A model generated the notes under the pieces. That model searched no databases. It was given only the letters and a program-made list of their open reading frames with translations, and was not told the DNA's origin. The translations under genes and the position numbers were made by a program. Positions 1 to 64,000 of a stretch of DNA of 64,000 bases are shown in pieces (position 1 is the first letter of the stretch; every line of letters starts with the position of its first letter). This DNA is from Isoetes taiwanensis (taxonomy: Eukaryota; Streptophyta; Lycopodiopsida; Isoetales; Isoetaceae): assembly GCA_021234155.1 (NCBI GenBank), contig JAJEKV010000071.1, positions 2,465,246 to 2,529,245 of the forward strand, in the 5' to 3' direction.

Positions 1-66
1 ACTCCAAGAGTGCACCAGGAGCATGTTAGGTTCAGACCTAATGGCCCTCTCGCGCACTCTTAGAGT
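1..66. repeat. Nested palindrome copy 1 of 5
   Basis: The outer arms are ACTCCAAGAGTGC at 1-13 and GCACTCTTAGAGT at 54-66, which pair with one mismatch. An inner inverted repeat, GTTAGGT against ACCTAA, lies near 25-41. The same arrangement occurs at 215, 425, 2039 and 2250. The copy may continue to the left of the window. Confidence 0.85.
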
Positions 67-214
67 AGTCACCCCATATGAACCCTAGAACTTGGCCTTA
101 AGAACCCCAAATGGTAAAATAAAAGATGAAATCCCAGTTAAAATGCTCGAAATAGCTAGAATTTTATCCTGAAACATCGAAAAACATTAAGTACAAGTCA
201 CTTTTGGAACAGTG

Positions 215-282
215 ACTCCAAGAGTGTGCCAGAGTATAGTTAGGTCCCGACCTAACCCCCCCCTCGCGCACTCTTAGAGTCG
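215..282. repeat. Nested palindrome copy 2 of 5
   Basis: The outer arms GACTCCAAGAG and CTCTTAGAGTC enclose the inner perfect palindrome GTTAGGTC-CC-GACCTAAC and a C-rich run. It starts 214 bp after copy 1. The spacers also share a short segment: TTAAAATGCTCGAAATAG near 138 resembles TTAAAATGCTTAAAATAG near 352. This suggests a decayed tandem satellite with a conserved palindromic core. Confidence 0.88.
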
Positions 283-424
283 TCCCTAAAAGTGACCTCA
301 AAAATTGATTATAAATTACTCAAAGGGTCAAAGTAATAATAGGATCTTGCTTAAAATGCTTAAAATAGTGGGTAACAACATGTAAATTGTGTAAATTGGA
401 TGTGTTGGAGCAGAGAAGGCCAAC

Positions 425-490
425 GACTCCAAGAGTGCGCCAGACCATAGTTAGGTCCCGACCTAACCCCATCCTCGCGCACTCTTAGAG
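425..490. repeat. Nested palindrome copy 3 of 5
   Basis: The outer arms are GACTCCAAGAGTGCGC and GCGCACTCTTAGAG, and the inner palindrome is GTTAGGTC-CC-GACCTAAC. It starts 210 bp after copy 2 and ends about 225 bp upstream of the start codon of the H3-like gene. Confidence 0.88.
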
Positions 491-560
491 CCATTCGAAG
501 AAGCAGGAGCAAACAAGACCCCAATTTCGCCCAAGATGAGGAGACTTTCGCCAGCAAACT

Positions 561-714
561 AACCAGAAGACTAAATCGATCGAACCCTAAAAATTCAACC
601 CTAAAAATTACGGGACATAGGCTCATTTTTTTAGGGTTTCTCCCGTGCTTCCACGAGCTCCTTCTGATTAGCCGAACTTTTGGCGCCCTGCTCCAAATCA
701 GACGCTGTCATACA
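561..714 (+). promoter_or_regulatory. Leader or promoter region of the H3-like gene
   Basis: Two ACCCTAAAAATT motifs (about 585-608), the second followed by ACGGGACATA, and a later TTAGGGTTT lie in this stretch. These are telo-box-like motifs, which are common in promoters of plant histone and ribosomal-protein genes. The retroelement units open with a similar block, AAACCCTAAAAATTTTAGGG then CATA, near 2390. No clear TATA box is seen here. The start context ACAATGGCT at 712-720 fits the plant consensus, with A at -3 and G at +4. Confidence 0.45.
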
Positions 715-1356
715 ATGGCTAGGACCAAACAAACCACCCGCAAGCCAAAGAAGGACGATAGACCCAGCGCCCAAGTGCTCGCCGCTGAACAGAAGCTCAA
801 AGATGCTAACGACAAACTGAAGGCTGACATGGAGAGGCGGCCTAGGTATTACAGGAATTTGGAAAAGAGGCGCAGGAAAGAAGAAAAGGCCAGGAAGAAA
901 GAAGAAAAGGCAAAGAGAAGAGAAGAAAGAGCCAAGAGAAAGGAGGAGAAAGCGAGAAGAAAAGCAGATGAGGAGGTTGCAGAAGCAGAAGACGACCAAT
1001 GGCGAGAGCAAAGAACCAAGAATAGAGAGGATCCCGACCCCAAAGGAAAAAGGGTAATGACTGAAGAACCCCCACCTAAGAAGAGGAGAACCTCGGTCGG
1101 CGTAACCATAAACGAACCAACCGAAGGCGAACAACCTCCAGCCTCGTCAGAAGACACCGATGATATAGCAGAACTCTTGAGGCAACCCTTCTCGGAATGG
1201 GAGAATCCTCACATCAGAAGCCTAACCCTCGTCCGGACACAGATGAAACGCCGGAGGAAGAACCACTCCCAGCTCAAGATGCAGCTGAGACGCAGATTGA
1301 CCTACCTCCGCCATTACCCCCACCATTTTTGGAATGGCAAGAAGCAAAGAAACTAG
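715..1356 (+). CDS. Histone H3-like protein, N-terminal part (H3 tail plus long charged coiled coil)
   Basis: The ORF opens MARTKQTTRKPKK. This matches the histone H3 tail at A1, R2, T3, K4, Q5, T6, R8 and K9, with A7 replaced by T and S10 by P. Residues about 25-105 are a very Lys/Glu/Arg-rich segment predicted to be helical or coiled coil. A KKRR nuclear-localisation-type cluster follows near residue 125, then an acidic stretch near 145-155. The reading frame that ends the gene (1197-1895) is the -1 frame relative to this one. Both frames are open between 1164 and 1356, so the true passage must lie there. A single-base deletion, a sequencing error or recoding would explain it. The last ~50 residues of this ORF are probably out of frame. 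Canonical H3 is about 136 residues and has no such insert. The tail match is seen directly; a role in chromatin is inferred. Confidence 0.8.
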   Translation: MARTKQTTRKPKKDDRPSAQVLAAEQKLKDANDKLKADMERRPRYYRNLEKRRRKEEKARKKEEKAKRREERAKRKEEKARRKADEEVAEAEDDQWREQRTKNREDPDPKGKRVMTEEPPPKKRRTSVGVTINEPTEGEQPPASSEDTDDIAELLRQPFSEWENPHIRSLTLVRTQMKRRRKNHSQLKMQLRRRLTYLRHYPHHFWNGKKQRN

Positions 1357-1895
1357 ATGCAGAGAAAGCAGCTGGCAAGAAAGCAACCAAAATCGCCCGC
1401 GACTCGTACACCTTGGGGCCGGAGAGGAGGTACAAGAAAGAATTAGCAGATTACAAAGTATACAAGAAGATGCACGAGGAATACGTAGCCTATTACGAAG
1501 CAAACAGGGTCAAAGTTGTCGAAGGAGGGAGGCCAACTCGAGAAGCATTCCAGCTCAAACCTCCGCCAGAACTGCCAGAACCCCCCAAGAAGCCTATGAA
1601 GAGATCCCAAGACTCCCCTTTTGCGAGAGCCCTGCGAGAAATCAAACACTTCCAAAGGAGCTATGGATTCCTCATCCCGAGAGCAGCATTCCAGAGGTTC
1701 GTCCGAGAAATCTTGTGGGAGTTCGACCCCAACAAGCAAGTAACCAACGACATGTTACTCGCTTTACAAGAAGCAGTAGAGATGGAGGTCGTACATCATT
1801 TCGAGGATTCATTGGCATGCACTCTCCATGCAAAAAGAGTCACCCTTCAACCAAAGGATATGAAACTGGCTAAATACATCAAGAGGAGAGACTAA
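1197..1895 (+). CDS. Histone H3-like protein, C-terminal part with complete H3 histone fold
   Basis: The ORF first gives a proline/acid-rich linker (residues 1-50) and a Lys/Glu/Tyr-rich segment (50-140). From residue 145 to 232 it aligns along the whole globular part of histone H3. ALREI..FQ (145-153) is the alpha-N helix, FQRFVREI (165-172) is alpha-1, ALQEA (189-193) lies in alpha-2, FEDS (202-205), HAKRVT (211-216) and PKD (219-221) follow. The span of 88 residues nearly equals the 89 of canonical H3. The spacing between VREI and ALQEA is 16, as in canonical H3 and two fewer than in maize-type CENH3. Positions equivalent to C110, H113, R116 and D123, used in H3-H3' contacts, are kept. With the upstream frame the whole protein would be about 393 residues. 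No intron is needed except perhaps at the frame change. It is either a host H3 variant or a retroelement-borne H3. Confidence 0.85.
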   Translation: MGESSHQKPNPRPDTDETPEEEPLPAQDAAETQIDLPPPLPPPFLEWQEAKKLDAEKAAGKKATKIARDSYTLGPERRYKKELADYKVYKKMHEEYVAYYEANRVKVVEGGRPTREAFQLKPPPELPEPPKKPMKRSQDSPFARALREIKHFQRSYGFLIPRAAFQRFVREILWEFDPNKQVTNDMLLALQEAVEMEVVHHFEDSLACTLHAKRVTLQPKDMKLAKYIKRRD

Positions 1896-1956
1896 TAGAA
1901 GGGAAATTACCTTTTTGTAACTAACAGGGTTATATGTGATGTATGAAATTTTGAAT

Positions 1957-1962
1957 AATAAA
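1957..1962 (+). terminator. Candidate polyadenylation signal AATAAA
   Basis: AATAAA lies 62 bases after the stop codon of the H3-like gene in an AT-rich 3' flank. Replication-dependent animal histone genes use a stem-loop instead; plant histone mRNAs are polyadenylated, so this fits a plant gene. Only the motif supports it. Confidence 0.45.
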
Positions 1963-2038
1963 GATATATAGTCGTTTAAAAATGTGCATTCATTAGGTAC
2001 AGTATTAGTTTTTGAGCAATTGGGGTAATTTGACCAAC

Positions 2039-2105
2039 GACTCCAAGAGTGCACCAGAGCATAGTTAGGTCCCGACCTAACCCTCTCCGCGCGGACTCTT
2101 AGAGT
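2039..2105. repeat. Nested palindrome copy 4 of 5
   Basis: The outer arms GACTCCAAGAGT and ACTCTTAGAGT flank the inner palindrome GTTAGGTC-CC-GACCTAAC. It lies 144 bp after the H3-like stop codon, so copies flank the gene on both sides in the same orientation. Confidence 0.86.
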
Positions 2106-2249
2106 TATCCAGCCAACTGGAACAGTCATTAGACCTACTTGCTCCAAACCGGGTAAATAAACAAAGAAACTCGCATTTAGGAAGAAAACTAAAAGGGAAT
2201 TACCCCTTCCACCGCATTTTTTGGATCCATTTGACAGCAATAGGCTAAC

Positions 2250-2317
2250 GACTCCAAGAGTGCGCCAGAGCATACTTAGGTCCCAACCTAACACCCCCCT
2301 CGCGCACTCTTAGAGTC
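2250..2317. repeat. Nested palindrome copy 5 of 5
   Basis: The outer arms are GACTCCAAGAGTGCGC and GCGCACTCTTAGAGTC. The inner repeat is slightly decayed (CTTAGGTCCCAACCTAA). It starts 211 bp after copy 4 and ends about 49 bp before retroelement unit A. Confidence 0.86.
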
Positions 2318-2387
2318 GCCCAACCTTCCCAAGTTCATAACTTGAGCTAGACAAACTTTAGCCTTCATCCCAAATATCAGGAGTTTT

Positions 2388-2460
2388 AGAAACCCTAAAA
2401 ATTTTAGGGCATAAATTCCCTATATATACCCGTATAACCCCTAAACCTCAACCACAAAGA
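2388..2460 (+). promoter_or_regulatory. TATA-type leader of unit A
   Basis: A telo-box (AAACCCTAA) and the inverted pair CCTAAAAATTTTAGG precede TATATATA at 2421-2428, followed by a CA-rich leader. The block is conserved in all three units (TATATATA also at 9034 and 23165), which supports a real core promoter about 120 bp upstream of the ORF1 start. Confidence 0.55.
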
Positions 2461-2540
2461 TTGCTCCCCGCGATTGAGGCGATCTCCCGGCTTACTCAAA
2501 GGCTCCCGGTTCCGCTTGATATCGGCAAACAATTCTCGCC

Positions 2541-4062
2541 ATGGCTACGTAATCTTTCATCGGTTGGTATAGCCCCCACGCTTTGAAGTAGATGTCAATA
2601 TAGTATTCCAAGTATTTCAAAAAGAATTTGACCTTTCAGCAACCCTGAACTCCAATCCTTTCTACCAGCAAGTCCTGCAAGAATTCCAAGAGAAAGTTAT
2701 CCCTAGCTTACAGAAGATACCGCCATGCATAGGGTACTTTGTACCAAGGACCCAGAATGATGCAAAGCGGCCCTCGGTCATGTACCCAATATTGCCAAAG
2801 TATTGCGGAACGTAACCAACCGCTTACCAGCCTACATGACCCTAACCAAAGAATGGAAAAGTTTTCTCCTCCTACAACACTGACCTTTAGCGATATATCT
2901 AGTATATAGGGTCAAACCATAATAGGCTTAACCATCAATTCAGCCACCGGAGGTCACACCCTTGGACGCAAAGTTGATTTAACGACTACCGCCGGAGTAT
3001 GAAGAGACCATAGCGTAAGCATCCGAGAGAGTGAAAACTCCGAAAGGTGAAAAGCGAGGATGACATAGAGGTGGACCCAGAGGGGGAACGCCGGGCGAAC
3101 AAGACATCACCCGCCTCGAAGCCGACAGACCACCCCGAGGATTGCACAACCAATCGGGTTGGGAATAACAAGTTTAGCACCAATCATAGTCGAAGGACAA
3201 GAATACTTGCCGCTAAATGACATCAAAACCTCCCCTAAATCAGGGGACAGAGGGCTACCGTTGTTGATCTAACTCCTTCACCATCTACGGAGACAGCCGG
3301 ATTTAGAAGACTTCATTGACCAAGAAACTGAAGATTTTCCGTGCAAACACGAAGCGCCTACTTACACAGATACACCATGCTCCGGACATTGAAGCTTACG
3401 GCGCTATCAGAGGTATGATGACGGAAGAACTCCCTACCGAGGAGGAGTTTAGAGCACTTCAAGAGCAGATGGGAATAAGGGGGAAGACAACAAGAGTACT
3501 TCAAGGGGAGTCTTCTTCCTCGCAAGAACAGTAGCAAAATTCCAAGGAGAGCCACAAACCCGACAAGTGTACCTAACGCTCTTCCGGGATTATAAGGAAT
3601 TAGTTCAAGTACCCATCGACAAGATTATCGCCAAGGCACGTGGGTACCTCAGAGCACGTGGAGGAGTACGAGAACAGCAAAGACTCAAATATTATCTTCC
3701 GCTCCTAATGCATCGGTAGAGTAATAATATTTCACAAGCGCCAGCCCACACGAGAGGAAGCCGCGGCAGATGCTAGTAGCACTTTCGGGATTTGGCATGC
3801 ACGCACGCTTATCAGAAAAAGTCGACCATGTTATTTTGGTGAAGCGGAAAATAGCCTTGGGCATTTTCGACTTTGCAGTACCACACCTTCGACAAGGTAG
3901 GTTAGTAAAGGACAAAGAGCTCATACCTCCCATAGACGGGTGGAAGAGCTAGCATCCGCCATCCGAGGGGGATCAGCAAGGGATATACTCAGGAACTTGG
4001 GAAGTACAGTAGGTACAGCCAAAGTAAAGAAGTTCCTTGAGGATCACCCAGACTATCAGTAA
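2541..4062 (+). pseudogene. ORF1 of unit A, frame-broken
   Basis: This is homologous over its full length to ORF1 of units B and C. The start codon at 2541 is followed by an in-frame TAA where unit C reads CAGAA. Several further indels follow. Readable fragments include the EELPTEEEFRALQEQMGI segment (3421-3475) and LSEKVDHVILVKRK (3806-3850). The stop TAA at 4060-4062 matches that of unit B. I recognise no domain. The length (~507 codons) and position upstream of gag make it an extra ORF not found in the usual gag-pol chromovirus plan. Confidence 0.65.
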
Positions 4063-4220
4063 ATCAATGTAATGGAAATCATGACTACTGTATTAAGATA
4101 TATCGGCTATATATATTAATATAAGACCCTTTTTGAATTGCATTTCAAAATGTCTTTTTGGTATCGTTGTCTTAACAATCATATCATTTAAACACCTAAT
4201 GCAACCAACAAAAGGAACTC

Positions 4221-4601
4221 ATGATAAATGGTGCCAATGTAATATGTGCAGTCAGAGCAGCTAGGAATGTCGACCTTGAGTTCCAAGCCCAAGGCGATCA
4301 GACACCTCTCAGACAATTCCAGCCTCGGGAACTATTCGAAGAGTATTACGCACCGACACCGGAAGAAGAAATCTCGCAGATGAGGTCAGATCTGCAAGAA
4401 ATCAAAGCCATGCTGGTAGGCAGAGGAAGAAACAAGCAGGACCAGAATGTACAGGTCCCAGAGGCCCGTTCTCAGCACAAAGGAAAGGAGAAAAAGAGGA
4501 ACCGACCCAGATCTTCTAGTTCCAGCTCTTCCGACAGCTCGGATTCAAGCTCGAAGTCCGAGGAGGAAACAAGAAGAACGGCCCGAAGGAAGAAAGAATA
4601 A
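4221..4601 (+). CDS. Gag N-terminal segment, unit A
   Basis: This 126-residue ORF starts 158 bp after the ORF1 stop. An acidic N-terminal part contains EYYAPTPEEEISQMRSDLQE. It is followed by a basic, serine-rich SR-like tract (GKEKKRNRPRSSSSSSSDSS) and ends by frameshift. Units B and C contain the same start region at 10838 and 24968. It is presumably the N-terminal domain of the Gag polyprotein that forms the virus-like particle. The serine/arginine tract could bind nucleic acid. Role by position and family. Confidence 0.6.
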   Translation: MINGANVICAVRAARNVDLEFQAQGDQTPLRQFQPRELFEEYYAPTPEEEISQMRSDLQEIKAMLVGRGRNKQDQNVQVPEARSQHKGKEKKRNRPRSSSSSSSDSSDSSSKSEEETRRTARRKKE

Positions 4602-4776
4602 CGGAGGCAGCAAGGCCAATCCGACTACCGTAAGAAGGTCGATTCGCTTTAAGTAATGTTTGAAAGCACGAAAATGGAACAGCTTTTCCGCTTAAAAACA
4701 GATCGTGGATGGAAGTCAAGCATGGCTAGACGAGATGAGTGAGTACGGAAATGCTTACGCATGAAAGATAAAGATA

Positions 4777-5125
4777 ATGGCAGTGGTAGCCACCGCTAAC
4801 TTGAAAGGGGCAGCCCGTATTTGGTGGAGGGGTTATGCTAAAGCCCATGGAATGAGCAGAGACAAGTGCAGGTTCACAAAGTTCGCAAGGGCCTTCAAAA
4901 AGCACTATGTTCCAAGAGAACACAAGTGCCACCAGATGCAAGCATTCCACAGATTGCAACAGGGGAACAAATGCATTGAAATATACGGAAGAGTTCATGA
5001 GGTTGAGGCTATATGTGCCAAAACTCAGCGAGAGAAGAGCAGTGGAAGGCTATCTGGAGGGGTTGAATGAGGACCTATGGAAGATAGTCCGAGCCCTCAA
5101 CCCACGCCAAGATTCGGAGGCTTGA
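4777..5125 (+). pseudogene. Gag core domain, unit A
   Basis: Two overlapping frames together show the retrotransposon Gag core pattern: LKGAARIWWRGYAKAHG, then FKKHYVPREHKCHQM, QGNKCIEIY and LRLYVPKLSERRAVEGYL. The W-W pair and the F-YVP motif are typical of the retrotrans_gag family. A one-base shift near 4980 splits it. Units B and C carry the same domain. Confidence 0.7.
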
Positions 5126-6430
5126 AGCTTAAGGCACCGAGCCTACAAGGGACAGGCCTCGTAAAAGTGAACCCAAGCAATTGGTATGACAAAGGAAAAG
5201 CATATGGAGGTCGAGCCCAAGAGCAAACAGTCCATCGCCTGCAAAGACACCATACACCGGAAATCAATGGAAACAGCCAGAGAAAAAGCAGGTCAGCTTC
5301 AAAGAGAAAGGACAAGGGGAGGCTCAAATTATTCAAAAGACAGTCAAGTAGTTCCTCAACTCCATCCCGAAAAGAAAAGCGGCAGGAATGTATAGAAAAA
5401 CAGTTGAAGCTTAGGTGTTTCCAAGTGGGGCATAGAACACACAACCGCCTGCTCAGTAATGAATGCAAAGACTTTATGAGATGGGAGGTTGGGAGACCCA
5501 AACATGTAAGAAGAGGAGGACTAAAGACGCTTAACTATATCCATGGTGAGTGTCACATCTTTGCCGCCATAGACACGTAAAAGCGCAGAGAGCCGCATAC
5601 CAAGTAATATCCACGATTGGTAAAATAGCCGCCAAATCTTTTATAGTCCTCATAGATCGTGGCGCTCCCACAATTTCGCCACCAAGGATGGCACAAATGC
5701 TAAAGTTGAAAACACTAAAGTCTAAGCCTGCACCAAGAGTAGTGTTAGCCGAGCCATCATAAGCACACGGGCCGGCAAGAGGGTGAATTTCAATCTAGAC
5801 TTACCGGGTATCAATATTGAAATGGGAGCAGAGATCATGAGCATAGGAAAATATGACCTCATCATAGGTATGGAATACCTCAATCCGGCGAAAGCACAAA
5901 TAGATTGTGGAGAGCGGAAGGTGAAGCTCACGGCGCCTAACGGGAAAATCATAGAAATCTCAGGTAAGCAAGTGACACCTATAATGCAATGCATGTCGAG
6001 TAAGAAATTACTTAGATGCATCAAAAGGAGCAAGTTGCATACATCTTCAAATTAGAACTTGCGAAGAAGAAGAGGCACCAGAAGATAAGGAAGATAAACC
6101 AAGAAGCAAACTTGTAGTAGCCAAGCTAATAGAGGAATTCCATGACTTGTTCCCCGATGAAATCAAGGAGCTTCCGCCATATAGGGGAGTAGAGTGCTAA
6201 ATTGCACTTTCGAACTGTGCACTAAGCCCACGCAGTAAGGCACCATATAGAATGACAGCTCACCTAACTATCGAGTTGAAGAAGCAATTGCAAGAGCTAT
6301 TAGACCTAGGGTTCATAAGACCTAGTGTCTCCGCTCGGAGCCCCCATATTATTCGGCCAAAAGAAAGATGGAAGCTTGAGGATGTGTATTGACTATCGCC
6401 AATTAAACAAACACACAATCAAGAACAAGT
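5126..6430 (+). pseudogene. Gag tail, zinc knuckle, protease and RT start, unit A
   Basis: The stretch is collinear with the intact 456-residue ORF of unit B but is cut by frameshifts. The zinc-knuckle stretch (about 5401-5455) has lost its second Cys codon. The protease active-site region near 5640-5670 reads LIDRGAP where unit B has LIDCGSS. The flap-like segment IGMEYLNPAKAQIDCGERKVKL (5860-5930) is readable in the 5783-6055 ORF. RT motif APYRMTA lies near 6240. Confidence 0.7.
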
Positions 6431-7777
6431 ATGCCTTACCCTGAAGCGGATGACCCGATGGATCAATTACAAAGCGCCGTGGTCTTCCAAGATAGACTTA
6501 AGGTCCGGATATCATCAAATCAGAATCAAAGAGGAAGATATTCACAAGACGGCCTTCCAACAAGATACCACCACTATGAATTTGGCCATGCCATTTGGCC
6601 TATCAAATGCCTTCAAAGAACGTTCATGAGACTCATGAACGATATCTTTCGAGAATTCCTTGACACATTTGTTATCGTGTTCTTCGATGACATTTTGGTG
6701 TATAGCAAGTCCCTAGAGGAGCATATTCAGCACTTTAGAAGGGTACTTGAGAAGCTGAGAAGACACCAGCTTTATGCGAAGTTGTCGAAATGTCATTTCG
6801 CCACCGAAAGAGTGGAATACTTGGGGCATATCATATCAGCAGACGGCATCTCCACCGATCCGGCAAAGATCCAAGCAGTGATTGAATGGCCAGCACCAAA
6901 GAACATACACGAGGTGAGAAGTTTTTTGGGCTTAGCAGGATATTATAGAAAGTTCATCAAGAACTTTGCTAAGATAGCAGCACCCTTAACGGACCTTACC
7001 AAGGCAGAAAAGATAAAAGACTGGGTGGCACATTGGCAAAAGAAGGCTCAAGTAGGATTTGAGAAGTTAAAGGAGGCCTTAACAACCGCCCATGTCTTAA
7101 CATTGCATGATCCAGAGAAGGACAAGCTAGTCGCAACTGATGCGAGCAAGATTGCGACGGGAGCAGTCTTAATGCAAGAGGAAAGAGTCGTAGCATACGA
7201 TTCACGAAAGACGAATGACGCAGAGACTCGCTACCCGACACATGATCAGGAGCTATTGGCAGTAGTAAGAGCTTTAAAGATCTGGAGACACTATCTATTG
7301 GGAAGGAATTTCCAATTAGATACCGACCACCAGAGTCTGCAGTACATCTTCACGCAACCATTGTTGAATTTAAGACAAAGAAGATGGATGGAGTTCCTCG
7401 AAGAGTACGACTTCGAGATTGTATACAAGCCAGGGAAACTCAATGTGGTCGCAGACGCTCTATCAAGGCACCCCTTAACAACAAGGGTGCATTGCAATGT
7501 CATATCAACACTTACCAGTGAGTTTGGCAAGAAAATAGAAGAAACGCTGCCAACAGACAAGGACTTCCAGGAAGTATGGGCTAGCCTCTCTAAAGAGGCA
7601 AGAAGGGACAAAGAGAGAGAAGCCTTCAAACATTTTAAGAAGGAAGGAAAGCTCTTGTACCATAAAAATAAGTTGTGTGTGCCGGAATCATCCGGAGTCA
7701 GAAGGTTGATTCTCCATGACACCCACAACAACCCAATAGCCGGCCACGCAGTTTTTTTAAAACCTACTTCAAGATAA
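6431..7777 (+). CDS. Pol segment, unit A: RT, RNase H and start of integrase
   Basis: This is the longest surviving pol ORF in the array (448 residues). After a frame-scrambled RT beginning, it reads [16 protein letters not shown] and the catalytic box [12 protein letters not shown] (about residues 84-95), then the thumb segment [11 protein letters not shown] and [16 protein letters not shown]. RNase H follows with [37 protein letters not shown] and [12 protein letters not shown], then the connection [17 protein letters not shown]. The integrase N-terminal HHCC finger begins at [12 protein letters not shown] before the frame breaks. FFDD is a normal plant Gypsy variant of the YxDD box. Confidence 0.9.
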
Positions 7778-9027
7778 GAAGTAGTTACTATTGGCCGTGC
7801 ATGAAGAAGCAGATAGCAAGGTACATACGCGAAAGTGTCAGCTATGCCGCCCAGACCAAAGCGAACAACTACTAAATCCGTGAGCATTAGAGCCATTGCC
7901 GCACCAAACTCCAAGTGGGAGATAATAAGCATGGACTTCATTACAGTGGCTCCCTAGAACCATAAGGGGCAAAGATGCCTTAATGGTCGAGTCGACAAAT
8001 TGTCGAAGATGGCGACTTTGTGCCTTTGTAGGAGCACCGACACGGATTAGACAAATGGGTGCTATTCACTAAGGAGATTTTTTAGACTCCATGGGATGCC
8101 AAGAGAAATAATCTCTAATAGAGATTTGAAGTTCATGAGTGCATTCTGGCAGGATCTCTTCAGCACCATCGGAACGAAATTGTCAATGAGCACGGCTTAT
8201 CACCCTCGCATGATGGGTGACGGAGCGCACCAATTGGATACTCGAAGATATGGCGGAATTATGTCCGAACAAGAATCAAAGTGGGATGACTTCATTTACT
8301 TGGTTGAGTTTGCATACAATAGCACCAAGCAAGAGTCATCCCAAATGTCGCCGATTTATGATCAACTACGCTATCGATTGCTTGACACCGCACACTTGGC
8401 ACAACCCCATTGTCCAAGGTAGAAGTATCCCAGGATGATACCGTAGAGAGATGCAACAATTGGTTGAAGAGGTGCGAGGATACCTCCCAGCAGCAAGAAG
8501 CCGGCAAAAGAGCATAGCTGATCTAAGACCTAACAAAGAAGGGAGTTCCAAGTAGGGGACAATGTTTGGCTAAAAGATAAAAGTCAAACAAGCAAAGCTC
8601 GCGATCGGCCATTGCAAGAAGCTTGCTCCAAGGTGGGCTGGTCCATTTAAAATTGTCAAAAAGAGTAGGTAACCAAGCCTACAAATTGACTTACCAAAGA
8701 CACCCTCAAGATCCATAGAGTCTTTCACGTAAGTCTCCTAAAGAAACACACTCCTAATCCAGAGGAAGTATTGGAGACACCGAAGTTTATTGGAATTAAC
8801 GGACGATCAACTTGAGATTGTTCCCCAGGTTCTTCTCGAATCCATCTTATAAGAAGACGGTAGAAGATCTCAATTTCTCCAAAGACCTTGTGAAATGGAC
8901 GACTTACCAATGGAGGACGCCACTGGTACTACAATCGATCTTGAGAAGCATTACCCACAATGCAAGGGTCATGCAAGGGTCATCCCAAATGTCGAGTTTT
9001 AGAAACCCTAAAAATTTTAGGGCATAA
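7778..9027 (+). pseudogene. Integrase core and chromodomain of unit A, fragmented
   Basis: The YYWP and MKKQIARY part of the zinc finger is split over frames near 7780-7830. The core shows MDF (near 7931), then RLHGMPREIISNRDLKFMS-like sequence at 8085-8145 and the AYHP block near 8195. The third catalytic region, ERTNWILEDM, is in another frame at 8220-8255. The C-terminal part has KIHRVFHVSLLKKH-like sequence near 8710-8750. The chromodomain remnant LVKWT lies at 8888. It ends in a short unnatural tail at 9027, encoded by unit B's leader. Confidence 0.75.
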
Positions 9028-9151
9028 ATTCCCTATATATACACGATAACCCCTAAACCTCAACCACAAAGATCGCTCCCGCAATTGAGGCGATCTCCCG
9101 GCTTACTCAAAGGCCCCGGGCCTGCTCGAGCATCGGCAACACAATTTCGCC

Positions 9152-10679
9152 ATGGTTACGTAATCTTTCATCGCTTGGTATAGCCTCCCCCGCTGTTGAA
9201 GTAGATGTCAATATAGTATTCCAAGTATTTCAAAAGAATTTGACCTTTCAAAGCAACCCCTCAACTCCAATCCTTTCTACCCGACAAGTCCCGCAAGAAT
9301 TCCAAGAGAAAGTTATCCCTAGCTTACGTAAGAAGATACCGCCATGCATAGGGTACTTTGTACCAAGGACCGCGAATGCAAACAAATTTCAGTCATGTAC
9401 CCAATATTGCCAAAGTATTATGGAATGAACCAACCGCTTACAGCCTACATGACCCTAACCAAAGCAATGGAAAAGTTTTCTTCCTCCAACAACAACCTTT
9501 AGCGATATATATCTAGTATATAGGGCCTAAAACCATAATAGGTGAACCATCAATTCAGCCACCGGAGGTCACACCCTTGGACGCCTTGTAGACCTAATCA
9601 AGCATCGGGCTTGAGTATGAAGAGACCATAGCGTAAGCATCCGGGAGAGAGTGAAGACTCCGAAAGCAGAAAGCGAGGATGACATAGAGGTGGACCCAGG
9701 AGGAGGAACGCCGCTTTGAACAAGACATCACCCGCTTGAAGCCGACGGGACCACCCCGAGGATTGCACAACCAATCGGCCTGGGAATAACAAGTTTAGCA
9801 CCAATCATAGTCGAAGGACAAGAATACTTGCTGCTAAATGACATCAAAAACCTCCCCGAATGCAGGGACAGAGGCTACCGCGTCGACGAACTCCTTCACC
9901 ATCTACGGAGACAGCCGGATTTAGAAGACTTCATTGACCAAGAAACTGAAGATTTTCCGGTGCAAATATGAGAAGCAGCTACTTACACAGGACACACCAT
10001 GTCGGACATTGAAGCTTACGGCGCTATCAGAGGTATGATGACGGAAGAACTCCCTACCGAGGAGGAGTTTAGAGCACTTCAAGAGCAGATGGGAATAAGG
10101 GGGAAGACAACAAGAGTACTTCAAGGGGAGTCTTCTTCCTCGCAAGAACAGGTAGCAAAATTCCAAGGGAGAGCCACAAACCTGACAAGTGTACGAACGC
10201 TCTTCCAGGATTATAAGGAATTAGTTCAAGTACCCATCGACCAGTATGCGTCAAGGCACAGGGGTACCTCAGGAGCACGTGGAGGAGTACCGGGAACAGC
10301 ACTCAAATATTATCTTCCGCTCCTAACAGACGGTAGAGTAATAATATTTCACAAGCGCTTCAGCCCACACGGAGAGGAAGCTGTGCAGATGCTAGTAGCA
10401 CTTTCGGGATTTGGCATGCACGCACGCTTATCAGAAAAAGTCGACCATGTTATTTTGGTGAAGCGGAAAACAGCCTTGGGCATTTTCGACTTTGCAGTAC
10501 CACACCTTCGACAAGGTAGGTTAGTAGTGACAGCAGCTCATACCTCCCATAGACGGGTGGAAGAGCTAGCATCCGCCATCCGAGGGGGATCAGCAAGGGA
10601 TATACTCAGGAACTTGGGAAGTACAGTAGGTACAACCAAAGTAAAGAAGTTCCTTGAGGATCACCCAGACTATCAGTAA
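9152..10679 (+). pseudogene. ORF1 of unit B, 3' half open
   Basis: The start at 9152 is followed by ACG TAA where unit C has ACA GAA. The first half is frame-broken. From 9999 the frame is open for 226 codons to TAA at 10677-10679. This half carries the EELPTEEEFRALQEQ segment, a Ser/Gln stretch, KYYLPLLTDGRVIIFHKRFS and LSEKVDHVILVKRK, and the end FLEDHPDYQ. No known domain is recognised. Together with unit C's open 5' half it shows that the ancestral ORF1 had about 510 codons. Confidence 0.7.
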
Positions 10680-10837
10680 ATCAATGTAATGGAAATCATG
10701 ACTACTGTATTAAGATATATCGGCTATATATATTAATATAAGACCCTTTTTGAATTGCATTTCAAAATGTCTTTTTGGTATCGTTGTCTTAACAATCATA
10801 TCATTTAAACACCTAATGCAACTAACAAAAGGAACTC

Positions 10838-11620
10838 ATGATAAATGGTGCCAATGTAATATGTGCAAATGAGCAGCCTAGGAATGTCTAACCTTTGAGT
10901 TCCAAGCCCAAGGCGATCGACACCTTCTTCGCATTAATTCCAGCCTCGGGAACTATTCGAAGAGTATTACGCACCGACACCGGAAGAAGGAATCTCGCAG
11001 ATGAGGTCAGATCTGCAAGAAATCAAAGCCATGCTGGTAGGCAGAGGAAGAAACAGGCAGGACCAGAATGTACAGGTCCCAGAGGCCCGTTCTCAGCACA
11101 AAGGAAAGGAGAAAAAGAGGAACCGACCCAGATCTTCTAGTTCCAGCTCGACTGGCTGGATTCAAGCTCGAGTCCGAGGAGGAGGAAAAGAAGAACGACG
11201 GGAAGGAAGAAAGAATAACGGGAGGCAAAGAAGGCCAATCGACTACCGTAAGAAGGTCGATTCGACCTTAAGTAATGTTTGAAAGCACGCAGCCGGAACA
11301 GAAGCCCGCGAAAAACAGATCGTGGATGGAAGCGGGCTAGCATGGCTAGACGAGATGAGTGAGTACGGAAATGCTTACGGCATGAAAGATAAAGATAAAA
11401 GGTGGTAGCCACCGCTAACTTGAAAGGGGCAGCCCATATTTGGTGGAGGGTTATGCTAAAAGCCCATGGAATGAGCGAGAGACAAGCGCGTGTTCACAAA
11501 GTTCGCAAGGGCTTTCAAAAAGCACTATGTTCCAAGAGAACACAAGTGCCACCAGATGCAAGCGCCCACAGATTGCAACATGGGGAACAAACTCCCGACT
11601 GAAATATACACGAAGAGTTC
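10838..11620 (+). pseudogene. Gag N-terminal part and core, unit B
   Basis: The gag start ATG at 10838 lies 158 bp after the ORF1 stop, as in unit A. The open piece 11001-11282 holds MRSDLQEIKAMLVGRGRN and the basic/Ser-rich tract. The core domain (LKGAAHIWW near 11419-11446, FKKHYVPRE) is spread over two frames. It runs into the long ORF starting at 11621. Confidence 0.65.
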
Positions 11621-12991
11621 ATGAGGTTGAGGCTATATGTGCCAAAACTCAGCGAGAGAAGAGCAGTGGAAGGCTATGTGGAGGGGTTGAATGAGGACCT
11701 ACGGAAGATAGTCCGAGCCCTCAACCCACGCTCAGTATCGAAGGCGGAAGCGAAGGCACTGAGCCTACAAGGGACAGGGCCTCAGAAAAGTGAACCCAAG
11801 CAGTGGTATGACAAAGGAAAAGCATATGGAGGTCAGAGCCCAAGAGCAAACAGTCCATCGCCTGCAAAGACACCATACACCGGAAATCAATGGAAACAGC
11901 CAGAGAAAAAGCAGGTCAGCTTCAAAGATAAAGGACAAGGGGGAGGCTCAAATTATTCAAAGACAGTCAAGCAGTTCCTCAACTCCATCCCGAAAGAAAA
12001 GCGGCAGGAATGTATAGAAAAACAGTTGTGCTTCCGGTGTTTCCAGCTGGGGCATAGAACACACAACTGCCCGTTCGTAATGAATGCAGCACTTGCGGAG
12101 ATGGGAGGTTGGGAGACCCCGACAGAAGAAGAGGAGGACGAAGGACGCGACTATATCCATGGTGAGTGTCACATCTTTGCCGCCATAGACACAGAAAGCG
12201 CAGAGAGCCAGTACCAAGTAATATCCACGATTGGTAAAATAGCCGCCAAATCTTTTATAGTCCTCATAGACTGTGGCAGTTCCCACAATTTCGCGTCACC
12301 AAGGATGGCACAAATGCTAAAGTTGAAAACACTAAAGTCTAAGCCCAGACCAGTAGTGTTAGCTAGCGGAGCCATCAGGCACACGACCGGCAAGAGGGTG
12401 AATTTCAATATAGACTTACCGGGTATCAATATTGAAATGGGAGCAGAGATCATGAGCATAGGAAAATATGATCTCATCATAGGTATGGAATACCTCAATC
12501 CGGCGAAAGCACAAATAGATTGTGGAGAGCGGAAGGTGAAGCTCATGGCGCCTAACGGGAAAATCATAGAAATCTCAGGTAAGCAAGTGACACCTATAAT
12601 GCAATGCATGTCGAGTAAGAAATTACTTAGATGCATCAAAAGGGAGCAAGTTGCATACATCTTCAAATTAGAACTTGCCGAAGAAGAGGCACCAGAAGAT
12701 AAGGAAAATAAACCAGTAAGCAAACTACCCAAGCAGGTAGCCAAGCTAATATTCCATGACTTGTTCCCCAACGAAATCAAGGAGCTTCTGCCATATAGAG
12801 GAGTAGAGTGCGAAATTGCACTCGAACCAGGCACTAAGCCCACGAGTAAGGCACCATATAGAATGACAGCTCACGAACTATCAGAGTTGAAGAAGCAATT
12901 GCAAGTGCTATTAGACCTAGGGTTCATAAGACCTAGTGTCTCCTCGTTCGAGCCCCCATATTATTCGGTCAAAAGAAAGATGGAAGCTTGA
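11621..12991 (+). CDS. Gag C-terminus, CCHC zinc knuckle, protease and RT N-terminus, unit B
   Basis: This 456-residue ORF is the best-preserved central part of the polyprotein. Residues 1-45 finish the Gag core (LYVPKLSERRAVEGYVEG). The zinc knuckle CFRCFQLGHRTHNC is at 137-150 (12029-12070) and matches CX2CX4HX4C. An acidic EEEEDEG linker follows. The aspartic protease active site DCGSS is at 217-221, with the downstream IIGMEYL segment near 290. The RT fingers begin near residue 405 (APYRMTAHELSELKKQL) and reach GFIRPS before a frameshift at 12988. Gag and protease are therefore fused in one frame, with no separate pol start. It supplied capsid assembly, RNA binding and polyprotein cleavage. 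Confidence 0.9.
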   Translation: MRLRLYVPKLSERRAVEGYVEGLNEDLRKIVRALNPRSVSKAEAKALSLQGTGPQKSEPKQWYDKGKAYGGQSPRANSPSPAKTPYTGNQWKQPEKKQVSFKDKGQGGGSNYSKTVKQFLNSIPKEKRQECIEKQLCFRCFQLGHRTHNCPFVMNAALAEMGGWETPTEEEEDEGRDYIHGECHIFAAIDTESAESQYQVISTIGKIAAKSFIVLIDCGSSHNFASPRMAQMLKLKTLKSKPRPVVLASGAIRHTTGKRVNFNIDLPGINIEMGAEIMSIGKYDLIIGMEYLNPAKAQIDCGERKVKLMAPNGKIIEISGKQVTPIMQCMSSKKLLRCIKREQVAYIFKLELAEEEAPEDKENKPVSKLPKQVAKLIFHDLFPNEIKELLPYRGVECEIALEPGTKPTSKAPYRMTAHELSELKKQLQVLLDLGFIRPSVSSFEPPYYSVKRKMEA

Positions 12992-14110
12992 GGATGTGTA
13001 TTGACTATCGTCAATTAAACAAACACACAATCAAGAACAAGTATGCCTTACCCGAGGCGGATGACCCGATGGATCAATTACAAGGCGCCAGTGGTCTTCT
13101 CGGTGATAGACTTAAGGTGCGGATATCATCAAGTCGAGAATCAAAGAGGAAGATATTCACAAGAAGAACAAGATCGGCCACTATGAATTCACGATCCATG
13201 CCATTTGGCCTATCAAATGAACAAAGAACGTTCATAAGACTCATGAACGATATCTTTCGAGAATTCCTTGACACATTTGTTATCGTGTTCTTCGATGACA
13301 TTTTGGTGTATAGCAAGTCCCTAGAGGAGCATATTCAGCACTTGAGAAGGGTACTTGAGAAGCCGAAGACACCCCTTTTATACGGTTGTCGAAATGTCAT
13401 TTCGCCAATCGAAAAGAGTGGAATACTTGGGGCATATCATATCGCCAGACGGGCATCTCAACCGATCCCAAGAAAGATCCAAGCAGTTGATTGAATGGCG
13501 GCCACCAAAGAACATACACGAGGTGAGAAGTTTTTTGGGCTTAGGATATTATAGAAAGTTCATCAAGAACTTTGCTAAGATAGCAGCACCCTTAACGGAC
13601 CTTACCAAGGCAGAAAAGATAAAAGACTGGGTGGCACATTGGCAAAAGAAGGCTCAAGTAGGATTTGAGAAGTTAAAGGAGGCCTTACACAACGCCCTGC
13701 CTTTAACATTGCATGATCCGAGAAGGACAAGCTAGTCGCGAATCGATGCGCAAGCAAGATTGCGTGGGAGCGCCTTAATGCAAGAGGAAAGAGTCGAAAG
13801 CATACCATTCACGAAAAGATGAATGACGTAGACTCTCGCTACCCGATACATGATCGTGAGCTATTGGCGTTAGTAAAGAGCTTTTAAAGATCCGGAGACA
13901 CTATCTATTGGGAAGGAATTTCCAATTAGATACCCACCACCGAGTCCGGCATTACATCTTCACGCTAACCATTGTTGAATTTAAGACAAAAAGATGGATG
14001 GAGTTCCTCGAAGAAAACGACTTGAGATTGTATACAAGCCGTGGAAAACTCAATGTGGTCGCAGACGCGCTCTATCAAAGGCACCCCCTTAACAACAAGG
14101 GTGCATTGCA
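12988..14110 (+). pseudogene. RT and RNase H, unit B, frame-broken
   Basis: [22 protein letters not shown] opens the RT palm in the 12988-13494 frame, followed by the catalytic [12 protein letters not shown] at about 13280-13315. After a shift, [15 protein letters not shown] is read at 13355-13735. RNase H (LDTHH, NVVADAL) remains in pieces around 13920-14090. The palm has lost the segment that reads [14 protein letters not shown] in unit C. Confidence 0.8.
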
Positions 14111-14498
14111 ATGCCATATCAACACTTACTAGTGAGTTTGGCAAAGAAAATAGAAGAAACGCCAACAAAGGACTTCCGTGAAGTATGGGCTAGCCTCTCT
14201 AAAGAGGCAAGAAGGGACAAAGAGAGAGAAGCCTTCAAACATTTTAAGAAGGAAGGAAAGCTCTTGTACCATAAAAATAAGTTGTGTGTGCCGGAATCAT
14301 CCGGAGTCAGAAGGTTGATTCTCCATGACACCCACAACAGCCCAATAGCCGGCCACGCAGGTTTTACGAAAACCTACTTCAAGATAAGAAGTAGTTACTA
14401 TTGGCCAGGCATGAAGAAGCAGATAGCAAGGTACATACGCGAGTGTCAGCTATGCCAGCAGACCAAAGCGGAACAACTACGAATTCCAGGAGCATTAG
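14111..14498 (+). CDS. Integrase N-terminal zinc finger, unit B, cut by insertion
   Basis: The linker is followed by the complete HHCC finger: HDTHNSPIAGHAGF, SSYYWPGMKKQI, then ECQLCQQTK. Translation runs six codons into the TIR element before a stop at 14515, so the authentic coding part ends at 14498. Coding resumes after 22013. Confidence 0.85.
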
Positions 14499-14524
14499 AA
14501 GCCTTATGCAATTAAATTGAGAGA
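14499..14524 (+). repeat. Left terminal inverted repeat
   Basis: AAGCCTTATGCAATTAAATT and six more bases match exactly the reverse complement of 21988-22013. Confidence 0.92.
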
Positions 14525-14887
14525 TATGACTCATTTTTGCAAGTGAGAAAATTGGTTCACGCATCAAATTAACATTATTTATAAAACAACTCATATTCAA
14601 TAAAAATTTGAAAAGGAATTTGATGTAGTAATCCATAACTAACAACTATCAAGTAGTACAGTGAATTGTAAATTTTATTCCAATGGACCCGGACCCATAC
14701 ATAACATCCGTCCAACATATTCCAACGTATCTTTCACAATATATCTTTCACAATGTCTAAAAATTCCGAGCTTTATTCACGAGTGGTTTTTAACCCTTTT
14801 TTTTTCTCCTTTTCAATTTGTGTTGTGATCCCTGCATGTAGAAAAACATTGAAACACAAAACGTTTTTAAGAAGCATTATGGAATAA

Positions 14888-17693
14888 CTAGTAAAGGTGC
14901 CCAGCGTTGCTGGGCATAAGTTGGGGGCATGTAAATATTATGGCCGCAATGATAAAAGCGAACCATTACAGACCATGACAAACTCTTCAAGCCCTTACCA
15001 ATCGTAATGGCATAAGGAGAAACAATTTCCTATGTAACCTTGTGGCCTAGGTATATGATCTCAAGCTTGTACATTTTAAATGTCCTTTTAAATGCAAAAA
15101 ATTATAATATTAGAGTTGACCCAACATTTAAAATGTCAAGGGTTGTTTGCTCTCACATAGCAAGGGTTCTTTGCTCTCACGTAGCTTTGGGCAATAATTT
15201 AGTCCATTAGTATTTTTGTACCGCTTTTAGTTTGTGTAAGCTTTGTACATAATCGATAAGACTTCGGGATGTTGCTTATGCATGCAAGAAAAAATATAAT
15301 GACTTCAGATGTTGCTTATGCATGCAAAGTATTTTGTAAGGTGTTATTATTTATTATCTATGATAATGTTTTTCTATTTTTGCCATTTCACCATGGCATT
15401 TCAAATAACACCATCAATGTTCTTAAATTTGGTTTTGCATTGGCAATTCAGCCAACATTCGAATCGAATAAAGAATTCCAAAAGTACAATAAGTGTATCA
15501 AGCTTCCAATAAGTACCTGTACAATAAGTGATGCAACCAACTGAACAATCAGATCCACATTTGAGTCACACCGGCATGGTTATATTGCCTTGTAAGAACT
15601 AACAATAACTGCAAGATGGAATGTATTATAAAGAATGAAGAGTACAATTCAAATACTATTGGATGTGCATAAATATCCATAATGTTACAGGAATCTCAAA
15701 TTTTTTACTTCCATGACCTTTTGCTGGATGATATAAGTAGGAATTTCTTTTGTATTGAACTTATGTGGCAGTAGACATAGACTGGCTTGTGCCAAACGCA
15801 CAAACTTCTATTTTTCGAAGATCATAGTGCAATTTCTATGAGGTATTCAACCAGACTAAATGATGCAATCCTGAAAAGAGAAACGTCTAGAGGTTAAATG
15901 TTGTACCACAACAGTAGAGAAAATTGTCCTATTCAAGCCCTAGCTTAGCTGTTCAAAAACAAATTAAAAAGCAAAGCAAAGCTTACCCCAATTTGCAGCT
16001 TCGGATTTAGATTCAGAATAGCTTTTTTTTCCAGTTCAAACATGAATTACTCAGCAAATGTAGGCGTCAATTTAATGTAGACGCCAATTTCTTTTGAAAC
16101 AACACAATTGGTTTGTACCGCTTATGGACAGACCTGCAAAGCAACCCACACTAATGATGTGCATCCTAAAAACACATGCATATTATTATGTTTGCATTAT
16201 TGATGTAGCACAACAGGCAGAAACTTATTTCAATTGGAAAGCAAACGCACAATAGTTAAACTCCGATAGCTTTATTTATAGTTCAAACATGGATTATTCA
16301 GATAGCTTTATTTATAGTTCAAACATGGATTATTCAGCAAAATGTAGACGTCAATTTCTCTTGAAACAACATAACTGGTTTGTAGCACTTTTGGATGGAC
16401 AGACCTGCAAATCAACCAAACACTAATGACAATTCCATGGCCAGTTTCCATCTCCTAAATAAGATCCCTGAACCTACACTTTTTGCATATTTACATCGAC
16501 ATGCTATAATGCCAGAAGAGATTGTATTTACCTTCACACGAAGCAGAAGAAAACTATGCACATGCTGCTGTTCTACACGTTTGCTGGTGATTTGCTGGCC
16601 TGGTGATTTGCTGGCCTGGTGGTTTGTTGGTTTGGTTTGTTTTGCTGCTTTTGTTATAAGAAAATGCAGCGTTAGTTGCTTCAACCTAACAAAGAAAAGC
16701 TTCCAAATCTCTTTATCACGATAGCAAATTACAGTCTAACAGTGGTAGAAATTGATGCATCCTACACAAAGCAAATTAAAAAAATACCTCATCTCAGATC
16801 CATCCAAGCCAGACATACACTTTCTTAGTCACTGCAGATCAACCCCAATAGGCCAATATTACATAGTGGTTTCCGCCTTTGAGAGACAGGGAGCCTATAC
16901 CACCAGCGGCAATTCTGAGATACGAAGGAGCATATACTTCCCCAACTCCAGTTTATCCAGACAATGCCCCACTAAGAAACGACACTGTTTTCTTCAACAA
17001 AACCCAAACGAAAATCAGGAGTCTGGATTCAGAAGATACCCAATCGAGGTTCCAGAGATAGTAGCCATGAATCTGTATTACATGATCTCGCTAAATATAA
17101 GGCCTTGCACTGTAGAAGACTTCGGCAGAATATATCCATGCTAAGTGCTGGACATGGCATCATGCCATTTTATACTTATAATAAGAAGCCAGAAACCACG
17201 CATTCCAGAATCCTGCTTTCTAGAACCATGAACAGAGGTTTTGAGAGATGAACCCTCATTATCAGTTTGTCTCTCCTCCGAATATCTACCTCAAAGCCAA
17301 TGACAGGCATGAAGCAACTTGCTTCTCTGGCGAGAAATCCTGAAAAGCCAAGCTAAAAAAAGGCATGAAGTCGCTTGCTTCTCCTCCGGAAAATCCTGCA
17401 AGCAAAAACGGCCATGGGGCAACTACATGAATCGATCAAGGCCTGGGTTGCTGTGCTCACAGCGGTAGCTAGGGCAAGGAAAAAAAAACGTGTTTACAGG
17501 CTGATGTGGTCATGGCCGTCAGACTCGGAAGGGCTTCGCAGAATAAAGGGCATTTGGACCATCGAAAAAAGAGATTATATTTAAAAAAAAGGGGCTTTGT
17601 TTGGACCCTTCGATCTGGTTAGGCCATCTGTGGCCGTCCGATCTAGGGCTGGATCCAAATCCAGGAATTACGACATAACATTATAATATAGGA
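14888..17693 (-). mobile_element. Helitron 1 (non-autonomous, minus strand)
   Basis: Read on the minus strand, the element starts TCCTATATTATAATG at 17693. It ends with the hairpin GCCCAGCAACGCTGGGC and then CTAG at 14891-14888. The flanks are A (14887) and T (17694), the A/T target expected of Helitrons. The same ends bound Helitron 2. No Rep/helicase is recognised. A decayed relative of the whole body is at about 56060-58690. A TTTGCTGG/CCTGGTGG-type short repeat lies near 16580-16640. Confidence 0.82.
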
Positions 17694-18071
17694 TAGGATC
17701 CCAAATCAATGTGAAATTAGAAATCGCCCAAAATTGCAACTTTGTCTAAAGGCTAGCTGCAAGAGATATAGATAGAGATATAGATAAGGTCATTGTGCGC
17801 ATTATTTTATTGATGATTTCATGCTTAATCTTGTGAGGCAGACATGCCAAACAATGAATGGTCTCAAAATTCTGCAATTCAAATCACAGCAGTATTGGGC
17901 AAAAATCCACGTCCAATCTAATTAGAAAAAAACATGCTCCAAAGGAGGTCTGAACCTGGAATTGATCAAGATGAACATCTGGAGTTTCACAGGATATGTA
18001 GGCTGAGAGAATATATATCCCACATAATAAAAAAGATTGCAGGTTAGAAGGCAGAAGAAATCATGCAGAGG

Positions 18072-18151
18072 CAATCTTTCCAATTTTGAGCAAGCAATTT
18101 GGAGGACTTGCCAATCTTTCCAATTTTGAGCAAGCAATTTGGAGGACTTGG
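18072..18151. repeat. 40-bp tandem duplication
   Basis: The unit starting CAATCTTTCCAATTTTGAGC at 18072 is repeated at 18112 without visible change. Confidence 0.9.
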
Positions 18152-19725
18152 CACAAGTATCTACGCATCAGGAACCCCTTAAGAAGCAAGAGAGACTCAA
18201 ATCAATGTGAGGGCCGTGTATGGGAAGGAATCAACTGCTACTGAAGTGCCATTCTCTGAGTATTTCTAATTTCTACTTTGACCAGGTTCAAAAGATACAC
18301 AAGCATCTACCATATATTCTGCTCTTCCATTAAACATAGTCAAGGTAAAAAATTACCTGCAGTAGGTAAAGTAGGTAAAGCTGGAGAACGAACAACCAGA
18401 AAACGGCAAGATAGAGGCTCAAAAATCATCCCTGCAAATCCGCCAGTCACCAGAAATGTGGTGCATTGGATCGCGGACTCAAGTCCTTGCCATCAAGTTC
18501 ACTTTTTTTTTCTACCATCCCTGACAAGAAAACCCACTTCGTTTTCCACAGTAGATCATTTCTTATAGCATTACACGAACCCGTTCTCATGTTTTAGAGA
18601 TAGATTTGCTTCCCTTTTCTGAATTGGTAAAACCAGTCTGAAGATATTATTCTCAGTCAATTTTAGTCCGGATCTTGTTTTACAGATGAAAGGTAATCCC
18701 TTTCGAGAGTTCACATTTTTTTTTCTCATTGAAGCTTTTAGCAGGATCTGAGATACGTGCTTGAGAAACAAGAGATATGAAGCAAAAACACATCATCGTT
18801 TTTCAGAATCGAGTTAGTTAATATGCATAAGAAAGAACTCATGTAGAATGCGGCAAGATTTGGCAAGACCTACCTTGAACTGGTGCTATCTTGGACGGAT
18901 TTCTATAATACCTATCTGGAGATAGTATCCTACATGCCGAATCAGTAGCGCTCCCGCAGAATGACGACGTTTTATCCTTCCAAGAACCCGACCTGACATG
19001 CAAAAACGCCAAGAAGTTGGGATTCAAAAAATGTATGCTATTTTTAGTGCTTTTTTTGAATTCACAGTAACCTCCTGCGCCACGTACAGAGGCCCAGCAC
19101 ATGAAGACCGACACAGCGAACATGTATGCCTACACAAGCAGCGAACGCCGAAAAAGTTTTGGAAGCCGGTTTGCATTGGGACAGCCGTTTTGAATGCCCA
19201 GGAGAACTAGAAGCCAAGGACAAAATCTTCTATGGCGCCATCTCAACAGAGTTGAGATCTGTAGAAACTACAAATTTTGTAGTCGGGATTGCAATGTGGC
19301 GCAGGAAATTCCATAAAAAACCTAATGGAGATGGGCTCTAAGGCATCTCTTATATTGCGGAAAGGTGCTTCAAGACCATACGATGGCATAGAACAAAATA
19401 ACATCAGGCCGGATGCAAAAGGTAAACCCTCTCTTTATACTCTTGGGATGCTCTTTTCTTTTCATATTGAAATATTTTCCATGCATTTACCGTACATGTT
19501 TTACCCTTTCACCTTTCACTTGTTGTATTAGATTTGTGTGTGTGGTAATATAGTGGATATGGGCGAGTCAAAATATTTAAATACCATTGTTATTGTAATG
19601 GTGTCGATGGCTGGGTATAATCCTTCCTTCCATCCCTAGCAATATAAGTGTGACAATTTAGATTGAGTATGTAGCATGGCCAATTGTAGGGTTCATAGAT
19701 CATAGCTCGAGCTTATTATATAATT

Positions 19726-19909
19726 GGCTCCTTATAGATCACGGACTTCAGTCCGTAGTCTCACAAACATTGGACTTGCTTATCACATAGTTGGCTCCTT
19801 ATAGATCACGGACTTGAGTCCGTAGTCTCACAAACATTGGACTTGCTTATCATATAGTTGGCTCCTTATAGATCACGGACTTGAGTCCGTAGTCTCACAA
19901 ACATTGGCC
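19726..19909. repeat. 67-bp tandem repeat, 2.7 copies, with a palindrome in each
   Basis: Units begin GGCTCCTTATAGATCACGGA at 19726, 19793 and 19860. Each contains the 16-bp palindrome ACGGACTTGAGTCCGT (first copy TC in the middle). Confidence 0.92.
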
Positions 19910-20045
19910 TTAAATCCATAGTTCAAAATAAATCTCTACACTATGGGACTAAGGTCAAATGATATTTTCGTTGGACTTTCTTGATGTGGATATGCTTATC
20001 TCCATTATTGTTGGCTCCATAAGATGCATTCATTTCCCCAAGTTC

Positions 20046-20199
20046 ACGGACTTAAGTCCGTAATCTCAAGTTACAACTTATGCTCATTTTTAGTTGATTG
20101 GCTCCATAACATGCATTTGTTTTCTCTAGTTCACGGACTCAAGTCCGTAGCTCAAATTCATATTCTCAACTTGAGTCTAGTTTACGCACTTAAGTCCGT
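20046..20199. repeat. Dispersed ACGGACT..AGTCCGT palindromes
   Basis: Three further palindromes at 20046-20061, 20133-20148 and 20184-20199 (one mismatch in the last) continue the series from 19741, 19808 and 19875. The centre dinucleotide varies (TT/TA, TC, TA) while the arms are kept. Confidence 0.85.
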
Positions 20200-21519
20200 A
20201 CCTCAAGGTACCTCTTGTGCAGCCAAAGAACATGACTCAAACGAGTATGACTGACCTCACACATGATTCACAAACTGAACCTGTGGGTTAACGGTGCATT
20301 TCCATGACCCTGTTCCGGACCCAACCTGGCCTGACCATTTGCATCCAAGTCAGGGTGTTTTGAAGTGTCTATTTCCATGAGGCAAGACTCTTATTGCATA
20401 ACCTACAATGAAGAAGTAAGACTCTTACTCTGTTGCATAACCTACAATGAAGAAGCAACTTACTGTTTCTTCAGGAACAGGTCGGTGGAAGAACATGTAA
20501 GAATCTAGTGCAGGCTCATCTCATTGGCAGGAGCCTGGCCAGGGTAGCCACCAGTCTAGGTCAAACAGAGCATGGAAACGAGTTTTGGTGCACCCTGGCT
20601 TACAAGCCTCTAAGATGATCTCACGAAGTTCATGGACTTGAGTCTTTAGTGCCACGTTGCATGTATTTGTATCTTTTTCTGTTTCACTCCATATTGTCTA
20701 CTGACTTGAGGTCGTCGTTGAGATTCGGAACCTTTTAGTGTAACATTACATTGTGGTACCACTTTCTTATACCCACTCTTCCTTCCGCACTCAACCTTAG
20801 TTTGTGTCTATAATGGAATCATAGATATGAGACTATGGCTACAATTAGTTATAGTAATCTTAAAATATTATATGTTCTCTAGTAAGTTGAATAGTGAGAA
20901 TGGAAAATTGGGAACAAAGCTGGAGATGACAAGTAAACAAGAATATTAGTTGAGAGAATGCTTGGACGAGAGTAGACTTTTTTTCCTCAGCTAACTTGAT
21001 TTGTTCTTCGAGGCATTCAATGACAAGACCTCTAGTTTTGTCTTAACGTTTTCTAGCATGGTGCAAAATGAGCTTCATTATAGTGTTTATAGCTAAGTGA
21101 ATGTCCAATCAATAAAAAATTAAAACAACTAATTCGAGAGGTTGATTCCAAATGGAAGTTTTGCACACTTCACAGCTCTTAATGTACAAATGTAAATTAC
21201 CTCCATTTTTCTATGTATTATATAAATTACCCTTGTGGGCGAGGTGCATACCAATGCACGTGGGCGAGCATTGCGGAGGTGGCAATCCACTACCAAGACT
21301 TGCTTTAAACTCTTATGTGGCATAAAAGCCCACAAGGGCACTTTATAAAACATAAAATGGACTTGCTAAGTAGAAGTATCTCGTCAACATCCATTGGATG
21401 GGAATCATAGGTCAACTTGGATTTTCTCATGCTATTATTTATATGCCATTACATCGGCTTGTATCACATCTGGAGACAAACAGACTTGAACCACTAACAC
21501 AAGGATTTTCAGCCCTTCG

Positions 21520-21600
21520 TGATAATGCTGGAGAAGGACTTGAACCTACAATTGTTAGAGTATGAGCCTGATGAGCTAAACCATTCCTCTATCCTAGCAA
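21520..21600 (-). ncRNA. tRNA-like head of a SINE
   Basis: On the minus strand TAGCTCATCAG (21578-21568) is a perfect RNA polymerase III A box and GGTTCAAGTCC (21546-21536) a perfect B box, at tRNA-like spacing. A CAT trinucleotide sits where the anticodon loop would be. The acceptor arms do not pair, so it is not a working tRNA gene. It is most likely a tRNA-derived SINE head or a decayed tRNA copy. Confidence 0.5.
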
Positions 21601-21788
21601 GGACTACGTGCATGTTGGTAATTGTATTAGTTTTACATGATTTAAAAAAAAAACAGAAGTAATTTGGTAATAATTTCAATAAAACTCCCTTTACTAAGAT
21701 AGTAATACTTTTTGCAAGTAGGTTTCTCTTTTAAATGCATTATTCGTTCATCTGTATCTAATCCAGTGATTGTTCCAATTATTTATAA

Positions 21789-21848
21789 CCATGTGGGCCC
21801 GTTATCACGGACTAATATCCATGTGGGCCCGTTATCACGGACTAATAT
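21789..21848. repeat. 30-bp direct duplication
   Basis: CCATGTGGGCCCGTTATCAC and the ten following bases occur at 21789 and again at 21819. Confidence 0.9.
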
Positions 21849-21987
21849 GTGTGTTTAGAATCATCTTTATCTTTGCATATAACTTTGAATGGTACATTAA
21901 GAAGATGATAAAGGATGCAACAAATGACTTCACGATGATAAAAGGACTTCAAAACTAGTCAATATGATTCAAAATGAGAAGTGGGAT

Positions 21988-22013
21988 TCTCTCAATTTAA
22001 TTGCATAAGGCTT
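21988..22013 (-). repeat. Right terminal inverted repeat
   Basis: It is the exact reverse complement of 14499-14524 and is followed by the TTAG target duplication. Confidence 0.92.
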
Positions 22014-22017
22014 TTAG

Positions 22018-22427
22018 AGCCATTGCCAGTATCAAACTCCAAGTGGGAGATAATAAGCATGGACTTCATTACAGGGCTCCCTAGAACCATAAGGGGCAAA
22101 GATGCCTTAATGGTCGTAGTCGACAAATTGTCGAAGATGGCGCACTTTGTGCCTTGTAGGAGCACCGACACGGCATTAGACACAGCGGTGCTATTCACAA
22201 AGGAGATTTTTAGACTCCATGGGATGCCAAGAGAAATAATCTCTAATAGAGATTTGAAGTTCATGAGTGCATTCTGGCAGGATCTCTTCAGCACCATCGG
22301 AACGAAATTGTCAATGAGCACGGCTTATCACCCTCGCATTTGGATGGGCGCATCGAGCGCAGCAACCAATCGATACTCAAGATATGTTGTGGAATTATGT
22401 CTCGAACAAGCAATCAAAGTGGGATGA
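22018..22427 (+). CDS. Integrase catalytic core, unit B
   Basis: The frame is open from inside the TIR element (21981). The host part reads LEPLPVSNSKWEIISMDFITGLP, giving the first catalytic Asp in MDF. It goes on with ALMVVVDKLSKMAHFVP and RLHGMPREIISNRDLKFMS, giving the second Asp in NRD, then MSTAYHP. The third catalytic residue (Glu in the ERTN region) is lost by a frame change near 22345. This is the standard DDE core of Ty3/Gypsy elements. Confidence 0.88.
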
Positions 22428-23109
22428 CTTCATTTACTTGGTTGAGTTTGCATACAATAGCACCAAGCAAGAGTCATCCCAAATGTCGCCATTTATGATC
22501 AACTACGCTATCGATGTTGACACCGCATTAATTTGGCACAACCCCCGTGTCCAAGGTAGAAGTATCCCGCCAGATGCTCGCCGAGATGCAACAATTGGTT
22601 GAAGAGGTGCGAGGATACCTCCTAGCAAAGAAGAAGCCGCAAAAGAGCATAGCTGATCTAAGACCAACAAGTAAGGGAGTTCCAAGTAGGGGACAATGTT
22701 TGGCTAAAGATAAAAGTCAAACAAGCAAAGCTCCGCATCGGCAATTGCAAGAAGCTTGCTCAAGGTGGGCTAGTCCATTTAAAATTGTCAAAAGAGTAGG
22801 TAACCAAGCCTACAAATTGGACTTACCAGCACACCTCAAGATCCATAGAGTCTTTCACGTAAGTCTCCTAAAGAAACACACTCCTAATCCAGAGGAAGTA
22901 TTGGAGACACCGAGTTTACTGGAATTAACGGACGATCAACTTGAGATTGTTCCTGAGGTTCTTCTCGACCGATCTTATAAGAAGACGAGAAGATCTCAAT
23001 TTCTCCAGTACCTTGTGAAATGGACGCACTTACCAGTGGAGGACGCTACCTGGGTACTACAATCAGATCTTGAGAAGCATTACCCACAATGCAAGGGTCA
23101 TGCAAGGGT
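22018..23109 (+). mobile_element. Unit B of the array, right part
   Basis: It continues the integrase exactly where the left part stopped at 14498 and ends at the unit C boundary. Together the two parts match units A and C in length. Confidence 0.85.
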
Positions 23110-23158
23110 CATCCCAAATGTCAGGAGTTTTAGAAACCCTAAAAATTTTAGGGCATAA
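22547..23158 (+). CDS. Integrase C-terminus with chromodomain, unit B
   Basis: The ORF of 203 residues contains the GPF-like segment ASPFKIVKRVGNQAYKLDLP, then KIHRVFHVSLLKKH and a linker. The chromodomain YLVKWTHLPVEDATWV lies near residues 158-173, followed by DLEKHYPQ. In chromoviruses this module guides integration to heterochromatin. The last ~20 residues are not native: they are read from unit C's leader after a junction at GCAAGGGTCATGCAAGGG. Unit C shows the native tail. Met at 22547 is internal, not the true start. Confidence 0.9.
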   Translation: MSKVEVSRQMLAEMQQLVEEVRGYLLAKKKPQKSIADLRPTSKGVPSRGQCLAKDKSQTSKAPHRQLQEACSRWASPFKIVKRVGNQAYKLDLPAHLKIHRVFHVSLLKKHTPNPEEVLETPSLLELTDDQLEIVPEVLLDRSYKKTRRSQFLQYLVKWTHLPVEDATWVLQSDLEKHYPQCKGHARVIPNVRSFRNPKNFRA

Positions 23159-23283
23159 ATTCCCTATATATACCCGTATAACCCCTAAACCTCAACCACA
23201 ACACTGCTCCTGCGATTGAGGCGATCTCCCAGCTTACTCAGGCGCTCCCAGTTCCGTTCGATATCGGCAACACAATTCTCGTC

Positions 23284-24351
23284 ATGGTTACAGAATCTTT
23301 CATCAGTTGGTATAGCGCCTCCCCCCACGTTGCTGAAGTAGATGTCAATATAGTATTCCAAGTATTTCAAAAAGAATTTGACCTTTCAGCAACCCTGAAC
23401 TCCAATCCTTTCTACCAGCAAGTCCTGCAAGAATTCCAAGAGAAAGTTATCCCTAGCTTACAGAAGATACCGCCATGCATAGGGTACTTTGTACCAAGGA
23501 CCGCAATGCAAACAGCCCTCAGTCATGTACCCAATATTGCCAAAGTATTGCGGAACAGAACCAACCGCTTACCAGCCTACATGACCCTAACCAACAATGG
23601 AAAAGTTTTCTTCTCCTACAACACAGCCTTAGCGATATATCTAGTATATAGGGCCGAAACCATAATAGGCGAACCATCAATTCAGCCACTGGAGGTCACA
23701 CCCTTGGACGCAGCAGCAGACGAACGGCTACTGCTGGAGTATGAAGAGACCATAGCAGAAGCATCCGGAGAGAGTGAAAACTCCGAGCAGGAAAGCGAGG
23801 ATGACATAGAGGTGGACCCAGAGGAGGAACGCCACGAAGCGGAACAAGACATCACCCGCTTCGAAGCTGATAGGACCACCCCGAGGATTGCACAACCAAT
23901 CGGGCTGGGAATAACAAGTTTAGCACCAATCATAGTCGAAGGACAAGAATACTTGCTGCTAAATGACATCAAAAACCTCCCCGAATGCAGGGACAGAGGC
24001 TACCGCGTCGACGAACTCCTTCACCATCTACGGAGACAGCCGGATTTAGAAGACTTCATTGACCAAGAAACTGAAGATTTTCCGGTGCAAATACGAGAAG
24101 CAGCTACTTACACAGGACACACCATGTCGGACATTGAAGCTTACGGCGCTATCAGAGGTATGATGACGGAAGAACTCCCTACCGAGGAGGAGTTTAGAGC
24201 ACTTCAAGAGCAGATGGGAATAAGGGGGAAGACAACAAGAGTACTTCAAGGGGAGTCTTCTTCCTCGCAAGAACAGGTAGCAAAATTCCAAGGGAGAGCC
24301 ACAAACCTGACAAGTGTACCTAACGCGGCTTCCGTGATTATAAGGAATTAG
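23284..24351 (+). CDS. ORF1 of unit C, open 5' portion (355 codons)
   Basis: This is the best copy of ORF1. The start ATG at 23284 lies 112 bp after TATATATA. The protein begins MVTESFISWYSASPHVAEVD. A globular N-terminal part (1-130) is followed by a strongly acidic stretch near 155-195 (ENSEQESEDDIEVDPEEE). A middle part contains EGQEYLLLNDIKNLPECRDR and LHHLRRQPDLEDFIDQET. Then come MSDIEAYGAIRGMMTEELPT and a Ser/Gln run. A frameshift near 24330 removes the 3' half, which continues collinear with unit B to about 24812. There is no signal peptide, membrane segment or domain I recognise. It may encode an extra structural or regulatory protein of the element. Confidence 0.75.
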   Translation: MVTESFISWYSASPHVAEVDVNIVFQVFQKEFDLSATLNSNPFYQQVLQEFQEKVIPSLQKIPPCIGYFVPRTAMQTALSHVPNIAKVLRNRTNRLPAYMTLTNNGKVFFSYNTALAIYLVYRAETIIGEPSIQPLEVTPLDAAADERLLLEYEETIAEASGESENSEQESEDDIEVDPEEERHEAEQDITRFEADRTTPRIAQPIGLGITSLAPIIVEGQEYLLLNDIKNLPECRDRGYRVDELLHHLRRQPDLEDFIDQETEDFPVQIREAATYTGHTMSDIEAYGAIRGMMTEELPTEEEFRALQEQMGIRGKTTRVLQGESSSSQEQVAKFQGRATNLTSVPNAASVIIRN

Positions 24352-24814
24352 TTCAAGTACCCATCGACCAGCCCAAGAGCGCCAAGGCAAGGGGGTACCT
24401 CGAGGGGCACGTGGGAGGAGTAAGGAACAAGACTCAAATATTATCTTCCGCTCCTAACAGACGGTAGAGTAATAATATTTCACAAGCGCTTCAGCCCACA
24501 CGAGGAGAGGAAGTCGCGGATGCTAGTAGCACTTTCGGATTTGGCATGCATGCACGCTTTATCAAAAAAGTCCACCATGTTATTTTGGTGAAGCGGAAAA
24601 CAGCCTTGGGCATTTTCGACTTTGCAGCACTACCACACCTTCGACAAGGTAGGTTATAAAGGACAAACAGCTCATACCTCCCATAGACGGGTGGAAGAGC
24701 TAGCATCCGCCATCCGAGGGGATCAGCAAGGATATACTGTGAACTTGGGAAGTACAAGAGGGTACGCCCAAAGTAAAGAAGTTTTTTGAGGATCACCCGC
24801 ACTATCAAGAAATC
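24352..24814 (+). pseudogene. ORF1 of unit C, frame-broken 3' part
   Basis: It is collinear with 10180-10679 of unit B. KRKTALGIFDFA-like sequence is at 24590-24625. Numerous single-base differences break the frame, and the stop codon has changed (CAGTAA in B, CAAGAA here). Confidence 0.6.
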
Positions 24815-24967
24815 AATGTAATGGAAATCATGACTATCAGATTAAGATATATCGCTATATATATTAATATAAGACCCTTTTGAATTGCATTTCAAAATGT
24901 CTTTTTGGTATCGTTGTCTTAACAATCATATCATTTAAACACCTAATGCAACCAACAAAAGGAACTC

Positions 24968-27127
24968 ATGATAAATGGTGCCAATGTAATATGTGCAAAT
25001 GAGCAGCTAGGAATGTCGACCTTGAGTTCCAAGCCCAAGGCTTATCGACACCTCTCGCACAATTCCAGCCTCTGAACTATTCAAGAGTATTACGACCGAC
25101 ACCGGAAGAAGAAATCTCGCAGATGAGGTCGATCTGCGCAAGAAATCAAAGCCATGCGGTAGGCGTAGGGAAGAAACAAAGCAGGACTAGAATGTATGTG
25201 TCCTGTGAGGCCCGCTCTCAAAGACAAAGGAAAGGAGAAAAAGAGGAACCCACCCCGCATCTTCTAGTTCCAGCTCTTCCCGGACTCCGATTCAAGCTCG
25301 AAGTCCGAGGAGGAAACAAGAAGAACGCCCGAAGGAAGAAAGAATAACTGGAGGGCAGCAAAGGCCAATCCGACTACCGTAAGAAGGTCGATTCGGCTTT
25401 AAGTAATGTTTGAAAGCACGCAAGCCGGAACAGTTTTCCGCGAAAAATAGATCGTGGATGGAAGTCAAGCATGGCTAGACGAGATGAGTGAGTACGGAAA
25501 TGCTTACGGCATGAAAGATAAAGATAAGGGCAGGGTAGCCACCGCTAACTTGAAAGGGGCAGCCCGTATTTGGTGGAGGGGTTATGCTAAAGCCCATGGA
25601 ATGAGCAGAGACAAGTGCAGGTTCACAAAGTTCGCAAGGGCTTTCAAAAAGCACTATGTTCCAAGAGAACACAAGTGCCACCAGATGCAAGCTGCCCACG
25701 ATTGGGTGGGGAACAAACCGCATTTAAAAATATACCGGAAGAGTTCATGAGGTTGAGGCTATATGTGCCAAAACTCAGCGAGAGAAGAGCAGTGGAAGGC
25801 TATGTGGAGGGGTTGAATGAGGACCTACGGAAGATAGTCCGAGCCCTCAACCCACGCTCAGTATCGGAGGCGGAAGCGAAGGCACTGAGCCTACAAGGGA
25901 CAGGGCCTCAGAAAAGTGAACCCAAGCAGTGGTATGACAAAGGAAAACCATATGGAGGTCGAGCCCAAGAGCAAAGGTCCATCACCGCAAAGACACCATA
26001 CACCGGAAATCAATGGAAACAGCCTGCCAGAAAAAAAAGCAGTCAGCTTCAAAGAGAAAGGACAAGGGGAGGCTCAAATTATTCAAAGACAGGGCCAAGC
26101 AGTTCCTCAACTCCATCCCGAAAAGAAAAGCTGGCAGGAATGTATAGAAAAACAGCTTGTGCTTCGGTGTTTCCACTGGGCATAGAACACACAACCGCCC
26201 GCTCAGAATGAATGCAAAGACTTATGAGAGATGGGAGGTTGGGAGACCCCGGCTGCAAGAAGAGGAGGACTAAAGACGCCGACTATATCCATGGTGAGTG
26301 TCACATCTTTGCCGCCATAGACACGTAAAGCGCAGAGAGCCGCATCAAGTAATATCCACGATTGGTAAAATAGCCGCCAAATCTTTTATAGTCCCATATA
26401 GACCGTGGCGCTCCCACAATTTCAGCGCCACCAAGGATGGCACAAATGCTAAAGTTGAAAACACTAAAGTCTAAGCCTGCATCAAGAGGTGTTAGCCACC
26501 GAGCCATCAGCACACGACAATCCAAAGAGGGTGAATTTCAATATAGACTTACGGGTATCAATATTGAAATGGGAGCAGAGATCATGAGCATAGAAAAAAT
26601 ATGACCTCATCATAGGTATGGAATACCTCAATCCGCGAAAGCACAAATAGATTGTGGAGAGCGTAAGGTGAAGCTCACTACCTAAAAAAAAAAATCATAG
26701 AAATCTGAGGTAAGCAAGTGACACCTATAATGCAATGCATGTCGAGTAAGAAATTACTTAGATGCATCAAAAGGGAGCAAGTTGCATACATCTTCAAATT
26801 AGAACTCTGTCAAGAAGAGGCACCGTAAGATAAGGAAGATAAACCAGTAAGCAAACTACCCAAGCAGGTAGCCAAGCTAATAGAGGAATAACATGACTTG
26901 TTCCCCGACGAAATCAAGGAGCTTCTGCCATATAGGGGAGTAGAGTGCGAAATTGCACTCGAACCAGGCACTAAGCCCACGAGTAAGGCACCATATAGAA
27001 TGACAGCCACTTAACCATCGAGAGTTGAAGAAGCAATTGCAAGAGCTATTAGACCTAGGGGTTCATAAGACCTAGTGTCTCTCCGTTCGGAGCCCCCATA
27101 TTATTCGTCAAAAAGAAAGATGGAAGC
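24968..27127 (+). pseudogene. Gag, zinc knuckle, protease and RT start of unit C, frame-broken
   Basis: The gag start is at 24968. The core domain is readable in 25454-25750 (LKGAARIWWRGYAKAHG, FKKHYVPREHKCHQM) and in 25615-26211 (LRLYVPKLSERRAVEGYVEG). The knuckle near 26155-26200 is damaged. The protease region (26380-26420) reads out of frame. It is collinear with unit B throughout. Confidence 0.75.
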
Positions 27128-27477
27128 TTGAGGATGTGTATTGACTATCGTCAATTAAACAAACACACAATCAAGAACAAGTATGCCTTACCCAGAGCGG
27201 ATGACCCGATGGATCAATTACAAGGCGCCAGGGTCTTCTCCAAGATAGACTTAAGGTCTGGATATCATCAAATCAGAATCAAAGAGGAAGATATTCACAA
27301 GACGGCCTTCCGAACAAGATACGGCCACTATGAATTCACAGTCATGCCATTTGGCCTATCAAATGCCCCAGCAACGTTCATGAGACTCATGAACGATATC
27401 TTTCGAGAATTCCTTGACACATTTGTTATCGTGTTCTTCGATGACATTTTGGTGTATAGCAAGTCCTTAGAGGAGCA
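27128..27477 (+). CDS. RT palm of unit C, truncated by Helitron 2
   Basis: This is the cleanest RT palm in the window: [49 protein letters not shown] and [16 protein letters not shown]. It includes the first catalytic Asp (KID) and the FFDD pair. The original sequence continues at 34260 after Helitron 2. Confidence 0.92.
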
Positions 27478-27734
27478 CTAGTAATGGTGCCCAGCGTTGC
27501 TGGGCTTATGTTGGGACCTTATAAATGTTTTGGCCGCAATGACGTTCTAGAGGTTTATGAACGCTGAAAACAAACATAGCTCTTTCATGTTACACACTGT
27601 TAATTTGGGAGGGAACACAAATTCGAAATAGCATTCAATACATTGCAAATGTTAAAAGAACTTAATCAATTGGTTCATGACTTGCATATGGGTTGTATGC
27701 TAGAAGCATAATTTCAAAACCAAAATAGTGTTAG

Positions 27735-29814
27735 CGCGGTCTGTGGTCCACGCCATCGAGACAAGCCATGAAGTCGCATAGGTCAAAGACTGGCTACGGT
27801 GGTGTGCCAGGTGAACCCTCCGCCTTTTTCTCCTTAGGCGAGGGGTGCGCCGTGGGTGCCCTTTGGCCGCTTTTGTTTACGACAGGGCGAGGCAATCGCC
27901 TCGCTTGTTTTTTGCTGCAGTGGAGGAGGGAGTAGTGGATGGGCTTCGGATGCAGGATGGTAGCTAGCAAATTATTAACCAGTTTGCCGATGACACTTTC
28001 CTCTTCTTGGTGGCAGAAGAGAGGAATTTGCAGAATGTGAAGGGTTTGTTGGATACTTTCTCCTTGGCCTCGTGCATTCTTCTCAATTGGGGTAAGTGTT
28101 CCGCATTATGGACCCAAATGACCGCCCCCTTGTTTGGTTTCTATTCCCTTGGAAGGTGCTTCCCAAGTAATGTGTGTACCAAGCTATTGGGTATTCCCTT
28201 TGAGGATGTTTCCATGGGGAGGGTGTGGGATGAGATTTTGTGTGGATTGCGTAAAACACCTCAATTGGTGGAAGGGTAGCAAGTTGTCCATGGTGTAGGA
28301 TCACTATTGCCAAGTCAAGACTTTGTAGCACTCATGTGTATACAAAGATTCGCGATGCTAGCTCCCCGAGGGTAAGATGTGCTTTGGATAAGATTGTTCG
28401 AAATTTTGTGTGGGGCGGGATGATGAAGGGGCGGTCGTTAAAGTGGCGTTTGGTGGAAGTGTCCTCCGCCTGAGGATGGGGGCTTGGCCATTCTCGGATT
28501 TAGCCGCATAGTAAGGTGTTGGTCTCCCCAAGTTTGTTTGGAGCATTCTCGCAGATGTAGCATCTTCTCCCGGTGCGCAAGGCCGCTGTTGCGCTTCTTC
28601 TCGCCATTGTGTGGTGTTTGGGAAGCCGCCTGGCATGTGGAGTTGCCCCGGCATTATTGTATGGTCTCCCGCCTTTCCCACATGCATCCCCTTTTCTCAC
28701 GTGAGTGTTAAGTGGTTTGGGATCATGCGCGGTGCTCTTCCAGCTAGATTGCGCCTCAGTTTATCACCACTTCTCCTTTCTTGTGGGTTCCTTTTACCCC
28801 CGCGACTTGCTCTTTGGCTGCCACCGCATGCTCGACGCAGGCTCGCTGGAGGCGAAGCAATCGCGGCTCACCTTGGAGGATTGGTATTGGGGTGGTCACT
28901 AGCTTCGCGGGGAGTTCTTTTCGAAGCTCGCCACCGAGGGGCGCTGGACCGGGCTATCCGGGAGCACGCGGGCGGGAGTATTCCGCTACACATACCTATA
29001 GTCCTCGTGATGATGTGGTGGTGCGTGTTTGAAGGTTCATCCGATGTTGTGTCTTCTTGCTTTGTGCTGTCTTCTTATCGGTGCTGGCTATTCATGACAC
29101 ATCGCCCCTTCGTGCAAGTGGTCTCGCAGCTTCCGTGTTCTCGATGGCGCCGATTTGATCGGACATGGAGCTCACTTCCCCCACCGAAAAGTTAGGTGCT
29201 TCGCGGCGTGTGGTGCACCGCTGTATCGTGGTGAATGCCCTTGTGAGTCGGTTTAGGCCGGGTGTGAGCCCTCTCGCCCTTGTTGTGGCCTCTTCATCGT
29301 GAGACCGTGGAGCATTGTCCGGTTTTATGCCCTCACTTGCGTCAGCCTGGATTGTTAGGGCTCGCTTCGTGAGATTGACTAGCCGCCAGCTGTCGCTTCA
29401 TGTGTATCCCCGGTGCTTGGCCGCTTTTGTGGCAGCAAGCCTTGCATCCGGCGGCGGGTTTTGCTGGTGTGGCCGATTTGGGAAGCGGGCGCTAGGATCT
29501 TTCGTGGGGATTCAGCAGCCCCGGCAAATTCTCTCCGATTCCCTCGACTCGTGTACAAGCTATTTCAAAGCTTTCTCTCGGGTGTTCCTGAGTAGTAGAG
29601 CGGAAGTTTGCCATTTCCATGACTTCTTGGGTGTTGTAGATGGTGATGGTCGGCTTGTACAACAAAGAGAGTTGCGCTTTTTCCGTGAGTTTGTTGTGGA
29701 GTGTCGAGGTATCATTGCCTCTTTGGGGCAGTTCTCCTTCCTCCTCACTTGCTTTGTAACATTACCATTCTTTTAATATATTGATGACACAGTTCTTCAA
29801 AAAAAAAAAAAAAA
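27735..29814 (+). mobile_element. 5'-truncated LINE (non-LTR retrotransposon) with poly(A)
   Basis: Frame-broken RT motifs are seen: FPLRRGVRRGCPLAAF (about 27818-27865, matching RGVRQGCPLSP) and the catalytic FADDTFLF at 27983-28006. The next open frame runs on with LLNWGKCSALW and KLLGIPFEDV. Further on comes a segment like the C-terminal zf-RVT region (IVRNFVWGG, DGGLAILGF) near 28390-28500. The element ends at a 16-A tail (29799-29814). The 5' limit is approximate. Confidence 0.85.
28007..28279 (+). pseudogene. LINE RT fragment
   Basis: This is an open stretch of 90 codons just after FADDTFLF, which is in the same frame. It belongs to the palm and thumb of a plant L1-type RT. It is not a separate gene. 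Confidence 0.8.
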
Positions 29815-30251
29815 CCTTTGTAAAGTGAAGAATAGATGTGTATGCAATAAACGTTGAACTGGTGTAGTTGCAAGAAACAACTTGGAGTTCTTTCTTTCTT
29901 CACTTTCTATTATACTTGGCTTGACGTCTAACATGATATGAAAAATTCCCATTAGACTCTGTCTATCTTGCATAGCATCCATGTGCAAGATAGCACAATC
30001 CCATGCCATGACTAAAATCTCCATGTCAATATGAGTAAAAGCTCCATGTTTTGCATGAAGAATGTGGATGCCTGTATAATTGGAATTAAATTTAATATTA
30101 TGAGTGCAATTATATGGGCAACCTAACACCTCAGCTAGATATCTTTAGACATTTGCATGCATGCATGACAACATGCTGTTTGGTAGGATCAATCGACTCT
30201 GTATTTGAGTATCATTGCTCTAGCAAGACATCACAACATGACAAACCACAT

Positions 30252-30346
30252 AAACCCTTAACAATTACTTACTGATCACATAAACCAGCCAAACTAATTC
30301 CTCATAGAGGCATAAACCAGCCAAAGATGACGGCAAATATTACATA
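30252..30346. repeat. 95-bp direct repeat, left copy
   Basis: AAACCCTTAACAATTACTTA and 75 further bases recur at 33129-33223 with about three mismatches. The two copies bracket 2.78 kb that holds the PPR fragment. Confidence 0.9.
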
Positions 30347-30452
30347 CGGACCACTGCCTGCTCCTAACAATTCCATAACAACCCAAACAACCCTTTAGGG
30401 CGGGAGGGGGTTTTTCCCCCAAACAACCCTTTAGGGCGGGAGGGGTTTTTTT

Positions 30453-30629
30453 AACCCGGATAGTAATACGCTTGCTGCGCCTCCAATTTGGGTCCCATAG
30501 GCCAATTGGTCTCCGTGGACGATAAAAATTCTATTCTATTCTATTTTTTTTTTAACCCGGATAGTAATACGCTTGCTGCGCCTCCAATTTAGGTCCCATA
30601 GGCCAATTGGTCTTCGTGGACGATAAAAA
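30453..30629. repeat. 101-bp tandem duplication
   Basis: AACCCGGATAGTAATACGCT and the following sequence to GATAAAA occur at 30453 and 30554, separated by a TTCTA/T-rich run. Confidence 0.88.
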
Positions 30630-32379
30630 CCATTTTATTTTATTCTATTCTATTCTTTATTTTTATTTTTTTTTTGTTTAATAGTTTTTTCCATAAGGTT
30701 GCCTACCTTATAATTTATCTAATGTTTTAATTCAAATCATAAGTGTTCTTTTTGTCAAGATTTGTATCTGTGTTCGCATTTGTCTTCCTTTTATAAGTCC
30801 TCTGGGCTACACCCCTGAGCTTGTGCCATAACATTGTCTTTTTATATGATCTATCAAGAAGCACTTCATGCATGATCTCCACTTATTTCTCTGTCATTTC
30901 TAACAACTTTGGTGATTCCATAATTTCCTCTAGATTTGATGTGTACTTCAAGGCTTAAATAAAAAACTTTAAACCTTTAAGTGTGGAGGTAGATTCAATT
31001 TATAAGATTGAGTCCCCATTTCTTACTAATAGAAAATGGACATGCCCACCGTGAAGCTAGCTTCTTGAATTCTACCTCCGCTTACTTGACTTTAATCTTT
31101 AACCAAACTTGGTTTCAAATCTTGAATTCTTGCATATCTTGCCAAAAAGTTATTTACATATTTCTGTTTGAACACCAGGTTGACATGCGTCTAGTGTAAT
31201 AGTGTAAGACATTGATAGTTGTACTTAATCATAAAACAGAGCATCTTTGAAAGTCCACCAAGTGTATGTAGTTTCCCCACTTGGATTCACTACTGCAAAG
31301 TTTCAAGACATAGTTTCTCATGTTCTCAAGGATCCAATTGTTGTGCTTCCCCTGCGCTCCATCTGACCATATGTTTGAGGATGATATGTTTTCTGCATCC
31401 CATGAAGTCTAAAGATCTCCCCCACTTGAATTCACTACTAAAAAGTTTCAAGGCATAGTTTCTCAGCATGGATCCAATTGTTGTGCTCTGAGGATAATAT
31501 GTTTTCCGCATCCTATCAAGTCTAAAGATTTCGTAAATGAATAGCAAGCACTATCTAAGGCTGTATCAGTGGTTCTAAGATCAGATTTTTTATCACACAA
31601 AGCTTCATAGTGGTTTACTTACTCGGCCTAAAAGTACATTGAGGTTTTTTCTCTACCTCAAACTTTTGACATTTTAATGATGCAGAACAAACCCATGAAG
31701 AGAAGCTTGCATCCTCTATGTTCAAAAGCTTGCATCTTCTAAGTTCAAAAGCCACCGAATCCCACAATTTAGAAGCATACTTTGCCACGTCAAGAATCTG
31801 CCAGCATGCCTCTAAGTACCACGTAGTCGGATTCAGCTCTCAATTGCTCATGCAAAACGTAGTTACTTAAGCTTTGGAAGGATTTGAGACATCCAATTTC
31901 CAAACCAAGGATAGAACAAAAGTTCCGTGATAGTTGGTTTTCAATCCAATTTATCATGCGTAACCAAGAATCTTAATACACATTTATTTTTCTGCAGGAA
32001 GATGTTAATCGCTTGATGCACACTCAAATGACCGTGATGCTCACCAATAGCCAAACCTTTAATGGGATCAAGTCGCATGAGTTCCTTCGCTCATTAGACA
32101 TCATGGTTGATGTTAGAGCTGTTAAAACCTATGTGGCTTGTAATCGACCATATAAACCCATCAGAAAATGATTTTCATTGTCTTATGTCCGTAGTCCTTC
32201 TCGCCTGTTATATAGCCTGGGACCAAATCATTTTTGCAAATCATTTTGTCAATCCATCTCGCAAGATTAGCATAGATTTTTGAAATAAGCATATGCCCCT
32301 AAAAAGAGAACCATAATCTAGATCAACAATCTTCATATAGCAATATCCCCAAGACAACATTCTTATACATAGTGTGCAT

Positions 32380-33110
32380 TTAAGAGAGCCATCCAACCGA
32401 TAATATTGTGTTCTTTTGGTCGATCAAGTATTTTCCATGCTTCTTCGAAACAGCCGTCGTCCTTGTAAGGTTGACTATGCAATTATAATGCAATGCATTT
32501 GGTGCCACTCCATAAGCATTCGCCATAAGTCTAAAATGCCAAAGACCTTCATCCACCAAGCCTCGCATGATTGCAGCCATCCGTAATGCCAAGAAATGTC
32601 ACATCGCTTGGCCTTGATTCCATTTCACACGATAACCTCAAAATAACATGATAGCCAATGCCACGTAGCCATGTCGTTCCATACCCAAAGAATCATGGTG
32701 TTCCATGATGCTACATCTCGTTTGGCAGCTCATCAAAACTTCATGCGCTTCTAGCAAGCTTCCACGCCTAAGTACATGTTAATAAGAGTGCTCCCCAATA
32801 TAGCCCACTTCAAACTACCTTTAATAACTTCATTGTGGAGATACCTAGCCTCAAAGATTGCCTCGACAAAACACCACGCTTTGAAGTGCTCAAAAATGTT
32901 ATATTATCGTGCTTTATGCCTTCGCTTTTGCATCCTCCAAAAATACTCCAAGGCAAGAAAGCCTTCATTACACTCCAGCATATCCATCAATCATAGCAAT
33001 TTAAGAGACAATGTCGATCGTAATTTACCAAAGACTTTGCATGCCTCATCCATGTTTTCACACTTACATATCGATGAGTGCGTTCCCCAGAACAGGCTCC
33101 AATTGACAAT
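32380..33110 (-). pseudogene. PLS-type pentatricopeptide repeat (PPR) gene fragment
   Basis: Minus-strand reading gives, in order, VLGNALIDM followed by a stop (about 33100-33065), LGSTLINMYL (about 32800-32770), RDVASWNTMIL (about 32727-32695) and, in the open frame 32592-32380, LVDEGLWHF, YGVAPNALHYNCIVNL and a decayed tail. These are hallmark strings of plant PLS-class PPR proteins: the LIDMY and SWNxMI repeats and the pre-E-domain HYNC motif. Several frameshifts and stops make it a pseudogene. PPR proteins bind organellar RNA. It could have been carried in by Helitron gene capture or by whatever produced the 95-bp flanking repeats. Confidence 0.82.
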
Positions 33111-33128
33111 CTCCCATTACAATTACTC

Positions 33129-33223
33129 AAACCCTTAACAATTACTTACTGATCACATAAACCAGCCAAACCAATTCCTCAGAGAGGCATAAACCAGCCA
33201 AAGATGATGGCAAATATTACATA
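33129..33223. repeat. 95-bp direct repeat, right copy
   Basis: This is the partner of 30252-30346. Confidence 0.9.
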
Positions 33224-34259
33224 ATGACTAATTAATGTTGTTAGCACGCCAAAACCAGACGCGAAAAACGCTTTTTAAGATTTTTGAAGATTTTTAAAAT
33301 TTTTGAAAAAACTTTTAAAAACGATTTTTATATAAAAATACGTTAAAAATCTTTAAAATCCTTAAAAATCCTTAAAATCTTTAAAATCCTTAAAAATCCT
33401 TAGGCTATGATTTTTTTTTTAACCAAATATATGATATTCTTGAACTTATTTATCCTTGTATATAAAATTTTATATTCTTTAACCTCTATAATAGTGTTTT
33501 TCTAAACTTTCTTAAGAGTTGCATGGCAAAAACAAATTTATGATATCTATGTACTTGAACTTAATAGTTTCTAATAGCGTGATAAGTTTCGATGCATTTG
33601 TTGGCATGCTACGCCTTATAACTTGTAGCAAAATGTGCATTCTAACAGTAGCAAATATGTCCAATAAAGCAAAGGTAAAGAATGTGCACTTTTATTTTTA
33701 TTTTTGACTACAAATCATAAAATCCTTTAAAAAACGCGGAGGATTTTATAGAGGTACTTTAAAAAATAAAACGGGTTTTTAACAACATTGGGACCACCGG
33801 CCTTTCCTACTTCAGTAAGGGCCGATTGACCATCGCGATGTTCTTACTTCAATGTTGCTCGATTGGACCACATCGATAGCCAAATTTCCATGGGCCCAAA
33901 AATTATGTTAGCTGTCTATGGTGCCTCTGCCGGTCTTAGACGCTAAGCCCATGGCAAGCTTCATGCCTCTGCTTTTCGGATCTCATGAATACAGGAACGA
34001 AGCTTTGGCTCAGAATACGACTGCCTTGGCTTATTAGAACCGACCGCTTCCGCATAATACAAACCGCTCCCGGCAAAATCCGCCACCCCGCTTGCCCCTT
34101 TGCAACCCCTCGCAGCCCGCTGGCTCAATCCGGCCAAGCCTCGCTTTGGCTTTCGCTCTCTGCTTTCACATTATCTCTTCCATTGATTTCATCAAATCTG
34201 GGCCGTCGAAATTTTTAGGGTTTTATGCACGACATACACTAAAACTTTATAATAAAGGA
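33224..34259. other. Left-over Helitron 2 sequence (its 5' end region)
   Basis: It has a short tandem run of TTAAAATCC/TTAAAAATCC units at about 33355-33405. Near 34200 the sequence GGCCGTCGAAATTTTTAGGG resembles the subterminal CCGTCCGAT..TAGGGCT block of Helitron 1 (17630) and of the end at 40274. No gene is recognised. Confidence 0.6.
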
Positions 34260-36064
34260 TATTCAGCACTTGAGAAGGGTACTTGAGAAGCTGAGAAGAC
34301 ACCAGCTTTATATGGGTTGTTTAAATGTCATTTCGCCAACAAAGAGTGGAATACTTGGGGCATATCATATCGCCAGACGGCATCTTCCACCGATCCCGCA
34401 AAGATCCAAGTAAAGGATTGAATGGCCAGCACCAAAGAACATACATTTAGGTGAGAAGTTTTTTGGGCTTAGCAGATATTATAGAAAGTTCATCAAGAAC
34501 TTTGCTAAGATAAAGACTGTGAACTGACCTTTACCAAGGCGAAAAAGATAAAAGACCTGGTGGCACATTGGCAAAAGAAGGCTCAAGTAGGATTTGAGAA
34601 GTTAAAGGAGGCCTTAACAACCGCCTGCCTTTAACATTGCCTCGATCCGCAGAAGGATGCTTAGTCGAATCGATGCGAAGCAAGATTGCGACGGGAGCAG
34701 CCTTTAATGCAAGAGGAAAGAGTCGAGCATACGATTCAATGAAAGATGAATGACGTAGACCGCAACCCGACACATGATCAAAGAGCTATTGGCGTAGTAA
34801 GAGCTTTTAAAGATCCGATGGACACTATCTATTGGGAAGGAATTTCCACTAGATACCACCACCAGAGGTCGTATAGCATATCTTCACGCAACCATTGTTG
34901 AATTTAAGACAAAGAAGATGGATGGAGTTCCTCAAGAGTACGACTTCTAGGATTGTATACAAGCCGTGGAAACTCAATGTGGTCGCAGACGCTTTATCAA
35001 GGCACCCCTTAACAACAAGGGTGCATTGCAATGCTATATCAACACTTACCGTTGAGTTTGGCAAGAAAATAGAAGAAACGCCGCCAACGTATGACTTCTG
35101 TGAAGTATATAGCCTCTAAAGAGGCAAGAAGGGACAAAGAGAGAGAAGCCTTCAAACATTTTAAGAAGGAAGGAAAGCTTTTGTACCATAAAATAAGTTG
35201 TGTGTGCTCTAATCATCCTGAGTCAAGGTTGATTCTCCATGACACCCACAAATAGCCCAATAGCCGCCAATTTGTGTTTTTACTTTAAAACCTACTTCAA
35301 GATAAGAAGTAGTTACTATTGGCCGTGCATGAAGAAGCAGATAGCAAGGTAGGCGTGAGTGTCACCATGCCAAGAGACCAAAGTGGAACAACCACGACCC
35401 GTGAGCATTAGAGCCATTGCCAGCACTCAAACTCCAAGTGGGGAGATAATAAGCATGGACTTCACATGGGCCCCTAGAACCATAAGGCAAAGATGCCTTA
35501 TCGGTCGTGAGTCCACAAATTGTCGAAGATGGCGACTTTGTGCCTTGAGGAGCACCATTACACGCATTAGACACAGGGGGTGCTATTCTGTAAAGAGAGA
35601 TTTTTAGACTCCATGGGATGCCAAGAGAAATAATCTCTAATAGAGATTTGGAAGTTCATGAGTGCATTCCGCAGATCTCTTCAAGCACCATCGAAAACTA
35701 AATTAAGTCAATGAGCACGCTTATCACCCGCATGTGATGGGTAATTTGAGCGCCACTAATCGATACTCAAGATATATGTGAATTATGTCCGAACAAGCAA
35801 TCAAAGTGGGATGATTTCATTTACTTGGTTGAGTTTGTATACAATAGCACCAAGCAAAGAGTCATCCCAAATGTCGCCGCTTATGATCAACTACGCTATC
35901 GCTGCTTGACACTGCATTAACTTGGCACAACCCCCAGGTTCATTAAGGTAGAAGTATCCCAAACAGATGCTCGCCGATGCAAATAATTGTTGAAGAGCAG
36001 CGAGGATACCTCCTAGCCAGCAGCCCGCAAAAGCATAGCCGACGCAAGAAACAAAGCTAAGGGA
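34260..36064 (+). pseudogene. RT thumb, RNase H and integrase of unit C, heavily frame-broken
   Basis: It resumes exactly at TATTCAGCACTTGAGAAGGG. Collinear blocks with unit A include the RT thumb (34340-34500), RNase H with GRNFQ-like and [11 protein letters not shown] sequence (34840-35010), the integrase finger (35180-35390) and the core MDF and GMPREI regions (35455-35640). Frames break every 50-100 bases, mostly by loss or change of CAG/CTG-containing words. This is the worst-preserved part of the array. Confidence 0.8.
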
Positions 36065-36257
36065 TGGATAGGTTCAATATCAGACGCTTTATACCTTTAA
36101 CACGATGAATTGAATGATACGGGTACAAATTTGCCGTGATAAAACCCAAAAAATACTAAGAAAAACAATTCCGAAAAATTTTCAGACGGGAACAACGGAA
36201 AGCCGTTTTAAAATTTTCCAAGACGCCAAAACAAAGGAAAACCGCTGCATGTAAGAA

Positions 36258-36296
<39 letters not shown>

Positions 36297-36307
36297 TTAA
36301 AACGCTG

Positions 36308-36345
<38 letters not shown>

Positions 36346-36433
36346 CTCACAAGAAAAAAAAAAAAAAAATTTTTTTTTTTGAATTTTTTCAAAAAAACGC
36401 CAGAATTGTAACACAAATTTTTTTCACAGACGC

Positions 36434-36516
<83 letters not shown>

Positions 36517-36709
36517 TGTCACAGACGCCAGCTTTTCCCTGTTTTTCAGACGCTGAAAAAATTTTCAAGCAGACGCCACGGCTTTTATGCGACGCCAAAT
36601 TTTTTTTCCGCCAAGCAGGTTTTAATATCGCTAAACACGTATTTTATTAAAAATACGATTTTTGACTTTATACGCCAGAATTTTAATTTTGAACGATAGA
36701 ACCTATCCC
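36065..36709. mobile_element. 645-bp MITE with 8-bp target duplication
   Basis: The ends TGGATAGGTTC and GAACCTATCCC form an 11-bp terminal inverted repeat with one mismatch. CTAAGGGA is duplicated at 36057-36064 and 36710-36717. Removing the element restores the unit sequence before GTTCCAAGTAGGGG. An 8-bp duplication suggests a hAT-type origin, though the ends are not typical. The interior is a patchwork of CAGACGCC-like words and homopolymers. Confidence 0.82.
36250..36515. repeat. Poly(A)/poly(T) runs and a (TA)n microsatellite
   Basis: There are poly(A) runs near 36258-36291, 36316-36343 and 36435-36460, then (TA)n at about 36461-36507 and poly(T). Exact lengths are unreliable in such runs. 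Confidence 0.9.
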
Positions 36710-37187
36710 CTAAGGGAGTTCCAAGTAGGGGACAATGTTTGCCAAAAGATAAAAGTCAACAAGCAAAGTTCAGATTCAAGAATTGCAAGAAGCTTGCTCC
36801 AAGGTGGGCCGTCCATTTAAAATTGTCAAAAGAGTTGGTAACCAAGCCTACAAATTGACTTACCTCAAAGACACCTCAAGATCTATAGAGTCTTTTCACG
36901 AAGTCTCCTAAAGAAACACACCCCTAATCCGCATGAAGTATTGACACCGAAGTTTACCGGAATTAACGGGATGATCAACTTGAGATTGTTCCCCGAGGTT
37001 CTTCTCGACCCATCTTATAAGAAGACGAGAAGATCTCACCTCTCCGCATCAGAAAATGGACGACTTTACCGCTGGAGGACGCCACGCGGGTACTACAATC
37101 GATCTTGAGAAGCATTACCCACAATTCATGGAGCAATGCAAGGGTGAGCTCAACACCCAAGTGGTCAATTCAACCAATGGGGAGTGA
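36710..37187 (+). pseudogene. Integrase C-terminus and chromodomain of unit C with native pol end
   Basis: The unit resumes after the MITE. The KLAPRW and VFHVSLLKKH regions are frame-broken. The final stretch reads LEKHYPQFMEQCKGELNTQ and then stops at 37185-37187. In units A and B the bases encoding FMEQ are missing and the frame runs into the next unit's leader. Unit C therefore preserves the authentic C-terminus of the polyprotein. Confidence 0.75.
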
Positions 37188-37867
37188 GGTAGGAGTCTAC
37201 TTCCATGCCACGAAGTAGCCTTTGAGAGAAAAGAGGTCATTCAGAATGCATTGATAGGAAAAAGCACCTCTAGCCCCATATATGTTTTGATAGGAGGAAT
37301 GGCCCTTCACGCCTATACAGAAGGACCCCATCCTCCACGATGGGCAACTAAAGGTGTAGGCATGAGCGCATATAGGCATGATAGGGGCTCACTGGGCCAC
37401 GCCAATGGAAGAAGCATCCTCTTCCTATGCCTGAGATTAGTCGCACATTCATTAGGTGGGTGGTCACCATATAACCAAAAAATTTTATTAATAATTAAAT
37501 GATACTAATGTAGTGTTGAACCGCAGCCAATAGAATGACAAACAAAGGAGGTTGCAGGACAAGACCCTTGTAGCATATGTACCTAATAAATGCTACAAGG
37601 GGACGAGAACCTTAAGAACACCTTTGTGTGATGTTCAATCTTGATAATTTAAACTTGATATTTTAATGTTGATATTTTTAACTAATGTTGAATTAAGGCA
37701 TAAATTAAATGTCTTATACCATGTGGTGATTATAAACATTGCAATTAGAATTTCAAGGATTATCTTAATTCCGTTAAATATGTACCATCCAAGCTTCCTT
37801 GTGCGTATCTTCCAAGGTGGGGAGACCTCGTGATGCCTTGACAAAGATCAATCCAAGGTGGGGAGAA
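37188..37867 (+). other. Putative 3' untranslated region of the retroelement with polypurine tract
   Basis: There are no ORFs of note. AAGGTGGGGAGA occurs at about 37814-37825, and AAGGTGGGGAGAA at 37855-37867 is immediately followed by TGTGACG. A polypurine tract ending right before TG is the usual mark of the 3' LTR start and primes plus-strand synthesis in LTR retroelements. Confidence 0.6.
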
Positions 37868-38690
37868 TGTGACGCTCCGTGATAATATACGGGTGATGAA
37901 TAATGATATTATAATCGACACGTCACTAGTACATGTCGACTTAGACGACATGTACGCACCGACCATAAAGGGGTAGTACCCTAGGGTACAACCTTGTGAC
38001 CTATTATATTGCACATGCTAAGGCCACATGTGAATATAATATCCTTTTGCCATGTGGCAATAGCCCATTGACCAATCAGAGCCCAGCCCCAAAGTCGGGG
38101 ATAAAGGGGCATAAACCCCAAAAAGGGAAACCCTTTCAGTCACAGCCCCCATAAGTCGGATTGGAGCAGCAAGCGGACGCTTTTCTCGCTGCGGAATGAG
38201 AGGGTGAGGAACCGATATTCCCTTAGTAGCAAACGATCCAAGCCAAGAATCTCGAGATTCAAGAAGCATGGATTTTTCAGAGGGTGGGAGCCAGCCAAGA
38301 AGCCTTGTTAGTGGTTGATCCGGGATAGTTAGATCCGGTTTCAGCCCTCATTCCATAGGATTAGTGGGTTCATTCTTAGCTATAGGCTTAACCCCTACAG
38401 CCTAAGAATGATAGATACTAACAAAGGAACCTAACCATGTATGATTAGGTAGATTAGAATAGATGTATTCTATTGTTTCAGCCTTTGTGATGATATTGTG
38501 ACATTCTATGCCACTTTTGTGTATTGGGAAGGGGGGTAGAGACCTGTGAGCCCAAGTAGTTGTATGATCATAGTTTTAGCCCATTAATTCCCCACCACGC
38601 GCCTGGGCTTGTCTAATCACTCGCTGATCCCATCGGGAAAAAGACTGCCGGGAGCCGTGTGAGCTAGGTCTAATACCCGTGCACCGCGTG
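37868..38690 (+). repeat. Candidate 3' LTR (start at 37868, end uncertain)
   Basis: It starts TGTGACGCTCCGTGATAATA directly after the polypurine tract. It contains a palindrome ACATGTCG..CGACATGT (about 37931-37953), a CCAATCAGA box near 38080 and AT-rich promoter-like sequence. GTCACA at 38139-38144 could be the matching end of a 277-bp LTR, but a longer LTR is also possible. No second copy lies in the window, so the limits cannot be fixed. Confidence 0.45.
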
Positions 38691-38699
38691 AGGGCACAC

Positions 38700-39406
38700 T
38701 CTTCTTTTTTTTTTTTCAAGACACTCTTCCCTTTACCTCGTGGCCCTCTTCTCCCTTTTTTTTTCTTTTTCCTTTCTTCCATGCTCTTTTCCCCCTTCAC
38801 TTTTTCTTTTTTTCTCACTTTTCTTCTTCCCTTTTCAAGCCCTTTTTCTTTTCTCTCTCTCTTTTTTCATTTCCCTCGCTCCTCATTCCTCTTTCGGCTC
38901 CTTTTTCCCTTTCCACCTCCCTTTTTTCTTTTTCTTTCCCTTCCATTTTTTCATCCTTTCTCCTCTTCCCCCGTCCTTTTTCACTTTCTTTCCTCCTTTC
39001 CTTTTCCTTTTCTTTTTTCCTTCCCTTTCCCTTTTCCAATGTGGCATTCCCTTTCCCCTCCTAATCTGCTTTTCGCTTTTCTCCATCATTTTTCTTTTTT
39101 CCTCGCTGCTCCCTCTCCTTTTTTCTTTTTTTTTTTCCTTTTCCCTCTTTTTCACCCTTCCTTTTTTCCTTTTCTCCGGCCTCTTTTGCCCTTCCCATTT
39201 TCCATTTCCCTCTCCCCTTTTCCTTGTGCCCATTTTCCCTTCCTGTGTTCCCTTTCGCATTCCTTTTTTTCTCTCTTCCCCTTTCTCCCTTCTCTCCACC
39301 ATTTTCCTCTGCCCTTTTTTCCCTTCCCTTTTCCTCCTTTCCACACCCTTTCCTCTTCCCCTTTTCCCATTGCCTTTTTTTCCTTCCCATTCCTCCCTCC
39401 CTTTCT

Positions 39407-39437
<31 letters not shown>

Positions 39438-40160
39438 TCCCATGCCACTTATCCCTTTCCTCACCACTTCCTTCTTTCTCTCTTTCCCTCTTCTTCTCCT
39501 CGTGTCTCTTTGCCTTTTCTTTTTCACCTTTCCACCCTCTTTTTTTCTTTTTCCTTTCCCTAACCTCCCCCCTTTCTCGTGCCCTTTTTCTTTTTTCTCC
39601 CCTTTTTTCTTTTCCTTTCCTCTTTCCCTTTTCCATTGTGTCATTCCCTTTTCCCCACCTTTTCCATGCGCCCCTTTTCCTCCTTTCTCCATCCTCTTCT
39701 TCTTTTTCCTTTGTCCATTCCCCCTCCCTTTTCTTTTCTTTTTTCTTTTACTTTTTCCATGCTCTTTTTCCCTTCCTTTTTACCCTTTCTTCAATCTTTC
39801 CCTTTTGCACTTTTTCTCGTGCTCTTTTCCCATCTCCCTCTCCCCTTTTCCTCATGCCCTTTTTCCCTTCCCTTTTCCCCTTTTCGCATTGTTTTTTCTT
39901 TTTTCCTTCCCCTTTCGCTTTTTCGATGCCCCTATTCCCTTTAGTTTTCCTCCTTTACCTATTCTTTCCCATTGCCCTTTCTTCCTTCCCTTTCCTCTCT
40001 CCCCTCTTTGTTTTCCCTTTCTTTTTTCCCTTTTCCATGTCACTTTTCCTTTTCCTCACCATTTTCTTCTTCCCCTTTTTCCCATGCCCTTTTTCCCCTC
40101 TTCCCCTTTCCCTCATGCCTTTTTCCCTTCACTTTTCCTTTTTCGTCCTCCCTTTTCCTT
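38700..40160 (+). repeat. 1.45-kb polypyrimidine tract
   Basis: The plus strand is almost purely C and T, built from variable TTTTCCCTT-like words, with occasional ATG or GC. The long ORFs here, rich in Phe, Pro, Leu and Ser (plus strand) or Lys, Glu, Arg (minus strand), are by-products of the composition. Such mirror-rich homopurine/homopyrimidine DNA can adopt triplex (H-DNA) forms. Confidence 0.93.
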
Positions 40161-40189
40161 AATCTTCGATATTGCAATAAAATAATCAC

Positions 40190-40274
40190 CGTCCGATTAA
40201 GCCAATCAAATCCACACCATTAGATTTAGGGCTTGATGGAAAACGGACACACGGTAAAACATTATAATATAGGA
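40190..40274 (-). mobile_element. Helitron 5' end (minus strand)
   Basis: On the minus strand the sequence from 40274 reads TCCTATATTATAATGTTTTA, nearly identical to the start of Helitron 1 at 17693. It is flanked by T at 40275. The subterminal CCGTCCGATTA..TAGGGCTT also matches. The corresponding 3' end to the left was not found, so the element's other border is unknown. Confidence 0.65.
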
Positions 40275-42600
40275 TGTTATGTGCTCATGTTTTGTTTACG
40301 CCCGCTGTTAGGTTTATCTCGGAGGAGACGGATGAATGACACGCCCATTCTTCCCCGCCGGTTCTTGCCACCATCGAGGGCCCGGCGTTGTGGACGGCCT
40401 CACATCAGCGGGGCGATGCTCGCTTGAGGGATGATTCCGCTTGTATAATGACGGCATCGATAGCGAGGCGGTGGCCGCCACATTGCCCCCATCATGGCCT
40501 CCTTCTAGTCGCCTTTTGGCGCGGATTTGTACCTACCGCTAAGCCGCCTCCTCGGCCCTTTGGGTCCTATCCATTCGAAGTCTCGCGACTCCTTGGCTGG
40601 GACGAGTAAGGCCGCCCTTCCCTTTGGTTTCGAGGTGTTCCCGGTCCAGAATTCTTTTGTTCGAAAGCGTAATATTCTCCTCCCTGATCTTTGCCCCCTA
40701 ATGCCGATATAGGCCTTCAAGTTGAGATGTTCCTTCCTAATATGCGCCTTCCTCCCTTCATGGTCCCCTACTTTGGAACCAATGAAAGTTCTCCCGCTGG
40801 TGCACGGAGCTGAAGCTCGGCCCCCGTCAGCCGTAGGTGCTTTGTGGTTGCCTAGCTTGGTTCCTTTCTTTGTTGACGCTGTACGACATTCGCTTTGAGT
40901 TGCTAGGCTGCAAGGTCGGGTGGTCTTCCTCCGGTTTCACGCCTCCTATGTCGCCATGACTTCTCTCCCCGAGAAGATTATGCCCTCTGGCCTTAGGCAT
41001 GATGCTAACGCTGCATCGGCGTCTAACGCCTTCCCCGCACTCGTGATTTTGCTGCCTTGGCGCTTCTTCCATTTGAAACTCGCGTACGCCGAAGTTGGTG
41101 AAGGCGCTTGAGATCCTCTTCTGATGTGAGCTCGTGGACGGGTAGCTGGGAGGTTGACATCTAGAAACATTCTTGGTGCCGCTTGGTTACCAATATTCTT
41201 CCCATTTGATGAAGATTGATGATAGGCCGATGGTGTTCTTTTCTACTCATTTGTCGGTTGAGGTGTTTGTCGGTTTCCCTCTCTTGGTCCCCTTTTCGGT
41301 CTCCTCTCCCTTATCTGCCTACATCGGGTGGGACCTTGATGTCTTCAGCTAGTTAAGTGCCTCTAGCTCTTCTGGCAGGGCTCCTCGCCCTCAGACTAAC
41401 AGCAACGCCACAGATATCCTAGAGTCTAAGGGTCTACGGAAGGGCTCCTCCTACAACATTCGGGCTCTATAAGCAAAGCAAGATGGCTTTGAGCAAGATT
41501 ATCAAGACATATCTATAATCTACAAGTCTATGGACATTGGGACATGTGGTATGGGCATGAAAACGAGGTTTGTTTTGCAAAACCTCCATGATGTTTGAGA
41601 CATACCTAGGTCCTAGCAAGGTTGGTTTGGGGAGTCCGACCCTACACATGGAGTGATTCTGGGCAGCTCTAGACCCTAGCTCCTTTCTAGGTATCCCGGC
41701 AATAGGGAGGCCAATGTGGATGCTGTATAAGTCAAACTCTATTAGAAGGACACAAAATTAGGTCAAGGTTTATGCCTTGGGCATGTGCGAGGTGGTGTAC
41801 CAACAGCTTGGACTTGGGTTGCTATGCCGAGGTCTAGATGACTATAACAAAGGGGTGTTCCCGAAAGCACTTCTACCTAGGAGTAAGGCATCAGCTTCAG
41901 AGCAATACTTAGCAGGTACTAATGGGGTATGCTTCTATTTACAAACAAAACCACAGCTTTGGAAAAACAATTCAAGGGTTTGAGCAATTTTGGTCATTTT
42001 GGAGTCGGGTTTGACATTTCTAGCCTAATTTGAGGTCATAAATGGATTTTAGGCTGTCTAACGGTCCTATTGCAAATAATTTTGAGATCATTTGGACATG
42101 GCATTATGAAGAAAACTGTCAGAGGTCTCACATCGCTGCTCGCATCGATAATGGTGCTCATTTTCTGCTCGGGCGCCACGGCAGACATATGGTCAAATGG
42201 CTAAACATGATCGTACTGGGTGATTCCATGGGTCTAATCCTGCTTATCTCGCCGAAGTTAGGCAGAATGGACCCTATTTGGTCAATGTATGCTTTGGGCA
42301 CTTTGGGGCATGGTTCACAAAGATGGTTCCCACACGCCATGCATCGATAATGAACTTTTCATTGGCCCCGGCAAGCGATGTGTGAGACATCCTCTCAAAT
42401 GGATGTCCGCTTTTGGAAACAAAGCATTAATTTAATGTTTTAATCGAAATGAAAGTACCGTCTCGCCACGCAAGGCCCAGACTGGAAACAGCAATGTCTC
42501 ACATCGCTATGCCTTCAGATCGTGGGAAATATGCAATGCATCGCCATCGCATCGAAATATGAGTGTACACGCTATACTTAGACTGAATGAAGCAATGCTT
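40275..42600. other. Intergenic stretch without recognisable features
   Basis: The first 830 bp is GC-richer with short open frames (for example 40388-40609 and 40527-40712) lacking known motifs. The rest is unassigned. It may be decayed transposon sequence. Confidence 0.4.
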
Positions 42601-42616
42601 CACACGCTGCTCAAAG

Positions 42617-43290
42617 ACGGAAATGAGATCTTCATTATCTCAGTTCCCGGCTACGCGCAGACCATCCTATTTGTCTCACATTATCCGGCCCCGGCGCCAT
42701 TACGCGACTATCCTATTTGTCTCACACGCTGTACCAAGCCGAAATGAGATCTTCATTATCCGCCCGGCGCTGACGCGGTGAAAATGAGATCTTCATTATT
42801 CGCCCCGGCGCATTCTGTGAGACTATCCTATTTGTCTCCACGCTGCACCCGTGCTGAAATGAGACTTTGGCCATTCGTCCCGGCGCCACATGCAGCACTA
42901 TCCTACTTGTTCTGGCCACGCTAGCTCGTGCGCCGGAAATGAGATCTTCATTACCCGCCCCGCGACGCAGTATACCATCCCCATTTGTTCCCACACGCTG
43001 CTCGTGCCAAAATGAGATCTTCATTCGTCTGGAAATTGACACGCCGCCCAAGTTCTGGAAAGATTTCATTATCCGTCCCCGGGCGCGAAAATGAGATCTT
43101 CATTATCGTCCCCATACACGCGGTGGAGGAGATCTATTTGTTCGACGCGCGCCGAAGCAGAAATGAGATCTTATCCATCTCCGGGGCCCGGGACGGTGAG
43201 ACCATCCTATTTTGTCCCACTAAATGAGATCTTCATTATCATTCGCCTCCGGCGCGACGCAGGTGAGACCATCCTATTTGTCTCACCAAT
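42617..43290. repeat. Diverged satellite, about 7-8 units
   Basis: AAATGAGATCTTCATTATCC-like words recur near 42622, 42741, 42782, 42935, 43008, 43088 and 43221. They alternate with CCGGCGC blocks and GAGACTATCCTATTTGTCTC-like words (42709, 42822, 43266). Unit length varies from about 40 to 150 bp. Confidence 0.8.
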
Positions 43291-43299
43291 TTTTGTCTT

Positions 43300-44810
43300 T
43301 TTATGTTCTCATTCACTTTAATCCGCATTTTAGGCTTAGCATAACTACTTAAAATGAGAAAAATTTCCCCATTTTTTCGAGGTTTTCGGAGGTCGCTGCT
43401 TTCCGGGAGCACATGGTCAGCGGCTTTGCTCTTGGTCTCCAAGAACATTGCTCGATACCACCGTGATGTCCCCTTTTACGTGATACGATGCCCGCATAAG
43501 ATACAAACAGGGAGTTCATCCCCATACCGGCTCCACATCGGCGCGTGGCCCTCCACAATCACTGGCACCCCTGGGAAGAGTGAAGGGGTCATTTTACCCC
43601 GCCTCCCTCGTGGCCTACCTAGCTTTTGAAGTGTAAACATACATGTCAAGATACAAGAGCATCACATATCCACCTCTAGGGTGGGACGCCCAAGACCATA
43701 GACAATGATCAAAGACAATGCATAAGGGAAATCCTACCCAAGGTTCGACACATGTGATGGACCCACAAGCTTGGGTCTCCAGTTCACTGCGCATTTAATT
43801 CATGGCAATGGATTTGGCCGGCATAAGAACATGGGCATTGGGTTGTCCACTCCATCCCGCTTCTCCCCGGTACACTTTGCGTATAGGTCAAAAGTGTTGG
43901 GACCTCGATCAGAAGCTCGTGCATAGCCAAAGGGGCTATTCCCCGGGTTGCATCTCCCCAGTCCCGATGGAGCAGGTAGGGATCACTCCGCAGAAACTCC
44001 ATGCCCACTAAGGTGACCAGAGGGCCACCGCCCCTGACGGGACCTAACCCACCGGAAGGTGAACCCTACCCCACCTGTGTGCCCAGCCCATGCCTGCAGA
44101 CTCGCTGGCAGCCACACCTAGTCACAATGATCCCTGCAGCACTAACACACCATAGGACTCTGCTCAAGAGAGTCTAACACCTAACCCTCCTTCTTAGCCA
44201 GCCTGGGCCCTTCACCCACAACAGTGGTTCTGTACACAAAGTCAAATCTATAGTGTGCTAGAGAGGCTAATCTAGAGCATTTACTACCAAGCTTTAAGTC
44301 CTACCCCTCCCAATACAAGGAGTTCATAGAGATACACCATCCATATATCATGTGTAAGGAACTAAAGAACTATATCAATCTATATCATAGAGTTTAGGTT
44401 CTTTAGTTAGAGTCCCGCTATCTAGAGATCTAGAGGGTTGCCATGGGAATTTAATATGCTAAACCTAACCGATTCAATGACTAGAAGATGGTTTAGGGCT
44501 ATTAAATTGGCTTAAATACCTAATCTTTGAGTTCCTCCTCCTCGAATTTAGTTCGAATTCACCATCCCAACAAAATGCTCGAATCAAGGAAATTAATGGT
44601 GTAATTCTCTTCGTGACAGAAACCGGAGGATGATTTTAACCCCTTGGGGCAGCAAAACAGAGCTTTAAAACCCTAGAAACTAAATTGGGCAAGTTAGGGT
44701 TTCCTCCCAATAGACAAGGGGGTTTGTTAGGTTTCCAATTATCCCCATGTGGGATAATTGGGAATGGCCCCACTTGTCTTAAATGTCTAGGTGGCATAAA
44801 TACACCTACA
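43300..44810. other. No recognisable gene
   Basis: This is mixed-composition DNA with short ORFs only and no known motif. Confidence 0.4.
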
Positions 44811-44824
44811 TGGAAAGGTGTGCA

Positions 44825-44965
44825 CTTAAATAAATGTGCACATTGGTAAATGTGCACATTAATTGCACACTTAAGTATGGCCCACTTGGCATAAAGTGTC
44901 CACATGGGAAAATGTGCACATAGATAAATGTGCACATGGGTAAATGTGCACATTAATAAATGCAC
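44825..44965. repeat. Short tandem repeat of AAATGTGCACAT type
   Basis: The word TAAATGTGCACAT and close variants occur about seven times, with 12-20 bp spacing in the dense parts. Confidence 0.85.
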
Positions 44966-45234
44966 ACTCCTTGCAAGTTGCCCCCTAGGCTACCACCGGT
45001 TATATCGCCTGCAGACACGCTACCGGGTGAGCGCGTACGGTGATCGGGCGACAAAGATACGCCCCGGGGACCGTGATAATGCGGCCGAACGTCACAACTA
45101 CATTTTAAACCGAGGTCTACTGAAATCGCTATATCTAAGGCACAACTTACAACTTGCCTAACAGAACTGAAAAGAAATTTAAGATAACTACTTGGAGCAT
45201 GCTCTGACAATATGCATTATATGTGCAATACTCA

Positions 45235-45366
45235 CTTGAAGAGGTACTCACTTGAATATGGATTAAAGAACGAGGATCCCTTTGAACATGGATTAAAGAA
45301 ATGGAGATTCCAACTTGAATATGAATCAAAGAATAAGGATCCCTTTGAACATGGATTAAAGATATA
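45235..45366. repeat. Short tandem repeat containing GAACATGGATTAAAG
   Basis: GGATCCCTTTGAACATGGAT occurs at about 45276 and 45338, and related TTGAATATGGATTAAAG/TTGAATATGAATCAAAG words lie between. The period is about 30-31 bp. Confidence 0.85.
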
Positions 45367-46339
45367 GGGATGTCTTTTTTGAGATGCTATCAGTCCATGA
45401 ACTTATATTATTCTTGATTATTTGAAACAACGCTCAATGGCTCGAGGGACTTCAAACTATACCATGTTTGTTTAATTTATGTTTGTTTGTGAGGTGCAAA
45501 ATATTGGGATAAGGCACCACTGATCACAATTTGTTTAAATTGTGTAACTTATACAAGGTGAGTTCCTTTATAGACAACAAACTACTTAGTATGTACTATT
45601 CATTTCAAATGCATGATTTGTAAGTGAATCTTCAAGTATCTAGATATAACATTCCATCACTATTACAAAACATGGGATAACATTCCAAGTCATAAATGGT
45701 GACTTAATTTTATCATTAACATATTTCCAACTTCGCCAAGGCAAACAATGCTCGAATTGATTGTAATATCCAAATGTAAGGCAACTTGGTTCTATATTAA
45801 GTGGTTTCCAACTTTGTCTAGGTAAACAAAGCTAGAAAAAATTGGACCATAACATCCAAATGTAAGAGGACATTACATATCCTAATAGTAGCCGCACTAT
45901 AACATTGACATTATTGACGTTCAACTTCATAACAATCCCATAGGATTCACATGTTATATTTCGAAATTAGTGTTTCACCACAACATTTTGATACGATCTC
46001 TATGCATACTGAGGATGATAATTCCAGTTAATCATTTACAATGTCCCACCATATGCCACGTCCTACAAAGAGCGATTATACACTCATTTAAATCAATCCA
46101 ACCCAAAACCCCGCATTTGCATTAAACTCTTTACTCACACTGACCAAAGCTTGCTATGAACAAGGACTGTTTTGTTCTACTCAAAGCTCTCAAAGATAAT
46201 GATACAACACTATCTAACGTGAAGGATCTAAGTTTCCTTTGAATGTTAAATCTTTAGATAGTTTTGTTAAAATAAAAAGTTATAAATTTTGAATTATTAC
46301 TGCATGCTTTTTGTGGTCAAAACATTTACACAATCCCAA

Positions 46340-46372
46340 CTTATGCCCAGCAAGGCTGGGCACCCTTACTAG
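46340..46372 (+). mobile_element. Helitron 3' end (plus strand)
   Basis: The hairpin GCCCAGCAAGGCTGGGC at 46345-46361 is followed by ACCCTTA and CTAG at 46369-46372, then T. It matches the ends of Helitrons 1 and 2 in opposite orientation. The 5' border upstream was not found. Confidence 0.75.
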
Positions 46373-47218
46373 TAATGAAAGTAAGATTCACATCATAAGA
46401 TACTCATGGACTCTCGTACTTTATTTTGCTTGTTCTCTAGTGACTTCAGAACTTTATCCTTCACGTAGATTGAATCTCTATGCACCCCTTTTCGGGATCC
46501 ACCCCTTGCCTTCAATTCCCATGACATCAACACGAGATTTTATTTCTACCCATTGGGCCCCTGGATCACTTGCATCATACTCTATTGGCCATTAAACACC
46601 TGTACGTTACCGACTCTTTCCACTTCCTCGACTACCATTCTATACACTATTTCGTTAGGTTATTAGCTTCCTACAAACATACTCGTAGATGGTATACCCT
46701 AACCAAATAGGATAAGTATCTTCATCCGGATAATGACGATCAAATATTACTCCTTTCCAACTATCTAGATCATATGGAGCAAGTCCATAATACTTGGGAC
46801 GCCTTTCTAGGTCCAACATATGCAGCTCTTCATCTCCACCCTCTTCTATTCCTTCCGCCATCAAGTGGATCTACCATCAAGTTGAATTGGTATTCCAGCC
46901 CCTCCATCGCACTTTGAGGTAGCCAACCCCTCTCGGCGACGCTACTACTTTCAGGTTCAAACTCCCTAAAAATTATATGAACTTCATTCCAATAATTTAC
47001 GGCGCTTCATTGCACGCCTCTTCTCTCAAAGCGCGGTTTATCTCATGATTCCGCGATTCATATTGCGGTGCATGCTGGTGTCTTCCATGGAGACTCAGAT
47101 CGAACGGTTGAGGATTTGATCGACTCGACGATAAGATGACATGTGCGCGGATTTCAACCAAAATTTCATCTTGGATCGCTGCTCAATAAGTTATCCATTC
47201 ACCAATCCCCGACAGCGT
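46373..47218. other. No recognisable gene
   Basis: Only short ORFs without motifs are present between the Helitron end and the polypurine tract. Confidence 0.4.
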
Positions 47219-47790
47219 TGAAGGGTAAAAGGGAAAGAAAACGGAAGCAGAGGGAAAATGAAGAAAAAAAGAAAAGGGAGGGTGCAAGGACAAAAGGAAA
47301 GCGAGGAAAGGAAAAGGGGAAATAAAATAAAAAAGAAATGGAAGGGGGAATGGAAGGAATGGAAAGGATGAAAGGAAGGAAGGAAGGAAAGGGAAAGGAA
47401 GGAATGGATGATCTGGAACGGAAGGAAGGAAGGAGGAACGGAAGGAATGAATGGAAGGAATGGAATATGAAGATGGAGGGAAGAATCTGAAAGGAAGGAA
47501 AGGAAGGATGGAAGGAAGGAAGGGACAAGGAAAGAGGAAGAAAAGAAAGAAGGAAATGGAAGGAATGGAAGGGAAGGAAAGGAATGGAAGGAAGAAAAGG
47601 AATGGAAGGAAGGAAGGACAAGGAAGGAAGGGATGGAAAGAAGGAAGGAATGGAAGGAAGGAAGGAAGGAATGGAGGGAATGGATGGAACGGGGCCGGAT
47701 GGAGAGAAAAAAGGGGAGAATAAAGAAAGCACGTAAGGAAAATGAGAAAGCAAAAAAAATGGAAGTGTAGGAAAGAAAAAAGGGTAAACG
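47219..47790 (+). repeat. 570-bp polypurine tract, GGAA-rich
   Basis: The plus strand is dominated by GGAAGGAAT and GAAAGGAA words. The open frames on both strands are compositional. It has the opposite strand polarity to the tract at 38.7-40.16 kb. Confidence 0.92.
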
Positions 47791-50700
47791 CCAGAGAGCA
47801 ATGGCATAAGGACGAAAGAAACGACGTCATCGCTTTTAATAGTGGAGTTTTAGTTATTCTTTATTGCTACAATATATCATTTATAGATTCTCGAATTTTA
47901 CTCACAACGCCGGGCACCTGCTCCAGTAGTTTATATATAATCCGTCCATTATCCCTTCCATAGTCCGCTCAGTCCTTCACTTCCCTTCCTAATGGTTTCA
48001 TATAGCTTTAGGCTCCGTCGGCACTTATCGTCTTCAACACCCACATCCCTCTTTCCAAATCATTGGTCAATATCTTCCCGAAGTCATCAATGTGATCTCC
48101 ACCATCTTGTATTGCATTATGGGCTTTTCCATTCTTCACCCAAAACCCAAAATTGCAATGGAGCATCAGGCTCAATAAGGTCTCATGAGCATAACCCTTT
48201 ATCAACTCTTTCCACTCTGTGACTTTGTATCATAATGGAACCAATGGTGAGGTAACACCGCTAAATACCTCCAAAACCCTCGATAGATGTAGACGCCACT
48301 TTTCAAGTAATTTGATCCTATAATGCCCAACATTGCATCACAGTCTTCTGAGTGTGTGGCTGTGCATCAAGTAACCAACATAGACCATTTCAAATACTCC
48401 AACCCATGTAAAGGTAAGCAAGTATGCAAAACAAAGTCTATTTTATTCGCCACGCCACCGTCAGTTAAAAGGAGTAGCTTGGGTAGCTCATGTACCGTAT
48501 TGGGTTTGACATGAATTGAAGCATGCTAGCCCATTCATCCTTCCTATGGTCAGTCCTAGTTTCATGGGATCATCACAGGAATGCCTCCCGAAGCATGTTG
48601 CAATGTATTTACAAGCATCGAACATCTCTATTCAAAACCATGTTCCAAATCGACAATGCTTTTTGCAATGCTACCAACACGGAAGTTTGGACATCCCCAT
48701 GAACATCAAATGATCATGATACCGCCTCCCTCGCCACAGTTATGAATCTAGCTAGAGATATTTTGTAAATGGGAAAGACATGTATCCTGCTGGTAGAATT
48801 ATTGGATGGGACCACCAAATAAAATTGAAGGAGTACTTGGTGAGAATGAAGAACCCAAAGGTCTATTTATAGACTGGAGTTTTAGGGTTTCAATTCTAAT
48901 TTTCCCTTATAAATTCATTATTTAAAACATAAAGATGTTCCTTTTTAATAAAATTTATCCCCATCACACACACACAACAGGCAGAATTCGGAGCTCCTGT
49001 TTAATTCTTTAGTCAACGCATGCCCGTTAGCCTTCCAGTTCGCAACAATTCCAGTAGTGCCCGTCCTTGCCCCATTATCAGGTTTTCAGACACTCTTCTT
49101 TAGGCTATGACAGTTTCATCTTTTAAAAATCGCGAAATGTCGCTTATGCTATCGACACTCTTCAATTATGGATCTTCTGGTGAATGATTGTCAAACATCA
49201 CACCACAGAGCCAGCTAAATTTTTAGCTATATCCATACATCTCCCTCGGTGGGTCACTCGATGGGCCGTAATCACTTTCGTGTTTTAAGGTTTTAATTAT
49301 ACTTTTTCTAACTAATATTAACTTAGCTTATTATTCTAAGATGAGAAAAATTTCCACTTTTCGGTGCTCATGCTTGGCTTTGGCATCTCCAAGACTCAAG
49401 ATCTAAACTCCGTTAGTGTACTATTAGAGAATTGCTGCTCATCTTTGGTCGACTCTCAAGATCATGATACCACTGATGCCCTTCATCCACTCTATGTTCT
49501 ATCATAGCAAACTGGAGTTCATCCCTTTGGCAACCAAGTTATAAGCAGTTTCATTAAAGTTGGAATTCCTCAAGCACGTTGAATAATTTATGATAGCATA
49601 CCCTTGAGGTTATGCATACCCCCAATGTACTATAAAGGTTATGTGACAGTGCTGGGCAATATGCATGACCGCCAGCTGTCAGTATACCCTCAATACACAT
49701 AGTATGGTTAAGTGTGTAATACAAAGGTTACGTATAATTGATAAACAATAAGATTGCCAATAAGATAAACAATGGGCATCGGCGAACCGACACAACAAGA
49801 TAACAACAAGGAATGGCAAACACATACAATAAGATAACAACAAGTACTATTATTCCTAATTATTGCTTCTATAGTACCTTCCAAGTATGTGTATTACAAA
49901 AGGTTATGTGGCACCGTTGTATACCAACACAACCGCATTACAATAAGATGGGTCAAGATTATTATCCACTATTACCCGCCAATGATCGTAACTTTTCAGT
50001 AGATACCCAGATCCTTCATCATGAACATTTGATACCCCTGTTCCACAGAGATGGATGATAACACCCAATGGATCGATAATAATGGCAAGGACGAGGACAA
50101 ATGTAGAGCCGGCCTTCGTTTTTATCTCGGCCACGCAAGACCGCTGAAGTCCTTCATGATTCATCTGCGCGATAGAATCACGTTCAATACGGCCATAGCT
50201 AGACTGAGCTTCAATGTTGTCGAGACTTGACAATTTGATGTATATTTATACCACCAAAATATCGATGGTACATAACCACCAAAATGGTTGATAAGAGCAA
50301 GATAGAATGCTGGATCATATACATACTTGTATGGTACTGCAGATAGCAGTACGAACACCAATTATTCACTTAATTTTACTTCACCATCTATCCCAAGGGT
50401 AGAGCTCATTCATCTCCCATGGTTTCGTTCCATCTCGCAGAACATCCTATCCTTCAAAAGCTACCTTAGCTATAATGATTCAGGTGAATGCCACGCAAAT
50501 GGTCAAACTTGGATCCATGGTCGCATTCAAAGCAGATGGTCCCATGAAGTGCTTGCAAGAAGCTCACTGCAGCTATGTCCACTTTTATTGGCTTCCCATC
50601 GAGATTCATATGAGTCAACAGCATCACGCGTTTTGATGTTGATGATGAGTGAATCATAAGGATATAATAATGACATGGCACGAACTTGGCAAGTCGCTTC

Positions 50701-53700
50701 ACTTCAATCACACCCATAGTCGGGCAAACAATGACGGCGAATCATCGATGATATGTATCCTTTGTATTATAAAGCTTAGCCTGTATCGTGCATGTAAACC
50801 CTTTTCTAAAATTTCCGACGTACGATTTCGGGATCTTTACTTAGTTCTGACCCGCCGAGCAGTCTGCTATGTTTTTCCTCCTTCGCCAGTCGCTTAGGGT
50901 TTCAATGGCTTTTCTCCCTTCACGCCTCTAGGGCCCGTATCAGTCATATGGATTGCATTCTGGCTAGAAAGGGCTTGGAGGAAGTTGTTTCTTGTTCGAG
51001 CTTTGGAGGCCACACCAAGACAACAGTTTTTTAAAGATTTATGCCTTCCTGGATTCTCCAAACGCTTTGTCGAGGCGGTATATTGAGCAAGTTACACCGA
51101 GTTCTCGCTTTATGGCTCTGGCAATAGCCAAGGGGAAAGCTTAGAGTTGATCCGCACCATCTTTGCCAGCAAAGTTAGAATCATTCATCTTAAGAATATG
51201 GTGTCCGGTGGGCAATTTGAAGGCCTATGATTTCAGTTGTGATTTAAACGTTGATTTGCCGCCGGCTGACATGATCTAGCATGTTGCAAATAAATGTGAA
51301 TACGGGCAACCGTTCAAATATGCCGTACCAAATCGTTATCATGATGAATGCCTCGGCGAAGGTCAACCGCAAAATAATATGCCATTATGTGAGCAAAGTC
51401 AGCCATTTTCCCCAGTATATCAAAAGCTCCATTGACGTGAGCAATGGAAGAGAATATGCCAGGGTATCCATTTTATGGCATTCAAATTTTGGCAATCGAG
51501 CATGCTAACACAACTGACCAAGATAAGATTTTCCGCTTCATATTAGAAAGCCGAAAAGCTCTATGAATCCTTTAGGGTGCTGCAAACGGCCGCGTATGGT
51601 TCAAATGCCAATTTCGCTGTTGCAGTTTGAGTTCGAGGGTAAAGCGGTGGAGTATTCTAGGCAAGCATGAATATAAGCTTTCAGACAACGGCATATGATC
51701 AGACCAGATTCAAGATGACGCCTCCTAAAAGGCCTTTACGCCTTTGAGGCAAATCTCCACTTAGGTCATGACTGCCAATGCCAAACTAATAGGGTAGTGC
51801 ATATTGGTTATGGGCCGATTTATTTTCCCCGTAGCGAATTTACCGCAATGAGAGTATACTTATAGGATCCATATATTTACGCCGTGGTTACAAAGTTCCA
51901 AGAAAGTAATGACTTTTTGGCATAATAATTCCAAGGATGCTGGTACAAAATGTGGAAATAACAATAATTATTGTGCGCTGAAATTTTCTTTTGCGCTTGA
52001 ACATTTGTTATGTTATCAGATAGAATCATGTTATTACAGATTCCGAATCTTTGATATCCCGTAATATGGATGTCCGAGAAGGACATGATGATCGTGATGT
52101 TCAATAATGTAACCAATGAACAATAGCGTAGAAGATAGCGTAAGACCAATGGTAGATGTATGCTTTATTTGCGCTTGTTGTGTATGTGTGCTATTTTATT
52201 CAAAGTGATTTAACTGCGAATGTTTTCGTAAAGTTTCACAATCGGGTGGTATTTTCTTTTGCCGCCACAGAGATTGACCGAAGTTGAAAAATGAGAAGGT
52301 CTTCTTTGTTGTTGTGGGAGTAACATCATTTTAATAGCTATAAAAGATGCAATCCTTTGTTCGAGAAATATGGATGCCCTGGGCTTTTTGCAAATTAAAT
52401 TGTATCATTACAATGCGTAGAAGTTCAACATGCTAGATTGAATATTTCTCCGTGGATGTTTGAACCAAACTATTCTCAACCTCGAAAGTTCGTGAATGTT
52501 TTTGCTATAGCGCTTTGGTGCAAGAGTGCATGCACTGACATTCCTTGGTACCGCTGCAAACCAGTATTAGAATTTTCTGCTAGCCTAGAGTCGCGGTATA
52601 TGCAGAGCTCTTCTGAGAGTCGAGAATCAGATTCTAAGTCATGGTTTTCAGTTCAACTAAGCAGAGGCAAAAACGTTCTTTCAGATGGTCAAGATAAACT
52701 CTGTTTTTAGTCATCTATTATTTTGCAATTGCCATAGAAGTCGAAGTTTTTACTTCTTTTCTTGTTCTCATTTGCGCGGTACTGGTGAGAGGATCAACGA
52801 AATATGCCTTGGCTCTATCGCTGCGGTAATACGTTAGGAAGACCAATATGGTGCTAGAAGACATGGTTCTAGAAGGCCATGGGGGCTATTCATGCGCCAT
52901 CGTCAACCACTTTGCGCATTCTTCTGCAGATGCGGTATAAAGCATCCGGTGTGGTGATATATCAAATGTCGGCTGGGACGGAAGCCGCCCGGTTGCGCGA
53001 TTCGGCTATTGTTAACACGTAAAACGATGGTACTGGCACTGACAGGTGCTCCGTTTCCGCACCCGTTTGAACATATTTGTTGAATGATAGTAAAACCACT
53101 GCTGGGTAATAGAATTTATATTTTATGATGAGTCACCTCAGCATATTTTTCTCGAAAGATAAATTGATCTGCCAAAGAACTTCTTCTTCTATTGATTTTG
53201 ATAATAAAGAAGGTAATCCATCTAAAGAAAGAAGAGAAGGCAAAGAAAGAAGAGAAGGCGGCAGCAGAAGCAAAAAAAGACTAGATGCCGGATTCTATGC
53301 CAACTTTATGATATGCTCTCCAGCCTTTTAGTAGCAGAAACCATGAGCTTTGATCTTATCAAAATCTTCATCACTGCGAAACGTTTGTGAACCTCTATTT
53401 TGTTACCTCATTTATGCAATGTCCTTTTGGTGTTCCGTATAGTTTCACTGCCACGGTACGGATGCAATTTGGGTTGCAAATCCTCGCGGACTGCTCTGCA
53501 ACTTCCTTATCCTAGAGAATTTGTTCATATTCTCAAGGATATGGCTCATGCGCTCCATAACTATTCTTAGCCCGCGTAAAGAGTCCATGCCAACGTCACT
53601 CACGCTATTCCTAAAATCTTCTTGGTTTTGTAAACCTATGCTAAGGTTTTTCAATCCATGCACATTCTTGAAAATCTTGGTTTTCTTATGATTATGACGC

Positions 53701-56059
53701 TATCTTCAATCATTTGGTATAATGGTCTTTCTTATATGTCGGTATTGATATATTTCTTTACATTACATGATGCAAAAATATTAATGATGCTACATCACAT
53801 GAGATGAAATGAAATTACAAACATAATAAGCCGTCTCTATCTTGAGTTAGCATGGAATCGCCCCTACAATATACTTTTACCATCATTCGCAAATTATTTG
53901 GAATTCATTTGTGCGCATGCATCATTTGAGAATAATAGATAATTGCTTAGCGCTTCATGTTCCCATGCGATAAAGAGCAACCAACCATAATAAGCAAAGA
54001 AATCAAGATTATCAATAGTGGTACTTATTATTAAAATTGAAAATCTTTGGCTTGTATATTGTATCCATTTCACATGCATCTCAAACCTAATAGTTGGTCA
54101 CTGAAATATGTATGAAATACACAATAAACATTCAAATACATACATATCCTTTTTTTCGCGGAACTTTGTGTATGAACTAATGATCATGTGCAAAAAACAA
54201 GCAATCATGATGTGTTAAGTATGCAAGGATGGAATTAAAATATGTGACACAATACGCACATCCTTTGGCAGATCATGTTTCAAAAGCAGGCATAAAAGGA
54301 CAGATAGCTTGTCATAGCAATGGTTAACAATCCCCGCGATGATATTCGCCGACATTTGTTGCAATATGACGCCTTCACATACAACGCTTTTAAGAGATAA
54401 ACATCAAAGAACGCCGGCACCATTACACATTAGTACCTATTAAGGATATAATAATATAAGCACTTATGATTTGTGTATCCTAAGGATATATATAATATAA
54501 GCATAGTGAATAATATTAGTTGATGTATAGAATCTCGAAGTAGATAGAATTCTGCATTTAGCATATGACATTCTCAGATACCGGGTATTTCAGAAAAGAA
54601 GATACTGTATACCAATGATGCATACGCTCACCCTAATAATTCACATCAATAATTTTATCATAAAAACAAACCCATTCGGGGCTAGAGGTCATTCATCTCC
54701 ATGGATTATTTGTCTTCTTCACCACATCGAGGTATGGACAAGCAGCCCAACGAGCGCAACCTCATCTTGTTGGTTGCCTAGACAGCATCTTCTTCTTGAT
54801 CCCACCGCTGAAGAAAAGCTTTGGGCCGGAGATCTACGTTCCACCAATTCACAGAAAGCAGGCTATGATCCATCACTTTTGGTTCTGTTAAAGGAAGGCG
54901 AGATATCGTGATCATCACTGGCGACCTCAAGATGGACGAATCACCAACATATAAGTACTTAACGATCTTTATCTATGAATCATGTATGCATTTATATATT
55001 AAAGATGTGCTATATATGATCACAAATATAGTAAATGCAGCAAGATCTTATGTATTAAGATGAAAGATATGTATTACAAGTACAAGATCTCATGTGGCTA
55101 CATGAACAATGCCCCTTCCGGCCAATACGTCTATGTAATAAGCTTCGCACTTGACTCTGCTGCCTCTGCCATTGGCATCCCGTGCATAAATGAAGGCATC
55201 TGGCTATCTTTGAAGGATCTAAGGATAGGTCGCCAACGCTTAGTCAGCAGTTTTGTAGTCCCCTCCTTAGGGCTTCCACCACAACAACACAAAAATATGG
55301 CCAAAATATGAAAGATCACCAAAAGATTCCCTCCATATCCTCTGGTCCAAGTGGCGGCAGCACTCGTGTCCGGACTAGAACAAACATACCCCTTGTCACA
55401 TGTAATGCGAGGATCAAACTTCTAAGAGGTAACACCGGATGTACCATCCGACTGCCACAATAAGATGGTGGGGTCGTGGTGGGTAAAGTACGTTAGGGTG
55501 TACCACTTTTTGAACCTCAAGTAAAGTACACATACCAGTATCTCTGAACCTGCACTTTCTCATTTTGCTTTTCATTAAAACCAAGACAAAAGTCCGCAAC
55601 AAAAGCTCTAAAGACGATTAATATTCAAAGTTAAGATAAAGATGCTAACAAATCAAAATATATGTATAAGCTCTGTAACGCATCTTTACTGAGTTATTAT
55701 CAGTACCCAAGATCGTTCCCCAAGTCTTTTAGTACTTTTGGTCACCAAATACTTTTAAGGGACACCTTTAACATGCAAATTCCCTCGCGGGATCATAGCG
55801 TATACGCCAACACCGGGAATACAAATGTCGCTTGTTCTAGAGGAGCTTGCCTGCGGGTCAAAAAATGCATCATTTTCAGACGCCCCGGAGCAACATCTCC
55901 AAAGAGATGGGCAGTCGGCCCAATGCCTCAACACTGAGTCATTGCCTTTGCAAATGCTACTTTCTTGATTCTCTACATACGCCTCCATAGGGAGATGTAT
56001 TATCTTCACGATTATCCTTCAACCTCAAAGATTTTAGGGCAAGGTGGTTTTCTATTAAT
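47791..56059. other. 8-kb AT-rich stretch without supportable genes
   Basis: I looked for transposon, RT, PPR and other motifs on both strands and found none convincing. Minor features are a CACACACACA run near 48966 and repeated AATAAGATAACAA words at 49750-49845. Small ORFs such as 50466-50717 (minus) and 54615-54911 have no recognisable domain. Confidence 0.4.
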
Positions 56060-58690
56060 ATGGGTGACAAGTGTTTCAGTCATGTTTGGCATGCTGGGTT
56101 AAGTATTGGAATATTATGGTCAAGAATGATGTAAAAGTTTTAACCATTACGACCATGATGAACTCTTTCGCTTTTCCTACTAATCGGGGATGCTATGAGA
56201 AACAATTTCTGCAACTGTACCAGGTATATGATCTCAAGCTTCGTACATTTTAAATGTCCTTTTAAAATGCAAAAATTATAATATGAGTTGACCCGCAACA
56301 TTTAAAATGTCGAAGGGTTGTTTGTCAGGCACAGGCAAAGTGGTTCTTTTGCTCTCACGTAGCTTTGGGCAATAATTTAACTAGTATTTTTGTACCGCTT
56401 AGTTTGTGTGTTTCTCGAAATACAACGATAAGACTCTTCGATGTTGCTTATGCATGCAAGAAAAATATACCAATACCGATACGTTGCTTTCGCGGTAAAG
56501 TATTTGTAAGGTGTTATTATTATTTATTATCTGGCGATACTATTTTCTGCTTCACCATGCTATATTTTCAAAATAACACCTCATCGTTCTAATTTGTTTT
56601 GCATTGAATTCCAGCCATTCTAATCAATAAAGAATTCCAAAGAATAAGTGTATCAAGTTTGTCCCTGCCAATAAGATGCAACCAACTGAACAACACCGTA
56701 TCCACATTTCGGATCACACTGGCATGGTTACTTGTAAGAACTAACAATAACTGCAAGATGAAATGCATTATAAGAATGAAGAGTACACCAAATACCATTG
56801 ATGTGCATGTCCATAATGTTACAGGAATCTCAAATTTTTACTTCCATGACCTTTGCTGGACGATATAGAATTTCTTTTGTATTGAACTTGCGGCAAGTAG
56901 ACATAGACTGGCTTGTGCCAAACGCAAACTTATTTTTTCGAAGATCAAGGTGCAATTTAAGTGATATTCAACCAGACTAAATGATGCAATCCTGAAAAGA
57001 GAAACGCCTAGAGGTTAAATGTTGTACCACAACAGTAGAGAAAATTGTCCTATTCAAGCCCTAGCTTAGCTGTTCAAAACAAATTAAAAGCAGTACAAAA
57101 GCTTACCCCACCTACTGACGGTAGATTTGGTGCATACCAGCTTTTTTTTTTTTCCAGTTCAACATGAATTACCAGCGCTAAATGTAAGCGCCAATTTGTA
57201 GATCGCCAATTCCTTTTGTGAAACAACACAATTGTTTGTTCGCTTTATGACCCGCGCAACCGCACATCTAATGATGTGCATCCTAAAAAACACATGTATT
57301 ATTATGTTTGCATTATTGATGTGTAGCACAACAGGCAGAAACTTTATTTCAATTCAAGAAAGCAAACGCGACAATAGTTAACCCCATAGCTTTATTTATG
57401 TCTCAACATGATTATTCAGATTATTTATAGTTCAAACATGGATCATCCAGCCAAAATTGACGCCACTTCTCCGAACAACATTAACCGGTTTATAGCACTT
57501 TTGATGACAGACTCGGTAAATAATAAACACTAATGACACCCGCCGGCCAGTTTCATCTCCCTAAATAAGATCCTCTGAACCTACACTTTGCATGACATCG
57601 CACATGCTGGTAATGCCAGAAGAGATTTACTCACACTAAGAAGAAAACTATGCACATGCTGCTGTTCTACACGCTTGTTGGTGATTGCCGGTCTGGTGAT
57701 TTGCTGGCCTGGTGGTTTGTTGGTTTGGTTTTGTTTGCTGCTTTTGTTATGGAAAATGCAGCGTTAGCTACGTTTCAACCTAACAAATTTCTTTTATCAC
57801 GATAGCAAATTACAGTCTAACAGTGTAGAAATTACGCATCCCACACAAAGCAATTAAAAATACTCATCTCAGATCCATCCGCCAAGCCAGATATACATCG
57901 CGAACCCCGAATAGTCATATTTCGCATATGCAGCCCACGCCTTTGAGAGATTAGGAGCCACCGAAGCGGCAATTTTAGATACGAATATATATACTTCCCT
58001 TCAATCAGCTTTCATCTCGGTGACAATGCTCACTAAGAAACGACAATTGTTTTCTTCAACAAACCGAAAATCAGGCTCGATCTCGCAAGACACCAATCGA
58101 GGTTCCAGAGATAGTAGCCATGAATCTGCACATGATCTTGCCAACATAAGGCCTTGCACTGTAGAAGACTTCGGCGAATATATCCATGCCAGCGCTGACA
58201 TGGCATCATTTATACTTATATAGCTTGTTCACCACCAGAATCCGCTTTCTAGAACCATGAACAGAGGTTTTGGAGAGATGAACCTCATTTATCGTCATCT
58301 CCTCCGGAATATCTACCTCAAAGCCAATGACAGTTAAAACTTGCTTCTCTTGGCGAGAAATCCTTATGCCAAGTTAAAAGAAGTCGCTGCTTTTCCGAAA
58401 AAATCCTGCAAGCAAAAAACGGCCATGAAACTGCATGATCGATCAAGGCCTGCTACAAGCCCACAGCGGTAGCTAGGCGAAAACGTTACAGGCCGATGTG
58501 GTCATGGCTGCCAGATTCGAAGCGGCTTCGCAGAATAAAAGGGCATTTGACCATCGTCAAATGAAAAAAGTATTTGAGTATTTGGGTTTTGAGCTTTGGA
58601 CCTCTTCTGATCCAGCCAATAGGGTTATCTCTGTCATTCGATTCAGGGTTTGACCAAATCCACCATGACATGGGATTATTATAGAAGAGA
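56060..58690 (-). mobile_element. Decayed second copy of Helitron 1
   Basis: It is collinear with 14930-17690: for example TCTCAAGCTT..GTACATTTTAAATGTCC (15059 and 56230), GTAGCTTTGGGCAATAATTTA (15181 and 56358), GAAAATTGTCCTATTCAAGC (15919 and 57040) and the TTTGCTGGCCTGGTGGTTTG run (16600 and 57700). Many small deletions separate the copies. The 3' hairpin and CTAG are not intact at the left end. The right end (GGGATTATTATAGAAGA near 58671) only resembles the Helitron 5' end. Confidence 0.75.
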
Positions 58691-61600
58691 TTTACCATTT
58701 CATCTTCCAAAGGATAGCTTAATGTGCTACGAACAAGTTCGTTGGCCGGATAAATTACATGCCAACAGCCTTCCTTACATCAAGTCAACTCCACCCAACG
58801 AGAGTACACAAACCTTTGAAAGCTGCCACCCATTTCTTGAGCCTGTAAGTGATAATAAAAGCGCCAAGATATCGAAGGCCTCCAACGCCCTTCGTTGTTA
58901 GTATTTGAGTTTCATCAGTCGTAATTCCGGGTCAAAAGAGCTGCTGCGCTACTATTGAGCGTGCTCCCAAGCATAGCAAGTATTTCTGGAAATATTTTTC
59001 CATCCCTACCGCGATAAATCGGTAGAACCGAGCATCAGTGAGCTCCCCATATCTTCAGCGGGGCAGGTCATGCATTCCTGCCAGCCACCGCCGCATTGCC
59101 GGATTTACTGCATCCCACACTTTGCCGTGAACAAAAGACGTTTCAGATCAATAAAAGAATAAATCACCGCGGTAATATACTTTCATGTTGCGATGCTTCC
59201 GCTAGCAAGGAAAGAAGCAAAATGGACTTGAAGGTTTCTTCCCAAAAACAATGTATGATATTCTCATCGACTTGTATTATCCAAAGTTCTCTCTTTACAT
59301 AACTGAGCTTTCTATCCCCTTGCTTTAAAAATTCAACTATTGGCTGGCTGAACCGAGTAGGACATAGTGGGCATACAAATGTTAAAAAGAAGAGCATTCA
59401 CCCATAGCCATACTACCAAAGGAAGAGACGTTATATTGATGACTAAAACACCGCCGAGCCAGGCCGCCGTAGCGAGTGTGGATGGTTACATCGCGTACCA
59501 ACATCCGACGCGACTGCTTTTGAGAAGGAGGAATGGGCTCGGCTAGCACCGGCCATCGCTGAATACTTTCTGGTTCATATTCTATTGTTTGATAAATAGC
59601 AGCGGGAGGCCGTCACTTCTAGCTCGCCTCGTTTAACGCCACGCCGGACCATCCGGCCCCCGGAAGATCTTTCAATGTTGGTCTTAGCGATTTTGTGGCA
59701 CACCACTTCGTACTCATCGGGTCGACCATGTTCATCCTCTTTCCACATTTCTCCCAACTCCGAGTAACCGGAAGCCACTCTTTGCGTGTAGGGACGTGAT
59801 TTTGCATAACGCCAATCTCCCTATCCTAAATTTGAAGAGGTTCAAGATGCCCAGTTGGTCTCCATCGTGGATGAATCCTTCACAAAATCCTTCCAATTTG
59901 TAGAACTTCATCACGCAAGGGACTGGGGGATTTGCATTGTAATTTACAAACAAGTAAAAGTGAAGCCCGTAGTGTCAAAGCATTCCAACTAACTCATCAA
60001 GATTGAAAATTTCCATAAATAAAAGCATCAATATCATCAAGGGTGTATTTAATTATCATAAAGTTTCACTTGATCTCATCAAACATCTGTCAAATAAGAT
60101 AAGTATGAAAGACATACCTATTTTTGTTTTGCCCTCGGCCAAGATTATCAAGTTGCAATGAGATTTTCGGGAAGAGGTTGAACACCTCAGATTCGCTAAG
60201 AAGTTGAAGTATTTGCTATTCTCCCATGGAAGCAAGTTTGTTCTTCAAAGCGATTGATGTCCTGATCGCCGTCACCTACACGCAACAAACCCTCCATGCA
60301 ATATTCTAGGAAAAGGGAATCAATGGGAAGTTTGAATCATCTTCCATAAATCAAGTGAAAATGACCATAGTACCGCACCACCATGCCTTAGAGTCAAAGC
60401 CTCAACAACCGCTTTCAAGCTTATCACCTCTCCATACGATTTTAAGGATGATGACTTCTAGGCACTAAAAGTTCAACCCCATCAGACCGGTTGACAAATG
60501 CTCATAATGCCATTGATTCCTCGGCAGATGCTGCTGTTTTAGCATACATATATGAGACCGACGCTGAATTGCAAGATTTCGCCTCTCTTCAGCCTTTTGT
60601 TTTTCCAGCTCGCTAATTACGCACGCCATAGATGTTGCATTTAGAGAAGGCTCTTGCAATGCACACTTGTACCTTCTTTTCCATTATACTATAGAAAGAG
60701 TTCAAGGCTGCCCTCAAGCTCTTCAACGACCGCATTCAACTTCTTTTATGTATATAAGCTTTTATTAGTAGCTCTAAAGGAAGCCTGCGACATTTCTTTT
60801 TACATCATCTCTACCTTCCTATAAATACTGCAAGATTCTCCTAATGACCGGTTTTGTGCTACCACACGGGTGAAGAAGGAAGATCTAGGCTTTAGAGAGC
60901 CGGCGTGATTCAATCGCAGCGCCATAATGTGCCCGAGTGGATCGGGTTTAATCTATTTCCATACGTGAGGCCGCAGGTGGGTACACTACTTGGGGTGTAA
61001 ACTTTGTAACGGAAGGGGTCACCCTGCTCAAGAAATCGATACCGGTACCCACCCCACGACACATGGTACACCTTGTTTATAAGTGAACTCCCGCTTAGAG
61101 CCAGATACCATGTTCACATCTTTCCACCGCTTTCTCACCCCACAAGTCTTAATTGTGGGGTCGTTGATCGGACTGATAACTCTAAAGCTTACGCGCTTAC
61201 CCGCATTAATTCCATCCCTTTGAGCACTATCCTCGTCTCCTTTCTCTTCTCAGGTCACACTTCCAAGATGTCAAAAATATGGTGAACTTTTGTATCAGAT
61301 GGTTTGAGATAAAATTCTTTTCTTAATCTCTAATAATACTTCGATGCTGGTAAGTTTCTTGCCGTGCTACTCTTTGGTACAGCCTTTTTGTCTTCTGAAC
61401 TTATTGATTGAAGTTGTGGAGCATAGCTCGTTTCCTTTCCCTGGGTTGTTCAACCATGTGTGGCATACTTTTTCGCTTGAATTGCTTCCTCCCACTGTTG
61501 TCCTCAAATGATTCTTAATCCATATTCATTTTTAGCTTCTCGAGCTTCCAGATGTGCCAGAGATGCCTATCCCTAAAGATCACATCGCTATTTTCCCATT

Positions 61601-64000
61601 GTAAGTGCATTTTTTCTCGTCAGCTCGCACAAGATGACATTTGAGATCCTTCAGAATTAGTGCAGAAGGGTCTTTCCCTTGCCACGAGCTCCCACCTTTG
61701 AACTTAAAATTATCGTCAACGTTATCCTCGATCACCAAGACGTAATTATGGCCTCTACATATTTTACTTCTATCACACGTACGAAGAATGTGGCAATGTT
61801 ATCCGAAGAGATCGCATTTTGAGAAACGAGGGTGGTGGTTCAGTCATCGCATCCCTCATGTAGGAACGGTACCTAGATCCACCAGGATTCCACTTTCATT
61901 CTATTCCACACCTTCTTACAGCATTCTTGGCATCTCGAGGTCGATGAGCAAATCAATGGCATGATATCTTTATATCCCCACGAGTCAACGTGCCCACAAC
62001 CTCTTCACAATGTTGTCGTACCATCATTACGGAATCTATGTGGGTAGGCACCAGCTCTGCAGAAGGTAATCGCTACGCCAGAGGCCAACATTCTTCCCAT
62101 GGATGGAAAGTTCTATTCACCAAGACACTCCTTACCAACCACGCATTTTACACATCGACAAGGTTCACCATATTCTTGTGTCGCCATCGCTTGAAGGAGC
62201 TGGCAACACACCTCCAGTCCGGATGATGTTGTGGAGGGGAATGGCCAGGCAAGCTGAGGGTTTCAAGACGCATCGCTCCCCCATGACATATAGTTGCAGC
62301 TCCTTCACAAGAAGGCTTCACTCTGGATGGTGCCTGGCCCTACAATGTCTCACGGCCGCCATCACATCCGCTTCTCCCTCACACTTTAATGGGAAGCACA
62401 TGGGTGGGGCACTATGGTTTCAAGCAATCTCCACGCACTCACATTGCACCACATGGAATGTTCCCGCCATGCATGTATTCTACTTATGTCCCTCGGCAAC
62501 TACCACATCCCCATCAGACAAGGTTACAGGCCTCTTCCTCAGAGAATCAATACACATATATACTTGTTAAAGACATGCAACCCTCTACGACACATATACT
62601 TAGTAAAACAACGAGACAATGGCAAAGAATCGCAATTATTTACGGCTCATAGCCGCTGCTTTATTTTCTAGTCGTACCGCTGACATTTGACCGGTCAATG
62701 GGCCACTTTTAAATGGAGCGGTTGAATGTGCTGTCATTTTAACTATCTGGCGGGGAATGCTCCTTCAAGTGAAATGGGCCACCGCTCCATTTTGAAGGAA
62801 ACGCCCATTGACGTAAATGGCAATTTTGAATTCAAATGCTACTATGCAGTCGGCCAAGGTTTGCGAATTCACAAATTTATTGTAGAAATATATGAATGTA
62901 TAAGTTATTTTAGGAACATTCGTAGGTTTGTCAATGGTGCTTCTTGCTGTCATCCGTTGATGCTAGATTTAACAATCTCATTGAGTTGTCCTGTGGCAAC
63001 AATAGGAATCATAAGGAGTTGTGCAGTGTTGGTCCGAGGTAACGATGGTGCACGATAAGGTTGTCGCGGTATTGGCACGGTTTGATTGCAAGGAATTATA
63101 AAAACAGATATAGATCCGGTTGGCTGGTAAAATGTTGGTGTTGCACATCGGCCCCATACATGCAATTCACGAAATATTTTGAACCGGCATAGACCTCCAA
63201 CAATGCCAATTGGACAAAGCATATTGGTCTGAACAGCGGCATGTTTTTATTATTCTCAAAATCCACGAACAATGTCCACGAAGAATATGTAATGATGTCG
63301 CATTCTAGGACATCACGTCTCTCCCCGAAAATATCTGTTCGTTTAGGTTCTTCCATTTTAACAAAGCGTCCCACGGTGCTGGTCGCCGCATGAACATGCA
63401 CCCAAACATCGTATCGATGATGGATCGTTATAAACCCCGGCGCTTTATTGCATGCATTCTTCGTCGCATGCACAGACGCTACGTCCACTCAGCGTTGTTC
63501 TGTTTCTTCTGAACCTACCTGAACCTTGACAGTACTAAGTTTTGCTCATCATCGTGATTTGCCCATTTTTCATTTACTTCCTCGGGCGTAATAAGTCTTT
63601 CTAGATGTTCGCGGATATGTGACATGGCTCTATCGTTCATGATACATGTATATATTGAAGCATGCACTTCAATAAACCATTTCAAATAATTGTGTAACTC
63701 CTAATGTTATGTAGGCGTACAAATATACACATCGCTTTCTACTTCACAATTTCATCATAGTCTATTTTGCAATTTTATCCTAGTCTCCGCGAATATTCGT
63801 ACAATACCATATTGAAATTTTATTTTATCATTACATTATTCCATTTAGAAGAGATACCTTGAAGAATGTGGTTCATGCCACCCCATACCTGTTCGAGTGT
63901 GCGGATCAGGCGAACAATAGAAAATGAGAGGGCGACAAAATCTTCATATCCTGCGATATTCACATTTTTAGAGCAATACGTAACTGAACGAAGGCAATGA
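58691..64000. other. 5.3-kb stretch without supportable genes
   Basis: Only short ORFs are present. The most protein-like is a minus-strand frame of 130 codons at 63096-63488 with no recognisable domain. A minus-strand frame at 59732-59953 has a vague resemblance to a B3-type segment that I do not trust. No repeats of note were seen. Confidence 0.4.

Follow-up and report, generated by a model that had tools for sequence, protein, structure and literature searches.

A histone H3 gene between the 5' LTR and gag of chromodomain Ty3/gypsy retrotransposons in the quillwort Isoetes taiwanensis

Histones are regarded as a property of the host and as something that mobile elements must cope with. Ty3/gypsy elements of orchids reportedly carry an AlkB domain. 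The presence of additional ORFs (aORFs) in plant LTR retrotransposons is described in the available part of PMC7264820. As for H3 itself, the accessible parts of PMC3538342 and PMC6710886 report that hAT elements of two fungi carry H3 sequences: in Pyrenophora tritici-repentis an H3-like gene (H3L) within hAT DNA transposons, in Pseudocercospora fijiensis fragments of H3. In the open-licence literature we found transposon-borne H3 only as these fungal hAT elements, and the word 'histone' is absent from the main texts of PMC7264820, PMC6338049, PMC8566536 and PMC10541799.

In this work we have analysed a stretch of 64 kb from Isoetes taiwanensis (the window), which holds the ORF of a giant H3 homologue in two frames, one with an N-terminal tip and one with a C-terminal fold. 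The N-terminal frame (715..1353, plus strand, stop at 1354-1356) is open and runs from the tip MARTKQTTRK into a charged, coiled-coil-like stretch. The C-terminal frame (1197..1895, plus strand) is in another frame than the first and encodes 232 amino acids (1197-1892) followed by a stop at 1893-1895. An earlier sequence-only reading had joined the two into a single H3 homologue, citing MARTKQTTRK at 715 and the motifs ALREI, FQRFVREI, ALQEA, FEDS, HAKRVT and PKD, all of which are indeed present in this order. It had also proposed a profile search of both frames, which bore out one of them: 1197-1892 matches PF00125 with E=4.3e-22 through its residues 129-228, which places the H3 histone fold at 1581..1880 on the plus strand, whereas 715-1353 alone gave no histone match in Pfam, as is expected for a tip of only 10 residues. 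Against the PDB, the fold frame matched H3 chains from E=2.8e-19, and the best 60 of 178 matches were all H3 chains, so that we are dealing with core histone H3 rather than with another core histone.

The ORF of the window copy is frame-broken and cannot itself be read as the single frame that had been assumed. Tip frame and fold frame are both open over ~1164-1353, and no classical slippery heptamer was found by eye in this overlap. According to the available part of PMC8566536 the assembly is nanopore-based and was polished with racon and pilon; sequencing errors may thus account for some of the frame breaks. Could the tip-like start and the fold-like end belong to two unrelated genes? This is excluded by unbroken single-frame copies elsewhere in the genome: 14 of the 30 loci that we excised (L001-L030) have an uninterrupted ORF of 393-400 amino acids from MARTK, which agrees with the predicted homologue of ~393 residues with its tip at the N-terminus and the whole fold at the C-terminus. 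The H3-like spacing of the globular part was confirmed as well, the alignment of the intact relatives with H3 being gapless between ALREI and the fold end, and the same relatives have the long charged and proline-rich stretch that had been placed between tip and fold. The product of this family (family A) consists of an ARTKQTARK tip, ~280 charged and proline-rich residues and a full H3 fold, ~393-400 residues in all.

Behind the ORF of the window copy there is an AATAAA (1957..1962, plus strand), a possible polyadenylation signal of an H3 transcript, and TATATATA (2421..2428, plus strand) is a possible internal promoter ahead of gag. Of the 30 loci, 28 have AATAAA no more than 200 nt past the end of the ORF, mostly at a distance of 62-71 nt, 27 have TATATA 350-720 nt past the ORF, and 25 have both. 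Such a pattern would be compatible with a message for H3 alone and a promoter for gag-pol inside the element, in which case H3 could be made independently of Gag-Pol. The ORF is also framed by 70-nt hairpin repeats on the plus strand, three before it (1..70, 214..283 and 425..494, with z of -5.1, -8.7 and -9.2) and two 3' of it (2039..2108 and 2250..2319, with z of -4.5 and -7.3). All five fold far better than shuffles and none matched Rfam at the gathering threshold; to the eye, the five repeats look perfect.

We show that the H3 ORF is an accessory gene of a chromodomain Ty3/gypsy LTR retrotransposon of ~13 kb, in which it lies between the 5' LTR and gag. Seen by itself, the window shows no more than an ORF beside gag-pol pieces, and it was on such a view that the sequence-only reading had spoken of an H3 variant in the sense of a host gene. 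The gene of a host H3 variant into whose surroundings retroelements had inserted would look the same there; this explanation is refuted, and we give it practically no credence. When the 29 loci L002-L030 are compared with L001, 28 of them have homology on either side of the ORF and are collinear with L001 into gag, L007 reaching only the start of the gag unit, and LTR pairs together with target duplications rule out a host gene with elements around it. Paired LTRs stand around the ORF in five of the six copies examined, the sixth (C1046) having only a 155-bp repeat pair. LTR-sized direct repeats flank the ORF in the copies C1100, C952, C1034 and C1043, and 5-bp target duplications were found in three of the six copies: CCACC (C1100), AGAAC (C952) and CCAAG (C1061); the others are nested, rearranged or partial. 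The gene is thus a repeated one within an LTR retrotransposon.

The LTR of ~1.57 kb has the form TGTGACG...GTCACA and is directly followed by TGGTATCAGAGC (PBS) in C1100, C952, C1034 and C1043. This PBS, which we take to be of the initiator-tRNA-Met type, adjoins the 5' LTR in five of the six copies examined, and a polypurine tract, AAGGTGGGGAGAA or a close form of it, stands just before the 3' LTR. From LTR to LTR, C1100 spans ~13.2 kb; the K2P between paired LTRs is 0.029 in C1100, 0.055 in C952 and 0.057 in C1034. The order of Pfam domains on the window pieces (RVP_2, RVT_1, RT_RNaseH, rve, SH3_Tf2-1, Chromo) is that of a chromovirus pol. Two other carriers were considered and rejected: a hAT element with terminal inverted repeats is ruled out, the carrier being an LTR retrotransposon, and a viral or phage origin found no relative among viral contigs or phages. 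In the chromodomain alignment, which was read by eye, W45 is kept and non-aromatic residues stand in place of Y24 and Y48; judged by this alignment, the domain is plant group II-like and lacks two of the three methyl-lysine cage residues. The binding partner of the plant group II chromodomain is not known, according to the available part of PMC3350952. Could the integrase directly read the element's own K9? With two cage residues missing, this idea is not supported.

The ORF of the window copy belongs to one large rearranged element in which gag-pol has been tandemly multiplied. The 5' LTR of this element falls outside the window, on its upstream side (L031:5366-5524 and 8332-9739), and inside one LTR pair there are three to four head-to-tail gag-pol units or pieces on the plus strand, with a period of ~6.6 kb and 85-91% identity. 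Unit 1 (2365..8979) comprises leader/gag, protease, RT-RNaseH and integrase-chromodomain in broken frames, with Pfam RT and RNase H on 6407-7774, and the first part of unit 2 (8980..14499), ~91% identical to unit 1, has a protease domain on 11603-12988. They are followed by the integrase end and chromodomain of a gag-pol unit (22014..23117; rve, SH3_Tf2-1, Chromo), by the first part of unit 3 (23109..27477) and by a last, more diverged piece (34256..37153; 85-86% identical). The first part of the 3' LTR (37868..38696, plus strand) has the AAGGTGGGGAGAA polypurine tract before it, and its last part (40273..40482, plus strand) comes after a polypyrimidine-rich stretch of ~1.6 kb (38696-40273) by which the LTR is broken. 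There is no H3 ORF and no LTR between the units of the array; recombination and template switching in reverse transcription are candidates for its origin. Unit 3 has the longest gag-leader ORF (23284-24351), which encodes 355 amino acids without a Pfam match and has near its middle the sequence GQEYLLLDDI, common to the second element family described below. A tRNA-Met(CAT)-like sequence (21525-21599, minus strand) lies inside the interrupted element, an inverted LTR-related fragment (43721-44094; 70.6% over 394 bases) lies outside the main element, and the window also has a dispersed repeat (14934-17572 and 56110-58564; 79% identical).

The genome searched comprises 1110 sequences with a total of 1,658,258,908 bases. 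For the 232-aa frame as a query, the best 150 of 9470 candidates all match, at 55-100% identity. The exact DNA pattern for MARTKQTARK was found at 1051 sites genome-wide (516 + 535) and the reversed control pattern at none, so the tip is not a product of chance. Host-like H3 genes explain only ~15 of these sites: a canonical H3 query found 15 such genes (96-98% identity over 1-136) among the best 150 of 9022 candidates, the other 135 of this best 150 having 71-86% identity and lying, in many cases, in open frames of 400-500 amino acids. Three of the 15 host-like genes were fetched, and one of them has T31, Y41, H87 and L90, which we take to be the plant H3.3 signature. Five tip sites, picked among the first 100 for differing codons, all have an H3-fold match downstream (E 6e-23 to 7e-6), the weakest match covering 16 residues; the five are unlike family A in their middle and are all broken. 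On the minus strand of C217, MARTKQTARK starts at 120970, 126779 and 132560, a spacing of ~5.8 kb that suggests tandem copies of another H3-bearing element, and the first of the three has an H3-like match downstream. Within family A the tip varies little: in 17 ORFs (14 unbroken and three intermediate) it reads ARTKQTARK 14 times, ARTKQTAPK twice and ARTKHTARK once, and both divergent relatives (L047 and L048, family A2) have ARTKQTARK.

A second family (family B) was sampled from the 135 lower-identity matches as four loci (L053-L056), with flanks taken from C1061. All four have an ORF of 409-421 amino acids which starts with MAITK or MATTK and has the H3 fold at its end, and none has the ARTKQTARK tip. 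In their fold, L053 and L054 agree with host H3 at 75 of 86 positions (87%). The LTRs of C1061 are 93.5% identical (K2P 0.051), with the target duplication already given and the same PBS type, and compared with the window element its RT is 70% and its integrase-chromodomain 54-81% identical. Judged by these similarities, this is a distinct chromovirus family with the H3 ORF in the same slot. We found no similarity of the family-A N-terminal part to that of family B; the alignment of the two proteins begins just before the fold. The long middle had been thought of as an insert into H3. Rather than having been inserted into one recent H3 gene, it is a sequence specific to the element family and differs from one family to the other. 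In the tree, family B clusters with the host H3 sequences, next to one of which it stands with 92/64 support; a long branch leads to family A.

Is it possible that the element has captured a host H3 gene and amplified it without any function, as in the fungal hAT-borne H3 copies? Gene capture by transposons, H3 included, is known from the accessible parts of PMC3538342 and PMC6710886, and many copies here are broken, 16 of 30 loci having no unbroken ORF from MARTK. We nevertheless hold this explanation to be very improbable in view of the substitution pattern. The ORFs compared were the unbroken ones among the top protein matches (14 of L001-L030, three intermediate, two divergent and four of family B); all copies were sampled through the H3 ORF itself, residues 1-161 (the tip and most of the middle) lying outside the query that chose them. 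In the 91 pairs of the 14 unbroken family-A ORFs, pS is 0.362 and pN 0.060, and omega is 0.13 overall at a dS of 0.5, with 0.02 for residues 1-10, 0.15 for the middle and 0.05 for the fold. Against the three intermediate relatives (71-81%) omega is 0.14 overall at a dS of 1.05 (tip 0.01, middle 0.16, fold 0.07). Against the divergent pair, where synonymous sites are saturated, pN is 0.008 in the tip, 0.404 in the middle and 0.210 in the fold. Family B gave an omega of 0.11 within the family (no nonsynonymous change in the fold in three pairs) and 0.08 against L055. As a control, RT gave 0.30 over 375 codons in the sole usable within-family pair (C952 vs C1034), since a long open RT frame is missing from three of the six copies and comparisons with family B are saturated. 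By these ratios, the H3 ORF is under purifying selection within family A. Divergence between copies also far exceeds that between the LTRs inside copies (K2P 0.029-0.057), which means that the filtering of substitutions took place in the active period of the lineages, and a functionless passenger would not be expected in the same slot of two element families.

The family-A fold has ~51% identity to host H3 (44/86). We tabulated 23 ORFs (17 of family A, two of A2 and four of B) at residues which we take to be those needed in nucleosome structures, including H3-H3 and DNA contacts. L61, F67, I74, R83, L92, E97, F104, D106, C110, H113, A114, K115, R116, T118, L126 and I130 are kept in all 23, and R69, R72, K122 and D123 in 22. 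In all 19 A and A2 ORFs R63 is replaced by proline, K79 by aspartate, and K56 is not lysine, whereas family B keeps these residues; nucleosomes with the family-A protein would for this reason differ from host nucleosomes. A single-sequence AlphaFold model of 1569-1892 has the helices in the right order at low confidence (pLDDT 64.8), and Foldseek with this model gave H3 chains as the best PDB matches, with a TM of ~0.37 and none at E<=0.001. CENH3/CENP-A is characterized by a longer loop 1 and a divergent N-terminus. This identity was rejected for the quillwort protein, whose fold is gapless against H3 and whose tip equals that of H3.

Could the protein act in the particle rather than in chromatin? 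Its fold and basic stretches might condense the RNA or cDNA of the element in virus-like particles, in the manner of a nucleocapsid and outside host nucleosomes. Viruses with their own histones exist, and a Marseillevirus nucleosome chain is found at rank 34 of the Foldseek matches. The gene adjoins gag, the DNA-contact residues of the fold are largely kept, and the middle is strongly charged, with 66 K+R and 60 E+D in 283 residues (L003). A packaging protein, however, gives no role to a tip conserved at an omega of 0.02, nor to the H3-H3 interface set C110, H113, L126 and I130, kept in 23 of 23 ORFs, and there was no H4, H2A or H2B partner among the Pfam matches in the element pieces examined. 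We therefore regard a packaging role as rather unlikely.

The near-unchanged tip together with the fold suggests that the element deals with host chromatin through H3. The explanation that we favour as a whole, and which we consider reasonably probable, is that the element encodes an H3 whose protein enters nucleosomes and shows its tip to host readers. The protein would enter the nucleus, pair with host H4 and be incorporated into nucleosomes as an H3 variant. Its long extension would then project from the nucleosome, the free tip offering a K4/K9 platform to the readers and modifiers of the host H3 tail. Where it is deposited, the chromatin state might be altered, and expression of the element, tethering of its integration complex or both might be favoured.

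Perhaps the tip works without the nucleosome. The protein could be a decoy: as a mimic of a histone, it would titrate away silencing factors of the host, namely the writers and readers of H3K9/K4, by means of its tip, and the fold would serve just for nuclear retention. The exact ARTKQTARK in 14 of 17 A and two of two A2 ORFs and the 1051 genomic sites would suit such a decoy, and so would the restriction of the likeness to the tip, since the residues past K9 are unlike H3 (no S10 and no K27 context). But the fold, at an omega of 0.05, is more conserved than a retention signal needs to be, and family B has no tip at all; we think a decoy unlikely. The lack of the tip in family B also bears on the favoured explanation, that of an element-encoded H3 in nucleosomes: display of the tip cannot be a function common to all families. 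With a near-canonical fold in family B, the shared function would sit in the fold, and the tip would be an added function of the MARTKQTARK families. In those families, the self-made H3 variant may serve as both landing pad and shelter, drawing tail readers, and via them the integrase complex or the transcription machinery, to chromatin that the element has marked. Several families, more than 1000 tip copies and a 9-residue tip kept while nearly all else diverged are consistent with this idea, which we put forward tentatively and as a possibility that may well prove wrong.

What would such a gene mean? A lineage of LTR retrotransposons encodes and conserves its own H3, with an exact tip and in high copy, and should this protein become part of chromatin, the nucleosome itself would be edited by a selfish element. 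If this is true, the quillwort would offer a natural system for the study of an H3 N-terminal tip on a 280-residue arm and of the escape of elements from silencing, and for asking whether H3 variants arise by domestication of such genes. There is also a warning for annotation: in genomes of this kind, what is listed as a long 'H3 variant', or swells the number of H3 genes, may be a gene of a retroelement.

How does the quillwort element compare with what has been described? With CENH3/CENP-A and other H3 variants its protein shares the H3 fold and a divergent N-terminal part; it differs from them in being encoded by a retrotransposon, in a loop 1 that is not lengthened, in an unchanged tip and in ~280 extra residues. 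It resembles the plant chromoviruses, as presented in the available part of PMC3350952, in its LTRs, tRNA-Met-type PBS, gag, protease, RT-RNaseH, integrase with an SH3-like part and group-II-like chromodomain, and differs from them in the extra ORF of ~400 codons for H3 between the 5' LTR and gag, flanked by blocks of hairpin repeats. Like the plant aORFs and the orchid AlkB domain, this ORF is accessory coding capacity kept in an element lineage. The fungal hAT H3L is similar in being an ORF derived from H3 that is carried and multiplied by a transposable element. As far as the accessible parts of its reports describe it, however, H3L is found in DNA transposons, in tens to hundreds of copies, as a recent or inactivated capture and with insertions in the tail, whereas the quillwort carrier is a plant LTR retrotransposon with a giant ORF and an element-specific N-terminal part, with the gene in the same slot of two families and under strong purifying selection. 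Accessory genes of LTR retrotransposons and transposon-borne H3 are both already known; what is unusual here is the conservation of the gene and its abundance.
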